Positions 1 through 64,000 of a DNA stretch of 64,000 nucleotides are shown piece after piece; position 1 is the stretch's first letter; every line of letters begins with the position of its first letter. The notes beneath the pieces are model-generated. The model had not been told where the DNA came from and did not search any database. It saw only the letters and a program-made list of their open reading frames with translations. The stretch covers positions 14,202 through 78,201 of the forward strand of contig BCKL01000014.1 in the NCBI GenBank assembly GCA_001600635.1. The letters are read 5' to 3'. A program made the position numbers and the translations under genes. The DNA comes from Leucosporidium creatinivorum (lineage: Eukaryota > Basidiomycota > Microbotryomycetes > Leucosporidiales > Leucosporidiaceae).

Positions 1-115
1 TGCACCCTTCCAGGCCTTAGCCACCCCCTCCTCCTCCTCCTCTCCGCTTTGTCTACTCATATAGGTGGTCTCAATGGGCGAAAGCTTGACATAGACTGAA
101 ACACGATAAACTAAA

Positions 116-3100
116 CTAAACTAAACTCTCATCGGCCCCAGCAACTACCTCAAGTGGGCCAACCACGTCAAGCTCGTCCTCGGTCGCTCCTGCAAGGACC
201 TCTACCTCACGGACGACCCGCCATCGCAGGATAGGACCTCGTTCGAGTACCGCAAGTGGGACGCTCGCCAAACGGCCGCCTGCGCTTTCGTCTCGACTTC
301 TCTCGGCGATGGAGTAGCGGACGTCATTCCCGACCAGGCGGTCACCCTCAAAGCCATCTGGGACGAGTTGGAGAGGAGCTACAACCCGCCCTCGGCCAAC
401 ACCCTCGAAGCCGGAGTCAAGAAGGTCATCTCGACTTTGCTTGTCAACAACCCGACCGTCGACCAGCACGACGAGTTCACTCGCACCATCCTCCGCGAGA
501 TCACCGACCTCATCAACAAGGGTATCACTCGCGAGGTCCTCTTCTTCATCCTCATCAAGCTCGGTCTCCCTCCCTCGCTCGAGACGGCCGTCGACATCTT
601 CCTCTCGACCAGGATCAAGACGAACGAGGATGGCAGCATCGATTTCCCCAGCGTCAACGACCTCTTCTCGGCAACTCGCAAGCAAGTCATCAGGACGAGC
701 CAGGAGTCCCCTCAGTCGGCTCTCTTCGGCGGAGCCCGCTCGGGCGGAGGCAAGTCGGACAGGAAGCCTCCCAGCAACTGCCCCTGTGGCAAGTGGCATT
801 GGCTCNACGACTGCCCTCACCCCGACGCGCCCGCCGCCAAGAAGAAGCTCCAGGACGCGAGGAAGAAGAAGGCCGACGCTCGCAAGAAGAAGGAGAAGAC
901 CGAGGCCGCCAACGTCGCCTCTCCCTCGGAGCACAACGCCTCGGTCGCCTCGCTCGACGCTCAAGACGGATCGTCGTCTCCCGCTCCCGAGTCCGCCGCC
1001 GACTACGAGCCCGGGCTCAGCTCCTGGATCGCCGAGACGAGCTCGGCGAAGGGAGCCATCATCCTTGACTGCGGCGCCAGCGCCAACATGACGGGGGACC
1101 TCGCCCTTCTCACCAACGTCAAGTCGATCCCCAAGATGGCGATCAACGGAGTCGCCCCTGGAGCCGTNGCNACCCACGTCGGAGAGATCTCGCTNNAGAT
1201 GCCCTNGGGAAGGATCCTTCGNCTCGGNNCGTGCTTCTTCGNTCCNTCCCTCGCCATCACGCTCATCTCGACCAACGCTCTCGCCAAGACCGTCGGCTTC
1301 AAGGTCACCATTGACTCGGGCGGAGCCAAGATCCAGGACAAGTCGGGCGCTCTTGTCACCTCGGCTTCCCTCCGCAACGGCCTCCTCCACCTCGACTGCA
1401 GTTCCTGTACGTCTCGCCACTCGGGGTTCGTCGCCGCTCCTTCGTCGAAGGTAGATGGGTTGACAGCACATCGACGCCTGTGCCACCGATCTCTCTCTGC
1501 TATTCAGGAGCTTGTGAAGTCGGGCGCCGTCTTGGGCCTTGATGTAGCAGTGACTGATAACAGTGTAGATGAAGTGAAAAAGTGCGAGGCGTGTGTTCAA
1601 GCGAAAGCTACACAGTTGCCGTTTCCCCCCTCCCCTTCCCTCGCGTCCGACATTCTTGAGCTCGTCTACTCCGATTCCCTCAACTTTGGCACTCGCAGCT
1701 TCGGAGGAGCACGCTACGCCATGACGATCACTGACGACGCGAGTCGCCTCCTCGAGGTCAGGCTCCTCAAGCGACGCCTTCGCCAAGTTCAAGTCCTGGC
1801 TCGCCTTTGCCGAACGCTCTACCGGCAAGAAGCTCATCACCTTCCGTACGGACAACGGCGGCGAGTACCTTTCCAAGGAGTTCATCGCCTATCTCGACAA
1901 GCGTGGGATCAAGCACGAGCTCCCCATCCCCTACACACCTTGCAACAACGCGCGCGCTGAGCGCATCAACCGCACTCTTGCAGAGTCGGTTCGCGCCCTC
2001 CTCTTCCAGTCGGGGATGGGCAAGCAGTGGTGGGGAGAGGCGCTCAAGTACACCATGCACGTCTATAACCGCACCGGCCACACCGCGCTCAAAGGCAAGA
2101 CTCCCATCTTCCGCTGGAGCGGCAAGACGCCTTCTCTCGCCCACATCCGCACCTTTGGCATTCGCGCTCGCGTCTACAAGCCGAAGGAGCTCCACACCAA
2201 GCTCGACCCCATCACCATTGATGGCATTCTCCTCGGCTTCGAGTCCAAGGACAGCTTCTACCGCATCTGGGACAAGTCCAAGTCGCCAGCCAAGGGAGTC
2301 ATCCGAGCAAGGAGCGTCTACTTCAACGAGGACGAGCTCCCTCTCAAGCAGGACAACATTCGCGGTGATGGGAATCTTTCGAGACCCTCACCGCCGTCCG
2401 TACGTCCTGGCGAGAGCACTGAGTACAAGACGACTTCAACGCTGCTGACGCCCCTTTGCACAACCACTTCTTCTCCCGAGCGCTTGCCTTCTCCTCAAGC
2501 CTCGGCAGAGCAGCAGCAGCAGGATACATCTTCTCCGTCGTCGTCCTCGTCCTCGTCGTCGTCCTCGTCGCCCTCGGGCTCAGCATCGGACATCTCGCAC
2601 TCGGGAGCAGCTCCAGGATATAGAGGTACAGAGGACTGGCGATGTACTCGATCACACAGAGTCTGAAGAGAGAGCCAAGTGAGCGCCCACGCCGGGGACT
2701 TAAATCCGCCCAAGTCCGATAGGGGCTCCCATCCCAAAACTCCTCCTCGCTGTCCCAAAGTTGGAGTAGAGACTGATGAATGCTCTGGTGAGCTACTTGA
2801 GCGAGGAGAGAGCGTGTAGAGCAAAAGGTGAGGAGGATGAGAGGTTGCCGCGCTCGGACTCGAACGGAGGTCGAAAGGAAGGGAGAGAGAGGGCAATGCT
2901 GAAGCCGATGATGAGGTGGAAGTGGTGACCTAAGCATCCTGCTCAACACAGGACGCATCCTCCACCGAGATTCGACGTCTTCGCTTCGCGAGAACTCGCC
3001 TTCACCGTCGCAGGAGGACTCGGACGCGCCTGGAACCGTCGGATCACCCGCTGCATCGAGCAACCAAGACGGGAGCGACTTCGACTTCCTCGAGCCAACG

Positions 3101-3239
3101 AACGCCGAGGCGGGAACCGTCAACGACCCCGACATCCCTCGTGGCTCGTTCCAGGAGGAGGGCTCGGACGATTCGCAAGATCCTCTCGAGATGACGGGCT
3201 TCCTCGCCGCCCTCAACAGCGCCTTCACCGGCTCGTAGA
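116..3239 (+). mobile_element. Ty1/copia-type LTR retrotransposon remnant (gag-protease-integrase part)
   Basis: This is a copia-class fossil. Parts are visible in the order expected for Ty1/copia. A UBN2-like gag region lies at about 130-720. A CCHC-type zinc knuckle (CPCGKWHW...DCPHP) lies near 777-825. An aspartic protease with an ILDCGASANM core lies near 1060-1090. A GAG-pre-integrase HHCC region (about 1455-1620) and an integrase core follow to about 2350. A low-complexity Ser-rich linker runs to 2620 and resumes at 2949-3239. Between 2625 and 2948 an LTR-like block interrupts the linker, so another element inserted here. The remnant is broken, with several interruptions, and lacks its own 5' LTR and reverse transcriptase in place. 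Ambiguous bases occur in the window only inside this element. Age is probably moderate, because the domains are still easy to read. Confidence 0.85.
2625..2948 (-). mobile_element. LTR-like block inserted in the copia remnant
   Basis: The block interrupts the integrase-RT linker of the surrounding copia remnant. Its right edge shares the 16-mer AGCATCCTGCTCAACA with the end of the LTR at 7664-8158. Its middle, near 2680-2760, matches the reverse complement of the LTR-like block at 8881-8960, sharing a GACTTAAGTCC-type motif. It is therefore read as an LTR, or most of one, on the minus strand. The left boundary is not resolved. Confidence 0.55.
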
Positions 3240-3600
3240 GAATGGCAACTGGTAACGGTAGAGCGCCGGTACTCGGAGAAGTAACGGTAGATTTCACATT
3301 TTTGAGGTAACTGTAACGGTAACGGTAACGGTCTACCGGTACCGGTAGCAGCAGTTCGGTACTCGTAGAGCCTCACCGGTAACTGTTGCCGAGTGGGGAA
3401 TGAGAGCTTGGAAGCCCTTCCTGTAGTGCTACAGCTTCGAAAGCTCGCGAGTAGTCTTTTACAGCAGTCTATTTGGCTACAACACCATGATATACTCTCC
3501 AGCACCTCTCGTTCACATCTCTGCCGAGCATTTTTCGAGATTTCAAGTAGCGGTAGCGGTACCGGTACTTGGAGTTGACATTCTCTACCGGCTCGGCTCA
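3240..3600. repeat. GGTAAC / TACCGGTA-rich repetitive stretch
   Basis: An imperfect run of GGTAAC and GGTAGC hexamers, with palindromic TACCGGTA blocks, covers about 3245-3375 and reappears near 3550-3575. No open frame or domain is seen. It directly follows the end of the copia remnant's reading frame and precedes an LTR-like block. It could be a decayed repeat element or a hairpin-rich spacer. Confidence 0.5.
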
Positions 3601-4020
3601 GGACGAATTCGCGCTCTCGACCGAGACTGCTTCAGACTAGCTCCTTACAGACATGCTACAACTACTCAAACTCACCTGAGGTCGACTGCTTCAGACTAGC
3701 TGAAGAGAGACCCAGGTGAGCGCCCGGCCTTGGGTCTTAACCCCCAAAGACTCGCCTCCCTCACTTCCACCAAATCACTCCATACTCCTCCTAGATGATA
3801 CCCAGTGGGAGTAAACCCTCTTGAGCGAGTACCTGGCCAAGAGGGACAAGCGAAAGTCGAGGAGAGAGGGCCGACACTTGAAGGCGCGCCGAAGAGGAAT
3901 CGAACCGATGGGAGATGAACTCGAGGTAGACGTCCTGATGGTGTACATGATTAGGTAGACGATGAGGTAGATGATGATGATGAACTCGTGGTAGAACTCG
4001 TGGTAGATGCTGATCATGAG
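3601..4020 (-). mobile_element. LTR-like remnant, minus strand
   Basis: On the minus strand this block shares organisation with the other LTRs of the cluster. It has a run of CATCATCATCTACCTC-type sequence, a GTTAAGACCC motif, a TCTCTCTTCAG block, and then an 18-nt direct repeat at 3684-3701 and 3625-3642. A CAG|GTGAGT sequence stands between the copies, near the first one in element orientation. It adjoins the minus-strand gag remnant and is probably that element's other LTR or one of a close relative. Its ends are not sharply defined. Confidence 0.5.
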
Positions 4021-4740
4021 GTACTAGTTGGCCGTCTGGAGAGAGGTTGCGAAGGAGGACGGCCGAGTAGATGGTCTCGACGGTAATCTTGCAGCTCTCC
4101 AGCAAGCGAGTGAGGGCGATGAAGGTGCGGTGGAAGGTGTCGAACTGCTCGGGAGTGGGAGGATCCAACTCGAAAATGTCGAGGAGGATGTTGGATGCGT
4201 CTTTGCCGAGATGCGCCCTGCGAAGAGCATCCCAGACTTCGGCGAGCGTCGAGGCGGTGGCGGAGACATGGATGTTGGGTCCGGAGTGATGGACGCGACA
4301 ACGTGGTTGCAGCAGAAGTCCTGGCAAGACCTCCAGTCCCCCCAGTCCTGGTTGGAGCGGTTGCTGGGCGCAGGAGCGGTCGACAAGTTGAAGAGGTCGC
4401 CTTTGGCTGCGATGACGTGCAGGTGAAGGTGCATGGTGTGAGACCAGGTGCTCCACTGCGCTGGACCCGCGAGACGGTTGTCTCCCTGCAGCGGCTTGAG
4501 CAAAGAGGGAGGCTTCCAGTCCGGGATACTGCTTTCCGTCCTCGTGACGTTGCTGGGGCCCGCCTCAGGCTTCTTGTCTGGGTTGTCTCCCATGGCTGTA
4601 GGGTAGTAGGGAGCGTAGGCAAGTGCTGTAGGCTGGTAGGAAGCAAGGCGAGGCTTTGCAAGAGCTTGTGAAGCTGAGGTCACGCAAGAGAGCTGGTGGC
4701 GTCTTGTTGTGGCGCAGCAGTCGGTAGGCGAGTTGTAGGC
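3791..4740 (-). mobile_element. Copia-type gag remnant, minus strand
   Basis: This is a fossil gag region on the minus strand. It reads from a leader and an ATG near 4683 down to about 4024, with residual similarity reaching 3791. The recognisable gag_pre/UBN2-like stretch includes PTPEQFDTFHRTFIALTRLL at about 4085-4165 and a WDALRRAHLGKDAS segment near 4190-4235. It lies directly downstream (in its own orientation) of the LTR at about 4741-5256. Protease and pol are absent. It is broken, with a few interruptions and a large 3' loss. The element sits inside the integrase fragment of another copia remnant, so it is the younger of the two insertions. Confidence 0.7.
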
Positions 4741-5256
4741 TCAGAACCTGTCGCTCTCCTCAGTTCTAGCGAAGCTCTAATACATAACAGTGATACATGA
4801 CTACTCACCTGTTGCTCTCCTCAGTTCTAGCGAAGCTGAAGAAGAGAGACAGTCCCTGCTCAGCGCGCGTCTGACTTGACCGCGCCTGAGTGGATAGGTG
4901 TCCACCTCCACCTCACTCCCTGCAACGTGGAGTTGCATACTCCAATCCTTAAAGACCGTTCCCTCCTATCACTACTCTCCCTGAGCTCCCACACGAGGAG
5001 CGAGTCCCTTGAGACTCGAGCCGAGCCGCCTAAGTCCGAGCCAGCGGAGGAAAGGCTAGGGAGAGGTGATGGAGGACAAAGCTGTCGAGGTAGTCGAGGT
5101 AGAGGCGATGGTAGATGCTGTAGTAGACGATACCGAGGACGAATGATGATGATGATGACCGACTTGAGCGAGGAGGATGCTGAGACGAGTGCGAAGCGAG
5201 TGATAGGCGAAGGGGAGTTGCGCTCAAGTAGGTAGGAGGATTAGAGGGTCTTAACA
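4741..5256 (-). mobile_element. Probable 5' LTR of the minus-strand copia remnant
   Basis: Read on the minus strand, this block starts with TGTTAAG at 5256 and runs about 510 bp to the leader of the gag remnant. That length and start are close to the 495-bp LTR at 7664-8158. It carries the characteristic internal direct repeat: 24 nt at 4814-4837 and 4753-4776, with GTGAGT following the first copy. The exact 3' edge, near 4735-4745, is uncertain. Confidence 0.6.
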
Positions 5257-6070
5257 GCTCTCCCTTCGAGTACGTCTACAAAAGAAACCCTCCTTCTCGC
5301 CTCGTCAAAAGGGGCAACCCCGCTGACTTGGCACCTTCGCCTTTCCCACCAATCTGCGAACGTCCTGCAGAAGCTGAGCGCCTCCTCCTCTGTTAAGGGG
5401 TTGGATGTACTGCCTGCTACGCCTGCTAGTGACTCGGATGCAATGACGTGCGGTATCTGCTTCATGAGCAAAGCGACTCGCCTTCCGTTCCCTGCAAACG
5501 CGAAGCGAGCTTCGGCGCCCCTCGAGCAAGTCCACTCCGACCTCGTCAACATGGGCGACCGCACCTTCGGCAACAAGCGCTCCTTCATCACCTTCGTCGA
5601 CAACTACTCCCGCTTCGTCGTCATTGGTCTACTCGCCAACAAGTTGGACGCCTTAGACGCTTTCCGCGTCTTTGACAAACGCGCGGAGAAGCAGCTCAGC
5701 ACTAAGCTCAAGCGCTTCCGCTCCGACAATGGAGGAGAGTACATCGACAAGCGCTTCACCGACTACTTCGAGGAGCACGGCATCCCCCACGAGACCTCGG
5801 TCCCCTACTCGCCTCAGTCGAAGGGCTGAGCGCAGAACTCGCCTCAGTCGAAGGGCTGAGCGCAGAGGATAAACTGCACTCTCGTTGACGCGACCAACAC
5901 CAACCTCGCTCAAGCAGGACTCGGACCCAAGTACTGGGGGGGAGGCGCTCCTCGATGCTTCCAACCCGACACCTACAACCGAGTCCCACACCAAGGCATC
6001 AACGACAAGATCCCCCTCTTCCTCTGGAGCGGCACGATTGTCAATGTCTCGCATCTTTGCGCCTTCAGAG
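5257..6070 (+). mobile_element. Copia-type integrase remnant
   Basis: This fossil fragment holds a copia integrase. A CGICFMSKATRLPFP-type end of the GAG-pre-integrase/zinc region lies near 5447-5490. A retroviral-integrase core follows, with VHSDLVNMG, FVDNYSRF and RSDNGGEY motifs at about 5530-5740, and the C-terminal part of integrase after that. A 30-bp unit ACTCGCCTCAGTCGAAGGGC... is tandemly duplicated near 5807-5866. The sequence differs from the integrase at 1640-2350, so it is a second family or lineage. It is broken, with several interruptions. The minus-strand element at 3.6-5.26 kb inserted just upstream. Confidence 0.75.
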
Positions 6071-6205
6071 CATCACTTTTCCCCCCACGCTATTATTGAC
6101 ACTTCACGCGCTTCGGCGCCTCGCTTCTCCGGTTCCCCTTTTGTTCAGATTCTTTTCTGATAGACTACATAAGCCTTGGTAGCTTGCAGGTCTTTAAATG
6201 AGATA

Positions 6206-6227
6206 TCTTCATTCATTCATTCATTCA
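6206..6227. repeat. (ATTC)n microsatellite
   Basis: About five copies of ATTC stand directly in front of the reverse-transcriptase remnant, at a junction between two retroelement pieces. Confidence 0.8.
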
Positions 6228-7663
6228 TGGCCAAGACGGGAGAGACCTTCCGCGACGAGACCGCCTTCCTTCGACCAGCCAACGAACCACGGAGCATCAA
6301 GGCTGCCCTCAAGACGGAGCACGCCGACGATTGGAGAGCAGGACTCGTCTCGGAGGTCAACAACCTCGTTCACAAGTACGAGGTCATGTCCCACATTGCC
6401 CGCAGGAAGCTACCTCGCGGCGCGCGTCTTCTCCCCTCCAAGGCCATCTTCAAGACGAAGCGAGACGCCGAGGGCTCACCGAGTTCGCATCGTAGCAATG
6501 GGCAACCTTCAAGGGGAGGACGACTACACCGAGACCTACTCCCCGACGCTCAAGTTCCCCTCGTTCCGCACCATGTTTGCCCTTGCCGCCGAGCACGACC
6601 TCCTCCTCGAGACCTGCAGCGTCACCAAGAATTGGCCTCTACGTCGACAACACGGCACATCTCGCTCGGGAGCAGAAGGAGCTCAAGAAGCAGAAGGCAG
6701 CCCTCAAGAATGCGTACGAGATCAAGGAGAATGGCGCTCCAACATGCCACCTCGGCGTCCAGACAAAGCGTCTCGCTGACGGGTCTTACCACCTCAACCA
6801 GCCGGGGTACATCAACAACATGATTAAGACCTTCCTCCCCGACGAACCTCAACGCGCCGTCTACACCCCCATGGCCGCCGATGCTCTCTCCAAACTCCCT
6901 TCGGCCGACCCCGACGCCTCGCCGACCGCGACGCCTCGCCGACCCCGACGCCTCGCCGAGCGACAAGCATCGCTTCCGCTCCCTCGTCGGCTCGCTTGCC
7001 TACTGCTCGACAGCCACTCGTCCCGACATCACCTACACCGTCTCCAAGATTGCGCAGTACAGCTTGGGACCTTGCAGGGCACACTTTGAGGCGGCGCTGA
7101 GGATCCTTTGCTACCTCAGGACGACCCACGAGCACGGCCTCCTCTACAAGTCGACCAGCGTCCCGCTACACGGCTACACCAATTTGGCCTACGGCAACAA
7201 TATTGACGACGGGCATTCGACTTTGGGATACGTCTTCATTGCCGCGGGCGCCGCCGTCTCATGGTCCTTCAAGAGACAACGTCAAGCAGTACATTTGACG
7301 ACCAAGGCCGAGTACATCGCGCAGTCCAAGGCGACCCACGGGGCCATCTTCCTCGGACAGCTCCTCATGGAACTTGGGCTCGGCGCCGAGCAGCCCATCA
7401 AGGTCTTCGGCAACAACACCTTGGCCATTGAGATCGCCAAGAACCCCAAGCACCACAAAAAGATCAAGCAGGCCCGCCTCAACCAGCATGGCATCTCCGA
7501 AGCTGTCAAGCTCGGCCTCATCGACATCTCGTATGTGCGCACCGAGGACATGACCGCCGAAATCTCACGAAGCCTCTCGCTCGCTCCGCCTTCAAAGGAC
7601 ATCGGGATCGCATGGGCGTTGTCCCCCCCCCCCCCCCCCCCCCCCCCTGGGAGTGAGGGGGGG
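6227..7663 (+). mobile_element. Copia-type reverse transcriptase / RNase H remnant
   Basis: This is the fossil 3' half of a copia pol. The reverse-transcriptase start (EPRSIKAALKTEHADDW) lies near 6280-6345. Later RT and connection parts include YVDNTAHL, THLGV-like and RPDITYTVSKIAQY segments. RNase H runs from about 7150 to 7560, with LTTKAEYIAQSKAT near 7296-7337. A G-rich polypurine tract (7652-7663) follows and abuts the LTR at 7664, exactly where minus-to-plus priming is expected. It is broken, with several interruptions and an internal loss. A GACGCC-type 30-bp tandem duplication lies near 6900-6965. Confidence 0.85.
7623..7647 (+). repeat. Poly-C tract (25 nt)
   Basis: A run of 25 consecutive C residues lies immediately upstream of the polypurine tract of the copia remnant. 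Its length may be unreliable in the assembly. Confidence 0.85.
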
Positions 7664-8158
7664 TGTTGAGAGGAGGAGGACTTAGCCATCGCTGAGCCAA
7701 CTCCGTCACCTTGCGCTGGCCGCCGAGAACGTCTCCAAGCTTCTTCCTGTTCATCATCTACCTCACCGTCATCACAAGCACCTCATCTACCTCTACCAAT
7801 CTATCCGAGGCACTGGAGGCCCTTCCTTTCCCTTCGCTTCGGCTCACTCCCCTTCGGCTCCCTTCGCCTCTCTCCATCAAGTCGACCTTCCTCCTCTCTC
7901 TCACCGCTCTGGACAACTGGAATCAACCTACACAGTGTGTACCACTCCCAAGGGGAGGGACACTTGAGGAGGAGAAGTGAACCCTGTCCGGGGAGGACTT
8001 AGGAGCTGAGGAGCACCTGCGGCTCTTGACCTCAGCCTTGTCTGAGTGTCTTTGCGCCCCAGGTGAGTGGTTGAGTAGGGTGTACAGCGTTGCATTAAAG
8101 CCTTGTCTGAGTGTCTTTGCGCCCCAGTACACCTCTGTACAAAGCATCCTGCTCAACA
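7664..8158 (+). mobile_element. 3' LTR of the copia remnant
   Basis: The block begins TGTTGAG right after the polypurine tract and ends CTCAACA, giving TG...CA with a 7-bp terminal inverted repeat and a length of 495 bp. It contains a perfect 28-nt direct repeat (8035-8062 and 8100-8127). The first copy ends in CCCCAG followed by GTGAGT, and the second ends in CCCCAG followed by TACACC. No matching full-length 5' LTR was found upstream in the window, so divergence-based dating is not possible here. Confidence 0.8.
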
Positions 8159-8899
8159 AGGATGGCGATGAGAGAGGGAGAGCGAGGGAGAGAAGGAGAG
8201 CGAGAGCGAGAAGGCATCGATGAGGAGAAGGGAAGGAGTAGAGGAGATGGCGAGCGAGGGGGAGGAGGAGTTGATGTGGGTGAGCGAGAGGAGGAAAGGA
8301 GGAGTGTTGGAGTAGGTGCAGGAGACGGGAGCAAGTGGAGGACGATGGGGATAGGACTCGGTCAGCACCAGACCGTCTACGTCGCCGAACTCATTGGCAT
8401 CCACCTTGCACTCACCTCTATCCCCATCCTACCAAACCCCCGCCCGTCCCTCCCTCGTTGCATCAACATCCTCATCAATAATCAAGCCGCTGTCGGGTCG
8501 CCCTGCGGAGGAGCCAAGTCCTCGGGTCAGTTCATCCGTCTCGCCAACCGCCAGGTGTACCAGGACCTACAGAAGATGTTACCCAACACCTCCGTTGAGT
8601 TCCAGTGGGTCCCTGGTCACCGAGACGTTGAGGAAAACGAGTTAGCCGATGTGGAGGCGAAGGCTGGAGCGGAGGCGGAGGAGCAGGGGAAGGAGCTTAT
8701 GGAAGCGTGTAGGAGAGCAGAACAGAGGGATGGAAGGCTAATGCACTTAGCGACGGAGTGGCGGAGGCGCGGGAGACCCACCTCTTTGATGTTAGCTTCC
8801 TTGACCTCTCCTGGACGTTCAGATCATCGGACGAGTAGTAATCCTCACCAGGGGATCACTGGGAGAAGTTTGGTGGGGTTTGGTGGAGTTTGGGAATGA
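8159..8899 (+). mobile_element. LINE-type RNase H fragment
   Basis: The open frame 8341-8899 carries an RNase H domain of the kind found at the C-terminus of some non-LTR retrotransposons. VYVAELIGIHLAL holds the catalytic Glu near 8375. INILINNQAAV (near 8467) is normally xxDNQAA, so the second acidic residue here is Asn. QWVPGHRDVEENELADVEAK (near 8600-8660) holds the His and last Asp. The first acidic strand is replaced by a Gly/Arg/Glu-rich low-complexity lead (8160-8340). No reverse transcriptase or endonuclease is present, so this is a short, inactive remnant. It lies directly against the LTR end at 8158. Confidence 0.7.
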
Positions 8900-9063
8900 G
8901 ACCCCTATTGGGACTTAGGCGGAGTGGGACTTAAGTCCCAGGGGATGGGTGCTCCCCAGGTTGTCCTCAGCTCAGTCTGAGGCTTCTCAACCTAGGTGAG
9001 TTTGTGTAGTGCAGTATGCAACTAGGAGGTCAGTCTGAGGCTTCTCAACCTAGTGTACATAGA
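8880..9063 (+). mobile_element. LTR-like fragment with internal direct repeat
   Basis: The fragment matches the reverse complement of 2680-2760 (TTTGGGA...GACCCCTATTGGGACTT and GACTTAAGTCC). It then carries a perfect 24-nt direct repeat, 8972-8995 and 9030-9053. The first copy is followed by GTGAGT and the second by TGTACA. It is the fourth LTR-type block here with this arrangement. Its edges are not resolved. Confidence 0.55.
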
Positions 9064-9540
9064 AATAGCAGCTTTGTGCACACCAAGTTCTTGTTCATGG
9101 AGGCAAGACACATTTTCCCAGGGCACGTCAAGCATTGTGCAGCTCATCTTCCTGGGCCCCCAAGCATCCAACCGGCTCAGAGGGGCCATCCTGTGAGCGT
9201 GTGCCTCACAGCGGTCAATAGCAGCTTTGTGCACACCAAGGTATTGTTTATTGAGGGTAGACACATCTCCACGTTGCACATCAAGCAGCCTGCAGCTCAT
9301 CATCCTGGGCCCCCAAGCATCCAACCAGTGTGGAGGGGCTGTCCCGCAATCGTGTGACTCACAGCAGTCAATAGCAGCTTTGTGCACACCAAGGTATCGT
9401 TTATTGAGGGTAGACACATCTCCCTGTTGCACATTAAGCACCCTGCAGTTCATCATCCTGGGCGCAAAGCCATCCAACCGGCGGGGAAGGGCTGTCCCGT
9501 GAGTCTGCAACTTGTAGTAGCCTCTAGCAGCTTCTTGCAC
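9022..9540 (-). CDS. Possible 51-residue-repeat protein (hypothetical)
   Basis: A 172-codon minus-strand frame runs through the three best-preserved 153-bp units. Each unit encodes a 51-residue repeat containing LGVHKAAI, then a Cys-containing stretch, WLDAWGPRMMSC, and LLDVQRGDVSTLNKQY. Repeats are similar but not identical at the protein level. Two Cys positions recur (SCRLL/NCRVL and IDCCE/IDRCE). The frame ends to the left at about 9022, inside the neighbouring LTR-like fragment, and upstream units on the right are no longer in the same open frame. The start codon is uncertain. I recognise no family. It could be a real repeat protein gene, a remnant of one, or a non-coding satellite whose unit happens to be a multiple of three. 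Confidence 0.3.
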   Translation of the reverse strand: MQEAARGYYKLQTHGTALPRRLDGFAPRMMNCRVLNVQQGDVSTLNKRYLGVHKAAIDCCESHDCGTAPPHWLDAWGPRMMSCRLLDVQRGDVSTLNKQYLGVHKAAIDRCEAHAHRMAPLSRLDAWGPRKMSCTMLDVPWENVSCLHEQELGVHKAAISMYTRLRSLRLTS

Positions 9541-9803
9541 ACCAAGGCGTGGCTGATCAAGTCTAGACAGATCACCTCACTGCAAATCAAAAGCAAGTCG
9601 CAGGTCATCATCCAGGGCGCACGGCCATTCAATCAGCTGGCGAGGGCTGTCCCTTAAGCTTGCAGCTTGTATTAGCCCCTGGCAGCTTCTTGCCCACCAA
9701 GACATGCGTGACAAAGTCTAGACACATCTACCCACGGCACATCAGGCCCATTGCAGGTCACGATACTGAGCCGTGGCATCCAACGGGGGGGAGGGGATTT
9801 GTG
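9065..9803. repeat. Tandem array of five 153-bp units
   Basis: Units start at about 9065, 9218, 9371, 9524 and 9679, each beginning ATAGCAGCTTTGTGCACACC or a decayed form. Spacing is exactly 153 bp three times and then about 155. The first three units are close to each other; the last two diverge more. The unit also contains the shared block CATCCTGGGC...CCATCCAACC. The spacing equals 51 codons. On the minus strand the first three units form one open frame (see the CDS at 9022-9540). Confidence 0.85.
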
Positions 9804-9889
9804 GACTTTATAGATGGTATAGTAGGTGATGGCCCCATCTTACATGCTAAGCTGGGATCAAGTGCAGCCAACACCTTATCTCTCTCTGA

Positions 9890-11207
9890 ATCCACCCTTG
9901 CCATCTTCTTCCAATGTGTCAGCTCCTTTGAGGACCAGCATGAGCTCGAACTCGAAGACCACGGTGGAATTGCATCTTGTCTAGGAGAACTGGCGGGCAA
10001 GCCTACAGACAGCTCCCTCCACATTCAACCTACCCAGAATCTGACAGAGACAGGACTTCCTCTGGGCAAGATCGACTCGCAGCCCGACAAGGAAGGCCGA
10101 CAGATTTCGTTTGCCGGCTCTGGCTTTGTGAGCAAAGGGTGGCATTCCGACGTCGCCTTTGAGCCCAAGCCAGCTCTCTACACTATCTTAAAGATGCACA
10201 CTCTATCTCGTACAGGTGGCGAGTAAGCCCGACCCTTCCCGTCGTCAAAGCCGAGCCCCGAGCTGATCCTCTTTCCTCTCTCTCAGCACCCTCTGGTCCT
10301 CCAACTACAAAGCCTACGACCGCCTCACTCCCGCTTACCGCGAGTTCCTTTCCGGCCTCACCGCCACTCACAACGCCTACCGCTTCCGCAAGCAATCCCG
10401 CGCCAACGGGTACAAGCTGCGCGAGGAGCCTCGAGGCTTGCCCGACAACGTCGGCGGGGAGTTCAAGGCCGTGCACCCTCTCATTTGCACCAACCCGGTA
10501 ACCGGTTTGCAGTCCATCTACGCCAATGTCACCTTCACGACCCGCATCAACAAACTCTCGTTCGACGAGTCTCGCTCGGTGCTCGACTATCTCTTCCGCC
10601 TGCAACACGAGAGCCACGATGCTCATGTCAAGTACCACTGGGGAAAACACAACCTTGTCATCTGGGACAACTCGACTGTCAACCAGCGAGCTTGACTTCT
10701 CTGAGCCTCTCTGAGCTCGGCGCTGACCTTCCTCGCCTTTGCAGCCTCGCTACTTTCGATTTCAAGGGTCCCAGGCAGGGTGACCGTGCCGTCGTCGTCG
10801 GAGACAGGCGTGTACATCTCAGCGCTCTTTTATCGCCTCGACCCCAGCTGACCTCCGCTCGTCCTGCAGTACTTCGACCCCAACGGCCTCTCGAGGCGCG
10901 ACTTTGTGGCTGCGAGCGAGGGTGACGAGGAGTAGATGCCAACTTTGGTCGAAAGAAATGTATATACATAGCGCTGTGAAGCTACGGCTCAAGCGACAAG
11001 AGAAGTCGAGCAAGCGTCAAAGTTCGGCGAGAAGGAGGTGCGCCGAGCATCGGGGCTGCCGCCACGCTCACCGAGCGCTGGCAGGCTCTGCAGGCGAGGG
11101 TCGTCAAGCCAACCTACTCAGAGCTAGCTTCACTTGCTGATGCTGTGGTGTCTTGCCAGCTGCAGGGCTGCTCGCCGGCCTCTCTTGCTCAGCGCTCGCT
11201 CGCTCTC
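9890..11207 (+). repeat. Segmental duplication, inverted copy of about 34967-36320
   Basis: From about 9890 the sequence matches the reverse complement of the TauD-like gene region. The match covers coding exons, introns and about 270 bp of 3' flank. Examples are GTATATACAT...GCTGTGAAGCTAC just past the stop codon, and the downstream CTGCAG-rich stretch. Introns are retained, so this is a DNA-level duplication and not a reverse-transcribed copy. The left edge abuts the 153-bp array; the right edge lies near 11207. Confidence 0.85.
9903..10935 (+). pseudogene. 5'-truncated copy of TauD/TfdA-family dioxygenase
   Basis: This copy encodes the same exons as the gene at 35232-36690. It retains FEDQHELE, GWHSDVAFEPKPALYT (with the HxD iron ligands), TLWSSNYKAYDRLTPAYREF, and the C-terminal YFDPNGLSRRDFV ending at a TAG at 10933-10935. 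The N-terminal exon and the first part of the large exon are missing: the match starts around 9890-9920 in unrelated sequence. The donor that is GTGAGT in the intact gene (after WDNSTVN) is GCGAGC here, near 10686, which should block normal splicing of that intron. The donor after GDRR reads GTACAT instead of GTAGGT. It is therefore most likely non-functional. Confidence 0.75.
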
Positions 11208-11303
11208 CGACTGGCAGTGGGATGAGCTAAAGATGCGAATGATATTGAAGGGGGGATAGAGATGCTGGGGTATCAGAATGCTACACGGAACCGATCGACT
11301 AAG

Positions 11304-13705
11304 CTACAACTCATCATCATCGCCCTCGTTCTTCTCCCCACCCTCTCCCTTCTCGATCTCCTCGTCCCGCTCCTCCTCCTTCGCCGCCTTCCTCCTTCCC
11401 CCGATGTAGCTCTTCCCCTTCTTGCCACTCGTTGGCGCCTCCTCCAACCCATTCCCATGGAACCCAGCTCTAGGCGCCATCGCATCCCGCCCGCTCCCCC
11501 TCTGCTCAAACAGAACCTTCCTCCTCGCACCGATGGTCCTCTCCTCCTCCGCCACAAGCATACTCTTGCTCATCCTCAGCGTCTCCTGCAATGCTCCGGC
11601 GCTCATGCCCCGCTCGCACTCGGTCGCAGGGATCTCGCGAAGAGCCTCGGCAAGGACGTCGAGACCGTATTGCGAAAGAGCGATGGGAGGGTCCGAAGCT
11701 TGCGAGCGGGAGGAGGGGGAGCGGCGGATCTTGGGACGACCGGCGGGAGAGGAGGAGGCGGAAGAGGAGAGTCCAGTGCGGATGAAGGCGCCGGCTTCGA
11801 GCGTGTCCTTGACGGTGCAGAACTCCATGAGGTTGATTGGCTTGAGGGTGCCCTCCTTGCTGACGACCTCGCTGTAGACCTTGTAGGCTACGCTCGTGTC
11901 GACGGTGCGATCCATTGCTCGGGTCTCGAAGCCGGCTTCCGAGTCGCGAGAAAGGGCGATACAGATGCCGACGAGGGCGAGGCGGGAGTTGAGGTTGAGG
12001 TTGGCGAGGAGGGAGGCGAGCTCGGGAGGGACTCCGAAGCCGGCGGTGCGGAGGCAGGCAGAGATGATGGAGAGGGTGACGCGAGGTGCAGTGGTGGCGG
12101 TGAAGGTGGAGAGAGGGTCGATGCCGGTGGAAATGGAAGAGAAGCGCTTCTTCTTGTGAGACTTGGTCGGGGTGGAAGTGGGAGCGGTGGCGGAGAGCTT
12201 GGCAAGCTCGGCGGCTTCGAGGGTGGAGACGGCGCGACGGACAACGTCGAACGCGGCGCGAACATCTCCCGTCTGATTGGCGATCTTGGCGGCGCAGAGT
12301 TGAAGGGCCTTCTCGGCGACGACGGGGAGCGAATCCCGAACGATGCTCTCCTGCGAGAAGGCGTTGGCGCCAGTCACGTCGAGAGGGTACGAGTCGGCGA
12401 GATGTCCGAGACGTTGCGCGATGATGGCCTGGATCTCGGCGGAGGTGTAGGCAGGGAAGTGAAGGTGGATGGGCTTGGAGTCGTCCTCGGTCGCCTTGCC
12501 CTTGCCCTTGCTGCTCGAGAGGAACGAGCTGCTGCCGAGGTCGAGCGAGCGAGAAGTGAGGTCGAGAGAGTTGGCGATGCCGATGAGGGTGAGGGAGGAA
12601 GAGTGCTCGCGAGCGAGCGCGAAGAGGTTGTTGAGGAGGTCCTTGGAGGTGATGACCGAGGACGACGATTGAACAGCGTCGACTTCATCGAGGATGACGA
12701 GGCTGCAAGGCGAAGAAGTCAGCGCGAGTATAGCAGAATCGAGTGCAGATTACTCACAACTTTCCGCCAGCGGTCAACCCATTGATGAAGGCCTGCCTGC
12801 CCGTGATCCTCGCCTTGCCCTTGCCGAGGGTCATGTCGATGCCGAGACCGTGGCCCAACCTCTCCCACACACTCGACGCCATTCCCGTGCTCCCCAGACT
12901 CGAGCAGTTCTCCATATGCACGCGGACTTCATCCTCCAGCCCTTGCTCGGCGAGCTTAGTCGAGAAGTCTCGAAGGACCGACGAAAGGAGGGCCGTTTTG
13001 CCAATCCCTGGAGGTCCCGAAACGTAGAGGGAAGGACGGTCGACTGATTTGGATTGCGAGGTGGCCTGCTCTGGCGCATCGACCTGCTCGTAGACCTCGG
13101 GGAAGCGGGCGGAGAGAAAGGTGATGAGGGTGTCGCGTTGCTTCTCGCGTCCGGTGAGCGGGAGCTGGGAGATGGAAGAGTTGGTGCTGAGGAGGACGTG
13201 GGCGTGAGCGAAGATGTTGGTGATGGAGCGAGGGGTGACGAGAGGAGGAAGGGCGGAAGTCGACGCGGTGGGTGCGCTAGAGGTGTCACGGGCGCGTTTG
13301 GTGGGCGTGGTAGCAGGAGTAGGAAGAGATTCTTCTGCTGTAGCCATTACGAGTGAAGGACGCGTCAGTTGGGCACTACGAGAAGAGCGAAACGAGTCGG
13401 AGCTGGGAAGAGAAAGCACGCTTACCAGCCTTTGTCCTCTTGGACGGGGTGAGAGGCAGCTGAGTGGGCTGGTCGATAGCCATGCGCTCCTCCTCTGGTG
13501 CAGGGTTATTCTCCTTGAGTACGGGTGAGGTTTGACGGGGTGATTTGGAAGGCGACGACGCGGTCACATTGCGAGGGGGTGCTGCAGCTGATTTGGTGGG
13601 ACAGTTGAGGGTGAAGGAAGGTGCAGCACGCTTTGCTGGTGGTGAGCCGACTGGGGTGGTGGAACGAGTGCGCTTGCCTAGCGAGGAGGTCGTGATTGAG
13701 GACAT
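11304..13705 (-). CDS. CDC6: CDC6/Cdc18 replication licensing AAA+ ATPase
   Basis: The protein loads MCM helicase at origins together with ORC. Exons are 13426-13705, 12758-13337 and 11304-12702, joined by introns with GTAAGC/GTGAGT donors that keep frame. The N-terminus is a Ser/Pro/Lys-rich disordered tail with Cdk-type SP/TP sites (RSTTPVGSPPAKR, PLTPSKR). The ATPase follows with Walker A (VSGPPGIGKTALL), Walker B (LVILDEVDAV) and sensor-1 (IGIANSLDL). A C-terminal winged-helix region spans roughly VTLSIISACLRTAGF to GLDVLAEALREI. The C-terminal tail is acidic and Lys-rich. Length of about 750 residues is larger than yeast Cdc6 but reasonable for basidiomycetes. ORC1 is the main alternative, but no BAH domain is present. 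It is divergent from the gene at 14343. Confidence 0.9.
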
Positions 13706-14342
13706 TGTCGAGTTGAGAGAGAAGGACGGAGCTGTCGGGGAGAGGATAGAGGGGCGGTACACTGGTTGCTGCTAGCGAGTAAATCGAAACTGGAAAGGCG
13801 TAGAGAAGCGACGAAAGAGAGACGAGCAAAGCGAGATGAAGTAGGAGGGAGAGAAAGCGAAGCGTGATGAGTCGCGTCGAGGCTCAATAAAAAGAGTGTG
13901 ACTCCTTAAAGTCTGCAGCTCATCAGGAAGGCGAGCTTCCCCTGCAGTCAAGTTCAGTGACCGAAATATTACGCCAGCTCTGCCGACCTACAGCTCCGAC
14001 CGAGAAGAAGGACCCTTCGCGCTTGCCCCCTTTGAGCTTCGGCGCCGAGCTGGGAGAGAACATCTTGCAGGCGAGCAACTTTGCTGCTGAGGCTGCGTCT
14101 GAGCTAGTTTTGTACTTTCTCAAGCCTCGTTTCTACATCGGACGAACAAGTGGCAGCGCTCTCCTCGCCCAGTCGCCGAGCCAACTTCCCCCTCCGCCCT
14201 TCGCTCTCTCCTCAACTTCTCGTCTCGGTCTCAGCGGCATTCCAACGACTTCGGCGGGTGCAGCGAGCGATGGTCCAGCACATTTTGCTCTGCCACGCCT
14301 GACTTCGACCTTCCTACCGCCCTACACCTCTCAACGCGCGCA
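13706..14342. other. Divergent intergenic region between CDC6 and the 14343 gene
   Basis: These 637 bp separate two oppositely oriented genes and presumably hold both promoters. A short ATG frame at 13957 (about 100 codons) has no recognisable feature and is probably leader sequence. No clear TATA box or known regulatory motif was identified. Confidence 0.4.
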
Positions 14343-16535
14343 ATGGCAACAAGAGCGGCCCCGGCTGGAGCTAGCTCGCCGTCGATGAGCAAAGCGTCAG
14401 CAGCACAGGGACATGCTTTCAGGCTCAAACAACTCGAAGAGCTGCCCGCGTTGCCCCAGCAGTCTCCAACAGGGCTCAAAGCAGCTCGAGCGAGTCCGGG
14501 CTGTCGAAGTCCGCAGGCCCCTGCAGTCGAGCTCGTAGGACTCGGGATTGCAGCTGGCGGCGTGAACAGCTCGGTACAGCTCCCCACGCATCGTCGTACC
14601 ACTTCCCAGAACGACCTAGACCCAGACATCAGCGCTTCATCCCTCGCCGTCCTCGTCGACGCTTTCCCTCCGCCGCCTTCCTCTACACCTTGGCCTGGCT
14701 CCCCGCCACTCTCCTCACCAGCGCACAAGAGTCGGTTCCTTCCTCCTCCTACGTCTCGGAAGCTGGAACCGGCACATCCGACCCATCTCTCGCCTGCTTT
14801 GAGCATCGCCGAACCCGTTTCGCCCGACTACAGCCCTGCCGCCCCACCGAGAATTCCCCTTCCGGTAAGCTGCTCATCTCTTCCAACATTTTGAGCGCTC
14901 GCTGACGTACAGCTATACTCCTACAGCCTCTACCACCTCGCCGTCCCCGCGCCGAAGGGTGGACTTCCCCCGCCTCACCTCTCCCGCCTCATTCACCGGT
15001 ATTCGACCCTCGAGTCCCACCAGAAGCTGCCTTACCTCCTCTTCCGAGACCGTCTCGACCTCCAACCTCTCCAAGCTCTATCCGGCCTCGCTCCTCCCTT
15101 CCCACCGACAGCATCGGCCAACTCCCTCCGCCTTCCTCACCTCCGCCATCGGCCGTGGACTTTGGGCAGCTCCTCGCGAGCCCGCTACCGAAGAAACGAC
15201 TCTCACGTAGGACTTCAAGCGTACTTGGCCAAGCGGGGTCGGCCAGGCGGCTGTCGTCGCAGAGCGAGAACTCGGCAAGCAAGTCGACTTCGCTGTCGCC
15301 TACGATGGGCCGTCAAGCGTCGGGCATGGTGGCCAGTGGAGATGATACGAACGAGTTCAATACCTCAGCAGCGCCGGTAGCACTCGGAGCTATTATCGGC
15401 GACCTCGGCGGCGAGACGAGCGAGGAGTCTGAGCTGGACTTGGACATCAGTCTCGATGCGGCGGGATGGAGGGCAGGAGTAATGGGCAACGACGACGTTG
15501 GGTTCGACTCGGAAGATGAGGAGGAGGGCCAGAGGATGTCAGCGGTGCCAGCGCCGAGGAGTCGTGAGCCATCGAACGGATCGCTGAGGCCGCCGTCGAG
15601 TGTCAGGCGACGCAGCTACCAGGTGTGTAGAAGCCGTTGAAGAGTATACGGCATGGATGGCTGATGTTTATACGGGCACACAGTCCTACAAACTCGTCCG
15701 TCGACCCTCACAAGAACCCGAAGACGTCTCATCCGACAGCTCGGCGGAGGAGGAGCTCTTCGACCTCGCCTTCGACTCGACGAACTCCAGCTCGACTGCA
15801 TCCTTTTCGCCCTTCTCTCGGCACTCTCGTCGTTCTACCAACTCTTCCTCCAGCGCCACACCTCGTCAGAGCCTCCAGGGAGCCGAGGCCAGCTCGCCTC
15901 CGATGGGGTGGAGGACCGACATTTGGGCTCGTGAGGCACAGGTGGAGTCACCCACCACGCTGGATCCACCGAGCGAGAGTGTGTCTCCACTAGCACCAGC
16001 TCCCTCGCCACCACCATCTCTCTCGAGCGAGCCGAGGCGATTAATCAAGACTGAATCGGCTGGTCAGCTTCGCCGGCCAACTCGAGCGATCAAGTCAGGA
16101 CCAGGAGAGCTCTCTCTACCGCTGAAGAATGCACCTCCGAGCCTCGCTAGCCGAATCGGTTCCTCCGCCAGCTCGCAGGAGGCGCCGACGTCGGATACTC
16201 CCATCTCACCAACATCTCCGACCTCTCCACCAGCTCGTCGCAGTAGTCTACCATCCTCGGTCGCCCTTCGTCAACTCTCCCTCTCTACCAGCACGTCCCT
16301 CCCGTCCAGCACTTCTGCTCGAGCGGATCGCTCCCCTCGCCGACCGCCCCTCCCCCCTCTTCCTCCCTCGCTCATCCAACGCTCACCATCAATCAAACCT
16401 CTCGCCCTCGTACAGCAATTTGGTCGCCTGCCTCCTCCCTCAGCTGCGGCGCCATCGCTCGGCTCGGTCAAGGGCGCTCCGCTTCCTCATCGAGGGCACG
16501 CTCGCAAGACGTCCTCCAGCCTACGCTATGTATAG
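14343..16535 (+). CDS. Large disordered Ser/Pro-rich protein, unknown function
   Basis: Three exons (14343-14864, 14927-15622, 15684-16535) join in frame to give 689 residues. The protein is dominated by Ser, Pro and Thr, with short basic stretches (RRTSSVLGQAG, ARRLSSQSEN) and acidic stretches (GGETSEESELDLDIS, DSSAEEELFDLAFDS). Pro-rich runs such as PPLPPLPPSLIQ could bind SH3 or WW domains. I see no globular domain, signal peptide or membrane segment. The many S/T-P and RxxS motifs suggest a phosphorylated scaffold or regulator, but that is inference. Second-exon choice: the acceptor at 14926 keeps a long open frame, while the nearer acceptor at 14912 leads to a stop. Confidence 0.7.
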
Positions 16536-17104
16536 CTGCACATCTACCGTCTCCATCCCCTATCAACAACCCCCGAGCCTCGAGTATTGAGCGTCAACGG
16601 CCGAGCAGCATTACCGAGGCCGAGTTCTCGCCGTACTCCCTATTCTGTACTTCGCCCGCACCCTTGTCTATTCCCCTTCTCCTGCAGTTGATACCCTCGT
16701 CTTTGAATCCCAGTAACGCATGCAAGAGCATCCGGAGAACGTGCGAAGCGAGCAGCGAGCGAGCTGAGAACTTGGCCGAAGCCGAGATTATCGGCCTATG
16801 TACAGCGCCGTTCGGGGAGTCTGCAGAGAGGTAGCGAACCTATGTACAAGCCTGCAGGATGGACAGCAACGCTCAAATTCACCCCAAGCCAAGCGATCAT
16901 CGAACTTAGGCAGCGGGAGGCCGACCTCGCCAATTCTGACGCCCAGGTGAATTCCCCTCTTTGCTTCCTGCCTCTACCTGCTCTTCCCAACTTGTGAGTT
17001 GGTTGGTCGTTTTGTAGGATGGGGTTCTGCTCGGGCTAATCATCGGACCGACTTGCTCGCCTACAGCCTCGACACCTCACGAACTAACTGCTCGCTCGTC
17101 CGCC
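16536..17104. other. Intergenic region, no gene seen
   Basis: This is the 3' flank of the disordered-protein gene and the 5' region of the membrane-protein gene. Intron-like GTGAGT...CTAAC...CAG patterns occur near 16945-17066, which may be a leader intron of the downstream gene. No coding frame was supported. Confidence 0.35.
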
Positions 17105-18523
17105 ATGCCCTCCCTCGCAAACTGGTTAGTCGGGCTCGGGCTGCGCTGGGAGGGATGTACTGAACTAACTCTCGACTTGACTGCTGTGTAGGAGTGACAA
17201 CCTCCTTCTCAAGGTGAGCCCTTTGCCCAGCAATTCCAACATGACGCATGCTCACCCCACTCTCCCTTCCGCAGGTCGTGAATGGTGTGCTCCGCTCGCC
17301 TTACGGTAGACGAGGAGGGAAAGCTGATGTTGTTCTTTTATAGTCGCCGTCTTTGTCTTCCTCTTCGGCAGCGGAATCTACTCGGTGAGTCGAGCGGCGC
17401 ACGGAGGGAGGTGGGGAGGGCGCAGCTGACCATGTGCTTTCGTTCGGCAGTCGCTCGATGGACACGGCGTAGGCAAGAACACCTTCTTCACGCCCGAGTC
17501 ATACGTCTTCTACACCTGGTGAGTTTCAGGAAGTGCTGTACCGAGGCAGAAGGGAGAGAGAAGGGGCAGAGGGATCGGCCGCCGAGAGGGTCGAGGCCGA
17601 GGGAGGAAAGGAACGATGAAAGGAAAGAGCTGACCACCCTGCTCTTGAAACAGGACCATCATCGATATTCTCCTCCTTGGCTTCATCATCTTCCAATTCG
17701 TCGATTCGAGCCGCGACGCCGTCAACGGCGTCGGCTACTCTTTCGCGCTCCTCGGAGTGTTGAACGCAATCTTTCTTCACGTTTGGGCGACTCATCACTA
17801 CATTGTCGCCTTCATCTTCTCGCTCTTGACGGCTGCCGTCGTCTCGGGAATCTACTACCGCCTCGCCGCTCAATTCCCGGCGAAGAACCTCTGGGACGCC
17901 CTCTTCGTCCACCTCCCTTTCAGCCTTTGGCACGCCTGGTCTATCGTCACCGTGTTCATCAGTGGATTCGCGGCTTTCACCCAGTGAGTTCCGCCTCGTG
18001 GCTCGCCGTATTCGCTTCCGCCGGACCCGGCGCCGTCTCAACGGGAGCCAGCCTGCTGCACAGGAATACATCGGGTCAGGAGAAGAACACAAGAGCTACA
18101 CGCACTTTCTCTCGGCCGCGCGCTAACCTTCTCCTCTCTTCTTTCCACTGCAGCGCTGGACACGGACACCACCCTTCGCTCGTCGTCAAGGTTCTTGTCA
18201 TTTTAAGCATCGTCTTCCTCGCCGTCACCAGCTGGGGATACGCTTTCCGCTCGAGGAAGGGAGATGTCGCTGGAGCCGCCGTCCGTGAGTAACGACCCGT
18301 TTCGACAACCCGGAGCTCGGCGCTGATCTTTCTCCCTACCACAGTCGCCTGGACCCTCTTCGGAATCTACGACCACCAGCACAACCACCTCATCAAGTAC
18401 TTCGCCCTCGCGGGATTCATCATGTCGCTCTTCGCCGTCGTGAAGTCCCTCTACTTCACCTTCGTCAAGGGCGACGGCGCCATCTCGCTCGGCGACGACG
18501 AGCGCGCTCCCCTCGTCGCTTAA
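17105..18523 (+). CDS. Seven-helix membrane protein of unknown function, eight exons
   Basis: Eight exons join in frame: 17105-17124, 17192-17213, 17275-17284, 17344-17384, 17451-17518, 17654-17983, 18154-18284 and 18345-18523. They give 266 residues. About seven hydrophobic segments are visible, for example VAVFVFLFGSGIYS, IIDILLLGFIIFQF, YSFALLGVLNAIFLHVW, YIVAFIFSLLTAAVVSGIYY, LWHAWSIVTVFISGFAAF, VKVLVILSIVFLAVTSW and YFALAGFIMSLFAVV. His residues cluster at membrane edges (HVWATHH, HAGHGHHP, YDHQHNH), which could bind metal; this is inference. The third exon is only 10 nt. I do not recognise the family; a small fungal integral membrane protein is the safest description. Confidence 0.8.
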
Positions 18524-19069
18524 TCGCTTCGACCTCCTCCCCCCCTCGCTTGACCTTACCTCGCCAAATCCGACCTGCTGCCCTTTATTACTCGACCCGA
18601 ACTCTTTCAACACAAACACCCACACACGCCCGACACCCCGTAGTTCTCCTCCTCCGTGCTTCAGTCCCCCTCCCCCTCCCTCTTTACTTTCTTTTCTTGT
18701 AGCCTTCTTTGCTTCTTAGCTTGAAACGAGACTCAACGAATTCACGATCTCTCGAGCGCGATGGGGAGGGAAGTGAGGTGCGAATTAGAGGACGATTGAC
18801 AGCGAGACAAAGGAGAGCCATGGGAGGGAAATAAACTGCTTGACGTTCTGCACCAAAAAAAAAAAAGAGTCAGTGAGAGGCTCTGATCTGCGAAGCTCGG
18901 CCAAAAGCCTACAGGGTCGTTAAGAGAGTCGATCGGCGCAGGTCGTTCGGCGTAGAGGGTCGTGCAGGCTGGGAAGGGTAAGGTCGTGGGTGGATATGAC
19001 GTAGCGAGGTGCGAGTGATGGGCGTGTCGTTAAGTCAAGAGAACGAGGAAGATGGAGCTTGAGCCGAGC
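18524..19069. other. Convergent intergenic region with genomic poly(A) tract
   Basis: The 3' flanks of two convergent genes meet here. AATAAA at 18830-18835 is followed about 20 nt later by 12 A residues (18855-18866), which looks like a polyadenylated transcript end written into DNA. No gene was seen. Confidence 0.4.
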
Positions 19070-20556
19070 TTAGGCGAAGATGGCCTTCGGAGGGAGAGGG
19101 AAGTCCCATGGCCGCGGAACGAGGGCGACGGGGAGGAGCCTGTTCCAGGACGAGGGTCAGTAAGAGTGAGAGAGATCTGCATCTTCCAGCTCACCAAGTC
19201 GCGGCGAGCACCACACCATTCCCTGCGTCTCCCAAAGCTCGTCAGCCAACCCCCTCCCTCATCGCCGAGCCCACTCACCTCGATTCTGCGACTTGATAGC
19301 CCCAAACTCCATCTGCACCCACGAGGATACATAGCGAATAAGAGGCGCGAGTTCGGGGACTCCACCTCCGATGACGATCGCCTGGAGCAAGGGGAAGAGG
19401 GTGGATTGGACGTTGTCGATGGCGGCGAGAGTGCGGAGGGTTGGAGGAGGGAGAGTGAGCTCGAAGCCCCACCAGTCTGATGAGGTGAGGTGGAGTGCAG
19501 TGAAGAGGGTGGAGAAGCGGTCAGTCGGTGTCCGAAGCTGAAGAACGATGCTCGGCGTACAGACGAAGACTCCAATCGTATCGAATGGAGCCACGAACCC
19601 CTCCTGACTCCCACTTTTGCGCACCAGCGCACCACTCGCATCCGCCAGCAACTCAAACGCTCCGCTTTTGGCTCCCGCGATAGCTCCAAGCCCGCCTGGC
19701 GTTGTCGGAGGAAAGGAAGGCGTCGGCAGGATGATGTAAGGCTGGAGCTTCTCGGGAGCGGGCTGAGACGGCGATATTGTAGCTGAAGAGGTGGATTTTG
19801 ATGGGGGGGGGCGATTCGAGGGGCGGGAGAGCGAAGCCTCGAGTCGTGGTGTGGTGAACGACCGCCGAGTCTATCGCCGAGCCTTCCGCGTCGGCCGATT
19901 CGGGCAGGTCCATCCGCTTGAGGTCGCACACGATCTTGCGAGCTTCATTCTATGTGTTTCAAGCAACTCAGTTCGAACTACAGAAAGCTTCGACGCTTCG
20001 CAAGCCGACGGACCGGCTTGAGCAGCTGCTCCTTGAGCTTCTTCATCGCCTTCTGCTGATGCTGAGCCTGTTTCGTAGGCTTGTGCAAGTGCTTCTGCGA
20101 AACCTTGGCCGTTCCGTCCGACAATGTAGCAGCCGAAAGCGTCGGCGTCGAGAGAAGGAGCTTGGTCGCCCCAGCGCCGAAGGAGGAGGAGGAGGGCCCG
20201 TGCTGCAGGCGGCCTGGGCGTGGTGGCGGAGTTTGACCAGTGAGAAGAGCGAAGAGCACTCGGGCTTGATGTCCTACAGGTGCCTCTAAAGATGCTGCTG
20301 TTGTTGCTGAGTGTGCTTGAGCCAGCGAAGCTGGGTCCTCGCCCTTCGCGGGCCTCCAAAAGGTGAGCGAAACGCGCTTCTTGCGAGGGAAGGGCTGTGG
20401 TAGAGGTGGAGGTAGCTGTGTGGGATCTTCGGCTGCTGCTGCTTCGTCGGCCGCTGCTCGAGAATCGTCGGGCGAGCTTGGGATGGTCGCGAGCGGCGGA
20501 GGAGGTGGGGCCTTCTCGAGTGGTCGCTCGACGAGGGCGGGCTGAGCAGCTTGCAT
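19070..20556 (-). CDS. Unknown protein; frame change at a C9 run
   Basis: Proposed exons are 20014-20556, 19279-19949, 19195-19222 and 19070-19139. The N-terminus is Ala/Pro-rich and disordered, followed by a Lys-rich helix (QQKAMKKLKEQLLKP). The next exon starts NEARKIVCDLKRMDLPESAD. The later part looks folded: LLADASGALVRKSGSQEGF, DWWGFELTLPPPTLRTLAAI and PLLQAIVIGGGVPELAPLIR, ending WLLPVALVPRPWDFP. The second exon needs a one-base frame change, most simply at nine consecutive Cs (19803-19811). Alternatively a roughly 100-nt intron with a poor GTCGTT donor removes that stretch. The first intron would use a GTCCGT donor (64 nt). I recognise no family. It is probably a real gene, given the regular intron sizes (64, 56, 55 nt). 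Confidence 0.6.
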
Positions 20557-20700
20557 GGGTATAGCTCTTGGGTAGTGATGAGCTGCAGCAGCCGAGTCGA
20601 GAGCTGCGAGACGATGAGGAAGGAGTGAGAGCTGCTACAAGTCGAAGCGAGACGAATACCAGCTCTCCCTTCGCCAGTTCGGTACTTTCTGCACCTCATC

Positions 20701-23221
20701 ATGGATTCGAACGGGCTACCCCTGCAATTTGGTCGTCCTCAGCCTGTCAAAAGTACCCAAGCTGCTACAGCTCGAATCGACAGCACAAAGCGTCAAGAGG
20801 TGAGCCCTGTCGCTGAGCTCTCAAGTCAGCCTCCAAGCTGACCTCGCATCTGCATCTGTAGCCTCTCTCGACAGCACCAACAATCAATCTCTCTGATCCT
20901 AATCTTGCTCTCGAAGCGCCCCGTCGTGCACCCCCTTCAGACGACGAGGAGGAGCTCGAGGAGCAGGAGCAGGGAGCCGTCGAGGCCAGCGGGACTGATG
21001 ACAGGGAGGGTGCCGACTTGCCTGTTTCCCACGAGGTCGTCATGAAGGATCACACCAAGGTATGTAGCTGCTGCATAGCCTAATCTCCTCAGCTAACGCC
21101 GGCCGCCCCTTCAGACCGTCTCCGCCCTCTCTATCGACCCGTCTGGCAGTCGCCTCGTCTCGGGTTCCTACGACTACGACTGCAAACTCTGGGATTTCGG
21201 AGGTATGAGCTCGAGCTTCAAGCCGTTCCGAAGCTGGGAGTGCAAGGAGGGTCATCAGGTGCGCTCCGCTCGCTCTCCTTCTGCAGACTGAGGGCTGACG
21301 AGTACTCTTTCACTTGCAGATCCATGACGCTCAATTCTCGCCGTCTGGTAACGCCATCCTCATCGCTTGCGGTACCGACCAGGCCAAGCTGTTCGACCGA
21401 GACGGCCTCGAGACGTGAGCTTCAATGTCCTCGCTCGGCGATTGCTCCCACTTACTAACTCGCCTCATCGTCGCAGCGCCGAGTTCAAGAAGGGAGACGT
21501 CTACATTCGCGACCTGCGTCACACCGAGTAAGTCCCGTCCCCTCATCGCCGAAGCAGCTCGTTGACCCTCTTCTCCACAGCGGACATGTCGCCGCCATCA
21601 CCTCGGTCGCCTGGAACCACAAGAATCCCAATCTTTTCCTCACCGCTTCCGAGGACAGTACTCTGCGCATCTGGGAAATCTCCAACAAGCGCAAGTCCAA
21701 GTCGGTCATCGTCGCCAAGTCCAAGGAGCGCGGCGGAAGGTCCAAGGTGACGGCGTGTGCGTGGAGCTTGGATGGCAAGTGGATCGCTGCAGGTAAGTCT
21801 TCAGTCTCGCGATCAGCTCTCGGCCAATGAGAAGCTGACTCGGTCCCCCGACAGCCTGCGAGGACGGAGCGATTCACGTCTGGTCGGCGAGCGGCACCTT
21901 CGCTCGTCCAAATGCTGTAGGTCGCTATTCGAGGCTTGTCGCCGTGTGCTCGATAGCTGAGTCTTCTTGCCTTCGCATAGTGCGCCGAAAAGGGTCACGA
22001 AAGGGGAACAATCACCAGCGCTCTCGTCTTCTCCGCCGACGGCCGCCAACTCGCCAGTCGAGGTGGTGATGGCACAGTCAAGCGTATTTTTTCCATCTTC
22101 TTCCATCTCCCAGCACATCAGCTGACCCCCACCTCGCAGTCTGGGACACCAAGACTCTCAAGAAACCCCTCTTCACCGCGACCGATCTCCCCTCTCTCAA
22201 CGCCGAGACGAACCTCGTCTTCTCCCCCGACGAGCGCTACATCCTCACTGGCACCTCGGGAGCCCAGGCGGGTGTCCTGGCCGGAACGGCGGACGAGGAG
22301 AAGCTGAGGGAGGCGACTTCTAAGACTGGTAGTGGAGGAAAGGTCGTTGTGCTGAGGAGGGAGGGGCTGGAGGTCATCAGGAGTCTCGGTGCGCTTCACT
22401 CGCTTTCTTGAGAGTCCGACGGGCCGAGCTGACCTCCTTCCGCTTCATAGACATCTCGGCCGCCTCGGTCGTTCGCGTTCTGTGGCATCCCAAGATCAAT
22501 CAGGTGCGCTGAAACCACCACCTCCTTTCTCTGAGCCTCGTTAGCTAACTTGTCTTCATCCAAACAGATCCTCACGGGCTCAGCAGACGGCTCAATCCAC
22601 GTCCTCTACTCGCCGCTCACCTCGCTCAAGGGAGTCACCACCGCCGTCGCTCGAGCACCGAAACGCCGCGCTCCGGACGACTTCTCTTCGTCTACCGCGC
22701 TCGACCGACCCATCATCACACCGCACTCGCTGCCCATGTTCAAGGAGGACGGAGGCGATGGGAACAGGATTGGCAAGAGGAGGCGCGAGAGGGAGAGGCA
22801 TGATCCGCAGAAGACGATGAAGCCTAGTGAGTGCTTTCGCTTTGTTTCTGTCGGCGACGAACGCCAGAGCTGACGCTTCGATTTCCCCTCAAGTGCCGCC
22901 CATCGTCGGACCCGGTCGTGGAGGTCGTGTCGGCGCTGCTGCTACTCAACACATGGTGCAAGGACTCGTACAAGACGCTCTGCGCGATCAAGATGTACGT
23001 CTAAACTCCCTCTCTTCTTAGCTTCTCCTCTTCTTTCCTCGCCGTCGACGCCGAAGCTGACCCTCCCCTCCTTCCCGCTCCTCCAGCCTCGAGAAGCCCT
23101 CCTCAAGTACGCCACCAAGGACGTCAACGACAACGAATGGACGGCGGCGTGGACAGCCAACCAGCCGAAGCCGGTGTTTGATATGCGACCCGATCCGGAG
23201 GACGAGCAGAAGAAGAAGTGA
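20701..23221 (+). CDS. WDR70: WD40-repeat protein, WDR70 (Gad-1) homologue
   Basis: A multi-exon gene (first exons 20701-20799, 20862-21059, 21115-21258 and 21320-21414, several more after) encodes about 600 residues. An acidic N-terminal region (SDDEEELEEQEQ) leads into LPVSHEVVMKDHTKTVSALSIDPSGSRL, the typical start of the WDR70 propeller. Repeats follow, such as SGSYDYDCKLWDF, TASEDSTLRIWEI, AACEDGAIHVWSA, GGDGTVKLWD and TGSADGSIHVLYS. The C-terminal segment includes KRRRERERHDPQKTMKP, GPGRGGRVG and a final DVNDNEWTAAW...QPKPVF, which matches how this family ends. Human and fission yeast relatives act in nuclear chromatin and DNA-repair processes; function here is by homology. Neighbours are unrelated. 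Confidence 0.85.
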
Positions 23222-23732
23222 GCGAGAGGGAGAGGAGGGCGTGGGAGCTGGCTGCGCTGTTGTAACTCGATTTGGCAGTTTCGCTTCACTCGGGACTGAG
23301 GGCTCGGAGAAGCAGCTTGGCGAGATCGCTCGAGGAGCGCTTGGACGGGCTCACCTTCGCTGTTCTCGGCCGTCATCTCGACCTTTGCTCTCAGCTGCTG
23401 TGCTCTCCTCCTGCAACACTCCTCCTCGGAGCGCAGTGCTTTCATGGCTGCTTCGTGAGAGGAGGATGTCGTGTCGTCGAAGCTGAGCGAACGAAAGCCG
23501 AGTGGACGAGGGAGCAGCGCCGAGCTTTCGCTTCTCGCTTCGAGGAGCTGAGGCCGAGTGATAGAACGAGCGAGGCCCATTGCAGTCGAGCTAGCAAAGC
23601 GTAAAGCGTTGTTGTCGACCCTTTCACAGCGTGCGAAAGCAGCGACGTCCTGCGAGAGAAGGAACATTTAGCTGGCGCTTCGTCGCCGAGCAGAAAGCAA
23701 AACGACGCACCTCATCATCTAGCCTCAGTGGC
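23222..23732. other. Convergent intergenic region, nothing recognised
   Basis: These are the 3' flanks of WDR70 and the F-box gene. Open frames here on both strands lack features and codon patterns of the neighbours. Confidence 0.4.
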
Positions 23733-25268
23733 TCAGGTGGGAGAAGGGGGCACAAAGTGATTGAGCTTGACCTTCAACCCCCTCGAGGCCAGTACATCGA
23801 GCACCCCGCTAGTCTCCACCTCGGTCACTTGGCTGGCGTCGCAGTCAAAGTAGATCGCTTCCACTGTAACATCGAGGTCACGAGGCCATCCTGGGCTCGC
23901 CTTCAGCCAGCATTCCATCCGATGCATCGGTTTCTCGTTCACCGGGATACCACATCGGTACAGCTGGACCGAGGAGGGAACGAACGCGACGAGATCGTCG
24001 CCCCCAGAGATCTCAAGGCGTTGGAGGCGAGTAAAGCGGGGCAGAATCGTGCTGAGCCACTGGTGGAACTTAATCGTGTCCGTCACCAAGTCTAGGTACC
24101 GGAAACCAAGATCGAGGTCGACTAGATTGTCCGCCATGGACGACCAAACCTCGGTCGCTTTGTCGAAGGGCCAGCTGCGGTAGTGGACGCAAGTTTTGAT
24201 TCTTGCTCGCTTGAGGGTGCGCCCAGTCACCTCGAGCAGAGCCAGGAGAAGGTCCGAGTCATCGCCCGAAATGTTTAGTGTAGTGATTTGATTCGGGGCG
24301 GCGGCAAAGGTAGGGCTTGGTCCAGGTTCGAGCCGGTTGACATGGACGCCGAGGTGTTCGAGATGGGAGAGCTGGAGGAGCCGAGGGACGTCTTCGGACA
24401 TGATGTCCGAGCGCTCGGCGTAAGTCTTCGATGCGGAGGGTCGGTACTCGAGCGATCTTAAGGGCCGTTGCTGGAGAAGTCGGAGCAGCCTCTTCCTGAC
24501 CGACGCATGCAGGCTGCCAACCTCGACCTTCTGAACATGAGGAGCTTCGGCTAAAGCGTCGACAAAGGCCTTGGCTAAGACTCGCTCTTTCGCGTCGGTC
24601 CGAGACGACTTGAAGTCACCGTCGAGAAGAGGAGAGGCGAGGATCATGGTCGTAGTGCTGGCAGCAAGGTGTGGAGCGTGCCGAGCGGTGCCGACGTAGG
24701 AGAGAGCCTTGGCCACCGAGCTGAGGGTGACAAAGGTGAAGAGGACTCGTTGGGCGGAGGGGAGCCAAGCTCGGCAGACGAGGCAGCTAGCTTTGACAGT
24801 CCCGATCGAAGGCTGGATCATACGAATGTCTGTCTCCCATTATAAGGTGAGCGGCAAGTTGTAAGTTGTGAGCCGGTGCTGCGCTGTCTCCTCGAAGATG
24901 AGGAGCAGGATGTCCTCGGGGAGGTTGGCGGCTGCGAAGCGGTGAGGGAGGTCAGCTTGCGCTCTTTCATACCCTCCAGAGCTCATCCCCACTTCCATGC
25001 ACCTTCCCTTGTAAAGTCAGAGAGCAAGCGACTCACCCTGCATCGAAGAAGCGCACGACCCGCTCGTGAGCGTCAGCTTCCGCTCGTCCTGCAGTCGAGT
25101 CGAGCGAGAGCAGCTCACCTTGCAGTCCTCCTTGGGGCTCAGAACAGCAGAAGTAGCATTGATGAGCTCTCCCTCTCCTCCAGCAGTAGTAGCAGCAGCA
25201 GTAGCGAGCGAGCTTTGTCCTTCCTCCACCTCGTCTTCGAGTCGAAGAGCAGCGAGCGAGCTTTCCAT
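23733..25268 (-). CDS. F-box/LRR-type protein with an in-frame stop after the F-box
   Basis: Exon 1 (25037-25268) encodes a low-complexity N-terminus, MESSLAALRLEDEVEEGQSS. A GTGAGT intron with CTGAC branch leads in frame to exon 2 from 24931, which begins AANLPEDILLLIFEE, the first half of an F-box. The second half, VKASCLVCRAWLPSAQRVLF, follows in the same frame after a TAA at 24840-24842. The rest (to 23733) is about 360 residues of Leu-rich, repeat-like sequence (LLQLSHLEHLGVHVNRL, ITTLNISGDDSDLLLALLEV, LQRLEISGGDD), as in fungal F-box proteins that recruit substrates to SCF ubiquitin ligases. A recent pseudogene, stop read-through or sequencing error are all possible. An ATG at 24821 could start a product lacking half the F-box. 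Confidence 0.6.
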
Positions 25269-25621
25269 GCTGTAGGAGCGTGAGGGAAGATTTCAGCGAG
25301 ACAGTCGAGCTTCTACTACAGAGTTACAAGCCTACGAGCAGCGTGCGAGTCGAGTCGCGAAAAGCAAGTGAGTGAGCGGAGGCAAAGAGACGAACCGAGG
25401 GCGAGGGCGAGATGAGGTTGTCTTGAGCGAGACGACAAGGGGCTCTGAGCCGCTGCAAAAGGACGTTTCGAGTTCTTGTACAAGCTCTCTTTACTTGTAG
25501 TTTTACACCTCTCCCTTCTACCCACTTTCACTCCTCTCTCGTCGCTCTTCAGCTCAAGCTCGTTCGCCGAGCTCCTCGCAAGCAATGTTGAGCTGGAGTA
25601 TGCGGTAGACCATATCATCGA
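25269..25621. other. Intergenic region, nothing recognised
   Basis: Upstream region of the F-box gene. A 100-codon minus frame at 25316-25618 has a skewed Ser/Arg composition and no motif. Confidence 0.35.
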
Positions 25622-26175
25622 ATGAGCTCGGCTGCTAGACTCACTTGCTCTATGTATGTACTGTCCTCCGAACTCTCTCGCCTGCGCATCCTTCCACCCG
25701 CTAGTCCTCCGACTTTCAATTCGGTCTTGGTGTGCTGGGTGTTGCTGAAGCGAAGCCCGACCACCTCAGCGGAGGTGCAGAATCTTGTGAATAGGGTGGT
25801 TGATGCAGAGAATGATCGAAATGCCGGCTGGGGTTTGACAATGGACGTTCGACTCGGCTCTGTGAAAGGAAAGAGTTAGCTGGCTCGTCAGACGCGCCTC
25901 GTCGACAGCGGCGCACCCGTACAGCTTCAATGGACGTCTCAAAGCTCCTCCTACTACTCTACATGCCCGACACGCCGTCTGTACTGCTCCGTCAACGCTT
26001 GGCGGAGACCTGTGACCCTTCGGCGATCGTTCTGGTGGATTTGACGGCTCAACCCGAGATGATTACGAGTGGCCGACTATGTGTAGACGTATTCAAGTCT
26101 ATTCGCCTCGATTGCCGCCCCCGACGAGCTGTAGGTGAGGATCTCGGCGACAGCGGACCGAGCGGAAGGGCTTGA
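25622..26175 (+). CDS. Possible small protein gene (hypothetical)
   Basis: Two open stretches look coding. The first contains SAEVQNLVNRVVDAENDRNA (near 25770-25830). The second (25930-26175) begins MDVSKLLLLLYMPDTPSVLL and includes CDPSAIVLVDLTAQPEMITS. They can be joined by a GTGAAA...GACAG intron near 25861-25908 in phase, but the donor is weak. The end of the second stretch runs into the 1.1-kb duplicated segment that starts at 26121. There is no recognised domain and the start codon is uncertain. It could be a truncated gene whose 3' end was replaced when the duplicated segment landed here. Confidence 0.3.
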
Positions 26176-27265
26176 GGGTGAAATTTCGAGTATATCTCTG
26201 TAGGTCGATTGGGAGGTGAAAGATCAGCGTAACGCTCTTGAGAGATCTAGCTGTAGGTGGTTAGCTCGCGCATCTCGAGGAATGTGAAAAGACGTGTTGA
26301 GAGACCTCGCCATCCCTTTCCCTCCGTCTTCCTCCTCGTCCATCTCGCCCGACATGGCGACGCTACGATCAGCAGTTTCGAATCTCGGTCTTGCTCCCTA
26401 AACCCTCAACAACCTCCGACCTCCGAGCGTCGACCTTCCACGCCGCGTTCCCCTCCTTCGGCGCCCATCTCGCTCTGCACTCGAAGGATACGCTCTCCAG
26501 GCTCAGCAGTCGCCGAGCTCCATGCACCTGACCTGATCGACCTATGCGTGCTTTCCCGAGGCTCCGAGACGCCTGTCGTCGGATCGAGCGACGCGGCTGA
26601 GATTGGAGGCAGGCCTCGGCAGCGGCGGGCGCAAGACACGACGAAGACGATGCGAGACGGCTGAGAAGCTGTCGGCAGGGCTTCAGCACCATACTAGGCC
26701 TCTGTTCCGACCACCGCCTACCCCTTCGACCCAGCCGCTGCTGCGACCCCCCTCGGCCTTCATCCAGCTCCGACTGCGCCAGCATACGAGTTCGGACTCA
26801 CCTACAGCTACCTTAATCGACTCTTCCTCGCCGATCGTCCTTACATCAAGGCTCTACATCTCCAACCGCCTTCAAATCGCCCTGCTCGAGCTCTAAGACC
26901 GGTCGACGAGCTCTATCGCCGCTGCTGTAGGGCAGCGAGGTTCGGTGGAGGGACGAATGAGGCTTGCAGAGCTGTACAAAGCGCTTAGTCGACTGCTGGT
27001 GGTGACTCGGAAGCGATCGAGGTGAGTTTGAGTGAGTTCAAGCTGGAAGCGAGGCGGAGGCGACGATGCCGGGTGGAGAGCTGTAGCGGTGTAGGCGAGT
27101 AGGAGCAGGCGAGCTGGGCGTTGGGCGATGAGACGGACGAGATGAGCTGATGAGGTGCAGACGCAGCGATAGAGGGAGAAGGAGAAAGGGCCGAGCCAAC
27201 TTGGACTTGGGTCGGCGCTGTTTGCTGAGCCTCTCGCCTCCCTCTCCTTCCTTCTCTCTTCACCT
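26121..27265 (+). repeat. Direct segmental duplication, left copy (matches 31223-32378)
   Basis: About 1.15 kb is strongly similar to 31223-32378, from CCGACGAGCT...AGGTGAGGATCTCGGCGA to the pyrimidine-rich leader just upstream of the kinase-like gene. Shared landmarks include AGACCTCGCC...CCCTTTCCCTCCGTCTTCC, CTGACCTGATCGACC and GTAGGGCAGCGAGGTTCGGTGGAGGG. One plus-strand frame is conserved in both copies (EFGLTYSYLNRLFLADRPY here; EFGLTYSSLARLCLGHRPS there), followed by ALHLQPP and RPVDELYRRCCRAARF. A minus-strand frame ERYADLSPPNRPTEIY / ERYADLSPSDRPTGIY is also shared. No family was recognised. Confidence 0.85.
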
Positions 27266-27451
27266 CTTTAACACGTCTCTTCGCGTACCACCTACCGCGC
27301 CTTCAGCTACCAACTCGGGCGTCACCTACCTCTTCGCAAGTACACCTCTTCACCCTTCGACCCCGCCAGGTTTGTCGTTGTTCTACCCACTCGGATTCCT
27401 TCTCTCGTAGCGCTTCAACGCTGACGATTGAACACCGCTAGATACAACTAT

Positions 27452-29292
27452 ATGGCCACCTTCTCCAACCGTCGTGGGCACCCTATCAAACTGCCCCTCT
27501 TGCCCTCCTCATCGTCCAACAACGGAGCAGGATACGCTACTTTCTACCTCGTGAGGTCGCAGGAGACCTACATTGCTGGCGTGCGCTCTATTTCTGTTTC
27601 TCAGATAACGCGGCGACTAACGTCCTCGTCTGCAGGGAGCTCAAGGCGCGGTATATCGACTTCTCTCCGAGGGCGAGGCTACTGCTCGCGACGCGACAAG
27701 GGCTGGGAAAGCCTCCTCCCGCTTCGTCGCCAAGGTAGTACAGGGATCTGTATGTAGCTACCCGTTGACGACTCGATGCTCGAAGTCCCTCGCTCGAGCT
27801 AATCCCTTTCGTTTCGCAGGACAAGGCGATGGCGCTTCGACACGAGGCGAGCGTCTACCGGCATCTCTGGCAGAAGGATGGCGCGTCGGAGCATGTTTTG
27901 AGGGCCTTCCACTGTGGCCCTGTCGAATCGGAGGTCACTGCGCTTGTCCTCGAGGGTGCAGACGTGGTAAGTCGGCGTTGGCTCGGCGTTGCCAGTGCAG
28001 TCGAAGCCGGTCGATGCTGACCTTCTGCCTCCCTGCTACGCGTTCTGCAGTCGTTGGCCGAGTACATCCATCTGCTCGTCAAGCCTCGAGAAGATGTCCG
28101 GTACCGACTCAGGGAGAAGCTCGAGTTCGTCGGTCAACTCGCCGAGGCTATTAAGGTGCGCCTTCGCTTTCGGCGAGCTCGAGAAGATTGCGCTGACCCC
28201 GACGTTGTGAAAAACAGTGGCTGCATGAACAAGGCACATATCATAACGACGTCAAACCGGCCAACGTCCTCGTCGTCTCGGATCCGGTCGGCTCAGCTCG
28301 TTTCGTCACCAAAGTCGCCGACTTCGGCCTCGCTACAGGGAAGGAGCCATCGTGCGTCCTCTCTTCTTTCCACACTTGTCCGAGGATATAGCCTGACCAT
28401 CCTCTGCAGACCCTGCAACGGCACTCGCCCCTTCATGGCCCCCGAATGCCTTCTCTTGCGCCAACAAGTGCAGAACGGCGCGCTCGAAGGGCTCGGCATC
28501 ACGACTTGGAGCGGTGCCAAGAAGTACCATCAAGAAGTGGGAGCTCAATTGGGCAAGGTCAATCTCGACGCGCAAGACGTCTGGGGATTCGGAGTATGCG
28601 CGTGAGTTGCTCGCCGTCCTCGGCCGATCTTGACGGCCTACTAATCGCTTCCTCATCAGCCTCGGCATGTTCACTGGTGCGACTCCCACCCAGCATCTGC
28701 ACAAGGACCTCGGACTGGACCCCGGACTCAAGCTCGAGCCTGAAGTTATCGCCAGGTACGTCTTTTCGGCGTGAGGTTCGCTCGGTCTTGCGAGCTCTTA
28801 GAGCGCTGCTAACTTGATCATCTGACAATAGAGCTTCCTCTCGCGCCTTCTCGAATGCTGCCTCGTCAAGCGCGCCAGTGGGTCTTCAGTCGGGCGATTG
28901 GAGAACAGTAGCAGTAGCTGACCTTCTTTTCCGACGCCTCCGTAGACCGCAAGCCGATCGCTACTATCGTCTGTTTCCTCCGCTTCGTTCGCGCCGAAGC
29001 CACGGCCGATGAAGATTTCCCCCTTCTGGACGCCCTCGCAAGCGCCCGTCGCCAGATCGCCGCCACAAAGACGCCTCTCCCACTCTCCACCTCCAACTGC
29101 GCTACTCCACTCTCCCCCTCCACTCCCGCCTTATCTTCGCCACTCGTCAACCCTCCTTCCTCCGCCTCCGATCTACTCGCTCAAGCTCCTTTCATCCTCC
29201 TCTCCCCACCTACCGACGCTTCGTCACACCCGGAGCCACCTCGTCTCCGTCAACGCTTCCAGGATGAGCCCGAGGACAACTCGGAAGGATGA
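27452..29292 (+). CDS. Protein-kinase-like protein (ORF ends at an in-frame TGA)
   Basis: Multi-exon kinase-fold gene. Visible parts in order are a Gly-rich loop GGAQGAVYRLLSEG, the VAIK-type lysine in SSRFVAKVVQG, helix-C Glu in RHEASVYRHL, catalytic loop EQGTYHNDVKPANVL (HND in place of HRD), DFG in KVADFGLATG, a PE motif in NGTRPFMAPECLL, and DVWGFGVCALGMFTG. The C-lobe ends in FLSRLLECCLVKRA and continues NRKPIATIVCFLRFVRAEAT after another intron. Asp of the catalytic loop and of DFG are present, so activity is possible. The frame reaches TGA at 29290-29292, but coding-like sequence continues in the same frame beyond it (next entry). The upstream region is the left copy of the 1.1-kb duplication. 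It resembles fungal orphan (FunK1-like) kinases only loosely. Confidence 0.65.
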
Positions 29293-30181
29293 ATCGACTC
29301 GGCGACCGAGCAGTCCAACTCGCTCGCAACGGCCGAGGGACCGACAGGGGAGGAGAATCATTGGCCATTGGCGACGGGTAAAAACGAGGAGATCTTGATC
29401 GACACGGCGGGAGATGGAGTGCTCGAGCTGGTCGTCTCGGCGCCGAAGGTCGCCATTGCCGCTCATCCCCAAATCTCTACCAAGGGCAAGGAGAAGGCTC
29501 GCGCTCCGCTCTCCCCAGTCGACCACAACCGCCACGCCGCCCTTCCTCAGCCTGAGGACCGCCTCGCTCCCCTCCGCCCCGTCGCCAGCTCTCGCCGTCT
29601 TTTCCTCGGCTCCTCTTCTTCACCATCATCCCTTCCCCGGCCTTCTCCCCCACCTCTACTGACGACAGCACCTCCTCCCGCCCCGTCTCACCTCCCTACG
29701 TCGAGATCGACATCCGCCCTTCTCGGCGCTCATCGACGAGGAAGCTAAGCGCGCGAGTCGGTCAACAGGGCGGGATCTACGCGCACCTCCCACCTTTCCT
29801 CGACCTCACCGACTTAGAGCACAAAGCCATGGTCAAAGTTATGGACGAGAACGAAGAGCACGTTTCGTCGGAGGACAGGCTTCGCCTCACTGTTCTCATA
29901 AAGGAGGTCGGTCGGCGGAGGATTACGCAGAACCTCAAGAGCCGAGTCTACGAGTGCTGTCTATGCAAGGAGAGTCCTTCAGATGAGAGGGCTTCCTATG
30001 GTCACCAAGCGCAATGGAAGTGAGTCGATGGAGGCTGTCGTCGCGTTGCTTGCTGATACCCCTTTCGCTACAACACAGGCACGTCAAGAAGCTTCAGCCG
30101 AAGTGCAAAGACCCGCACAAGAGGGAGTTTGGATGCTCGTTGATCCGAGAGGTCGGTGGACCTGCTCTCAGCGATTCGTAG
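29293..30181 (+). pseudogene. Coding-like continuation of the kinase-like gene
   Basis: Past the TGA the same frame reads ATEQSNSLATAEGPTGEENH and VLELVVSAPKVAIAAHPQIS. A change of frame between about 29550 and 29640 is then needed to reach FSPTSTDDSTSSRPVSPPYV, GGIYAHLPPFLDLTDLEHKA, EDRLRLTVLIKEVGRRRI and VYECCLCKESPSDE. A regular GTGAGT...ACAG intron (about 30020-30078) leads to KKLQPKCKDPHKREFGCSLI and a TAG at 30179-30181. The balanced composition and clean intron argue that this was coding. It may be the damaged 3' half of the kinase gene, or a separate small gene with a Cys-rich end (CCLC, KCKDPHKREFGC). No family was recognised. Confidence 0.45.
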
Positions 30182-31222
30182 GGGTTGGAGGGGGGTGTAG
30201 AGACGTGGTAGACGAAGATTCATAGGGCATTTTAGCTATTGCATTACATTATCGGTATCTATCGACGACTTGTGCAGCGCTCTTTCATTCGAGAAGACGA
30301 GTCTGAGCTCGCCGGACTTCTCTCGACTGGCTCGGCGAAGAGGGGAATCAGCTCATTCGCAGGCTGATAACGGCTACGGGTTCTAGCATCCTCACTTCCG
30401 GCATTTTGGATGGCGGTAAACGTCATTCGGCGGCGCTCAAAGCTCGACCTTGCTGCTCGAGCGACTTCGGCGCGACCTGCGAAAGCTCGAGCAGCGGGTC
30501 AGCTTCATCTTCGGCAAGCTCGAGCACAAGAAGAGCTCGCACCTCCTCAAAGGGATGTAGTAGCATGTATCTAGCAGCGCAGAAGTGCATGCAGAGCCTA
30601 TCAAGAGCGAGGAGGTCAGCATCGCGCGCTCGCAATCGCCGAAGTCTCGTCTCGGCGCCGCAGAGAGCGCGACTCACAACGAGACCTCGCAGGGGCCGCT
30701 TAACGCCGAGCCGCACGAGAGCTTCGAGTGGCGGTTCCGTGTTCATGCTGAGAAGACTCGTAGCCCGCAGAGGCGAGGAGCAGGGCATACGTGAGCCGGC
30801 GGCGCCGAGAGCGGAACGGGCGTCCCGAGCCCGTCCTGAGCAGTCTGTAGGTCCCGTTGCGATCGTAGCGGTGAGATTCTGTCTTCTGGCGAGCTACTCT
30901 AGCAGCGAATGACGCACCAAAGCCTCGCAAAAGCGATTATCGGGAGGAAGCTCGGCGGAGGTCGAGTGATGTAGACGAGCTCGGTGACGACGCTGCCGAT
31001 GGGTAGCAGAAAAGTGAGCACGTGAATTCACTCGGTATGAAGCATCGAGGCTTACAGGACGATGCACATGATCCTATCGGCGATGAAGCTGAGCGAGAAA
31101 GGGAGCGCCGAGCTTAGCCCCGTCAGCCTCAGAAGGAGAACCAGGCAGCTTCTGAGAGCTCATCAAAGCTCCTGCTGAAGTTTTTTAGGAGATGAGGGCT
31201 CTCATCGTGGACGAACGAGCTC
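30182..31222 (-). other. Region with intron-like structures but no supported gene
   Basis: On the minus strand between about 30930 and 30423 three well-formed introns can be drawn. One has a GTATGC donor. One has a GTGAGT donor, a GCTGAC branch and a TAG acceptor (about 80 nt). One has a GTGCGA donor, a GCTGAC branch and a CAG acceptor (about 69 nt). Joined, they give only a short frame (MNTEPPLEALVRLGVKRPLR then a stop soon after the next junction). This could be a decayed gene or a spliced non-coding transcript. Nothing else was recognised up to the duplicated segment at 31223. Confidence 0.25.
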
Positions 31223-32378
31223 CCGACGAGCTTTAGGTGAGGATCTCGGCGATGGCGGTGGATGGCGAAGAGCTCGAGGTTGAAATTTCAAGTATATGCC
31301 TGTAGGTCGATCGGAAGGCGACAGATCAGCGTAACGCTCTGGAGAGACACAGATGTAGGTCATCGACTCGCGCATCTCGAGGAATGTGAAACGACGTGTT
31401 GAGAGACCTCGCCTTCCCTTTCCCTCCGTCTTCCTCCTCGTCCATCTCGCCGCCCGACATGACGACTCCACGCCCAGTAACCAGACATCTCGATCTTGCT
31501 CCCTGAACCCTCAGCAACCTCCGACCTCCGAGCGTCGACCCTGCACGCCGCGTTCCCTCTTTCGGCGCCCATCTCGCTCTGCACTCGAAGGATACGCTCT
31601 CCAGGCTCAGCAATCGTGGAGCTTCATGCACCTGACCTGATCGACCGATGCGTGCTTTCCCGAGGCTCCGAGACACCTGTCGTCGAAGCGAGCGACGCGG
31701 CTGAGATTAGAGGCAGGCCTCGGCAGCGGCGGGCGCAAGACACGACGAGGACGGCACGAGACGGCTCGGAAGCTGTCGGCAGTGCTTCAGCACCATACTA
31801 GGCCTCTGTTCCGACCACCGCCTACCCCTACGACCCAGCCGCTGCTGCAACTCCCCTCGGCCTTCATCCAGCTCTGACTGCGCCAGCATACGAGTTCGGA
31901 CTCACCTACAGCTCCCTGGCTCGGCTCTGCCTCGGCCATCGACCTTCTATCGTAGCTCTACATCTCCAACCGCCTTTAAATCGCCCTGCTCGAGCTTTAA
32001 GACCGGTCGACGAGCTCTATCGCCGCTGCTGTAGGGCAGCGAGGTTCGGTGGAGGGGGCGAAGGGGGTGGCAGAGCTGTATGTGGAGCTTAGTCGGAGTG
32101 TCGGAGAAGCGGTTGAGGTGAGTTGGAGCGAGATGAAGCTGGGAGTGAGGCGGAGGCGACGAGGGCGATGAGAGGGTGGAGAGCTGTAGCGGTGTAGGCG
32201 AGTAGGAGCAGGCGAGCTCGGCGTTGGGTGGAGAAGCGAACGAGACGAGCTGACGAGGTGCAGAAGAAGCGAAAGCGGGAGAAAGAGAAAGGGCCGAGCT
32301 CGAGTTGGACTTGGACTTGGGTCGGCGCTGTCTGCTGAACTTCGTCTCCCTCTCTCCTTCCTCTCACTCTTCACCTCG
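31223..32378 (+). repeat. Direct segmental duplication, right copy (matches 26121-27265)
   Basis: This is the second copy of the 1.15-kb segment. It ends in the leader of the exon-array gene at 32446, just as the left copy ends in the leader of the kinase-like gene at 27452. The minus-strand frame MRESMTYICVSPERYADL is open here, while the left copy has a stop at the matching place. Small indels distinguish the copies. The two copies are in the same orientation, about 5.1 kb apart. Confidence 0.85.
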
Positions 32379-32445
32379 TCGCTTCGTCTCGATCGCCCGA
32401 TTTTTCTCGTCTACAACTCAGAGCAGTCAACTACAGTCTATCAGT

Positions 32446-34837
32446 ATGCCCACCTCCTCCTCTGCTGGCGCTCCCAAACCCGCGTCAAAGAAGCCCTCTA
32501 AGCCGCCTCCTGCGCCTCCCACAACAACAAGGAGCGGCCGAACCGTCGTCAAACCGTCTTCAACCCTCAAAGCCGCTGCTACTTCCACCGCTCCCGCTGC
32601 ACGTGCACGCAAAGCTCCCGCTCCCGCTGCGCTTCCTGCTACCGCTGCTACCAAGCGCAAGGCTCCCGCTTCTCGCGCTCCTCCTCCAGCTCCTGGTACG
32701 TCCGCAGCGTACAATAACGTAAAGAGGACGGGAACGAGAGCTGACCGAGGCTCTCACAGCTGCATCCACTGCATCAAGCAAGCCCAAACCGACTCGGCTC
32801 GCGCCTCCCGCCACCAAGGTCGCTCCCGTCGCTTCTACCAGCAAGCTCGGAGTAGGAACGACCCAGAAGCAGAAGCAGTCGCAGCAGCAGCAGCAGCCAA
32901 TGCAGCAGAGCGCACACACGAGCCGCGCCAGATCTTCGCCGACCGAGGCAGGCGAGCTCGCTTCCCCTCAAGGCGCAGAGGGAGGGCTTGGAGTCACGTT
33001 AGTTATGGGAGCTCAAGTCGTGACAGTCGAGGTGAGTTGCTGAAGCATCCCCTGAAACGAAGCGATACCTAACGCCTTGCTTTACAATACAGCCGATGAT
33101 GTCGCCAAGGGTTCTCGTGCTCTACACCAAGCGCAAGCGCTGCCCGGACAAGGAATGCCGTCAGATGACTATCGTGGATATGGCAAACAACCACGGACAC
33201 GTTCAGGGCTGTCGCATGTTCAAGTGGAGTTGTAGCGTGCGTCGAGACCTTCTTCCCCCTTCACGTTTCCCGCTAACTCTCGTCAAATTGAGCAGACTGA
33301 GAATGTCGTACAGCCTCTCGATAGCGATGCTACTACAAGTAGTGGTGCCGAGAAGGTTGCAGCTACAGCTCAGACTCGTGAGTGGTTCGAGCGTCTCTTC
33401 AGCGCCGAGCTGTCGCTGACTCTCTCCTCCCACTTAGCCGCCGCCGAGGTCTCGCACGACCACGAGCAGCAAGAGCAAAAGGAGGAGCAGGAGGAGGCTG
33501 CGCTGATCGACCTCGCACCCATCGCTCCTGTTATCACTCCCGGTGAGTCGTTCGTTCCGCTCGCTTCGGATCAAAGTCGAGCCCTTCCTGATCTTGCTTC
33601 TACACAGTCGTTCCCTCGGCCTCCCTCGTCGAGCTGGCTGCTGGAGCACCTGCCTTCGACTTGCTGTTAGATGGTATGCTGCTCTTCGCGCCGCCGCGCG
33701 GATCGGCAGCTAGCTGCCTTCGGCTCTTCTCCCTCGCAGGCTCGCTCCCACCGACTACTGGTGAGCATCCAGCGTCCCTCGAAAGTGATTCATGACCTTA
33801 ATTCATCTACCGCTCGCTCGACAGGCTTCTCGTCCTCTGTCGCTGGATTTGGACCGCCGACGTCCGTTGCTTTCGCCCTCGCCGAGCCTGGCCTTCCTGG
33901 ACTTCTGGACGGTGAGTCGTTCTTTGTACTTCTGGGTGAGCTGCATTGTTGCTGACACCCCATTGCTTCCTTGCAGGCTCACTCCCTCCTTGCCTTAGTG
34001 AGTAATCCTTCCGCCACGACCGGTACTCGCGAGCTTTGCTCACCTGCTTCTCACTCGACAGGCGACTCCCTCGCCATCACTGGCTTTGGAGTTGCAACCT
34101 CGATTCCTTCGCCCGAGTCGGGTTTGCAACAGCTCATGGAAGGTACGCCCATCGTCAGATCGCCGCTCGAGCCCTCTCGGCGCCCGACTCTCGCTGACTG
34201 CCTTCTTCTCGCTGCAGGCTCGCTACCTCCTGTGACGGGTGAGCAGCGCCGCTCAGTCGGACGCATCTGTGTCTCTCGTGCGGCGTGCTGATCTTCGCTC
34301 CCCAGGCTCTGATGTCTTCAGTTCGTCCAACATCGCGATCGGACCTCAATTCGGCGCCGAACAGTCGTTCGAGTTCATGAAGGGTTAGTCACTGCTCTCG
34401 CTGCTCTGCGCTCAATCGACGAACCTCCAGTTACTCTTACTCTTTTGTTCCTCAGCCTCACTCCCGCCCACCTCAAGTGTGTGCAAGCCTGCTTGCGGTG
34501 CTTGGCCTTCAGCTGACCGCCTTCCTGCGCAGTGAGCAACCTCTATGGCCCTTCGACATCCGTCAACATCGGTGGACAGCAGTCTGATCAAGGACCACTT
34601 CCTGTTGGTGAGTTGCGATGCTGGCGCGCTCAAATTCTCCTGCCGAGTGATTCCCCCCCCGCTTCGCAGGTCCCTCGCATCGTGAGTTTTGCTTCATTCG
34701 CTCACAGTGGTTGACAAGAGCTGATCACCTTTTCAATTATTCTTGCAGATGGAGACAACATCGAAGGGCCAACGTCGGCCGACCTCGACGTGACCCCAAG
34801 GCCACCCGCTCGGCACTTCGGCGCGACTAATAGATGA
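32446..34837 (+). CDS. Exon-array gene with four 21-nt micro-exons (unknown function)
   Basis: A many-exon gene begins MPTSSSAGAPKPASKKPSKP, an Ala/Pro/Lys-rich low-complexity region, then a Gln run. A Cys/His cluster follows, RCPDKECRQ...NNHGHVQGCRMFKWSC, which could bind zinc. An acidic/Gln-rich part (DHEQQEQKEEQEEAALIDL) leads to the array. From 33740 on, 21-nt exons (33740-33760, 33977-33997, 34218-34238, 34456-34476), each encoding SLPP plus three residues, alternate with exons of 87, 81, 78 and 75 nt (33825-33911, 34062-34142, 34306-34383, 34533-34607). A 12-nt exon (34670-34681) and the last exon (34749-34837) end the gene. All array junctions are phase 1, so exon pairs can be skipped or duplicated without breaking frame. 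I recognise no family. A transcription-associated role is only a guess from the composition and Cys/His cluster. Confidence 0.7.
33740..34607 (+). repeat. Tandem exon-pair repeat (micro-exon + long exon, four units)
   Basis: Each unit is a 21-nt micro-exon, an intron, a longer exon and another intron. The micro-exon starts GCTCGCTCCC, GCTCACTCCC, GCTCGCTACC or CCTCACTCCC. Micro-exon starts are spaced 237, 241 and 238 nt. Long exons shrink by 6, 3 and 3 nt along the array and keep phase 1. Confidence 0.8.
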
Positions 34838-35231
34838 CCCTGTGCCTCAAGTCTTCGTTCACTCGTCTGTTAGATCAACGATACTGCTTCGGTATACCCC
34901 TCCTCATGACAGAATTTGCAACTTTGTCCGTCCGTTTTGGGCTCACTTCGGCGATGATTGGCAGAGCGAGTGAGCGCCGAGAAACGGAGGTCAGCGAGAA
35001 GCCCTGCACCTGGTGAGCCAGCACGACCTCAGCGTATCAAGCTAGCTTTGAGCAGGTCAGTTCGATGGCTCTCGCGCTGCAGACCCTGCAGGCGCTCGGC
35101 GAGCTCGGCGGCAGCCTCGGCGCTGAGAGTTTGCTGGCCCGGGCCTTCGCCCTCCGCTCTGCCTTTCTCGTAGCTCAATATGTAGCTTCACAGCGTTATG
35201 TATATACACTTCTTCTGGCCCAGGTCGGCAT
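34838..35231. other. Convergent intergenic region (part of the inverted duplication)
   Basis: The 3' flanks of the exon-array gene and the TauD-like gene meet here. The part from about 34967 is shared with the inverted duplicate at 10936-11207. No gene was seen. Confidence 0.5.
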
Positions 35232-36320
35232 CTACTCCTCATCATTCTCGGTCGCAGCCACAAAGTCGCGCCTCGAAAGGCCGTTAGGGTCGAAGTACTG
35301 CAGAGGTGGAGAGGTTAGCCGTAGTCAAAGCGATGAGAAGGAAGTGCAACCTACAGGCCTGTCCCCGACGACGACGGCGCGGTCTCCCTGCCTGGGACCC
35401 TTGAAGTCGAAAGTAGCGAGGCTGCAAAAGCGAGGAAGGTCAGCGCCGAGCTCAGACTCGGAGAAGCTCAAGGAAGTCAGACTCACTGGTTGACAGTCGA
35501 GTTGTCCCAGATGGCGAGGTCGTGCTTTCCCCAGTGGTACTTGACATGGGCATCGTGGCTCTCGTGTTGCAGGCGGAAGAGGTAGTCGAGCACTGAGCGA
35601 GACTCGTCGAACGAGAGCTCGTTGATGCGAGTGGTGAAGGTGACGTTGGCGTAGATGGACTGCAGACCGGTGACGGGGTTGGTGCGAACGAGAGGGTGCA
35701 CGGCCTTGAACTCCCCGCCGACGTTGTCGGGCGAGCCTCGAGGCTCCTCGCGAAGCTTGAAGCCGTTGGCGCGCGATTGCTCGCGGAAGCGGTAGGCGTC
35801 GTGGGTGGCGGTGAGGCCGGAGAGGAACTCGCGGTAGGCGGGGGTAAGGCGATCGTAAGCTTCGTAGTTGGAGGACCAGAGGGTACTGAGAGAGAGGGAA
35901 GAGGATCAGCTCGGGGCTCGGCTTTAACGACGGGAAGGGTCGGGCTTACTCGCCACCGGTCTTAGGGAGCGTATGCATCTTCAAGATGGTGTAAAGTGCT
36001 GGCTTGGGCTCAAAGGCAATGTCTGAATGCCAGCCCTTCGAAGTGAAGCCAGTGTCGCCGAACGAGATCTGGCGACCCTCCTTGTCCGGCTGCGAGTCGA
36101 TCTTGCCAAGGGGAAGCCCCGTCTCCGTCAGATTTTGGGTAGGGTGGATGTGCAGGGAGCTGTCGGCAGGCTTGCCGGCCAGTTCTCCTAGGCGCAAAGC
36201 AATCCGACCGAGGTCTTCGGGTTCGAGTTCATGCTGGTCCTCGAAGAAGACGACCCCGTGGAAAGAGACGGCGATGGCGAGGTCACGAAGAACAGCATCC
36301 TTTTTCTCCTCGGGAAGCTT
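34967..36320 (-). repeat. Segmental duplication, source copy of 9890-11207
   Basis: This covers most of the intact TauD-like gene plus about 265 bp of its 3' flank. The copy at 9890-11207 is inverted relative to it and about 24 kb away. The copy here keeps a complete 5' part, consensus splice donors and open frame, so it is taken as the parent. Confidence 0.8.
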
Positions 36321-36690
36321 GATGATCTCGGCGAGCTTGACAGTAGGGCCGAACTTGAGTCCAAGGGCGGGAGTGAGTTGGGTGCGGCTGTGGACAGCGG
36401 AAGGAGCCGGGGAGGATGGTGCAGGGCCGTGTGATGATGTTGAGAGTTTGGCGGTGCAGTGTACGAGAAGATGTAGGTCGTCAGCTCTGCTCCGCATCAT
36501 CGAGTCGGCTCGGCGGAGGTCCAGGAGCAGCAGCTACTCACGGGTAGTCCTTCTCATTGAGGGCGCCAGAGGGAACCAAAGGCTGGACTTTCAGACCATC
36601 GTAAAGTGACGCGGGGGGAGTGGTATCCTTGCCCCGGAGCTGGAGCGAGCTGAGGCCGGAAGCGAGCTGAGTAGTCGAGGCGTTGACCAT
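35232..36690 (-). CDS. TauD/TfdA-family 2-oxoglutarate, Fe(II) dioxygenase
   Basis: Exons are 36542-36690, 35950-36387, 35487-35885, 35355-35421 and 35232-35297, all joining in frame. After a short N-terminus (MVNASTTQLASGLSSLQL) comes the double-stranded beta-helix fold of taurine dioxygenase: FHGVVFFEDQHEL, then SKGWHSDIAFEPKPALYTIL with the HxD iron ligands (His-Ser-Asp), and HDLAIWDNSTVNH where the distal His is completed across a splice junction. The C-terminus ends RRDFVAATENDEE. The family uses 2-oxoglutarate and O2 to hydroxylate sulfonates or related acids; fungal members are sometimes sulfonate or phenoxyacetate-type enzymes, so substrate is open. Expression could respond to sulfur supply (inference). 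A broken copy lies at 9903-10935. Confidence 0.88.
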
Positions 36691-37059
36691 GGCGTTGGGA
36701 GGAGCGGTGCAGGTAGTGTGATGAGTGCAAGAGTTGATTTCCGTCTGCGTGCTGTGACCCACCAAGGCGCGATTCAGCTCCCTGCTGAACAAGCCGGCGA
36801 TGGCGAGCGAAGTGCTTTCGATCAAAATGGCGCCAGGATAGGGAGGGGGTACAAGTAGAGTAGTGAGGTGCAGGCTGTGCTCCCGAATATCGAACCTCGA
36901 AGACAGTAGCAACCAAGAATCAGGTCGAGGCGAGAGGAAAGAAGCGAAAAGGAGCTGAGCTCGACTGCGGGGCCCATCTTGCTCGGCGATGAGAAGTCGA
37001 GTTCGGCGTCGAGAACTGAGATGCGGTGCTAAATGCCTTCCGTGCAGCTATAAGGTCGA
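36691..37059. other. Intergenic region, nothing recognised
   Basis: The upstream region of the TauD-like gene and the 3' flank of ELP1 lie here. A minus-strand frame extends upstream of the TauD ATG but looks like leader sequence. Confidence 0.4.
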
Positions 37060-40000
37060 CTACACATCCAACACGCCTATCCGCCACTTCTCCTTTGCCA
37101 ACTTTGGCCGCTCGACCTTCTCGGTCCCCTCCTCCGGCTTAGGCTTCTCGACCCACTCGCCTCGCTCCCTCTGCTGATGCTCCTCCTTCGCTTCCTCCGC
37201 CCACTCCTTCTCGCGCCAGCCCCAGAGCGAGTCCGAAGCGTCGCGGAGAAAGGTCTCGAGGTTGGTGAGCTCTTGCTGGAGGTTGGTCGCTGACGAGCGA
37301 TGAGATGAGGAGCCGAGGGTGAGGAGGATGGGGAGCAGAGCAGCGGTCTCGCCTGGGGACGGGAGGACTGTCAGCTATGGGACAGAAGACAGGGGAGAGG
37401 AACACTCACCCTGCAGCTCGCCGAGCCTGACCTCCAGCGACTTCTTGAGCGAGTTGAGAAGGTAGGTCTCCTCGTAGATGCTGCCCTTCTTTCCCGCAGC
37501 CTTCTTGAGACCTGCTCGTCGACGAGAGCGAGCGGTGCGGCTGTTGAGGAGGGAGTCAGCGTCGAGCCTTCCGAACTCAACCAAGCCGAACTCACGATGA
37601 CCTCTGACTCGTCGCGCGACTGGTAGCTTGCGTTGTAGGCGCAGCGGTGTAGCGAGTGAAGGCCGTTCCAGCATCGGAAGCGCCATCTGGCTGCAGCTCG
37701 ACATTGTCGATCGCGGAAGTCGGGTCGTCGAGGCAGAAGTATTGGTCTGCGGGGCGAAATGAGGGTCAGCCTAGCTGAATAAGAGCGGAGACAACATCAA
37801 AAACGTACAAGGGTTGGCATCACGCTTCTCCTTGAGCTCTTCTAAGCGCTCGACTTGCTTCTCGACCTGCTCGGTGAGCTCGTTGAAGTCGTCGACGAGG
37901 CGGGACTCGACCTCAAGGGTTCCAGGCTTGATGTGCGTCTCGATGAGGTCGCGGCGGTTGTAGAGCGATGTCTGTGAGGTGAGCCGGTTTAGCACAGCTT
38001 GCACGAGGCGGGAACGGCGCAACTCACAAGACGAAGAGCTTCGGCAAAGGCAGCTCCTTCGACGAGGGCGCCAACGGCTGCTTCGACGTCTCGACCGTAC
38101 TCGAGTAGCACACGACCGGCTTCAGCGAAGCGACGCTTGGCGCGGAGGTTGTCTGTGGAAGGCCAGACGCGATCAGCTCGGTGCTAAGCGAAACGAGGGA
38201 GAGGGTTAGCTCACCAGCAACGTCGACAGCGAGAGCCTTGATATCCGATGCAGTCCGCTTGCCCTCGGTCATGGCGAGGTTGAAGAGCTCCTGCCATGCG
38301 TTGGCCTTGGTGTAGGCGGCGATAGCTTCTGCCGGCTGACCTCCGAGAGCGAAAACTGGCAGGCGAGCAGGGTTAGCTGTGCAACGACTGCGCAAGAGAG
38401 GGCAGCACTCACGAAGACCAGCCTCAGTGTACTTCTTGTGGTCGACGAGGTACTCGGCGTTGGCGCAGAGGATGACCTGCAACAATTCGGCGAGTCAGCG
38501 AGCGCTCTCCAGCGCCGAGAGCTCCGTGCAAACGCACCTTATACTTGGTCGAATCCTCCTTGAACGCCTGCAGCGCGGTAGTGAAGAGGTCGTGCTCCTT
38601 GGTGTAAGCGAGTGCCTCCTCGAAGCGATCCGGGCCAGCGAGGGCAAGGTTGCGAAGCGCCGAGTCGTGTCGACCGAGATGATCGTCGATGCGATGGCGT
38701 TGGATGTGCGTGTCGAGTTGGCGGAGCTCGCGGAGGAAGGGCAGGTACTCGCGAGGATCCTGCATGAGAGAAGACATGAGCGAAGAGCTCGAGGACGACA
38801 AAGAACGAGACCAACCTTTTGCGAGTGCTGAGCGATCATCAGCACCAGCGGGAAGTCGTACATGCCCAACGCCAGGTCGAACAGCTTGTTGGCATCACTG
38901 AGGAAGATGATGTACTTGACGGCGTCCTCCGCCCTTGCCGCATCCTTGGCCTTGAGCTCGACGAGGACCTTGAGCGCCGACTCGTAATCCTGAGGCTGCT
39001 TTCGGACATGCGCGGTGAGGATCGTGTTGGCGTAGTGGAAGACGTCGCCCTTCTCCAGTTCGGCGCGGATGAGGTCGCAGACGAGGTTGATCTTGTTCGT
39101 CGTGTCGCTGCGAAGATTAGAGAGGTCAGCTCTAACTCGGCGAGCATCAGAGCATCAAACCTCGCTGTGACTCACGCAGGCTTGACATCCGAGGCGATCA
39201 GCGGTCGGTACATGGTAGCCGTGACATCCTCAACCTTGAGACCCGAGAGGAAGAGGTTAAGATGATCGACCTCCTTGACCTGGGCGACGAAATCGGCGAG
39301 GTTGGCCTGAAAGGCGGCGGGATCATGATCGTAGAGGATGTTGAGGTCGATACGGTGTCGTCGGCAGGCTAGGAAGGCGGCGCGGTAGCGTTTCCTGTTG
39401 ATGTCAAGCAGTCAGCACTCGTCGCCGAGCCGAAGAAGAACCCGACCGCCGAGACTGACCTATCGAGATCCTGCCTTACGATCCTCAGGACCAGAGGCCT
39501 AGGACAGATGATCTCCAAGTTGCCCCGCGGCATCTGCAGCACCAGCGTCGTCGAACTGGGCACCACCGTCACAATCTTACTCCCCCTCTCCACAGCCCTC
39601 TTGATCGCTCCTTGCTCCTCGCCCACCTTCTCCTTCCTCATCCCCTCCGTATGACTGACCATCGGCCCTCCCTCCGCACCCCTCTCCAAAGTGAACAAAG
39701 GCACAAACTTCGCTTCGTGCGAGAAGGTCGTGTAGATGAGGAAATCGGGCGTGGTGGTGAATGATGTGGCGTCCGAGGCGAGGAGGCGGGTGGAGGCGTA
39801 GAGGCGGCCTGAGTCTGCGAGACCGATTAGAAGGGGAGTGGTGACGAGGGAGAGGTGTTGGATTTGGGAGCAGAATTCGGGGAAGGGGGGGAGGAGGTCG
39901 GAGGGGAGGAGAGGGTCGTCCGAGGTTGAGGTGGTGGGGACTGTGGAAGAGCGAAACGATTAGCTTAGTCTCGGTTCAGGAAGAAGTAGATCAAACTCAC

Positions 40001-42230
40001 CCTCCAACACAGTCCCATTAGCACTCTCCAGCAGGAACCCGTCACTTCCCACCACCAACCTCCTCGCCCCTCCGGGCACTCTCAGAGCCTCCGTCTCTCC
40101 GTTCTTCCTCACCAGGACGACTTCACTCCCCCTCCTGGTCGAGCAAAGCACCGCCACCGTCACTCCCTCTCCCTCGCCGACCACAGCGCACTGCCTCGCA
40201 TACCTCGTTCCCTCCTCCTCTCCCTCGACTGCCACAGAAGCCGACCAAGACAACCTAGGGTTGACAACCTCATCCCTCATCTTCCCCTTGGCCTTCTCCA
40301 ACCTCAGTGGCCAGCTCCAAACTTCGAGGAAGCCGTCAGGGTAGAGGGCTACGAATGAGTCGGAGGTGGTGGAGAAGGAGATGTGGGAGGGAGTGAGAGA
40401 GGCGCGGGAGGAGGGGAGGGTCGTGGCAGCCATGGGAGGGGGGATGTTGATGAGGCGGAAGGGGGTTAGGCGGATGGAAGCTGTGAGGCAGGGGGAGGAG
40501 AGAGGGAGGGTCAGCGCTGGCGCGTGAGAGAGAGATGAAGTCGAGGTCCTCGCAGCGAGTGGAGACAGAAATGAGGCGTGAGAAATGAAGGCTCACCACC
40601 ATCCACGACCGCCACAGCTCCATCATCATTCGGTGGTGGCCTCGCCGAGACAAACGTGTCCCAAGCGAGGGTGAAGGATTCGATGCCGGCTGTTCAATAG
40701 ACATCATCAGTACTGCTTCACCTCCAAGATGAGGAAGCGAACGCACTAGTGGTAGTAAGGTGCAACTCGAGCGCCTTCTCGGGGTTCCAGAGGAGCGAGG
40801 TGATGGCGGCCTTGGCTCCAGAGAGACGAGGCGAGATCTCCTGCTTGAGTGTCCAGTTGTAGTTGTTGCGATGCCAGAGTTGGACTGTCGATTCGTCCGC
40901 GCGCCGTCAAAGGTCAGCCTCATCCACCCTCAGCCGCCGCCGAGCACGACCTCAACAACTCACCAGCATGCCTCGCTCCCTCCCGCTCAATCCACACAGC
41001 CAACAAACTCGAATCCGCATTCCACTGCAACTCCCTCACCCTCGCTGCCTCGCCCTCCCCTTCCTCCTCCCTCAGATCAAACTCATACCTCCTCAACCCA
41101 TTCCTCTCAAAGAAGACGACCTTCAACCCTGCCCCCGCTCCCTCGGTGTTGCGCTGAGTAGCCGCAATGATACTCCCACTCGGCTGCCACGCTAACGGGT
41201 GCTCCAACCCACCCGTCGGTTCCGAGGTACTGGACAACTCGGCCACACGAGAGAAGACCCTCACGACCCTCCTCCTCGTCGGTTCTCCTCCCTCACTGCT
41301 CGGCGCAAGCTGATCCAAACTCGACACCGCGAACCACGCCGAATCCCCCCTCCACGAGATCCTCGGTTGACCATCGTCCTCGGTCGAAGATTTGAGGGCG
41401 TCGAGGGAGGGAGTCGAAGGCGCCTGAGCAGCCGCCTTGCCCGCCGAGCCGTGGAATTGAGAGGACTTGGATCCCCAGCCTACATTCACTGGGGCGTCTG
41501 CTCCAAAGGAGGAGGAGCGCAGGGGCCCTTCGGAGAGGGGTTCGAAGTCTTTGGTCATGGAGAGGAGTTGGTCGTCGCCTGGTCCGAGTCGAAGGAGGGT
41601 CAGCGAGGGAGAAGGAGGGTAAGGAGAGGGGGAAGGCGCACCGGTGATGATAGCCAGTAGCTCCTCATCGGGACTCCATTCCGCCGCCTTGATCCCCAGA
41701 TCAAACGTCCCTACATTCTCCCTCTGCCATTCCAAGAACTCGGTCAGCTCGGCTCCCTCTCGGCGCAGAGAAACGAAACAAAGCCAGACCCACCGTAGCT
41801 TCCCCCGGTCCTGCAGGGTTGTACACGTGTTCAATATCCCCATTGGAGAGGACGAGACAGAGCGAGTCTGATTCGGGGAGGTACTTGAAGGAGATGACGG
41901 AGGAGGCTTCGGGGTTGGAGAAGGACGAGAGGGATTCGGTTGACCAGGAGAGGATGGGGGTGGGGGGCTGTTTGTCGGAGAGCTGTGCGTTAGCTCGGAG
42001 TAGCCGGGAGAGATGGCTGTAGGCGACTAGACAAGACTGACCTGATTCGCAGGATGAGCTCCGGGGAGGGAGAAAAGGCTGAGGAGGGCTGTACCGTCTT
42101 GTGAGGGGGTTTCTTGTACGAGGTATAGAGTATCTGTAGCTGGATCTGTAGTGACTGCTGTGACCCGAGCTGCCTTGTCTGCTGCTGGGATGGTAGTAGG
42201 CTGAGCGGCGAGGAGGACTAGAGATCTCAT
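37060..42230 (-). CDS. ELP1: Elongator complex subunit 1 (ELP1/IKI3)
   Basis: The scaffold of Elongator, which modifies wobble uridines (cm5U/mcm5U) of cytoplasmic tRNAs. The gene has many exons and codes for roughly 1,300 residues. The N-terminal half is a double beta-propeller region: KAAEWSPDEELLAIIT, GQPRISWRGDSAWFAVSSL, LEHPLAWQPSGSIIAATQ, VVFFERNGLRRYEFDLRE, and VRELQWNADSSLLAVW. The C-terminal half is helical repeats: RRHRIDLNILYDHDPAAFQ, RPLIASDVKP, YTKEHDLFTTALQAFKEDS, ILCANAEYLVDHKKYTEAG and NAWQELFNLAM. The end carries the family's basic segment RRRAGLKKAAGKKGSIYEET with YLLNSLKKSLE. Length and order match known ELP1. It is head-to-head with the NDUFB2-like gene (213 bp between start codons). 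Confidence 0.93.
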
Positions 42231-42443
42231 CTTGAGCTAAGCGGGGAGCTCTACGGCTCGTTTGAGAGGTGTAGGTCGGTAGTTGTGGTGCTAGTGTAGC
42301 TGTACTCTTGTTTTGGCGCAAGGTGATGAGGTGCAGAACGAGTTGAGAATTGGACGCAAAGTGAAGGGGCGGAGCGAAACCCGCGACGAGCTGTTGCTCT
42401 CTCCCTTCCACCCTACTTTGCTTCATAAACACTTTCACTGAAG

Positions 42444-42885
42444 ATGGCAGGACATGGACCTCGGCCAGCTGGAGCATTCCACCCTCACCTCCCAGGTAAG
42501 TCACTCACCCACTGCTGCTCTCCCTTAGCGCTCAGCTGCTCGGGCTGGGCTCCCCTCGCCGCTCTCTGCTAACCCTCGCTCTGCAACCCTACAGGAATGG
42601 GTCACCGTCTCGGTGCCAAGCTACTCGGTACACTTTCACCTTCTCATTGCACTACAGCTTCCCTCCGCCCTTACTGACCCGTTCCACCTCCCCTCCTCGT
42701 CTCCGCTGGCTCGCCCGCTACTGTCAAACAGGCGCCTCGATGTGGTTCTTCATCTTTTACCGCGCACGCCAGGATGGTGCCGTCCTCCTCGTACGTTCTC
42801 ACTTGATCCCTCTCGCTCCACGACCAACCGCTAACCGCGCCTCTCTCATACTGAACAGGGCCTCAAGCACCCTTGGGACCATTGA
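42444..42885 (+). CDS. Complex I accessory subunit, NDUFB2-like (56 aa)
   Basis: Four tiny exons (42444-42495, 42595-42627, 42732-42790, 42859-42885) join in frame to a 56-residue protein. The sequence has a Gly/His-rich start, then GMGHRLGAKLLG, then WFFIFYRARQDGAVLL, then GLKHPWDH at the C-terminus. The pattern W-F-x-F-Y-R-x-x-x-D-G followed by G-x-x-HPW is typical of the NDUFB2/AGGG subunit of mitochondrial NADH:ubiquinone oxidoreductase, a single-pass inner-membrane protein of the distal arm. The gene is too short and too split to appear as one open frame. It shares a 213-bp promoter region with ELP1. Confidence 0.8.
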
Positions 42886-43961
42886 TCCACTTGCCCTACC
42901 AATCTGCAGTGGAGCACAGTAGTAGACGGATGAGGTGGATGTAAGAAATCGGCGCTCTTTCTCGGATCCTCAACGAGCGAGTGGAGTCAGTCGCGAGTGC
43001 TTGCTGGCGCTTTGCTGCATGCGGCTAGGAGGAAGCTGGACAAAGTGCAGAGATTTTGGACGAACAGACTGCAGGCCTGGCCGCGCTGAGGATGAGCCAG
43101 GCGCGCCGAGACCGAGACCACCTCGCGCTCAGCAGCGGCGAGCGGCAAGGGAATGAGGTGCCGTGCAAAGACGACAAGAAGGTGGCGAGGAGAGCAGATG
43201 AGCCGACGTGGATGTGCTGGAGTGGAGGAACTCAACCTGAACCAGAGGCGTCGGCTCCGCTGCTCGGCGCTGCTCTAATCTGCGCCGAACCTCGCCATCT
43301 CGTCGAGCTACAGGCGATCCTGTGAGTAGCTGGGATAGCCTACCGCATCGGCTATCAACGGCCGCATTGCTGTCAACGGTTCATGCTCGACCGTAGAGCA
43401 GAAGCCGGTCCAAGGCCTGGCAAGCTCGGCGGCGCTGGGTCGTCAGTGCTCGGCAAGGTAGCGAATGGCTGGCAGGCATTCTCCACTTGGCTTCCTATGA
43501 TCCTCATCTACGCTGCTTCTCCTCTGGACCTTTGCAAGGGCTCTCGAGGTCTTTACTACACCACCTGGCCTAGAAACCTACCTCGCCCGAGATGGTTGCC
43601 CTCGGCTTGCACCTTCGCTCGACCCTTCGACTAAGCTGAGTCGGGTGCCATTCATTAGTAACTTCCAGCAACCCTGCACGCCTTCCATACCTCCCATCTC
43701 ATCGACCACCTCTTTTCCTTTCCTCTGATGGGCTGCCCGTCGAAAGTCGCCCGACTCGTTGAGGAGGCTCTCCCTTTCGCCCTCCTCTTGCCTCGTCTCG
43801 CCTCGACTCGCCCAGCAGCAGGACTTGCTTCGCTACATTCTTAACACTCCTTCTACTCTGCTACACTCCCCCTCACCTCTGCAAGCCGCCAAAAAGCAAC
43901 AACAGCTCCTCATCGCCGTTCCCCTTAGCCCTCCCCATCTCCCCACCTACCTCGCATCAGC
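42886..43961. other. 1.1-kb gap without a supported gene
   Basis: Several short frames exist (for example 43056-43325 and 43383-43634 on the plus strand), but none has a domain, convincing splice partner or coding composition. The last 250 bp are pyrimidine-rich, as expected for the leader and promoter of HEM3. Confidence 0.4.
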
Positions 43962-45699
43962 ATGTCGCCCGATCTCCCGCCCAACCATCCCCCAGTGAAC
44001 GGTGCCGACCGCTGTCCCGTCGCTTCAGTTTCAAAGGACCCAGAGGCCGCCTACGCCTCAGATCTGGAGAGGCTCAAAGCACTTCGAGCTGTACCAGGGG
44101 AGGAAGGGAAGCAGAGTTTTTACCTAGGGACGAGGATGTCCAAGCTCGCTATGGTGCAGACGAATTTGGTCAAGGCGGCATTGGAGAAGGAGTGGCCCGA
44201 GTTGGATGTGAGGATTTATGGCATGGTGAGTTGGGTTTTGCTCTCGTTGGAGGAGCTGGGGACGTTGTCAGGACTTGAAAGGCTGTGATGGAGGAGAACG
44301 ATGCGCTGCAGGGCCGTGTAAAGCGCGCGATGGGCAGATGCGGCAGCGAGCAGCGACCCGACCGAGTATCGAGAGCTGACCTTCAATCGCCGTTGCAGAC
44401 CACTTCGGGAGATAACAACCAATCGCAACCCCTGTACCTCATGGGCGGCAAGGGTGCGTCCATGTCCCGCTACCTCCCGCGTCGAGCTTCCCTTTCGGCG
44501 CTCGTCTCGGCTCTCCCCTCGCAACCTCTCGCTGATATCAATCCCACACCAAACAGCCCTCTGGACCAAAGAGCTCGAAGTCGCCCTCATCGACGGCCAA
44601 GTGGACGCCATCGTTCATTCCCTCAAGGACGTCCCGACCGAGTTCCCTCCAGGCTGTGAACTCGGCGCCGTGCTCGAGAGGGAGGATCCGAGTGATGCGC
44701 TGGTCGTGAAGGAGGGATTGAGGTATACGAGTTTGGAGGAGATGCCCGATGGTAGCGTTATTGGGACGAGTAGTGTCAGGAGGGTGGCGCAGTTGAGGAG
44801 GAGGTTCCCGAAATTGAAGTTCGCGGATGTGGTGAGTTGCTTTCGAGCCCTTCTCGGCTATCGAAAAGCTTGCTGACTCTGCCGCTTTCTACTCTACCAC
44901 TCATCGAACACCACAGCGCGGCCTCGTCCAAACCCGCCTTCGCAAGCTGGACGACCCCACCTCTTTCTACACGGCCCTTATCCTCGCCTCCGCCGGTCTC
45001 ATCCGCCTCGGCCTCGGCCACCGCATCACCGCCGCCGTCACCTCCCCCGTCCTCTATCACGCTGTCGGCCAAGGCGCCATCGGCGTCGAAATGCGCATTG
45101 GCGACGAGCGGGCCAAAGAAATTGTCGGCTCCCTCGAATGCTGGCGTACGGGGTGGCTCTGCCGTGCCGAGCGGTCGATGCTCAAAGTGCTGGAAGGAGG
45201 CTGCTCCGTACCCGTCGGTGTGGAGTCCTCGCTCGTGGAACTCGCGCTCCCCGGCTCGCCTCCCCCTCAGGCGACCTTCCTCTCTGGCGCTCCTCGCCCT
45301 CACAACCGGGCAGAAGACCCCCACGCCGCAACTATCACCCTTCACGGCACCGTCACTTCCCTCTCCGGCACCTCCTCCGTCATCGCCTCCATCACTCGCA
45401 ACGTCTACTCCATTGCCGATGCGGAAGCTCTCGGCGCAGATATCGCTGCCGAGCTTATCGCAGGAGGGGGGAGGGAGATCCTCGAGGAGTTAGGGAGGCA
45501 TGTCAAGGAGGTACATGGAGAGGATGGTGTGGAGGTGGCGTTTGAGAGTAATGGCAGGGCGGCGGTCAATATCGCGCCGCCGACCTCGAGGGCGAGGAGG
45601 GGAAGCATGGGACAGCAGTTGAGTAAGAGCCCGACGAGCCCGCATCATAGGACGGTGTTCAGGGAGGGGGAGGTCTGCTTGAGGCCGCAGGGGTGGTAG
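43962..45699 (+). CDS. HEM3: Porphobilinogen deaminase (hydroxymethylbilane synthase)
   Basis: Third enzyme of tetrapyrrole biosynthesis: it polymerises four porphobilinogen units into hydroxymethylbilane in the cytosol. Exons start at 43962, 44398, about 44556 and about 44918. Motifs in order: [17 protein letters not shown] (the usual start of the fold), [47 protein letters not shown] (with the KD segment holding substrate-binding and catalytic residues), [41 protein letters not shown] and [10 protein letters not shown], where the Cys binds the dipyrromethane cofactor. A C-terminal Ser/Thr-rich insertion ([15 protein letters not shown]) is extra compared with bacterial enzymes. Length, about 400 residues, is normal for fungi. 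Confidence 0.95.
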
Positions 45700-46270
45700 T
45701 GAGGCGGAGCAGGGATGGGTGAGAGATGGTGTTGTAGGACTACTAGCAATTCTGCCAAAGGCGCTCAGCAACGTAGACGCTGTAATTTGTAAGACGAGCT
45801 CGACTCGTTCTCACCAGTCCTTCAATTCGCTGCAGCTGAAGAGCGAAGGCTAGCGAATCATCGCTGAAGTAAAGGGGTTTGCCTGTTCGCTGTCCTTTTG
45901 AGACTGTCCTGCTCTCAAGTTTGTGTTATATCGGCATTTGTATCAAGTGCACTTGACTACAGACTCGTCAGCCAATCAGACCCCCTCGACCTTCTCAGCT
46001 GAGCAGCAACGTCACCGACGGCTGAGCAGACTGCTCTTGACTTCCTGCCTCAACGTCGACTCCGCCTCGTCTCGTCTCAGCAACACCTACAGCTCGAAAC
46101 GGACAAGCAGCAACAGCCCCAGCTAGGACCTATTCCCCTACAGCTCCTCAGCCTCTCAGCAGCCGCTCCATTCCCCGCAAAGTCTTCGACTAAGGAAAGC
46201 GAGTCAGCCTCATCCTTTCTAGCTCGCCACCCGCCATTATCGTACAGCACTCCAACAGGAAGCTACAGCA
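45700..46270. other. Intergenic region, nothing recognised
   Basis: The 3' flank of HEM3 and the upstream region of the F-box gene. It contains Ala/Ser/Gln-type frames only. Confidence 0.4.
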
Positions 46271-47190
46271 ATGGCACCCCCTAGCGACCTATTACACGAC
46301 GCTCTGAACCGGCACGCTCGAGAATCCAACCTCAACTCTCCCCCACCTCTACACTCCCTCTCGCTCGCTGACGACGACGACGAGCTGGTCGAAGTCCGGA
46401 CTCCCCTCCCCTCCGCACCAGGCAGTGCAGCCTCCTCTCCTGCCGGCTCGCGGTCCAGCAGTCGTTCCAGCTCGCCCAATCGCAAGAAGGGAGGGGCGGG
46501 CAAGCCCCGTCGGGACAAGACCAAGGAGAGGGAAAAGGCGGAGGCGAATAAGAAGAGCATGGACCCGTTGGTCAAGTTCCCGGGGGAGATTAGTGGAAGG
46601 ATCTTTGGCGAGTTGGGTGTGGATGACCTCTTGACGTGTGGTCTCGTGTGCAAGAAGTGGAGGGCTAGTCAGACGATCAGTGAGCTTGACTCGTTTGCTA
46701 CTTCGCCGTCGAACACTCGTTGATCGCTCCATCTGACAACAGACTACACCTGGTACCTCCTCCTCCAATCCCTCACCTACGTCGACCCCGCCGAGCGCAA
46801 ACCCACCTACTCGGCGAGCAACGGCCTCCCCACCTGGCACAAGTCCGAGGCCAAGGAGAACTGGGCCGAACGGTTCGCTTCCATCAACCGACGAGACGAC
46901 CTCGAGGAGCGCGACGCGACTGTCAACGAGGAGGGCTTGACGATGAAGGAGGAGAGGGAGGCCAAGTGGGCCGAGGAGAACGAGGAGGCGGAGGCGTTGG
47001 GGGCTGATAAGGTGGAGATGAGGAAATACTACAAGGTGGGTCGAGCTTCTCGTCTCTTCTGCGCCGAACTAAAGCTGACCCACTTTTTCCTCAGTCGCTC
47101 GGCAACTCGAAGGTCAAGGGCAAGTCTGGCAAGGGAGGAGAACGGACTTGGGAGGGCGATGGGCTCGGACCTACAGAGGATCTCGTATAG
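46271..47190 (+). CDS. F-box protein
   Basis: Three exons encode about 260 residues. The N-terminus is disordered and Ser-rich with a basic stretch (RDKTKEREKAEANKK). The F-box follows: DPLVKFPGEISGRIFGELGV then DDLLTCGLVCKKWRA. Downstream of an intron come YTWYLLLQSLTYVDPAE and ENWAERFASINRRDD, as seen after the F-box in several fungal proteins (a W..L-type linker and W-x-x-R/K-F segment). A long acidic/charged helix (EEREAKWAEENEEAEALGAD) and a Gly/Lys-rich tail (KVKGKSGKGGERTWEG) end it. It probably serves as an SCF substrate adaptor. No WD40 or LRR partner domain is present, so its target is unknown. Confidence 0.82.
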
Positions 47191-47516
47191 CCGCAGATGT
47201 AGTTTCTTTTGTACTCGGAAACAACTCCTTGTCTCTCGTTCTGATCAGCCAGCGATCAGCGCCGAGAAGGAGTCCTGCTCGAGAGAGCTACTTTCACAAG
47301 CACTCCGACGAGCCTCACCGGCGGGGCTCCCGGTACAGCCGCCTGCTGACTTGCTCGCACCGCTGCTCGCACTTTATCACCGCCTGACGCTACTGCAGAA
47401 GGGCAACTGACGTCTGACTTCTTGGCTCAACTTTCCAAGGCGCCAGAGCCACAAGAGTGGGGCTGCACCGACACATCTCTTTCTCTCCTGCTCTCAACTT
47501 CTCACAGCTATTGATC
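47191..47516. other. Intergenic region, nothing recognised
   Basis: Promoter region of the first GPI-type protein gene; no gene seen. Confidence 0.35.
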
Positions 47517-48228
47517 ATGCCTCGTTCTCCCATCCTCCTGCTACTCATGGCTCTCGCCGTTCTCGTCTCGACGATCATCGCCGAACCCCTCCCTAACGAC
47601 ATCGTTATGGTAGTCCCTGCCAACGGGACCCTCACCAACAGCAATGGAAATATCTCGACTTACTCTGTCGACTACACTGGACGCGCAGGAGACTACCTGA
47701 CCAACCTCGGCTTCAACCTCACCTACCCGAATCTCACTAGATCATTCGGCGGAGGGGTCAGTTCGGGAGGCTGCATCACGCGTGGGGGAGTGTACACGTT
47801 TGGCTTCAACAACTCGCAAGCCGGGGACTATGTGAGTGGCGTCGTTCGACCCGTACAGCTTCAAGGCTGACCCTGCCTCTCGGCGTTGTAAAAGCTGCTC
47901 GAGGCCGAGCTCTTGCTCGCTCCAAAGGTCGACGGGTCCTGTGGTGGTCCGGACCAGATCGAGACTTTCCGTTTCCCTTTCACGTAAGTACCGCACACTC
48001 GCAGCAGTCTCTCCGAAAGCTGACCCTCTTTGACTAACCAGCCTGGTCGCTGCCAATTCTCCCGGAGGACCTGAACTCGACCGCACGACGACCACCGCGA
48101 CTTGGGCTACAGCTCCTACCGGTACTTACACCCCTCGCGACCCGGTCAGTGGGGCCTCTCGCTCGGCGATAGGAGGAGCGGCGATGGCCCTCGGGCTCGG
48201 CACTTTGGTGATGTGGCTGTTGGCGTAG
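47517..48228 (+). CDS. Secreted GPI-type protein, tandem paralogue 1
   Basis: Exons 47517-47831, 47895-47983 and 48042-48228 give 196 residues. A signal peptide (SPILLLLMALAVLVSTIIAEP) is followed by a domain of about 90 residues with many N-glycosylation sites (NGTL, NISTY, NLTYP, NLTRS). The core SSGGCITRGGVYTFGFNNSQ is shared with the next gene. A Thr-rich stretch (DRTTTTATWATAPTGTYTP) and a hydrophobic tail (IGGAAMALGLGTLVMWLLA) resemble a GPI-attachment signal. The protein is thus expected at the cell surface or wall. Family name not recognised. The gene is a tandem duplicate of the one at 48590, with intron positions in the same places. Confidence 0.8.
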
Positions 48229-48589
48229 GTGGGCAGTAATTGTCGCTTGAGAGCATGTAGATAGTTCTTTTTTTCGACTAGCATGTACACACTTTGAACA
48301 GAAGAGTGGTTCTCGGACGCTGTTGCGCCGAGCGCCGAGGTCTCCAGTTTGCGAAACGAGCGCCGAGCTCAACTTGTCCGTCTTTCAAGATCCGACGGCG
48401 GCTGTGCGTTCGAGAAGGACGTCGGACAGGTCGGAAAATCATGTGCCGAGAAAGATATACAGTCCGTATCGCCCCCCCTACCGAGCCTAAAGCCGCTGCC
48501 TGGTAGGGCATCTCCGCGCTCCCGAACTTCTGGTTCAAAGCCAGCTTTTGCCAGCTTTACGGCTCTCTCTCCTACACTTCACTTCGACT
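48229..48589. other. Intergenic region between the tandem paralogues
   Basis: Terminator and promoter region between two co-directional paralogues; no gene seen. Confidence 0.35.
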
Positions 48590-49358
48590 ATGCCTTCCCT
48601 CACTCGCTCCCCCCTGCTGCTCCTGCTGCTCGCGGCCGCCTCAATCGCCCCTACAGTCATCGCCGAACCCCTCCCTTCCTCTATCGTCGTCTTCCACCCG
48701 TCCGATGGGATGGTGGCTAATAGCTCGGCCGATGCGGCCTCACATTACGGTGTGAACAGCACCGGATCCTCGGGATATTACTTGCAAAATGTCGCCTTCA
48801 CTCTCACCTCACCTAATGGCACAAAATCCTCCGGCGGAAGTGTCGAATCGGAAGGATGTCTGTTCAGAGGAGGAGTGTACACCTTTGGCTACGACAACTC
48901 GCAAGTGGGGGAATATGTGAGTGCTTCCTTGCCTTCTTCGCGTAGCCCCGCTAATCCCGTTTCTTTTTGAAGATCCTCGACGCCGAGGTTTCGGTCGCCG
49001 CTCAAGTTGAAGGAGGCAAGGAAAACGCTACTTGTCCAGGTCCGGAGGCATATCAGAAGAGTACCGTTTCTTTCAAGTGGAGGTGAGCCTCTTCCTCTGC
49101 TTCTCTTCACTTCAGCCCACAGCTCCTGACCCTCACTCTCTCTTTCGGCTCGGCGACAGCTCCATCGCTCCCAACCCCGACGGCACGACCACCTCCTGCG
49201 GTAACGGCTCAGCGGTCACCACTACCGCCAGCTTTGCTCAGGCTCCTACGGGGACGTACGCTCCTCTGAAGGGGAAGGAGAGCGGTGGACGCTCCCTTGC
49301 GCTGGGCGGAGGGCTGGCCCTCGTGATGGGAGGTTCGGCGATGGCGTTGTTGGCGTAG
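48590..49358 (+). CDS. Secreted GPI-type protein, tandem paralogue 2
   Basis: Exons 48590-48916, 48973-49082 and 49160-49358 give 211 residues. It has a signal peptide (PLLLLLLAAASIAPTVIAEP), then EPLPSSIVVFHPSDGMV, and the core ESEGCLFRGGVYTFGYDNSQ that matches paralogue 1. N-glycosylation sites are frequent (NSSAD, NSTGS, NGTKS, NATCP, NGSAV). Extra Cys residues appear in the second half (ATCPGP, TTSCGNGS), with the C-terminal hydrophobic tail LALGGGLALVMGGSAMALLA preceded by APTGTYAP as in paralogue 1. Gene structure is conserved (three exons, the same phases). A cell-wall or surface role is inferred. Confidence 0.8.
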
Positions 49359-49793
49359 AGGTGATGCAAGGCGGGCCTTGTGCAGCTTGACGAGAGCGGT
49401 GAGTACTCGAAGACGAGAGCAAGGCTTCCGAGCGAAGATGGTGGCCTGCAGAGCACCTGCGCAGACGACCCGCTCGAGGCCGACTCGCCGAAGCCTTCGT
49501 CCACCGCGCCTTCAAGCTCCCTGGAGTCCTCCAACCATGTGAGTGGGTCGCGGCACCGCTTATAGACTCTCTGCCTAGTCATACGCCAACCTGCGCCCTT
49601 CAGCTGCACCTCGGCGCTCGAATAAGGAAAGCGCAACGGCTCGCTCTACATTGCGAATCGCTCCAATCGAGGTGACAAACCAGGGGGGACGGGGTACTGA
49701 AAGGGAAGACGGTAGTGGTAGATATGCGGTGGGGTATCGATAGAGGTAGGTGGAGGCGGGTGAAAGGCGGAAGGGAGGTTTCGGCGGTCGGCC
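49359..49793. other. Convergent intergenic region, nothing recognised
   Basis: The 3' flanks of GPI paralogue 2 and SERF meet here; frames are short and featureless. Confidence 0.4.
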
Positions 49794-50234
49794 TTACTTG
49801 GCCTTCGCAGCCTTCTGAGCCTCGAGAGCGGCGGCGGCCTCAGCTGCCTTCTTGGCGTCGGCGAGAGCCTGTAGAAAGGATGTGGTTAGAGCTGTCAGAA
49901 GCTTCAGAAGCCTCGTACTCACGTTCTTCTCGCGCATTTTCTCGGCCTGCTCGAGCTGGCGAGCGGCGAGCGAGCTACCAGACTCTTTGGGTCCTTTGTT
50001 CTGGCTGGCGAGCTTCTTTTGCGCCTTGGCACGATCCTATGTACATGGTGTCCAAGTTGTAGGGTGATAGGTGTTGAGATGGGCGAGAACGACAATGTAG
50101 AGAGGAGCGGGTCAACACGAGTTGGTAGCGATTTGAAGCGCTTAACGTACGTTCTCACGCTGGTTACCACCTGCACAGCATTGTAAAAGTCAGCTACCAG
50201 CTACCTACGTAAGGAGGAGCGACGTACGAGCCAT
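49794..50234 (-). CDS. SERF (4F5-family) small EDRK-rich protein
   Basis: Four exons, the first only seven nucleotides of coding sequence (ATGGCTC), join in frame to a protein of about 70 residues. It begins MARGNQRENDRAKAQKKLAS, the family signature of the 4F5/SERF proteins, and continues QNKGPKESGSSLAARQLEQA with a Lys/Ala-rich helical tail (ALADAKKAAEAAAALEAQ). Members are small, highly charged, disordered proteins known to promote amyloid-type aggregation and to bind nucleic acids. The very short first exon makes it easy to miss. It is divergent from DOT1, with 234 bp between start codons. Confidence 0.88.
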
Positions 50235-50468
50235 TGCGGATGCGAGAGAGCAGTGAACGGTCGGAAGGAGAGAGACAGAAACGCGAGCTTCCGAAGGTTA
50301 GTTTCCTACGCCTACATCCTCGTTTCCCAGCTTCGACTCGCTCGTTTTCCCTAGTGCTTTACTACCTGTACCTCAGTGTTATACCTCTCTACAGCAAACC
50401 CACCCACCCCTTCCCCTTCTCCAGCACGCGACTGTCTCTCCCAGCTCCCAAGCTCATCTCGCGACCGG

Positions 50469-52627
50469 ATGTTCTCCAAGAAGCGCACTACGGCCACCAC
50501 CACCGTCACGACAGTCACTCGTCCTGCAGCTTCCGCTTCCACCTCTTCAACCTCAGCTCGTCCCGCCGTAAAGGTCGCCACAAAGACCATCGTCTCCGTT
50601 CGCAAAGTCCCCGCCGTCGCTCCCTCACCTCGGCCTCAACCCAAGCAAACCAACAAGCGGCCAGCTCCACCTCTTCCACCATCTTCCCCTCGCGTCAACG
50701 CTCTCAAGCGCAAGCCCGAAGCCCCCGTCAAGAGCAAGCAGCAGCCCATCCCCAAGAGCTCGAAAGCGGAGGGCAAGAAGGTCGCGAGGAAGCCTGTGGT
50801 GGAGAGCAGTAGCGAGGAGGAGGAGAGTGGGAGCAGCGGTAGTGAGGAGGAGGCCGCCGATAGCGATAGTAGCGAGGATGGGACGCCCATGCTCGGCCGA
50901 AGGAAGGAGGCGTCTCCTTGCGTCGAGCGCGACGTTTCCGCTGCTCTTGATGGTCAAGTGGAGTGCATAACGGGCGAGAGCTTGGTCATGGATAGTAGGA
51001 AGGCCTATGTTGACTGTGAGTTGCTTACAAACGACGCGCCGAACGATGCACGTGAGCTGATCGCGCTTCGCGCTTGTCTTCAGGGTTCATCGACCTTTCG
51101 GCTCCCAGAAGGTCCACGAAGGAGTGGGCGGGCAGCGATATCCCTACTATCGAGCTCGAGTACCCCGGGAAGGACGCCAAGGAGAAGTGAGCTGCTTTGA
51201 CTGCTTTCGAGATGTGCCGAGAACTGACCTCGGCTCCCCCCTTCTCTCAGATTCCTTCTCCTCACGCCCCGAAATGAGGACGAGTACGATCCCATCGAGG
51301 ATGTCATGACCGTGAGCAGTCTCTCAGATGGTTCTCCGCTCCCCGCTGACCTTGGACCTCGCAGACGATCCGGATGGTCCTCGACACCTTCCTCACTCCC
51401 GCCCAAGCCCTCGCCCTCTTCGCTCACGTCCCCGCCTCCGACTCTTTCGCTTCCTTCCTCTCCGCGCCTACCTCTCGTTCCGCCACTCCCTCCACTCCCA
51501 CCGACTCTGGCCCCTCGGCCGCGCCCCTCACTCCCCTCATGCGCTCGCTCGAAAAGGCCAAGGCCAAGAAGGATGGCCCTACCTTCCTCGCCGAGATTGA
51601 GAGGTACAATTCGGTCATCCGGACGTTAAGGGGTGAGGGTAAGATGGAGGAGAACATCAAGGCGATGAAGGGGCTGAAGCAGAAGACTTGGGAGAAGGTG
51701 ACGGCGCAGGCCTATGATCGAGCTGTGGGACCCGAGATTGAGCAGCTGGCGCAGTACGAGGCGTTCTCGGATAACGTGTACGGGGAGCTGCTGCCCAAGT
51801 TCATGGGCGAGATGTGGGTTAATTCGGCGATCCTGTCGCTCGCGCTCCCGCTGACGTCGACCTCTCGCTTTCGCAGCTTTCAAGCCACCGGCCTCGGTCC
51901 CAACTCCGTCTTTGTCGATCTCGGCTCTGGAGTCGGCAACTGTGTCGTGCAAGCCGCTCTCGCGTAGGTCTCTCCTCCCCCCCGGCTTGCCCGCCATCGC
52001 TGACCTCTTTCCTTCCACAGCACCGGCTGCGAGGCTTGGGGTTTCGAGAACATGGAACACGCCTCTCTCCTCGCTCGCAATCAGGTCGTCGAGGCTGAAG
52101 CGCGCTTCCGCCTCTGGGGACTCAACAGCGGCAAGATGAGCGTCGTAGAGGCCAATTTCTGTGAGCATCCGCTCGTCGGCGAAGTCCTCGAGCGCGCCGA
52201 CGTGATCTTGGTCAACAACGAGGTGTACGTTCGTTTCGCTGAACATGTCGAGTCCTCACTAACCTGCTCCCACTTCCAACAGCTTCACCTCCTCGCTCAA
52301 CGAGCGCCTCTCGCTCCTCTTCCTCGACCTTCCCGACTCGACTCGCATCGTCTCGCTCAAGGCCTTCGCCTCCTCCTTCACTCTCTCGGCGCACAACCGT
52401 CACTCGCCTCTCGCCATCCTCAGGCAAGGACCCGAGCTCCGCTACCCTCGCAACTCGGTCTCCTGGAAAAGTGAGGCGGGGACGTACTTCATCGGCAAGG
52501 TGGGTGCTTCGGCTCCGAACGAGAGGGAAGAAAGCTGATCATCTCCTTGCTACAGGTCGACCGAGGGCTCCTCCAAAAGTTCGACGAGCGCGAGGCCAAG
52601 CGTGCGGCGAGGCGCGCTCAGAAGTAG
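50469..52627 (+). CDS. DOT1: Histone H3-K79 methyltransferase DOT1
   Basis: Non-SET lysine methyltransferase acting on H3 K79 in nucleosomes. The N-terminus is Lys/Ser/Pro-rich and disordered (MFSKKRTTATTTVTTVTRP; acidic ESSSEEEESGSSGSEEEAAD). The catalytic part starts about FIDLSAPRRSTKEWAGSD and EYDPIEDVMT, then a helical region with TPLMRSLEKAKAKK and YDRAVGPEIEQLAQYEAFS and GELLPKFMGEM. The SAM-binding core is VFVDLGSGVGNCVVQAALAT with GCEAWGFENME; the later motif is ILVNNEVF. It ends with FDEREAKRAARRAQK. Several introns interrupt it, including one between GEM and FQATGLGPNSVF. Length, about 550-600 residues, matches fungal DOT1. Confidence 0.93.
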
Positions 52628-52778
52628 CAAGAGCTTCGCAGCTCAGGCTTGCAGGACGTTCGCACAACAGCAACAGCATTTCGTACAGTAGTCCTCCAGT
52701 CTTCAGTGATGGAATAATCAACAGTGTTCGAAAGCGCACCTCCCTACGTCCCGGCTCGGCGAAGGCCTTCTCCCGCCA

Positions 52779-53621
52779 TTATGCCTTTCCGCTCTCCTTC
52801 TCCCCTGCCACTACTGCTGCTGCTGGATCCGGTGGTGGTGTCTGTTGCTTGACCTTCTTCGTCTCTGCTGCAAAGAGATCGTTCATCCGCTCGGCCTCGC
52901 TGTTCTTGGCTTCAATCCAGCGTTGGAGGAGCGAGGCGTTGTCGGTCTTGAGGTCTTGGATCTGGATGGACGTCTGGTTGAGCTCGAGGTTGAGGGTGTC
53001 GTGTTCGTCTTGGAGGATCTGTAGAGCAGAGGGTGTGTGTTAATACAGCCGAAGCTAGAGGGGAGGTCGGCGCCGACGACTCACGAGCATCTGCCTCTCC
53101 TTCTCTGCCACAATCTCTTGATGCCACTTTGCTCGTTCCCTCAGCCCTTCCACTTCATGCCTTAACCGCCGAAGCTCATCCCGCTCATCCCTCCCCCGCT
53201 CCTCCACATCGCGCAGGTTATCGGTGAGGACGAGCAGCCGCTGAGCGTTCGTCGATTGGATCTTGTATTGCTCTGACAGGTCGGCGCGGGTTTGCGCGAG
53301 TTGAGCTTCCAGGGAGGTGATGAAGGCGGACTGGACGGCGTTGCTGCAGGAGAGTGAGGCGGTCAGCTGGGGCGCAGAGACGAGGGAGTGACTGCAGCTT
53401 GTTACTCACTCTTTTGAGCTGCCTCCAGCTGCTGCACTACTGCTTGATACACCTACACTACTCCTGGTGCTGTGGGAAGCCTTGAGGAGAGCAGCGTTGC
53501 GCTCCTTGAGGGTGACTGTCTGTTGCGCGAGGCGTCGATACTGCTCAATCATCTCGGCGTGGGCCTGTTCCCGCTCGTCGCGCTGTAGTAGGCCGAGCCG
53601 AATCGTTTCTGTCCACGACAT
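52779..53621 (-). CDS. ATG16: Autophagy protein ATG16 (fungal type)
   Basis: Three exons encode about 240 residues. The start, MSWTETIRLGLLQRDEREQA, and HAEMIEQYRRLAQQTVTLKE match the N-terminal Atg5-binding helix of Atg16. A Ser-rich linker follows, then long coiled coils (ITSLEAQLAQTRADLSEQYK; VEERGRDERDELRRLRHEVE) and ILQDEHDTLNLELNQTSIQI with ENASL-type KTDNASLLQRWIEAK, the conserved Atg16 segment. The C-terminus is Pro/Ala-rich without WD40 repeats, as in other fungi. In the Atg12-Atg5-Atg16 complex it directs Atg8 lipidation at the growing phagophore. Start codons of this gene and the divergent 53730 gene are 108 bp apart. Confidence 0.88.
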
Positions 53622-53729
53622 TGAAGGCGAAGTAGCTTGGACGAGGTGTTGGGAGAAGCGAGAGCTGTGGAGCCGACTTGGGCGCGCCCCGAGCGTCTGA
53701 GCTGGTTGCCTCCTTGCGCTTCACTTCGC

Positions 53730-56436
53730 ATGCGCTACATCATCCCGGACGGTCAATCCCATGGTCAACTACAGCTAGCGCCTGCTACAGCAGCAAACAA
53801 GTGAGCTCTCCTCCTGTTCGCTCGTGTTGCGCTCACTGAACCGCTTTCCGTGCAGCTCTCTCTGCACCGTCTCGGCCCCTCGGCGCATCCTCAACGCTAC
53901 AGTACGCAGCTCACTATTCGTACTTGCGGATGATGCTGGCCAAGTCACCCTCGTGCGATTCGACAGCAGTTTGAAGGGGAAGGGGCGAGCGCCGTCGTTC
54001 TTGCAGCTCGCAGATGGAGGAGAGGTGCACGCTATGGAGATATGCGCGGCTGAGGATAAGCAGTGGGTGATTATCGCGAGGTCAAGAGGAGGAACGAGCG
54101 TGCTGGAGGTCTACGATGCTGGTGAGCCCTCGACCGAGCTACCTCAGAGCCGAGCCCCGCTCATCGTTTCCCGTCTACAGACGACGGCCAGCTCCACACT
54201 ACCCTACCACCTCTCCACCGCACACCACCTCACTCCCTCGTCCCGTCATCCATCAATGGCACCCTCGCCTCGGTCTCGGCCACTGAAGTCCTCCTCTTCA
54301 CCATTGGCGCCGACTGGAGCTGCACTTGGGCGCTCAGAGGACCGTCTCCTACATCAAGCACACTCTCCTCACCGCTCTCTGCGGTGTTGTGGATCGGCGC
54401 AACCCCCGACATTTCGACTGAGCCCACGGCACCGACCGACGACCTCCTCACAATCTGGGAGATTGGAGAAGTCTGTCTTTGGACCTGTTCGCCATCGCCA
54501 CGAGCTTCGCACGCGCCGATGAAACTGGTCTGGCGCATCAATCCTCCTTCCGGTCCCTCGGCGCCTATCCCTCGGCCAGCTGCCGTCTGCTCGGTGGAGG
54601 GGCTCCTCTACACGACGTCGTCAACCGGCGGCAAGATCGACCTGCTCGTTTGGGATGTCGAGGATAGGTCGATGGTGAATCAGGTCTCGCTCGACGTGCA
54701 CTCGGTGGATAGCCTGCATGTACTACAAGGCGACGACGGCGGCTCGGTGAGCTCCCTCATCTCGGCGCATTCTAGCTCTGGCTGACGCTGCTCCCCAACA
54801 GATACTTCTGCTCCTCAGCGGAGGAGATTTAAACTCGCTTCGGCTTGGAGTCGGCTTTCGAAGCCCCGCCCTTCGCCTGCTACGCCGTGGCGTTGACAGC
54901 GTGGTCAGAGCGAGCGAGGCGCGAATTCGCATGCTCATGGGCGGCCAGCTGTGTGAGATGAAGGCGGCGGATCTGGTCGAGGTGAGAGCTGGGCTTCCTT
55001 TCCTCAGTCGACTGAAACGAGCTGACCTGTCTACGTAAGCAGACGCACTCAGCCCCCACCGAAGAACCAGCTTCAAGCGGCTCGAACGAAGACCCAAGAC
55101 CGACCTCTCCTCCTGCTGCGAGCCTTCGGATAGACGCTTTTGACCTATCATGGCTTGAGGTGAGCGTTCACGCTTGCGTGTTGTGCTCTTCGCTCTCGCC
55201 GTCGCCCTCCCTGACCTTCTCTCTAGGCGCAGAACGTCTCCATCCCTCGAAAACAGCGAATCGAAGACCTCAAGAGCTACTTAGACTTTCAAGGATCCTT
55301 TCCTTCAGCACATCGGTATGCTGACCCTGTTCCGAGGCGCTCTCCGGCCGGAGATGTCCGAGACTCGGCGGCAACGCTGACAATCTTGCACCTTCTCCCA
55401 TGCACAGACCCAAGATCTACTCTGCTCTTCTCCGCTGCCCTTTATCTTCCAAGTACTTCTCCCTGCTCGCGAGACCCGAAGACTCGGGGACAATGGACGC
55501 CTTTCGCACCGAGTGGGAACTGGCAGATTGGCGAGCGCAAGCGAGGATGGAGACGTGAGTGACTGGGCTCCTTGCTCTCGCCGCATAGTCGGGCTATGTA
55601 CAAATCAGCGCTGACCCATGGTTTAAATCCTGTAGTGTTATCCACCTGCTCCGCTCTCACGGCTTTTCCACCGCGGCGCTCGTCGACTCGATCCCTCCCT
55701 GCATATACGGCCTGCTCATCGCCCTCCCCGCCTCGGCCAACCCGCCTACCGATCAAGAGCTGCTCGAGATCTGCCTCACGGTGCTGATGGGATGGGCGCG
55801 AGTACTATGGGACGAGACCTTGAGGGCAGCCAAAGCCGAGCTGTGGAGCTTGGCTGAGGAGGTGCTGGAGCTGGAGGGAACGTCGATGCCGGGCTTGCGA
55901 GAAAAGGGAGTGTCAGTGTCGGTGGGTGGTTGACAGGTCGTCTGCTCAACTTCCTGAAGCTGACTCGTTTTGTTTGCAGCGCATCCTCGCCAACGCCGCC
56001 CACGGCCTCGTCAACGGCGTGCTTGATATGGCCGACTGGATGCGAGTCTAGAGCGCCCCATCACCCTCCTCATGCTGACCCCTTCCAATCCCACAGCGTC
56101 GTCCTCGACCACATGATGGCTCGTTCGCCGCTCTTCTTCGTCTGCCTCCTCGGCGCTCTCGTCGACCATCACGAGGCCGAGGTGGGCTCGCTCAACGCTT
56201 CAGAAACACTGGTCAGCTTCTTTCACTTGCTTCCGACGGGGCTCGGCTGACACTTCGACGCTCTGCAGGACTTTTTTCGGCATTCGCATCCCGTCTCGAT
56301 CTCCGAGCTCGTTCGAGATGCTGTACGGTGGGAGGAGGCGCTCGAGTGGAGTGAGATCGCGACGAGAGTATCTCAGCTCCCAGGCTTTGAGAATGGGTTG
56401 TATCTTGATGCAAGTTACAGGCTCGTTCGCTCTTGA
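53730..56436 (+). CDS. WD40/TBC1D31-like protein (tentative)
   Basis: Many exons give a protein of about 770 residues. The first half looks like a beta-propeller without strong WD signatures: SSLFVLADDAGQVTLVRFDS, DKQWVIIARSRGGTSVLEVY, TSSTGGKIDLLVWDVEDRSM, LLLLSGGDLNSLRLGVGF. The middle has IPRKQRIEDLKSYLDFQGSF and PSAHRPKIYSALLRCPLSSK, reminiscent of the YP..YR..IW..LL.LP segment of TBC1D31/WDR67 TBC-like domains. The later half is helical (ELLEICLTVLMGWARVLWDE; RSPLFFVCLLGALVDHHEAE). The assignment rests on this general layout and is uncertain; other membrane-traffic or nucleoporin-type propeller-solenoid proteins are possible. It shares a 108-bp intergenic region with ATG16. Confidence 0.55.
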
Positions 56437-56566
56437 TCTCGCCGGCTTCCAGTCGCTCTAGGTCTTCTGCAGAAGTTCGAATGACGCGAACAAGGCTGCA
56501 GTGAAAAGAATAGATTGTACAGTAACTAAGTAAGAAGTCGAAAGCTGTTCAACACACTTCAACGCC

Positions 56567-58650
56567 TCAGTAAGTGAAGTACTCCGTCTCGACGTCCTTC
56601 TCGGCGACGCCTGCTGCTCGCAACGCCGCCTGCGCACTCGACTCGAAAGCTGGAGGTCCACAGAGGTATACGTTTCCGTCTTCTCCCATCGCATTAACCG
56701 CCTCCTTGATGTCCTGCGCCGAGAACCTGCTATTATGTAGCTCGACCGAGGCGCCGGGGAGGGAGAGGAGGGCAGCATCGGCGGAGGAGAAGAGATGGAC
56801 GAAGAGGCGAAGCCGAGGCGGGGTAGGTGAGTGGGAGATGGCCCGGTCGATGAGTTTGAGCATGATCTGAGGCTCGCGAGTCGAGACGAGGAGCTGGACG
56901 GTCCACTCCTGCGAGTCGGAGCGAGCGACGATGGCCTGCAGTTGCGCGAGGAAGGGGGTGATGCCGATGCCGCCGGCGAGGAAGAGGAGGTTCTTGGTGG
57001 TGTTCGGAAGGGTGAAGGATCCGCCGACGCCGAGAAGAGGGACCTCGAGCTTGGGGACGAAAGCGCCGTTGCCCTCCTCGGTCTTGGCTTGGAAGTAGGC
57101 GCCGAGGGAGAAGAGGCGAGGCGAGATGCGACCATTGGGGATCTTGCGAATGGTGAGAGAGAAGGTGTTGGGCGATTCAAAGGTAGGGGGGGCAGCGATG
57201 GTCCTGCGGAGGGGGTGAGTCAGTCGAAGTTGGATGGAGGGCCGAACAGAGTACACACCAGGTCCTGATGCCGTCGTCGTTCAAGGTGGCCTCGTCCCCT
57301 CGGCGCGCCATATGCTGGTAGCCTCGATCTCCGATGAGCGGCGTGAGATCGACTACAGCGTACTGGCCGGCGACGACTTTGGGCGGCGCCGAGGCCTCGA
57401 AGACGAAAGTGGCGAGGTCGTCCGAATGAGGCTCGAATCGCTTGAGCGTAGCTTTGATGTCGTGTACCGAGGTAATATCTTGCTCCTCGGCGAGGAAGCG
57501 AATGGGAGGAGAGTAGGGCGAGGGCTCGTTGGCCCCGGGCGGCTGGCGGAAGGGAAGGGCGTCCTTGACGAAGACGTAGCCGGTGACTTTGATGACGGTG
57601 ATGATGTTGGCGCGAGGCATGGCAGCTGCTGCCTCGTCGCCGACGAGATTGATGGCCTCGCCGGTCACGTACAGAACGTCTCCCGACTCGAAATCAGGGA
57701 AAACGAGGCCGACGTGCGGGTCGCTGACGATGTTCCCGAGTGAGGTGAGGTGGCGGTTTCCTGAGAGGTCCGGAAACACGAGAGTACGCCCATCACCGCG
57801 TACTCGCACGAAGCCTGGCCTTCCTCCCCGGTGGTTGCAGCCGAGGTGAGCGGGAGAGTCTCCGCGCGCCGAGTCCGAAGGGAGGTAGGAGGTGGCGAGG
57901 AAGAAGGTGTCGCGCTCTTTGATGAAGGAGATGACTGAGGAAGGGAGCGTGTCGTCGGGTGACATCGTGATTTGGGACAGCTCGACTAAGGGATTCGTCG
58001 CAGAGCGAGGGACGAGATCGCGGATCGTGATGTACTTGGGGCAGTTTCTGCGGGATGAACAAGTCGGTCAGCAGGGCTTCTCGGAGGGTAGCTTCTTCAG
58101 CTGATAGTAGAGCTTACCCGAGCGCCTCATCAATAGCTACCTGCAGCTTGAGCTTGTTCCCGGTCCAGAGCGCCTCGGCGTGTCCCGCGAGCTTGTTCCT
58201 CCGCCTGCTGGAAAGCTCGACTCCCACTCCCGCTACGAGTTGATCCTTCTGTCCATGCACGAGCGTCCTAGTGACCGGGTCGCCGGGCCAAACCGAAGCG
58301 TCGACTTGGAGCGAGTGAGGGGAAGGCGCCGAGATGAAGCCGGGCACTCCTTCCTCACCGGCGAGCAGGCTAGCCCAGACTCGTCCATCCGTGTCCTTGG
58401 TAGCAAGAGGGAGGAAAGAGATGTGGTGGGCATGGAATTCGCGCTGCCAGAGGAGCGGGAGAGTCAGCCTGAGCGGGAGTGACCTTGGCGCTCGGCGCAG
58501 ACTCACGTGCTGATCACTGAGCTGGGGTGAAATGAAGCTAGCATCCTCGTCGACCTCCCACTCCAGTCCCGCTTTCTCCTGCATGGCTCGTACAGCAGCT
58601 GGCCATCGAGGGTAAGGTGGGGCTTGCGTGCGGGTTTCGATGGTAAACAT
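56567..58650 (-). CDS. PNPOx-like / ferredoxin-reductase fusion oxidoreductase
   Basis: About 610 residues in a few exons. The N-terminal half is a pyridoxamine-5'-phosphate-oxidase-like FMN split barrel: REFHAHHISFLPLATKDTDG, ERDTFFLATSYLPSDSARGD, HLGCNHRGGRPGFVRV, LVFPDLSGNRHLTSLGNI. The C-terminal half is a ferredoxin-NADP reductase module: DDLATFVFEASAPPKVVAGQ then YAVVDL (FAD side), LFLAGGIGITPFLAQLQAIV and VQLLVSTREP (nucleotide side), and NVYLCGPPAFESSAQAALRA. There is no 2Fe-2S motif at the end (it finishes KDVETEYFTY), so electrons would pass from NAD(P)H through FAD to FMN in the split barrel. Similar fusions exist in fungi and bacteria; substrate unknown. Confidence 0.8.
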
Positions 58651-58983
58651 CTTGGTAGATGTCGGAGCAGTAGCGGGTTGCTGTTGATGATTTGTGTAGA
58701 CGAGCAGAAGCGCAAGAGCGACTGAAAACAGTCAGAGCGGCGACATGGTCGAAGGGAAAGATCTAAAGATGCTGACTTAGCCCCGCGTCTCGCTTTCTCG
58801 CTCTCTGTAATGCCCTCGAGTGAGCGATACAGTGGTGAGGAAGCGGAGCTCGCTCCTTGGCTGTAGCTGCGCGAGCCTGCTCATTACATGCGAGAAGCCT
58901 CTCGTCGCCGAGCCACTTCGCCGAAATCCTTGAACGAGTCCCTGCTTACCCCCATCTGCATAGCATCAGTTTTCTAAATAACA
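58651..58983. other. Intergenic region, nothing recognised
   Basis: The upstream region of the fusion oxidoreductase and the 3' flank of the b561-like gene; no gene seen. Confidence 0.4.
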
Positions 58984-61170
58984 CTAACGACTCCCAAACC
59001 ACCTCCCACTGGCCGCTCGCTCTAGCTTTGTCTGCTCGTCGAACTCCTCATCCTCCTCCACTTTCGCCGAGCTTCCCGCAACCAGAGTCTTCTCCTCCTC
59101 GTCCCCTCCTTCCTCATCGATACTCTCCTGCACGCTAGCTGACATGCTCTTGATCGAAGGGCGCGACTCCAACGCGCTGTCGAATAACACACTTCCCTCG
59201 TGCTCGGCCTCGGTCGCGCCTCTTCTCGCCTGGCCGGAGAAGGGGTTGCCTCCGACTGGAGCATCAATGGGAGAGTTCTCTAGGCTGATTGCGGAGAGGA
59301 TCGCAGAAGTCTGCGAGTAGAGGGATTGGGCGAGTGAGGGACGAGGCGCCGAGGGCGACGAAGGGAAGGGGTTCGAGGGATCGTCCAGCATCGGGAGAGA
59401 TACAGTGATGGGCGAGACGTGCATGTCGGGAAGGATCAAAGTAGGGGGAAGAGAGGGCTGTCGTGAGAGGGTCGTTTCCGAGGTGGTGATGGCCAAAGCC
59501 GAGCTCGGCGGCGGTGCGGGGTTCGAGGGCGAGCGTACGATGCGGAGCGGTGCTGTCGGTGGAAAGAGGGCCGGAATCGAAGAGGGAGGAGTGGGCCGAG
59601 CCTCGCTTCCGTTGAGGAGATGTGGGTACGGAGGAAGAGGGGGAGGTTGGGATGCCGTCGTAACTTGATCGCCGAGCTCGAGCGCCGAAGCGACGTCTGT
59701 GGTGAACGCATTGGAGCGAGGGGGAAGATGGCTGGTGGTGACGGCAGGAGGGAGTAGGGCTGTCTTGTCGTCGTCGAAGGTGGCCTCAGCGTAGTCGTAC
59801 TTGCTTCCATTGGCCAGCGACGCCTTGATGTCGAGCTCGTACTCCTCACGGGTCGTATGCCCGTCCCACGTGGACCTCGACATACCTGTCATGCCTGTCA
59901 TGTCTGATTTGACGGAAGCTCCGGACGAGAGAAGCTGGCGACCCTCGGCGCCTGCTCCTCGCTCGTAGGCATGACCTTCTCCTCCCTCGGCGTTCCTGTA
60001 GATCGACTCGCCCAAGAAGAACTTGCGAGGAGGAGTGTAGCGAGGTGTGACCGGTCGATCAAAGAATGCTTGAGCGAAAGTCTGGCCGTCGTGCATGCGG
60101 ACTCCCCCTCGAAGAACGACGAAGGGACCGACGACGAGGACCGGGACGCCAGCGATTCTGCACTCGATGAGAGGTCAGAGATTGTGGCGAGGGTCATCCG
60201 AGCTCAACTTACACCCAGTGAGAGATCCTCATCCAGAGAGGGATGCCAATCTCGGGACGAAGGGCCCGATACAGCGACATTCCCCCTGCGACGGAACGAA
60301 GGTCAGCTATAGACGTCGAGTAGACGCTAGATCGACCTACAGGTGATATTGAGACCGCTCAGGGTGAGTAGAGCAATGCCGAGGAAGATGTGAAGCCAAC
60401 GAGAGAGGCTCCGCTTGCGAACCTCGGGCGCCGAGACTGTCGCCGAGGGCTGGTCGACGTCCTTCTTGGAGGTGAGGGTCGAGTAGTAGCCTACGCCGAC
60501 TTGCAGGAAAGCGAGTCCGATGACGGTGGTGCCAAGGATCTGTTTTCAGACAGTCAGTGAGGCTGTTCAGGGCTGTTCGGCGAGGAAGAAAAGGTAAAGC
60601 TCACTCGGTGCCGATGCCATTCGCCGTTGCCGCTCAGCCGAGTTGCGTAGGTCGCCAATCCTCCTCCAGCGATCTGTTAGCCATCCGTTTAGCTGTCGTT
60701 CTCCATTAGGCCTTATCCACAGCCTCGTCCAGAGCTCACCGTAAGAGGCAAGACAACGAGGACTTGAATCTGCGCCGAGGTCATGTCAGCTCTCCGTGCC
60801 CGTCGAGCAGTAACAGTTCTCAACTCACCGACCAGTGAAGCCTGAACCAGACTTTGCCCCATGAACGTCCTACAGAGGCAATCACCACGGCAAGAGGCGC
60901 CAGGACTTGCCAGGCGGCGAACATGCAGACCGCGCTGTGAGGTGGGCGGGGTCAGCGTTGAGGCTTGGTAGAGTAGGAGGCTATGTACTGAATAAGGATG
61001 ACCTGATCATATGGGGTCCATAAGCTCGCCTGCTCAGCCGGCTGCCCAATCGAGGCATGGTCGTAGCGCCCGACGAGCCACTTCGGCGCCGAGGGAGGAG
61101 CAGCAACCGCCACTGCTGCTGCTTGTTGGAGGGTCCAGAGTGCTGCGAGGGTGAGTTTCATGAGCGCCAT
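58984..61170 (-). CDS. Cytochrome b561-like membrane protein with long cytosolic tail
   Basis: Several exons. A probable signal sequence (MALMKLTLAALWTLQQAAAV) is followed by about five to six transmembrane segments: FAAWQVLAPLAVVIAS, VQVLVVLPLTIAGGGLATYA, ILGTTVIGLAFLQVGVGYYS, HIFLGIALLTLSGLNITCGM, VIAGVPVLVVGPFVVL. His residues placed as in b561 haem ligands include HRHRILGT, RWLHIFLG and RISHWVIAG. The C-terminal half (about 370 residues) is a disordered Ser/Pro/Glu tail (for example ESIDEEGGDEEEKTLVAG), much longer than in standard b561. The start could also be the second Met at 61161. It is divergent from the Cys-rich secreted protein gene. Confidence 0.65.
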
Positions 61171-61555
61171 GCTGTGGCTTCGTCCAAGCCGCATTTCGCT
61201 CGAACTCTTTCGTAGGGGACCCGCGGAGGTTCGTGCAGGAAAGGCGGGTCGAATCCCGAAAAACGGCAGATACGTGCAGTTCTGTAGGACCTTAGCGCAA
61301 ATCTGTAGCAAGATATATGCCAGCTCTTGCGGCCCCCCAGGGAGCGACGCAGGAAAGAAGGGCTGAGCAGACTCCTGCTCTTCGGCGCCCGAAATCGTCG
61401 CTCGTCTCTCGACCGTCGCCTCGTCTCCGCCTACTCCTAGGGGACGTTTCGTACATTCTAGCGAGGCTACAAATCTGCTCCCTCGCCTCTTGTCTCTGCA
61501 TTCCTCACTGCCTCTCAGTTCAACTCCTTCGCCGCTCCCTCCCACGCTCGTTCAC
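61171..61555. other. Divergent intergenic region
   Basis: Presumed shared promoter of the b561-like gene (-) and the Cys-rich secreted protein gene (+). It holds a perfect inverted CGGGTCGAATCCCG-type sequence near 61246-61259 that could be a regulator site. Confidence 0.35.
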
Positions 61556-62903
61556 ATGCTCGGTTTCCCTGCCTTTACTCTCACCAGTCAGTACTGTTAC
61601 TTCAATCCTGTCCCGCCCCTGCTCACCAGCCGCCCACAGCCCTCGCCCTCGGCGCAACTCTCTCCTTCGCCGTCCCAACTCGCCTTGAGCCGGCCCTCTC
61701 GCCTCGCAACCACGTCGAGAAGCGAGCCCTAGCGTCTTGGATCACCTTGGTGAGCTCTGACCTTATCATCGTTGAGAGGCAGTAGGACGTCACTGACCGG
61801 TCTCCTTCTTCGCCCACCTTGCCTCGTCCTCTGTATGATCGCCTGCTCCTCCCCGCGCTGGACCGACATTGTAGCTCAGTGACATGACTGTAGCTGAGGT
61901 AGCGTGCGTACCTGATTGCCTGAGCTATGCCGCCGACGTTGGAATGTGTGGCATTGAATCGAGCTTCACCGATGCCACTTACGACAATTGCATGTGAGCA
62001 GCTTTCCGGAAGGGCGTCAGTCCACGTACTGATTGTCTCTCTACGTCTATCAGGTGCGAGACGGACAACGTGAGCTTTTGCAGAGGTTCGAGCACTCGGC
62101 GATAGCTCGGCGATGATTCGGATGGTCGCTGACCTTTGGACCAACAGCTTGGAGCGTGGGTATCGTGTGCTTCTTGCTATGTTGACCATATGACGGACGG
62201 ATCTGCTCAGGAGACCACCCTCCAAAATATGGAGGCCGGTAAGCTCTGCTTTTCTGAGGGTTTCATCGTCCTAAAAGCTGATCGTTTACACGCCTCAGAC
62301 TACCTTGCTTCTTGCGGAGCTGAGTAAGACTGACTCGCCACTTTGTCTTCAACAGACGAGAGTACTGACCAGCTTGTTCACGTCTTGCAGGCTGCCCCTT
62401 TCGGTCAATCTCATCAACCAACCTGCCTCCACCACGGCGCTCCCCGTCATCACTGCTTCCGATCAGACTACCACCGAGGTACGTTATTTGAGAAGCAGGG
62501 ACCTGTGATAGCTGCTCACCTTCCTTCACCCGCTCGGCGCCTGCAGGCCGCCGTCCTTCAAACCACCGAAGCCGAGACCTCGACAAGCACCACCGAGAGC
62601 ACCACCGAGAGCACCTCGACCGATATAACTACCTCAACTACCTCCTCTTCATCCTCCTCGTCCTTTTCGTCCTCGTCCAGCTCAAGCTCAACCTCGACCT
62701 CGTCTTCGAGCGCCGAACTTCCAACTTCGACCCCGGCCGCACGCGAGCCGTTGACCGTCACCTCAACTACACACCAGGGAGCTCCCACTACGCAAGCAGG
62801 AGCCGCCGGAGCTGCTGCTACCGTTGTCGTCATTTCTGGAGCAGGACGAGTCGTTGCTTCGCTGGGCGCTTTCCTCGGTGGAGCTGTGATTTTGATGCTG
62901 TAG
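61556..62903 (+). CDS. Cys-rich secreted protein with Ser/Thr stalk and GPI-type tail
   Basis: Spliced from about eight small exons. Joining ATG at 61556 through a GTCAGT intron gives a clean signal peptide, MLGFPAFTLTTLALGATLSF, then a dibasic site (HVEKRALAS) that suits Kex2-type cleavage. The Cys-rich domain follows: VACVPDCLSYAADVGMCGIE, DNCMCETDN, WVSCASCYVD and YLASCGAE, with nine or so Cys. A long Ser/Thr stalk (TESTTESTSTDITTSTTSSS) and a hydrophobic end (VVASLGAFLGGAVILML) suggest a GPI-anchored wall protein. Cys spacing differs from a standard CFEM domain. Related fungal surface proteins of this layout occur in basidiomycetes. The function is unknown. Confidence 0.7.
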
Positions 62904-63112
62904 ATTAGTGCTTGCGGATGACTCGGCGTAGTCTTTCTATGAGATTGAGTGCAACCCACCTGCCGTCTACCGACCGTCTCCATCTCGTTCCGTTATCGTT
63001 CCTCTCGTCTCTCACCTCTCGGCGCAAGCAAAGAGCACAAGAGAAAAAGGTTCACATGAGAGCTGGGTACCGAATGAACTAACTGAGATCAAGAGGGGTA
63101 ACGAGAATGATA

Positions 63113-64000
63113 CTAAGGCGCCGCGGTCGAGGAGGAAGACAGCTTGGTCGACTCGTCGGGCGGCGGGGGGTATGGCTTGCTCCAAAGTCGAGGGGTATGC
63201 TCCACGAGAATCTCGACAATCTTGGCCTTGGCGCCCATGTCGCTCCATTCGCGCGAGGCGACGCTTGAACGGAGGACGGTTGCTGTCGGGTGAGGCGAAC
63301 GAGGAACGAGTCAGCTCGGCGGAGACAAGCGCGAAAGGAGACGTAGACTCACGGCCGAATACGACACCGAGGTTAGCGGGGGTCATCTTGTTCTCGTTGC
63401 TGGCGAGGTGAATGCTGAGAGCGGGGAGACAAGGTCAGTTCGACGAACAGGCGAGGGGATGATGCGAAGGACGAACCGGTGAAGATGGCGGAGAAGGATA
63501 CGAGCCGTGAAGAAGTGGGTCTCGGGGAGCTTGTACAAGGTCTGTTCGAGCGCTGCCAGGCGAGTCTCTCCCTCGGGCATTTCTGCGAGTGCGAAGAGTC
63601 AGGGTCAGCTCGGATCTGTCTCCTAGAATCGCTTCGAGTCCCGACTCACCCGAGCAAGAAACGAACTCCTCGTGTAGCTCGTGCGTAAAGAGAGGTACCG
63701 GTAGACAGCGGAAGAAGTTCTTGAGGCACGACGTGATGGCGGCCAGGTCGTTGAACTTGTCCAAATCCTCGAGATCAAAGTCCTGACCTCGCTCGAAAAA
63801 TTGGGTGATGAGCTTGGTTTGACCCATACCTCCCGTCTTGCGGTAGATACCCTCGTAGTTCATGCCTGTTGGAGAGCGGATGAGGGTCAGCCAGTGTGGG
63901 AGACGGAGGGCGAACGAGGACGAACCGTAGGCCTCGACGGCGGCGATGCACTTGGAGACGACGAGGGGCACCTCGCGACCTTCGGCTCGAACTTGAGCGG
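63113..64000 (-). CDS. RhoGAP-domain protein (C-terminal part; 5' end beyond the window)
   Basis: The gene enters from the right edge on the minus strand and ends with TAG at 63113-63115. The RhoGAP fold is visible: REVPLVVSKCIAAVEAYG, then NYEGIYRKTGGMGQTKLITQ with the catalytic arginine in YRKTG, FNDLAAITSCLKNFFRCLPV then PLFT, TLYKLPETHFFTARILLRHL, and ENKMTPANLGVVFGPT. It ends EWSDMGAKAKIVEILVEHTP and a Pro/Ser tail. Such proteins switch off Rho/Cdc42-type GTPases in polarity and wall growth. Several short introns are present. The subfamily cannot be told without the N-terminus. Confidence 0.88.

Follow-up and report, generated by a model that had tools for sequence, protein, structure and literature searches.

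A predicted tandem array of exon pairs with 21-nt micro-exons in a fungal-type gene

Pairs of a 21-nt micro-exon and a longer exon follow each other four times in a predicted gene of the 64-kb window (the whole stretch of DNA that was analysed), with phase-1 junctions throughout, units that are related to each other and selection on the SLPP residues encoded by the micro-exons. The array is probably the outcome of tandem duplication of a two-intron unit of about 240 bp, the copies being old, the SLPP residues under selection and all exons most likely constitutive, which gives a repeat protein. As a prediction from the DNA, the exon array is confirmed as real, and from the same DNA we infer that the predicted splice junctions are actually used in the cell. 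The features of the gene are as follows.

32446-34837, forward strand: whole predicted gene, 16 exons, 474 amino acids plus stop (strict run)
33093-33236, forward strand: exon 3, 48 amino acids, C-x4-C ... H-x-H (read from the translation)
33608-33673, forward strand: exon 6, 66 nt, VPSASLVELAAGAPAFDLLLDG, unproven candidate for what is left of a long exon upstream
33740-33760, forward strand: unit 1 micro-exon, 21 nt, SLPPTT (gene model)
33825-33911, forward strand: unit 1 long exon, 87 nt (gene model, joint shuffle tests)
33977-33997, forward strand: unit 2 micro-exon, 21 nt, SLPPCL (gene model)
34062-34142, forward strand: unit 2 long exon, 81 nt, the one most clearly related to the unit 1 long exon
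34218-34238, forward strand: unit 3 micro-exon, 21 nt, SLPPVT (gene model)
34306-34383, forward strand: unit 3 long exon, 78 nt (gene model, joint shuffle tests)
34456-34476, forward strand: unit 4 micro-exon, 21 nt, SLPPTS (gene model)
34533-34607, forward strand: unit 4 long exon, 75 nt (gene model, joint shuffle tests)
34670-34681, forward strand: 12-nt exon (PSH) without SLPP core, putative micro-exon remnant of unit 5 (gene model)
34749-34837, forward strand: putative terminal exon of unit 5 (89 nt, up to the stop), related to the unit 3 and unit 4 long exons

The prediction stems from a simple two-strand gene model that combines position-specific coding statistics with donor, acceptor, branch site and intron length. 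The 64-kb window served as the training set: the gene finder started from consensus sites of our own making and was then self-trained on its own predictions, after which the parameters were rebuilt minus the array gene; in this held-out version, the gene list and the choice of branch site come from the run that includes the array gene. The strict intron penalty of -6.5, which was also run on the whole window, was picked by us, the estimated penalty being -4.6, and the strict run ends the gene at a stop at 34837, the end point also of a model whose final exon was extended to the first in-frame stop. With held-out parameters, the exons of 33608-34681 are identical at three intron penalties (-4.6, -5.0, and -6.5), with lengths of 66, 21, 87, 21, 81, 21, 78, 21, 75, and 12 nt. 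The positions are those of the initial annotation, whose coordinates and lengths for the four micro-exons, the four long exons and the 12-nt exon are all reproduced. At the penalties of -4.6 and -5.0, exon 2 becomes two exons of 92 and 51 nt, and the 3' end becomes exons of 41 and 12 nt that reach up to 35185. Forbidding the acceptors of the short exons singly costs 4-13 nats in the held-out gene model, and forbidding all short-exon junctions together costs 47-55 nats.

The window has a GC content of about 59%, and its predicted introns are many and short; gene style and intron length point to a fungus, most likely a basidiomycete. Of 140 internal exons in the strict run, 23 have 30 nt or less; 18 of these belong to other genes, and many are probably spurious. 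Outside the array gene, the gene finder produces numerous tiny exons that are doubtful, including one of zero length in the looser first run. Shortness of exons in itself is not distinctive in the 64-kb window. Internal exons of exactly 21 nt were found four times in the strict run, each time in the array gene, and the looser first run added one more in the gene at 47517.

The micro-exons start 237, 241, and 238 nt apart, in agreement with the unit spacing of 237-241 nt that had been described for this DNA. Introns 4-15 are all predicted to be in phase 1, so that the earlier description of every array junction as phase 1 stands in the predicted model, while in other parts of the window 76 predicted reference introns are distributed over phases 0, 1, and 2 as 29, 23, and 24. 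Because the boundaries are all in phase 1 and each internal array exon is a multiple of three, any combination of exons keeps the frame, and units can be gained, lost or skipped without a frame change, as had been proposed.

The DNA pattern AGSCTCNCTNCCNCC, which covers SLPP together with the splice acceptor, occurs four times in the 64-kb window, always in the array, whereas 100 shuffles gave 0.08 occurrences on average and never more than 1, and a chance origin of the pattern is rejected. Micro-exon length (21 nt) and the SLPP core are the same in all four units, as claimed at the outset, whereas the two residues that follow vary (TT, CL, VT, and TS). When the four SLPP cores are compared in six pairs, 17 of 24 third codon positions differ, against none of the 48 first and second positions. 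Since the differences are confined to third positions, the cores are read as coding, the copies as old and the selection as acting on the protein; the selection on the micro-exon that the initial annotation had suspected is thus supported for the SLPP residues. A role of SLPP purely as an exonic splicing signal is rejected on the same count, because such a signal should hold third positions as well.

The long exons have diverged, as had been noted, though a joint similarity persists. For the unit 1 and unit 2 long exons, the similarity score of the proteins was reached by none of 500 shuffles, and of the 27 residues aligned 10 are identical, 7 of which are encoded by different codons. The differences between these two exons amount to 16, 6, and 16 of 27 at codon positions 1, 2, and 3, respectively; second positions are held and first positions are not, and because divergence at third positions does not exceed that at first positions, purifying selection is not clear from this pair alone. 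The joint similarity of the long exons of units 1-5 was reached by 0 of 2000 shuffles, that of units 1-4 by 1 of 2000, and it holds for units 1, 3, 4, and 5 with unit 2 left out (p = 0.0015) as well as for units 3, 4, and 5 (p = 0.0025, 2000 shuffles), in tests that preserve the amino-acid make-up and not the order along the exon. Among the single protein pairs of units 1-5, five of ten have p < 0.1 and five p > 0.1, and at the DNA level only the pair of units 1 and 2 has p < 0.05. A 32-nt match across the micro-exon and its junctions is shared by three units at 69-78% identity. The proposal that a genomic unit of about 240 nt with two exons was duplicated is borne out by the joint long-exon similarity and the regular spacing.

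At the 3' end, a fifth unit that has decayed and lacks SLPP is the best reading of the 12-nt exon together with the terminal exon, because the joint similarity includes unit 5; taken singly, the terminal exon resembles the unit 3 and unit 4 long exons with p = 0.014 and 0.038. At the other end, exon 6 is possibly an older copy of the long exon ("unit 0"), which is unproven: against units 1-5, in order, the p-values are 0.12, 0.70, 0.12, 0.68, and 0.51 for the protein and 0.40, 0.03, 0.38, 0.05, and 0.002 for the DNA, the latter among 15 DNA pairs tested.

These features suggest the following course of events. Tandem copying of a unit of about 240 bp, comprising two phase-1 introns, the 21-nt exon and an exon of 75-87 nt, would have enlarged the 3' half of a basidiomycete-type gene dense in introns, and the phase-1 boundaries at both ends of the unit would have left the frame intact with each copy. 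The copies appear to be old, synonymous positions of the micro-exons and most of the intron sequence having diverged, while selection on the protein would have retained the residues of SLPP as well as part of the long-exon sequence, and the fifth, terminal unit would have decayed. Splice sites would be paired across each intron of 56-75 nt (intron definition). Constitutive inclusion of all array exons is most likely, because introns of this length are recognisable one by one.

The 474-aa predicted protein has a basic N-terminus rich in Lys, Ala and Pro, followed by a Cys/His stretch, a linker rich in Glu and Gln, and the tail of repeats of about 30 amino acids each. The repeat tail is probably disordered, and SLPP with the preceding hydrophobic and acidic residues (then G-SLPP) may be a short linear motif for multivalent binding in a putative nuclear protein. 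Judging from its translation, exon 3 is possibly a small metal-binding module; a FLYWCH-like reading of it found no support in Pfam. Folding of exon 3 as a single sequence gave three strands at middling confidence, with a mean pLDDT of 74 for the best model and 52-74 over five models. Compared with PDB folds, the exon 3 model has no match at E <= 0.001 and 980 at E <= 10, the best with E = 0.16. Pfam yielded no family for the first 222 residues at E <= 1 or for the whole protein at E <= 10, and the only PDB match of the whole protein by sequence at E <= 10 has E = 5.6 and is not meaningful. In two collections that are not meant for fungi, 50 pattern matches of the whole protein (IMG/VR) and 65 of exon 3 only (GTDB genomes) included none that was confirmed, results with no bearing on relatives among fungi.

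Pfam searches with five protein pieces from 4 of the 23 other strict-run genes identified TauD (twice), ELP1, DOT1, and porphobilinogen deaminase. The window holds two copies of a TauD-type dioxygenase, at 9016-10935, where the protein matches the profile in part (81-226 of 267), and at about 35232-36700 (4-261); at 35232-42230, the gene finder seems to merge an Elp1 gene with the TauD gene. A 153-bp tandem repeat present in about four copies with 78-84% matches (9064-9744) overlaps the 5' part of the first dioxygenase gene. The frames at 116-7967, in which some bases are unread, resemble remains of an LTR retrotransposon (integrase-like, RNase H-like), and the protein predicted at 47517-49625, which is possibly secreted, has an internal duplication with two similar halves, for example GGVYTFGFNNSQ and GGVYTFGYDNSQ.

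Several other readings of the array have to be weighed against constitutive splicing of duplicated units. Regulated skipping of micro-exons or units, by which a family of proteins with varying numbers of SLPP modules would arise as in schistosome micro-exon genes, is unlikely in our judgement. Phase-1 boundaries and internal exons that are multiples of three would leave every combination in frame; however, symmetric phase comes with the duplication and calls for no regulation. Donor strength is uneven among the introns leading into the four micro-exons (percentiles of 0.13, 0.88, 0.34, and 0.31 among 101 reference introns, with 0.71 for the intron into the 12-nt exon), as skipping might lead one to expect, but the acceptors of the five short exons all lie above the middle (0.95, 0.66, 0.91, 0.73, and 0.95, in order) and give no hint of weak inclusion. 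According to the available part of a survey across eukaryotes, skipped exons tend to be short and intron definition is linked to short introns between long exons (PMC6142364), and because of these associations micro-exons of 21 nt or less are not a textbook case of constitutive inclusion. The same part of this source describes exon skipping as comparatively low in fungi and the introns around skipped exons as longer (PMC6142364), whereas those of the array have 56-75 nt, a point in favour of constitutive inclusion. In Cryptococcus, 10.6% of the genes have more than one transcript, with exon skipping among the causes listed in the accessible portion of the report (PMC3990503), which keeps skipping conceivable in the array gene. 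It is distinctly unlikely that a fungal gene evolved, without a connection to animals, frame-neutral cassettes of micro-exon and long exon that are included optionally and thereby adjust how many SLPP binding modules a putative nuclear protein carries; this would be combinatorial exon skipping in a lineage whose alternative splicing is more commonly intron retention. Isoform diversity from the array is not favoured, though the frame permits such isoforms.

A second reading assumes that introns 6 and 10 are often kept, giving longer in-frame exons in units 1 and 3, and that the pattern partly reflects splicing efficiency. Introns 4 (33378-33437), 6 (33674-33739), and 10 (34143-34217) are multiples of three and can be read through without an in-frame stop, the donor of intron 6 is weak (13th percentile), and retaining this intron costs only 4-6 nats in the gene model. 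Even so, this small margin favours splicing of intron 6, splicing with the acceptor of intron 10 beats the best path without this acceptor by 12-13 nats, and the acceptors of both introns are strong (0.95 and 0.91), so that frequent retention is rather improbable. Retention of introns 7-9 and 11-15 would break the frame, because read-through meets an in-frame stop in introns 7, 8, 9, 11, and 12 and because introns 13, 14, and 15 are not multiples of three.

Introner-like elements, which are defined by near-identical intron sequences, occur in fungi, and copies of one mobile intron could in principle have been inserted into an older, uninterrupted repeat protein. The similar intron lengths (56-75 nt) and regular positions would agree with such an origin, but the array introns are not near-identical. 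As sets, neither the A introns (from micro-exon to long exon, n = 4; p = 0.23) nor the B introns (into a micro-exon or the 12-nt exon, n = 5; p = 0.16) are significantly more alike than random sets from 63 unrelated reference introns of the window. Of the 16 like-with-like pairs (6 A and 10 B), only A1/A2 falls below 0.05 (about 0.01), and some non-corresponding pairs also reach 0.02-0.05. The interior similarity of the array introns is thus mostly lost, as would be expected if the duplications are old and not if a mobile intron had multiplied recently, and matching positions in every unit are more simply explained by copying of a unit together with its introns. Multiplication of an introner is very unlikely and is rejected.

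Finally, it is highly improbable that the micro-exons are no exons at all and that B intron, 21 nt and A intron form one intron of about 150-165 nt with intronic SLPP DNA or a decayed exon. A readable frame does remain when all micro-exons are skipped (66, 87, 81, 78, 75, and 89 nt at the strict penalty), but the restriction of SLPP-core variation to third positions is a mark of selected coding sequence and the gene model pays the 47-55 nats given above.

Tandem duplication of an exon pair, the preferred reading, has known counterparts. The protein repeats of collagen and of the PEVK region of titin arose from tandem exon duplication. Like the array gene, in which neighbouring exons share descent (joint shuffles, SLPP core, units 1 and 2) and the copied unit has symmetric phase (introns 4-15 in phase 1), these genes have symmetric-phase exons that were copied in tandem into repeated protein modules; unlike them, the array gene has an exon pair as its copied unit, one exon of only 21 nt, and is of fungal type. 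Tandemly repeated exons that encode 81-base repeats were reportedly described in S. mansoni by Davis et al. in 1988. Schistosome micro-exon genes resemble the array gene in their tandem exon copies and in having very short, symmetrical, frame-preserving exons in rows, whereas in the array gene micro-exons alternate with longer exons. The coding region of schistosome micro-exon genes lies mostly in very small symmetrical exons; in the array gene, the five exons that do not exceed 21 nt total 96 of 1425 coding bases (stop counted). The schistosome introns are long, ranging from 100 to almost 5000 bp in the available parts of two sources (PMC10526429, PMC4350168), whereas all 15 predicted introns of the array gene have 56-75 nt. 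The same parts describe secreted proteins with variants from alternative splicing (PMC10526429, PMC4350168), while such variants of the array gene are hypothetical.

Very short exons are also found in fungi. The Phanerochaete P450 genes have exons of 2-10 amino acids that are spread over many P450 genes (PMC1184071), and Trichoderma Xlr2 has a single micro-exon switch (PMC11121469), as far as the accessible portions of these reports go. In these portions, both resemble the array gene in exon size and, unlike it, are described without a tandem array (PMC1184071, PMC11121469); for Xlr2, switching is demonstrated in the part available (PMC11121469), whereas in the array gene it would be hypothetical. 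Among the matches listed, the open-access literature on micro-exons and tandem exons in fungi contained no tandem exon-pair array. Rather than a new kind of system, the array represents tandem exon duplication in a tidy variant. If the predicted splicing is true, it offers a clean fungal case of a protein repeat built from copied exon pairs, with a 21-nt exon in which residues are kept and silent positions have diverged, and a test bed for the splicing of very short exons amid short introns. If the units were optional, it would also be a test bed for combinatorial splicing outside animals.
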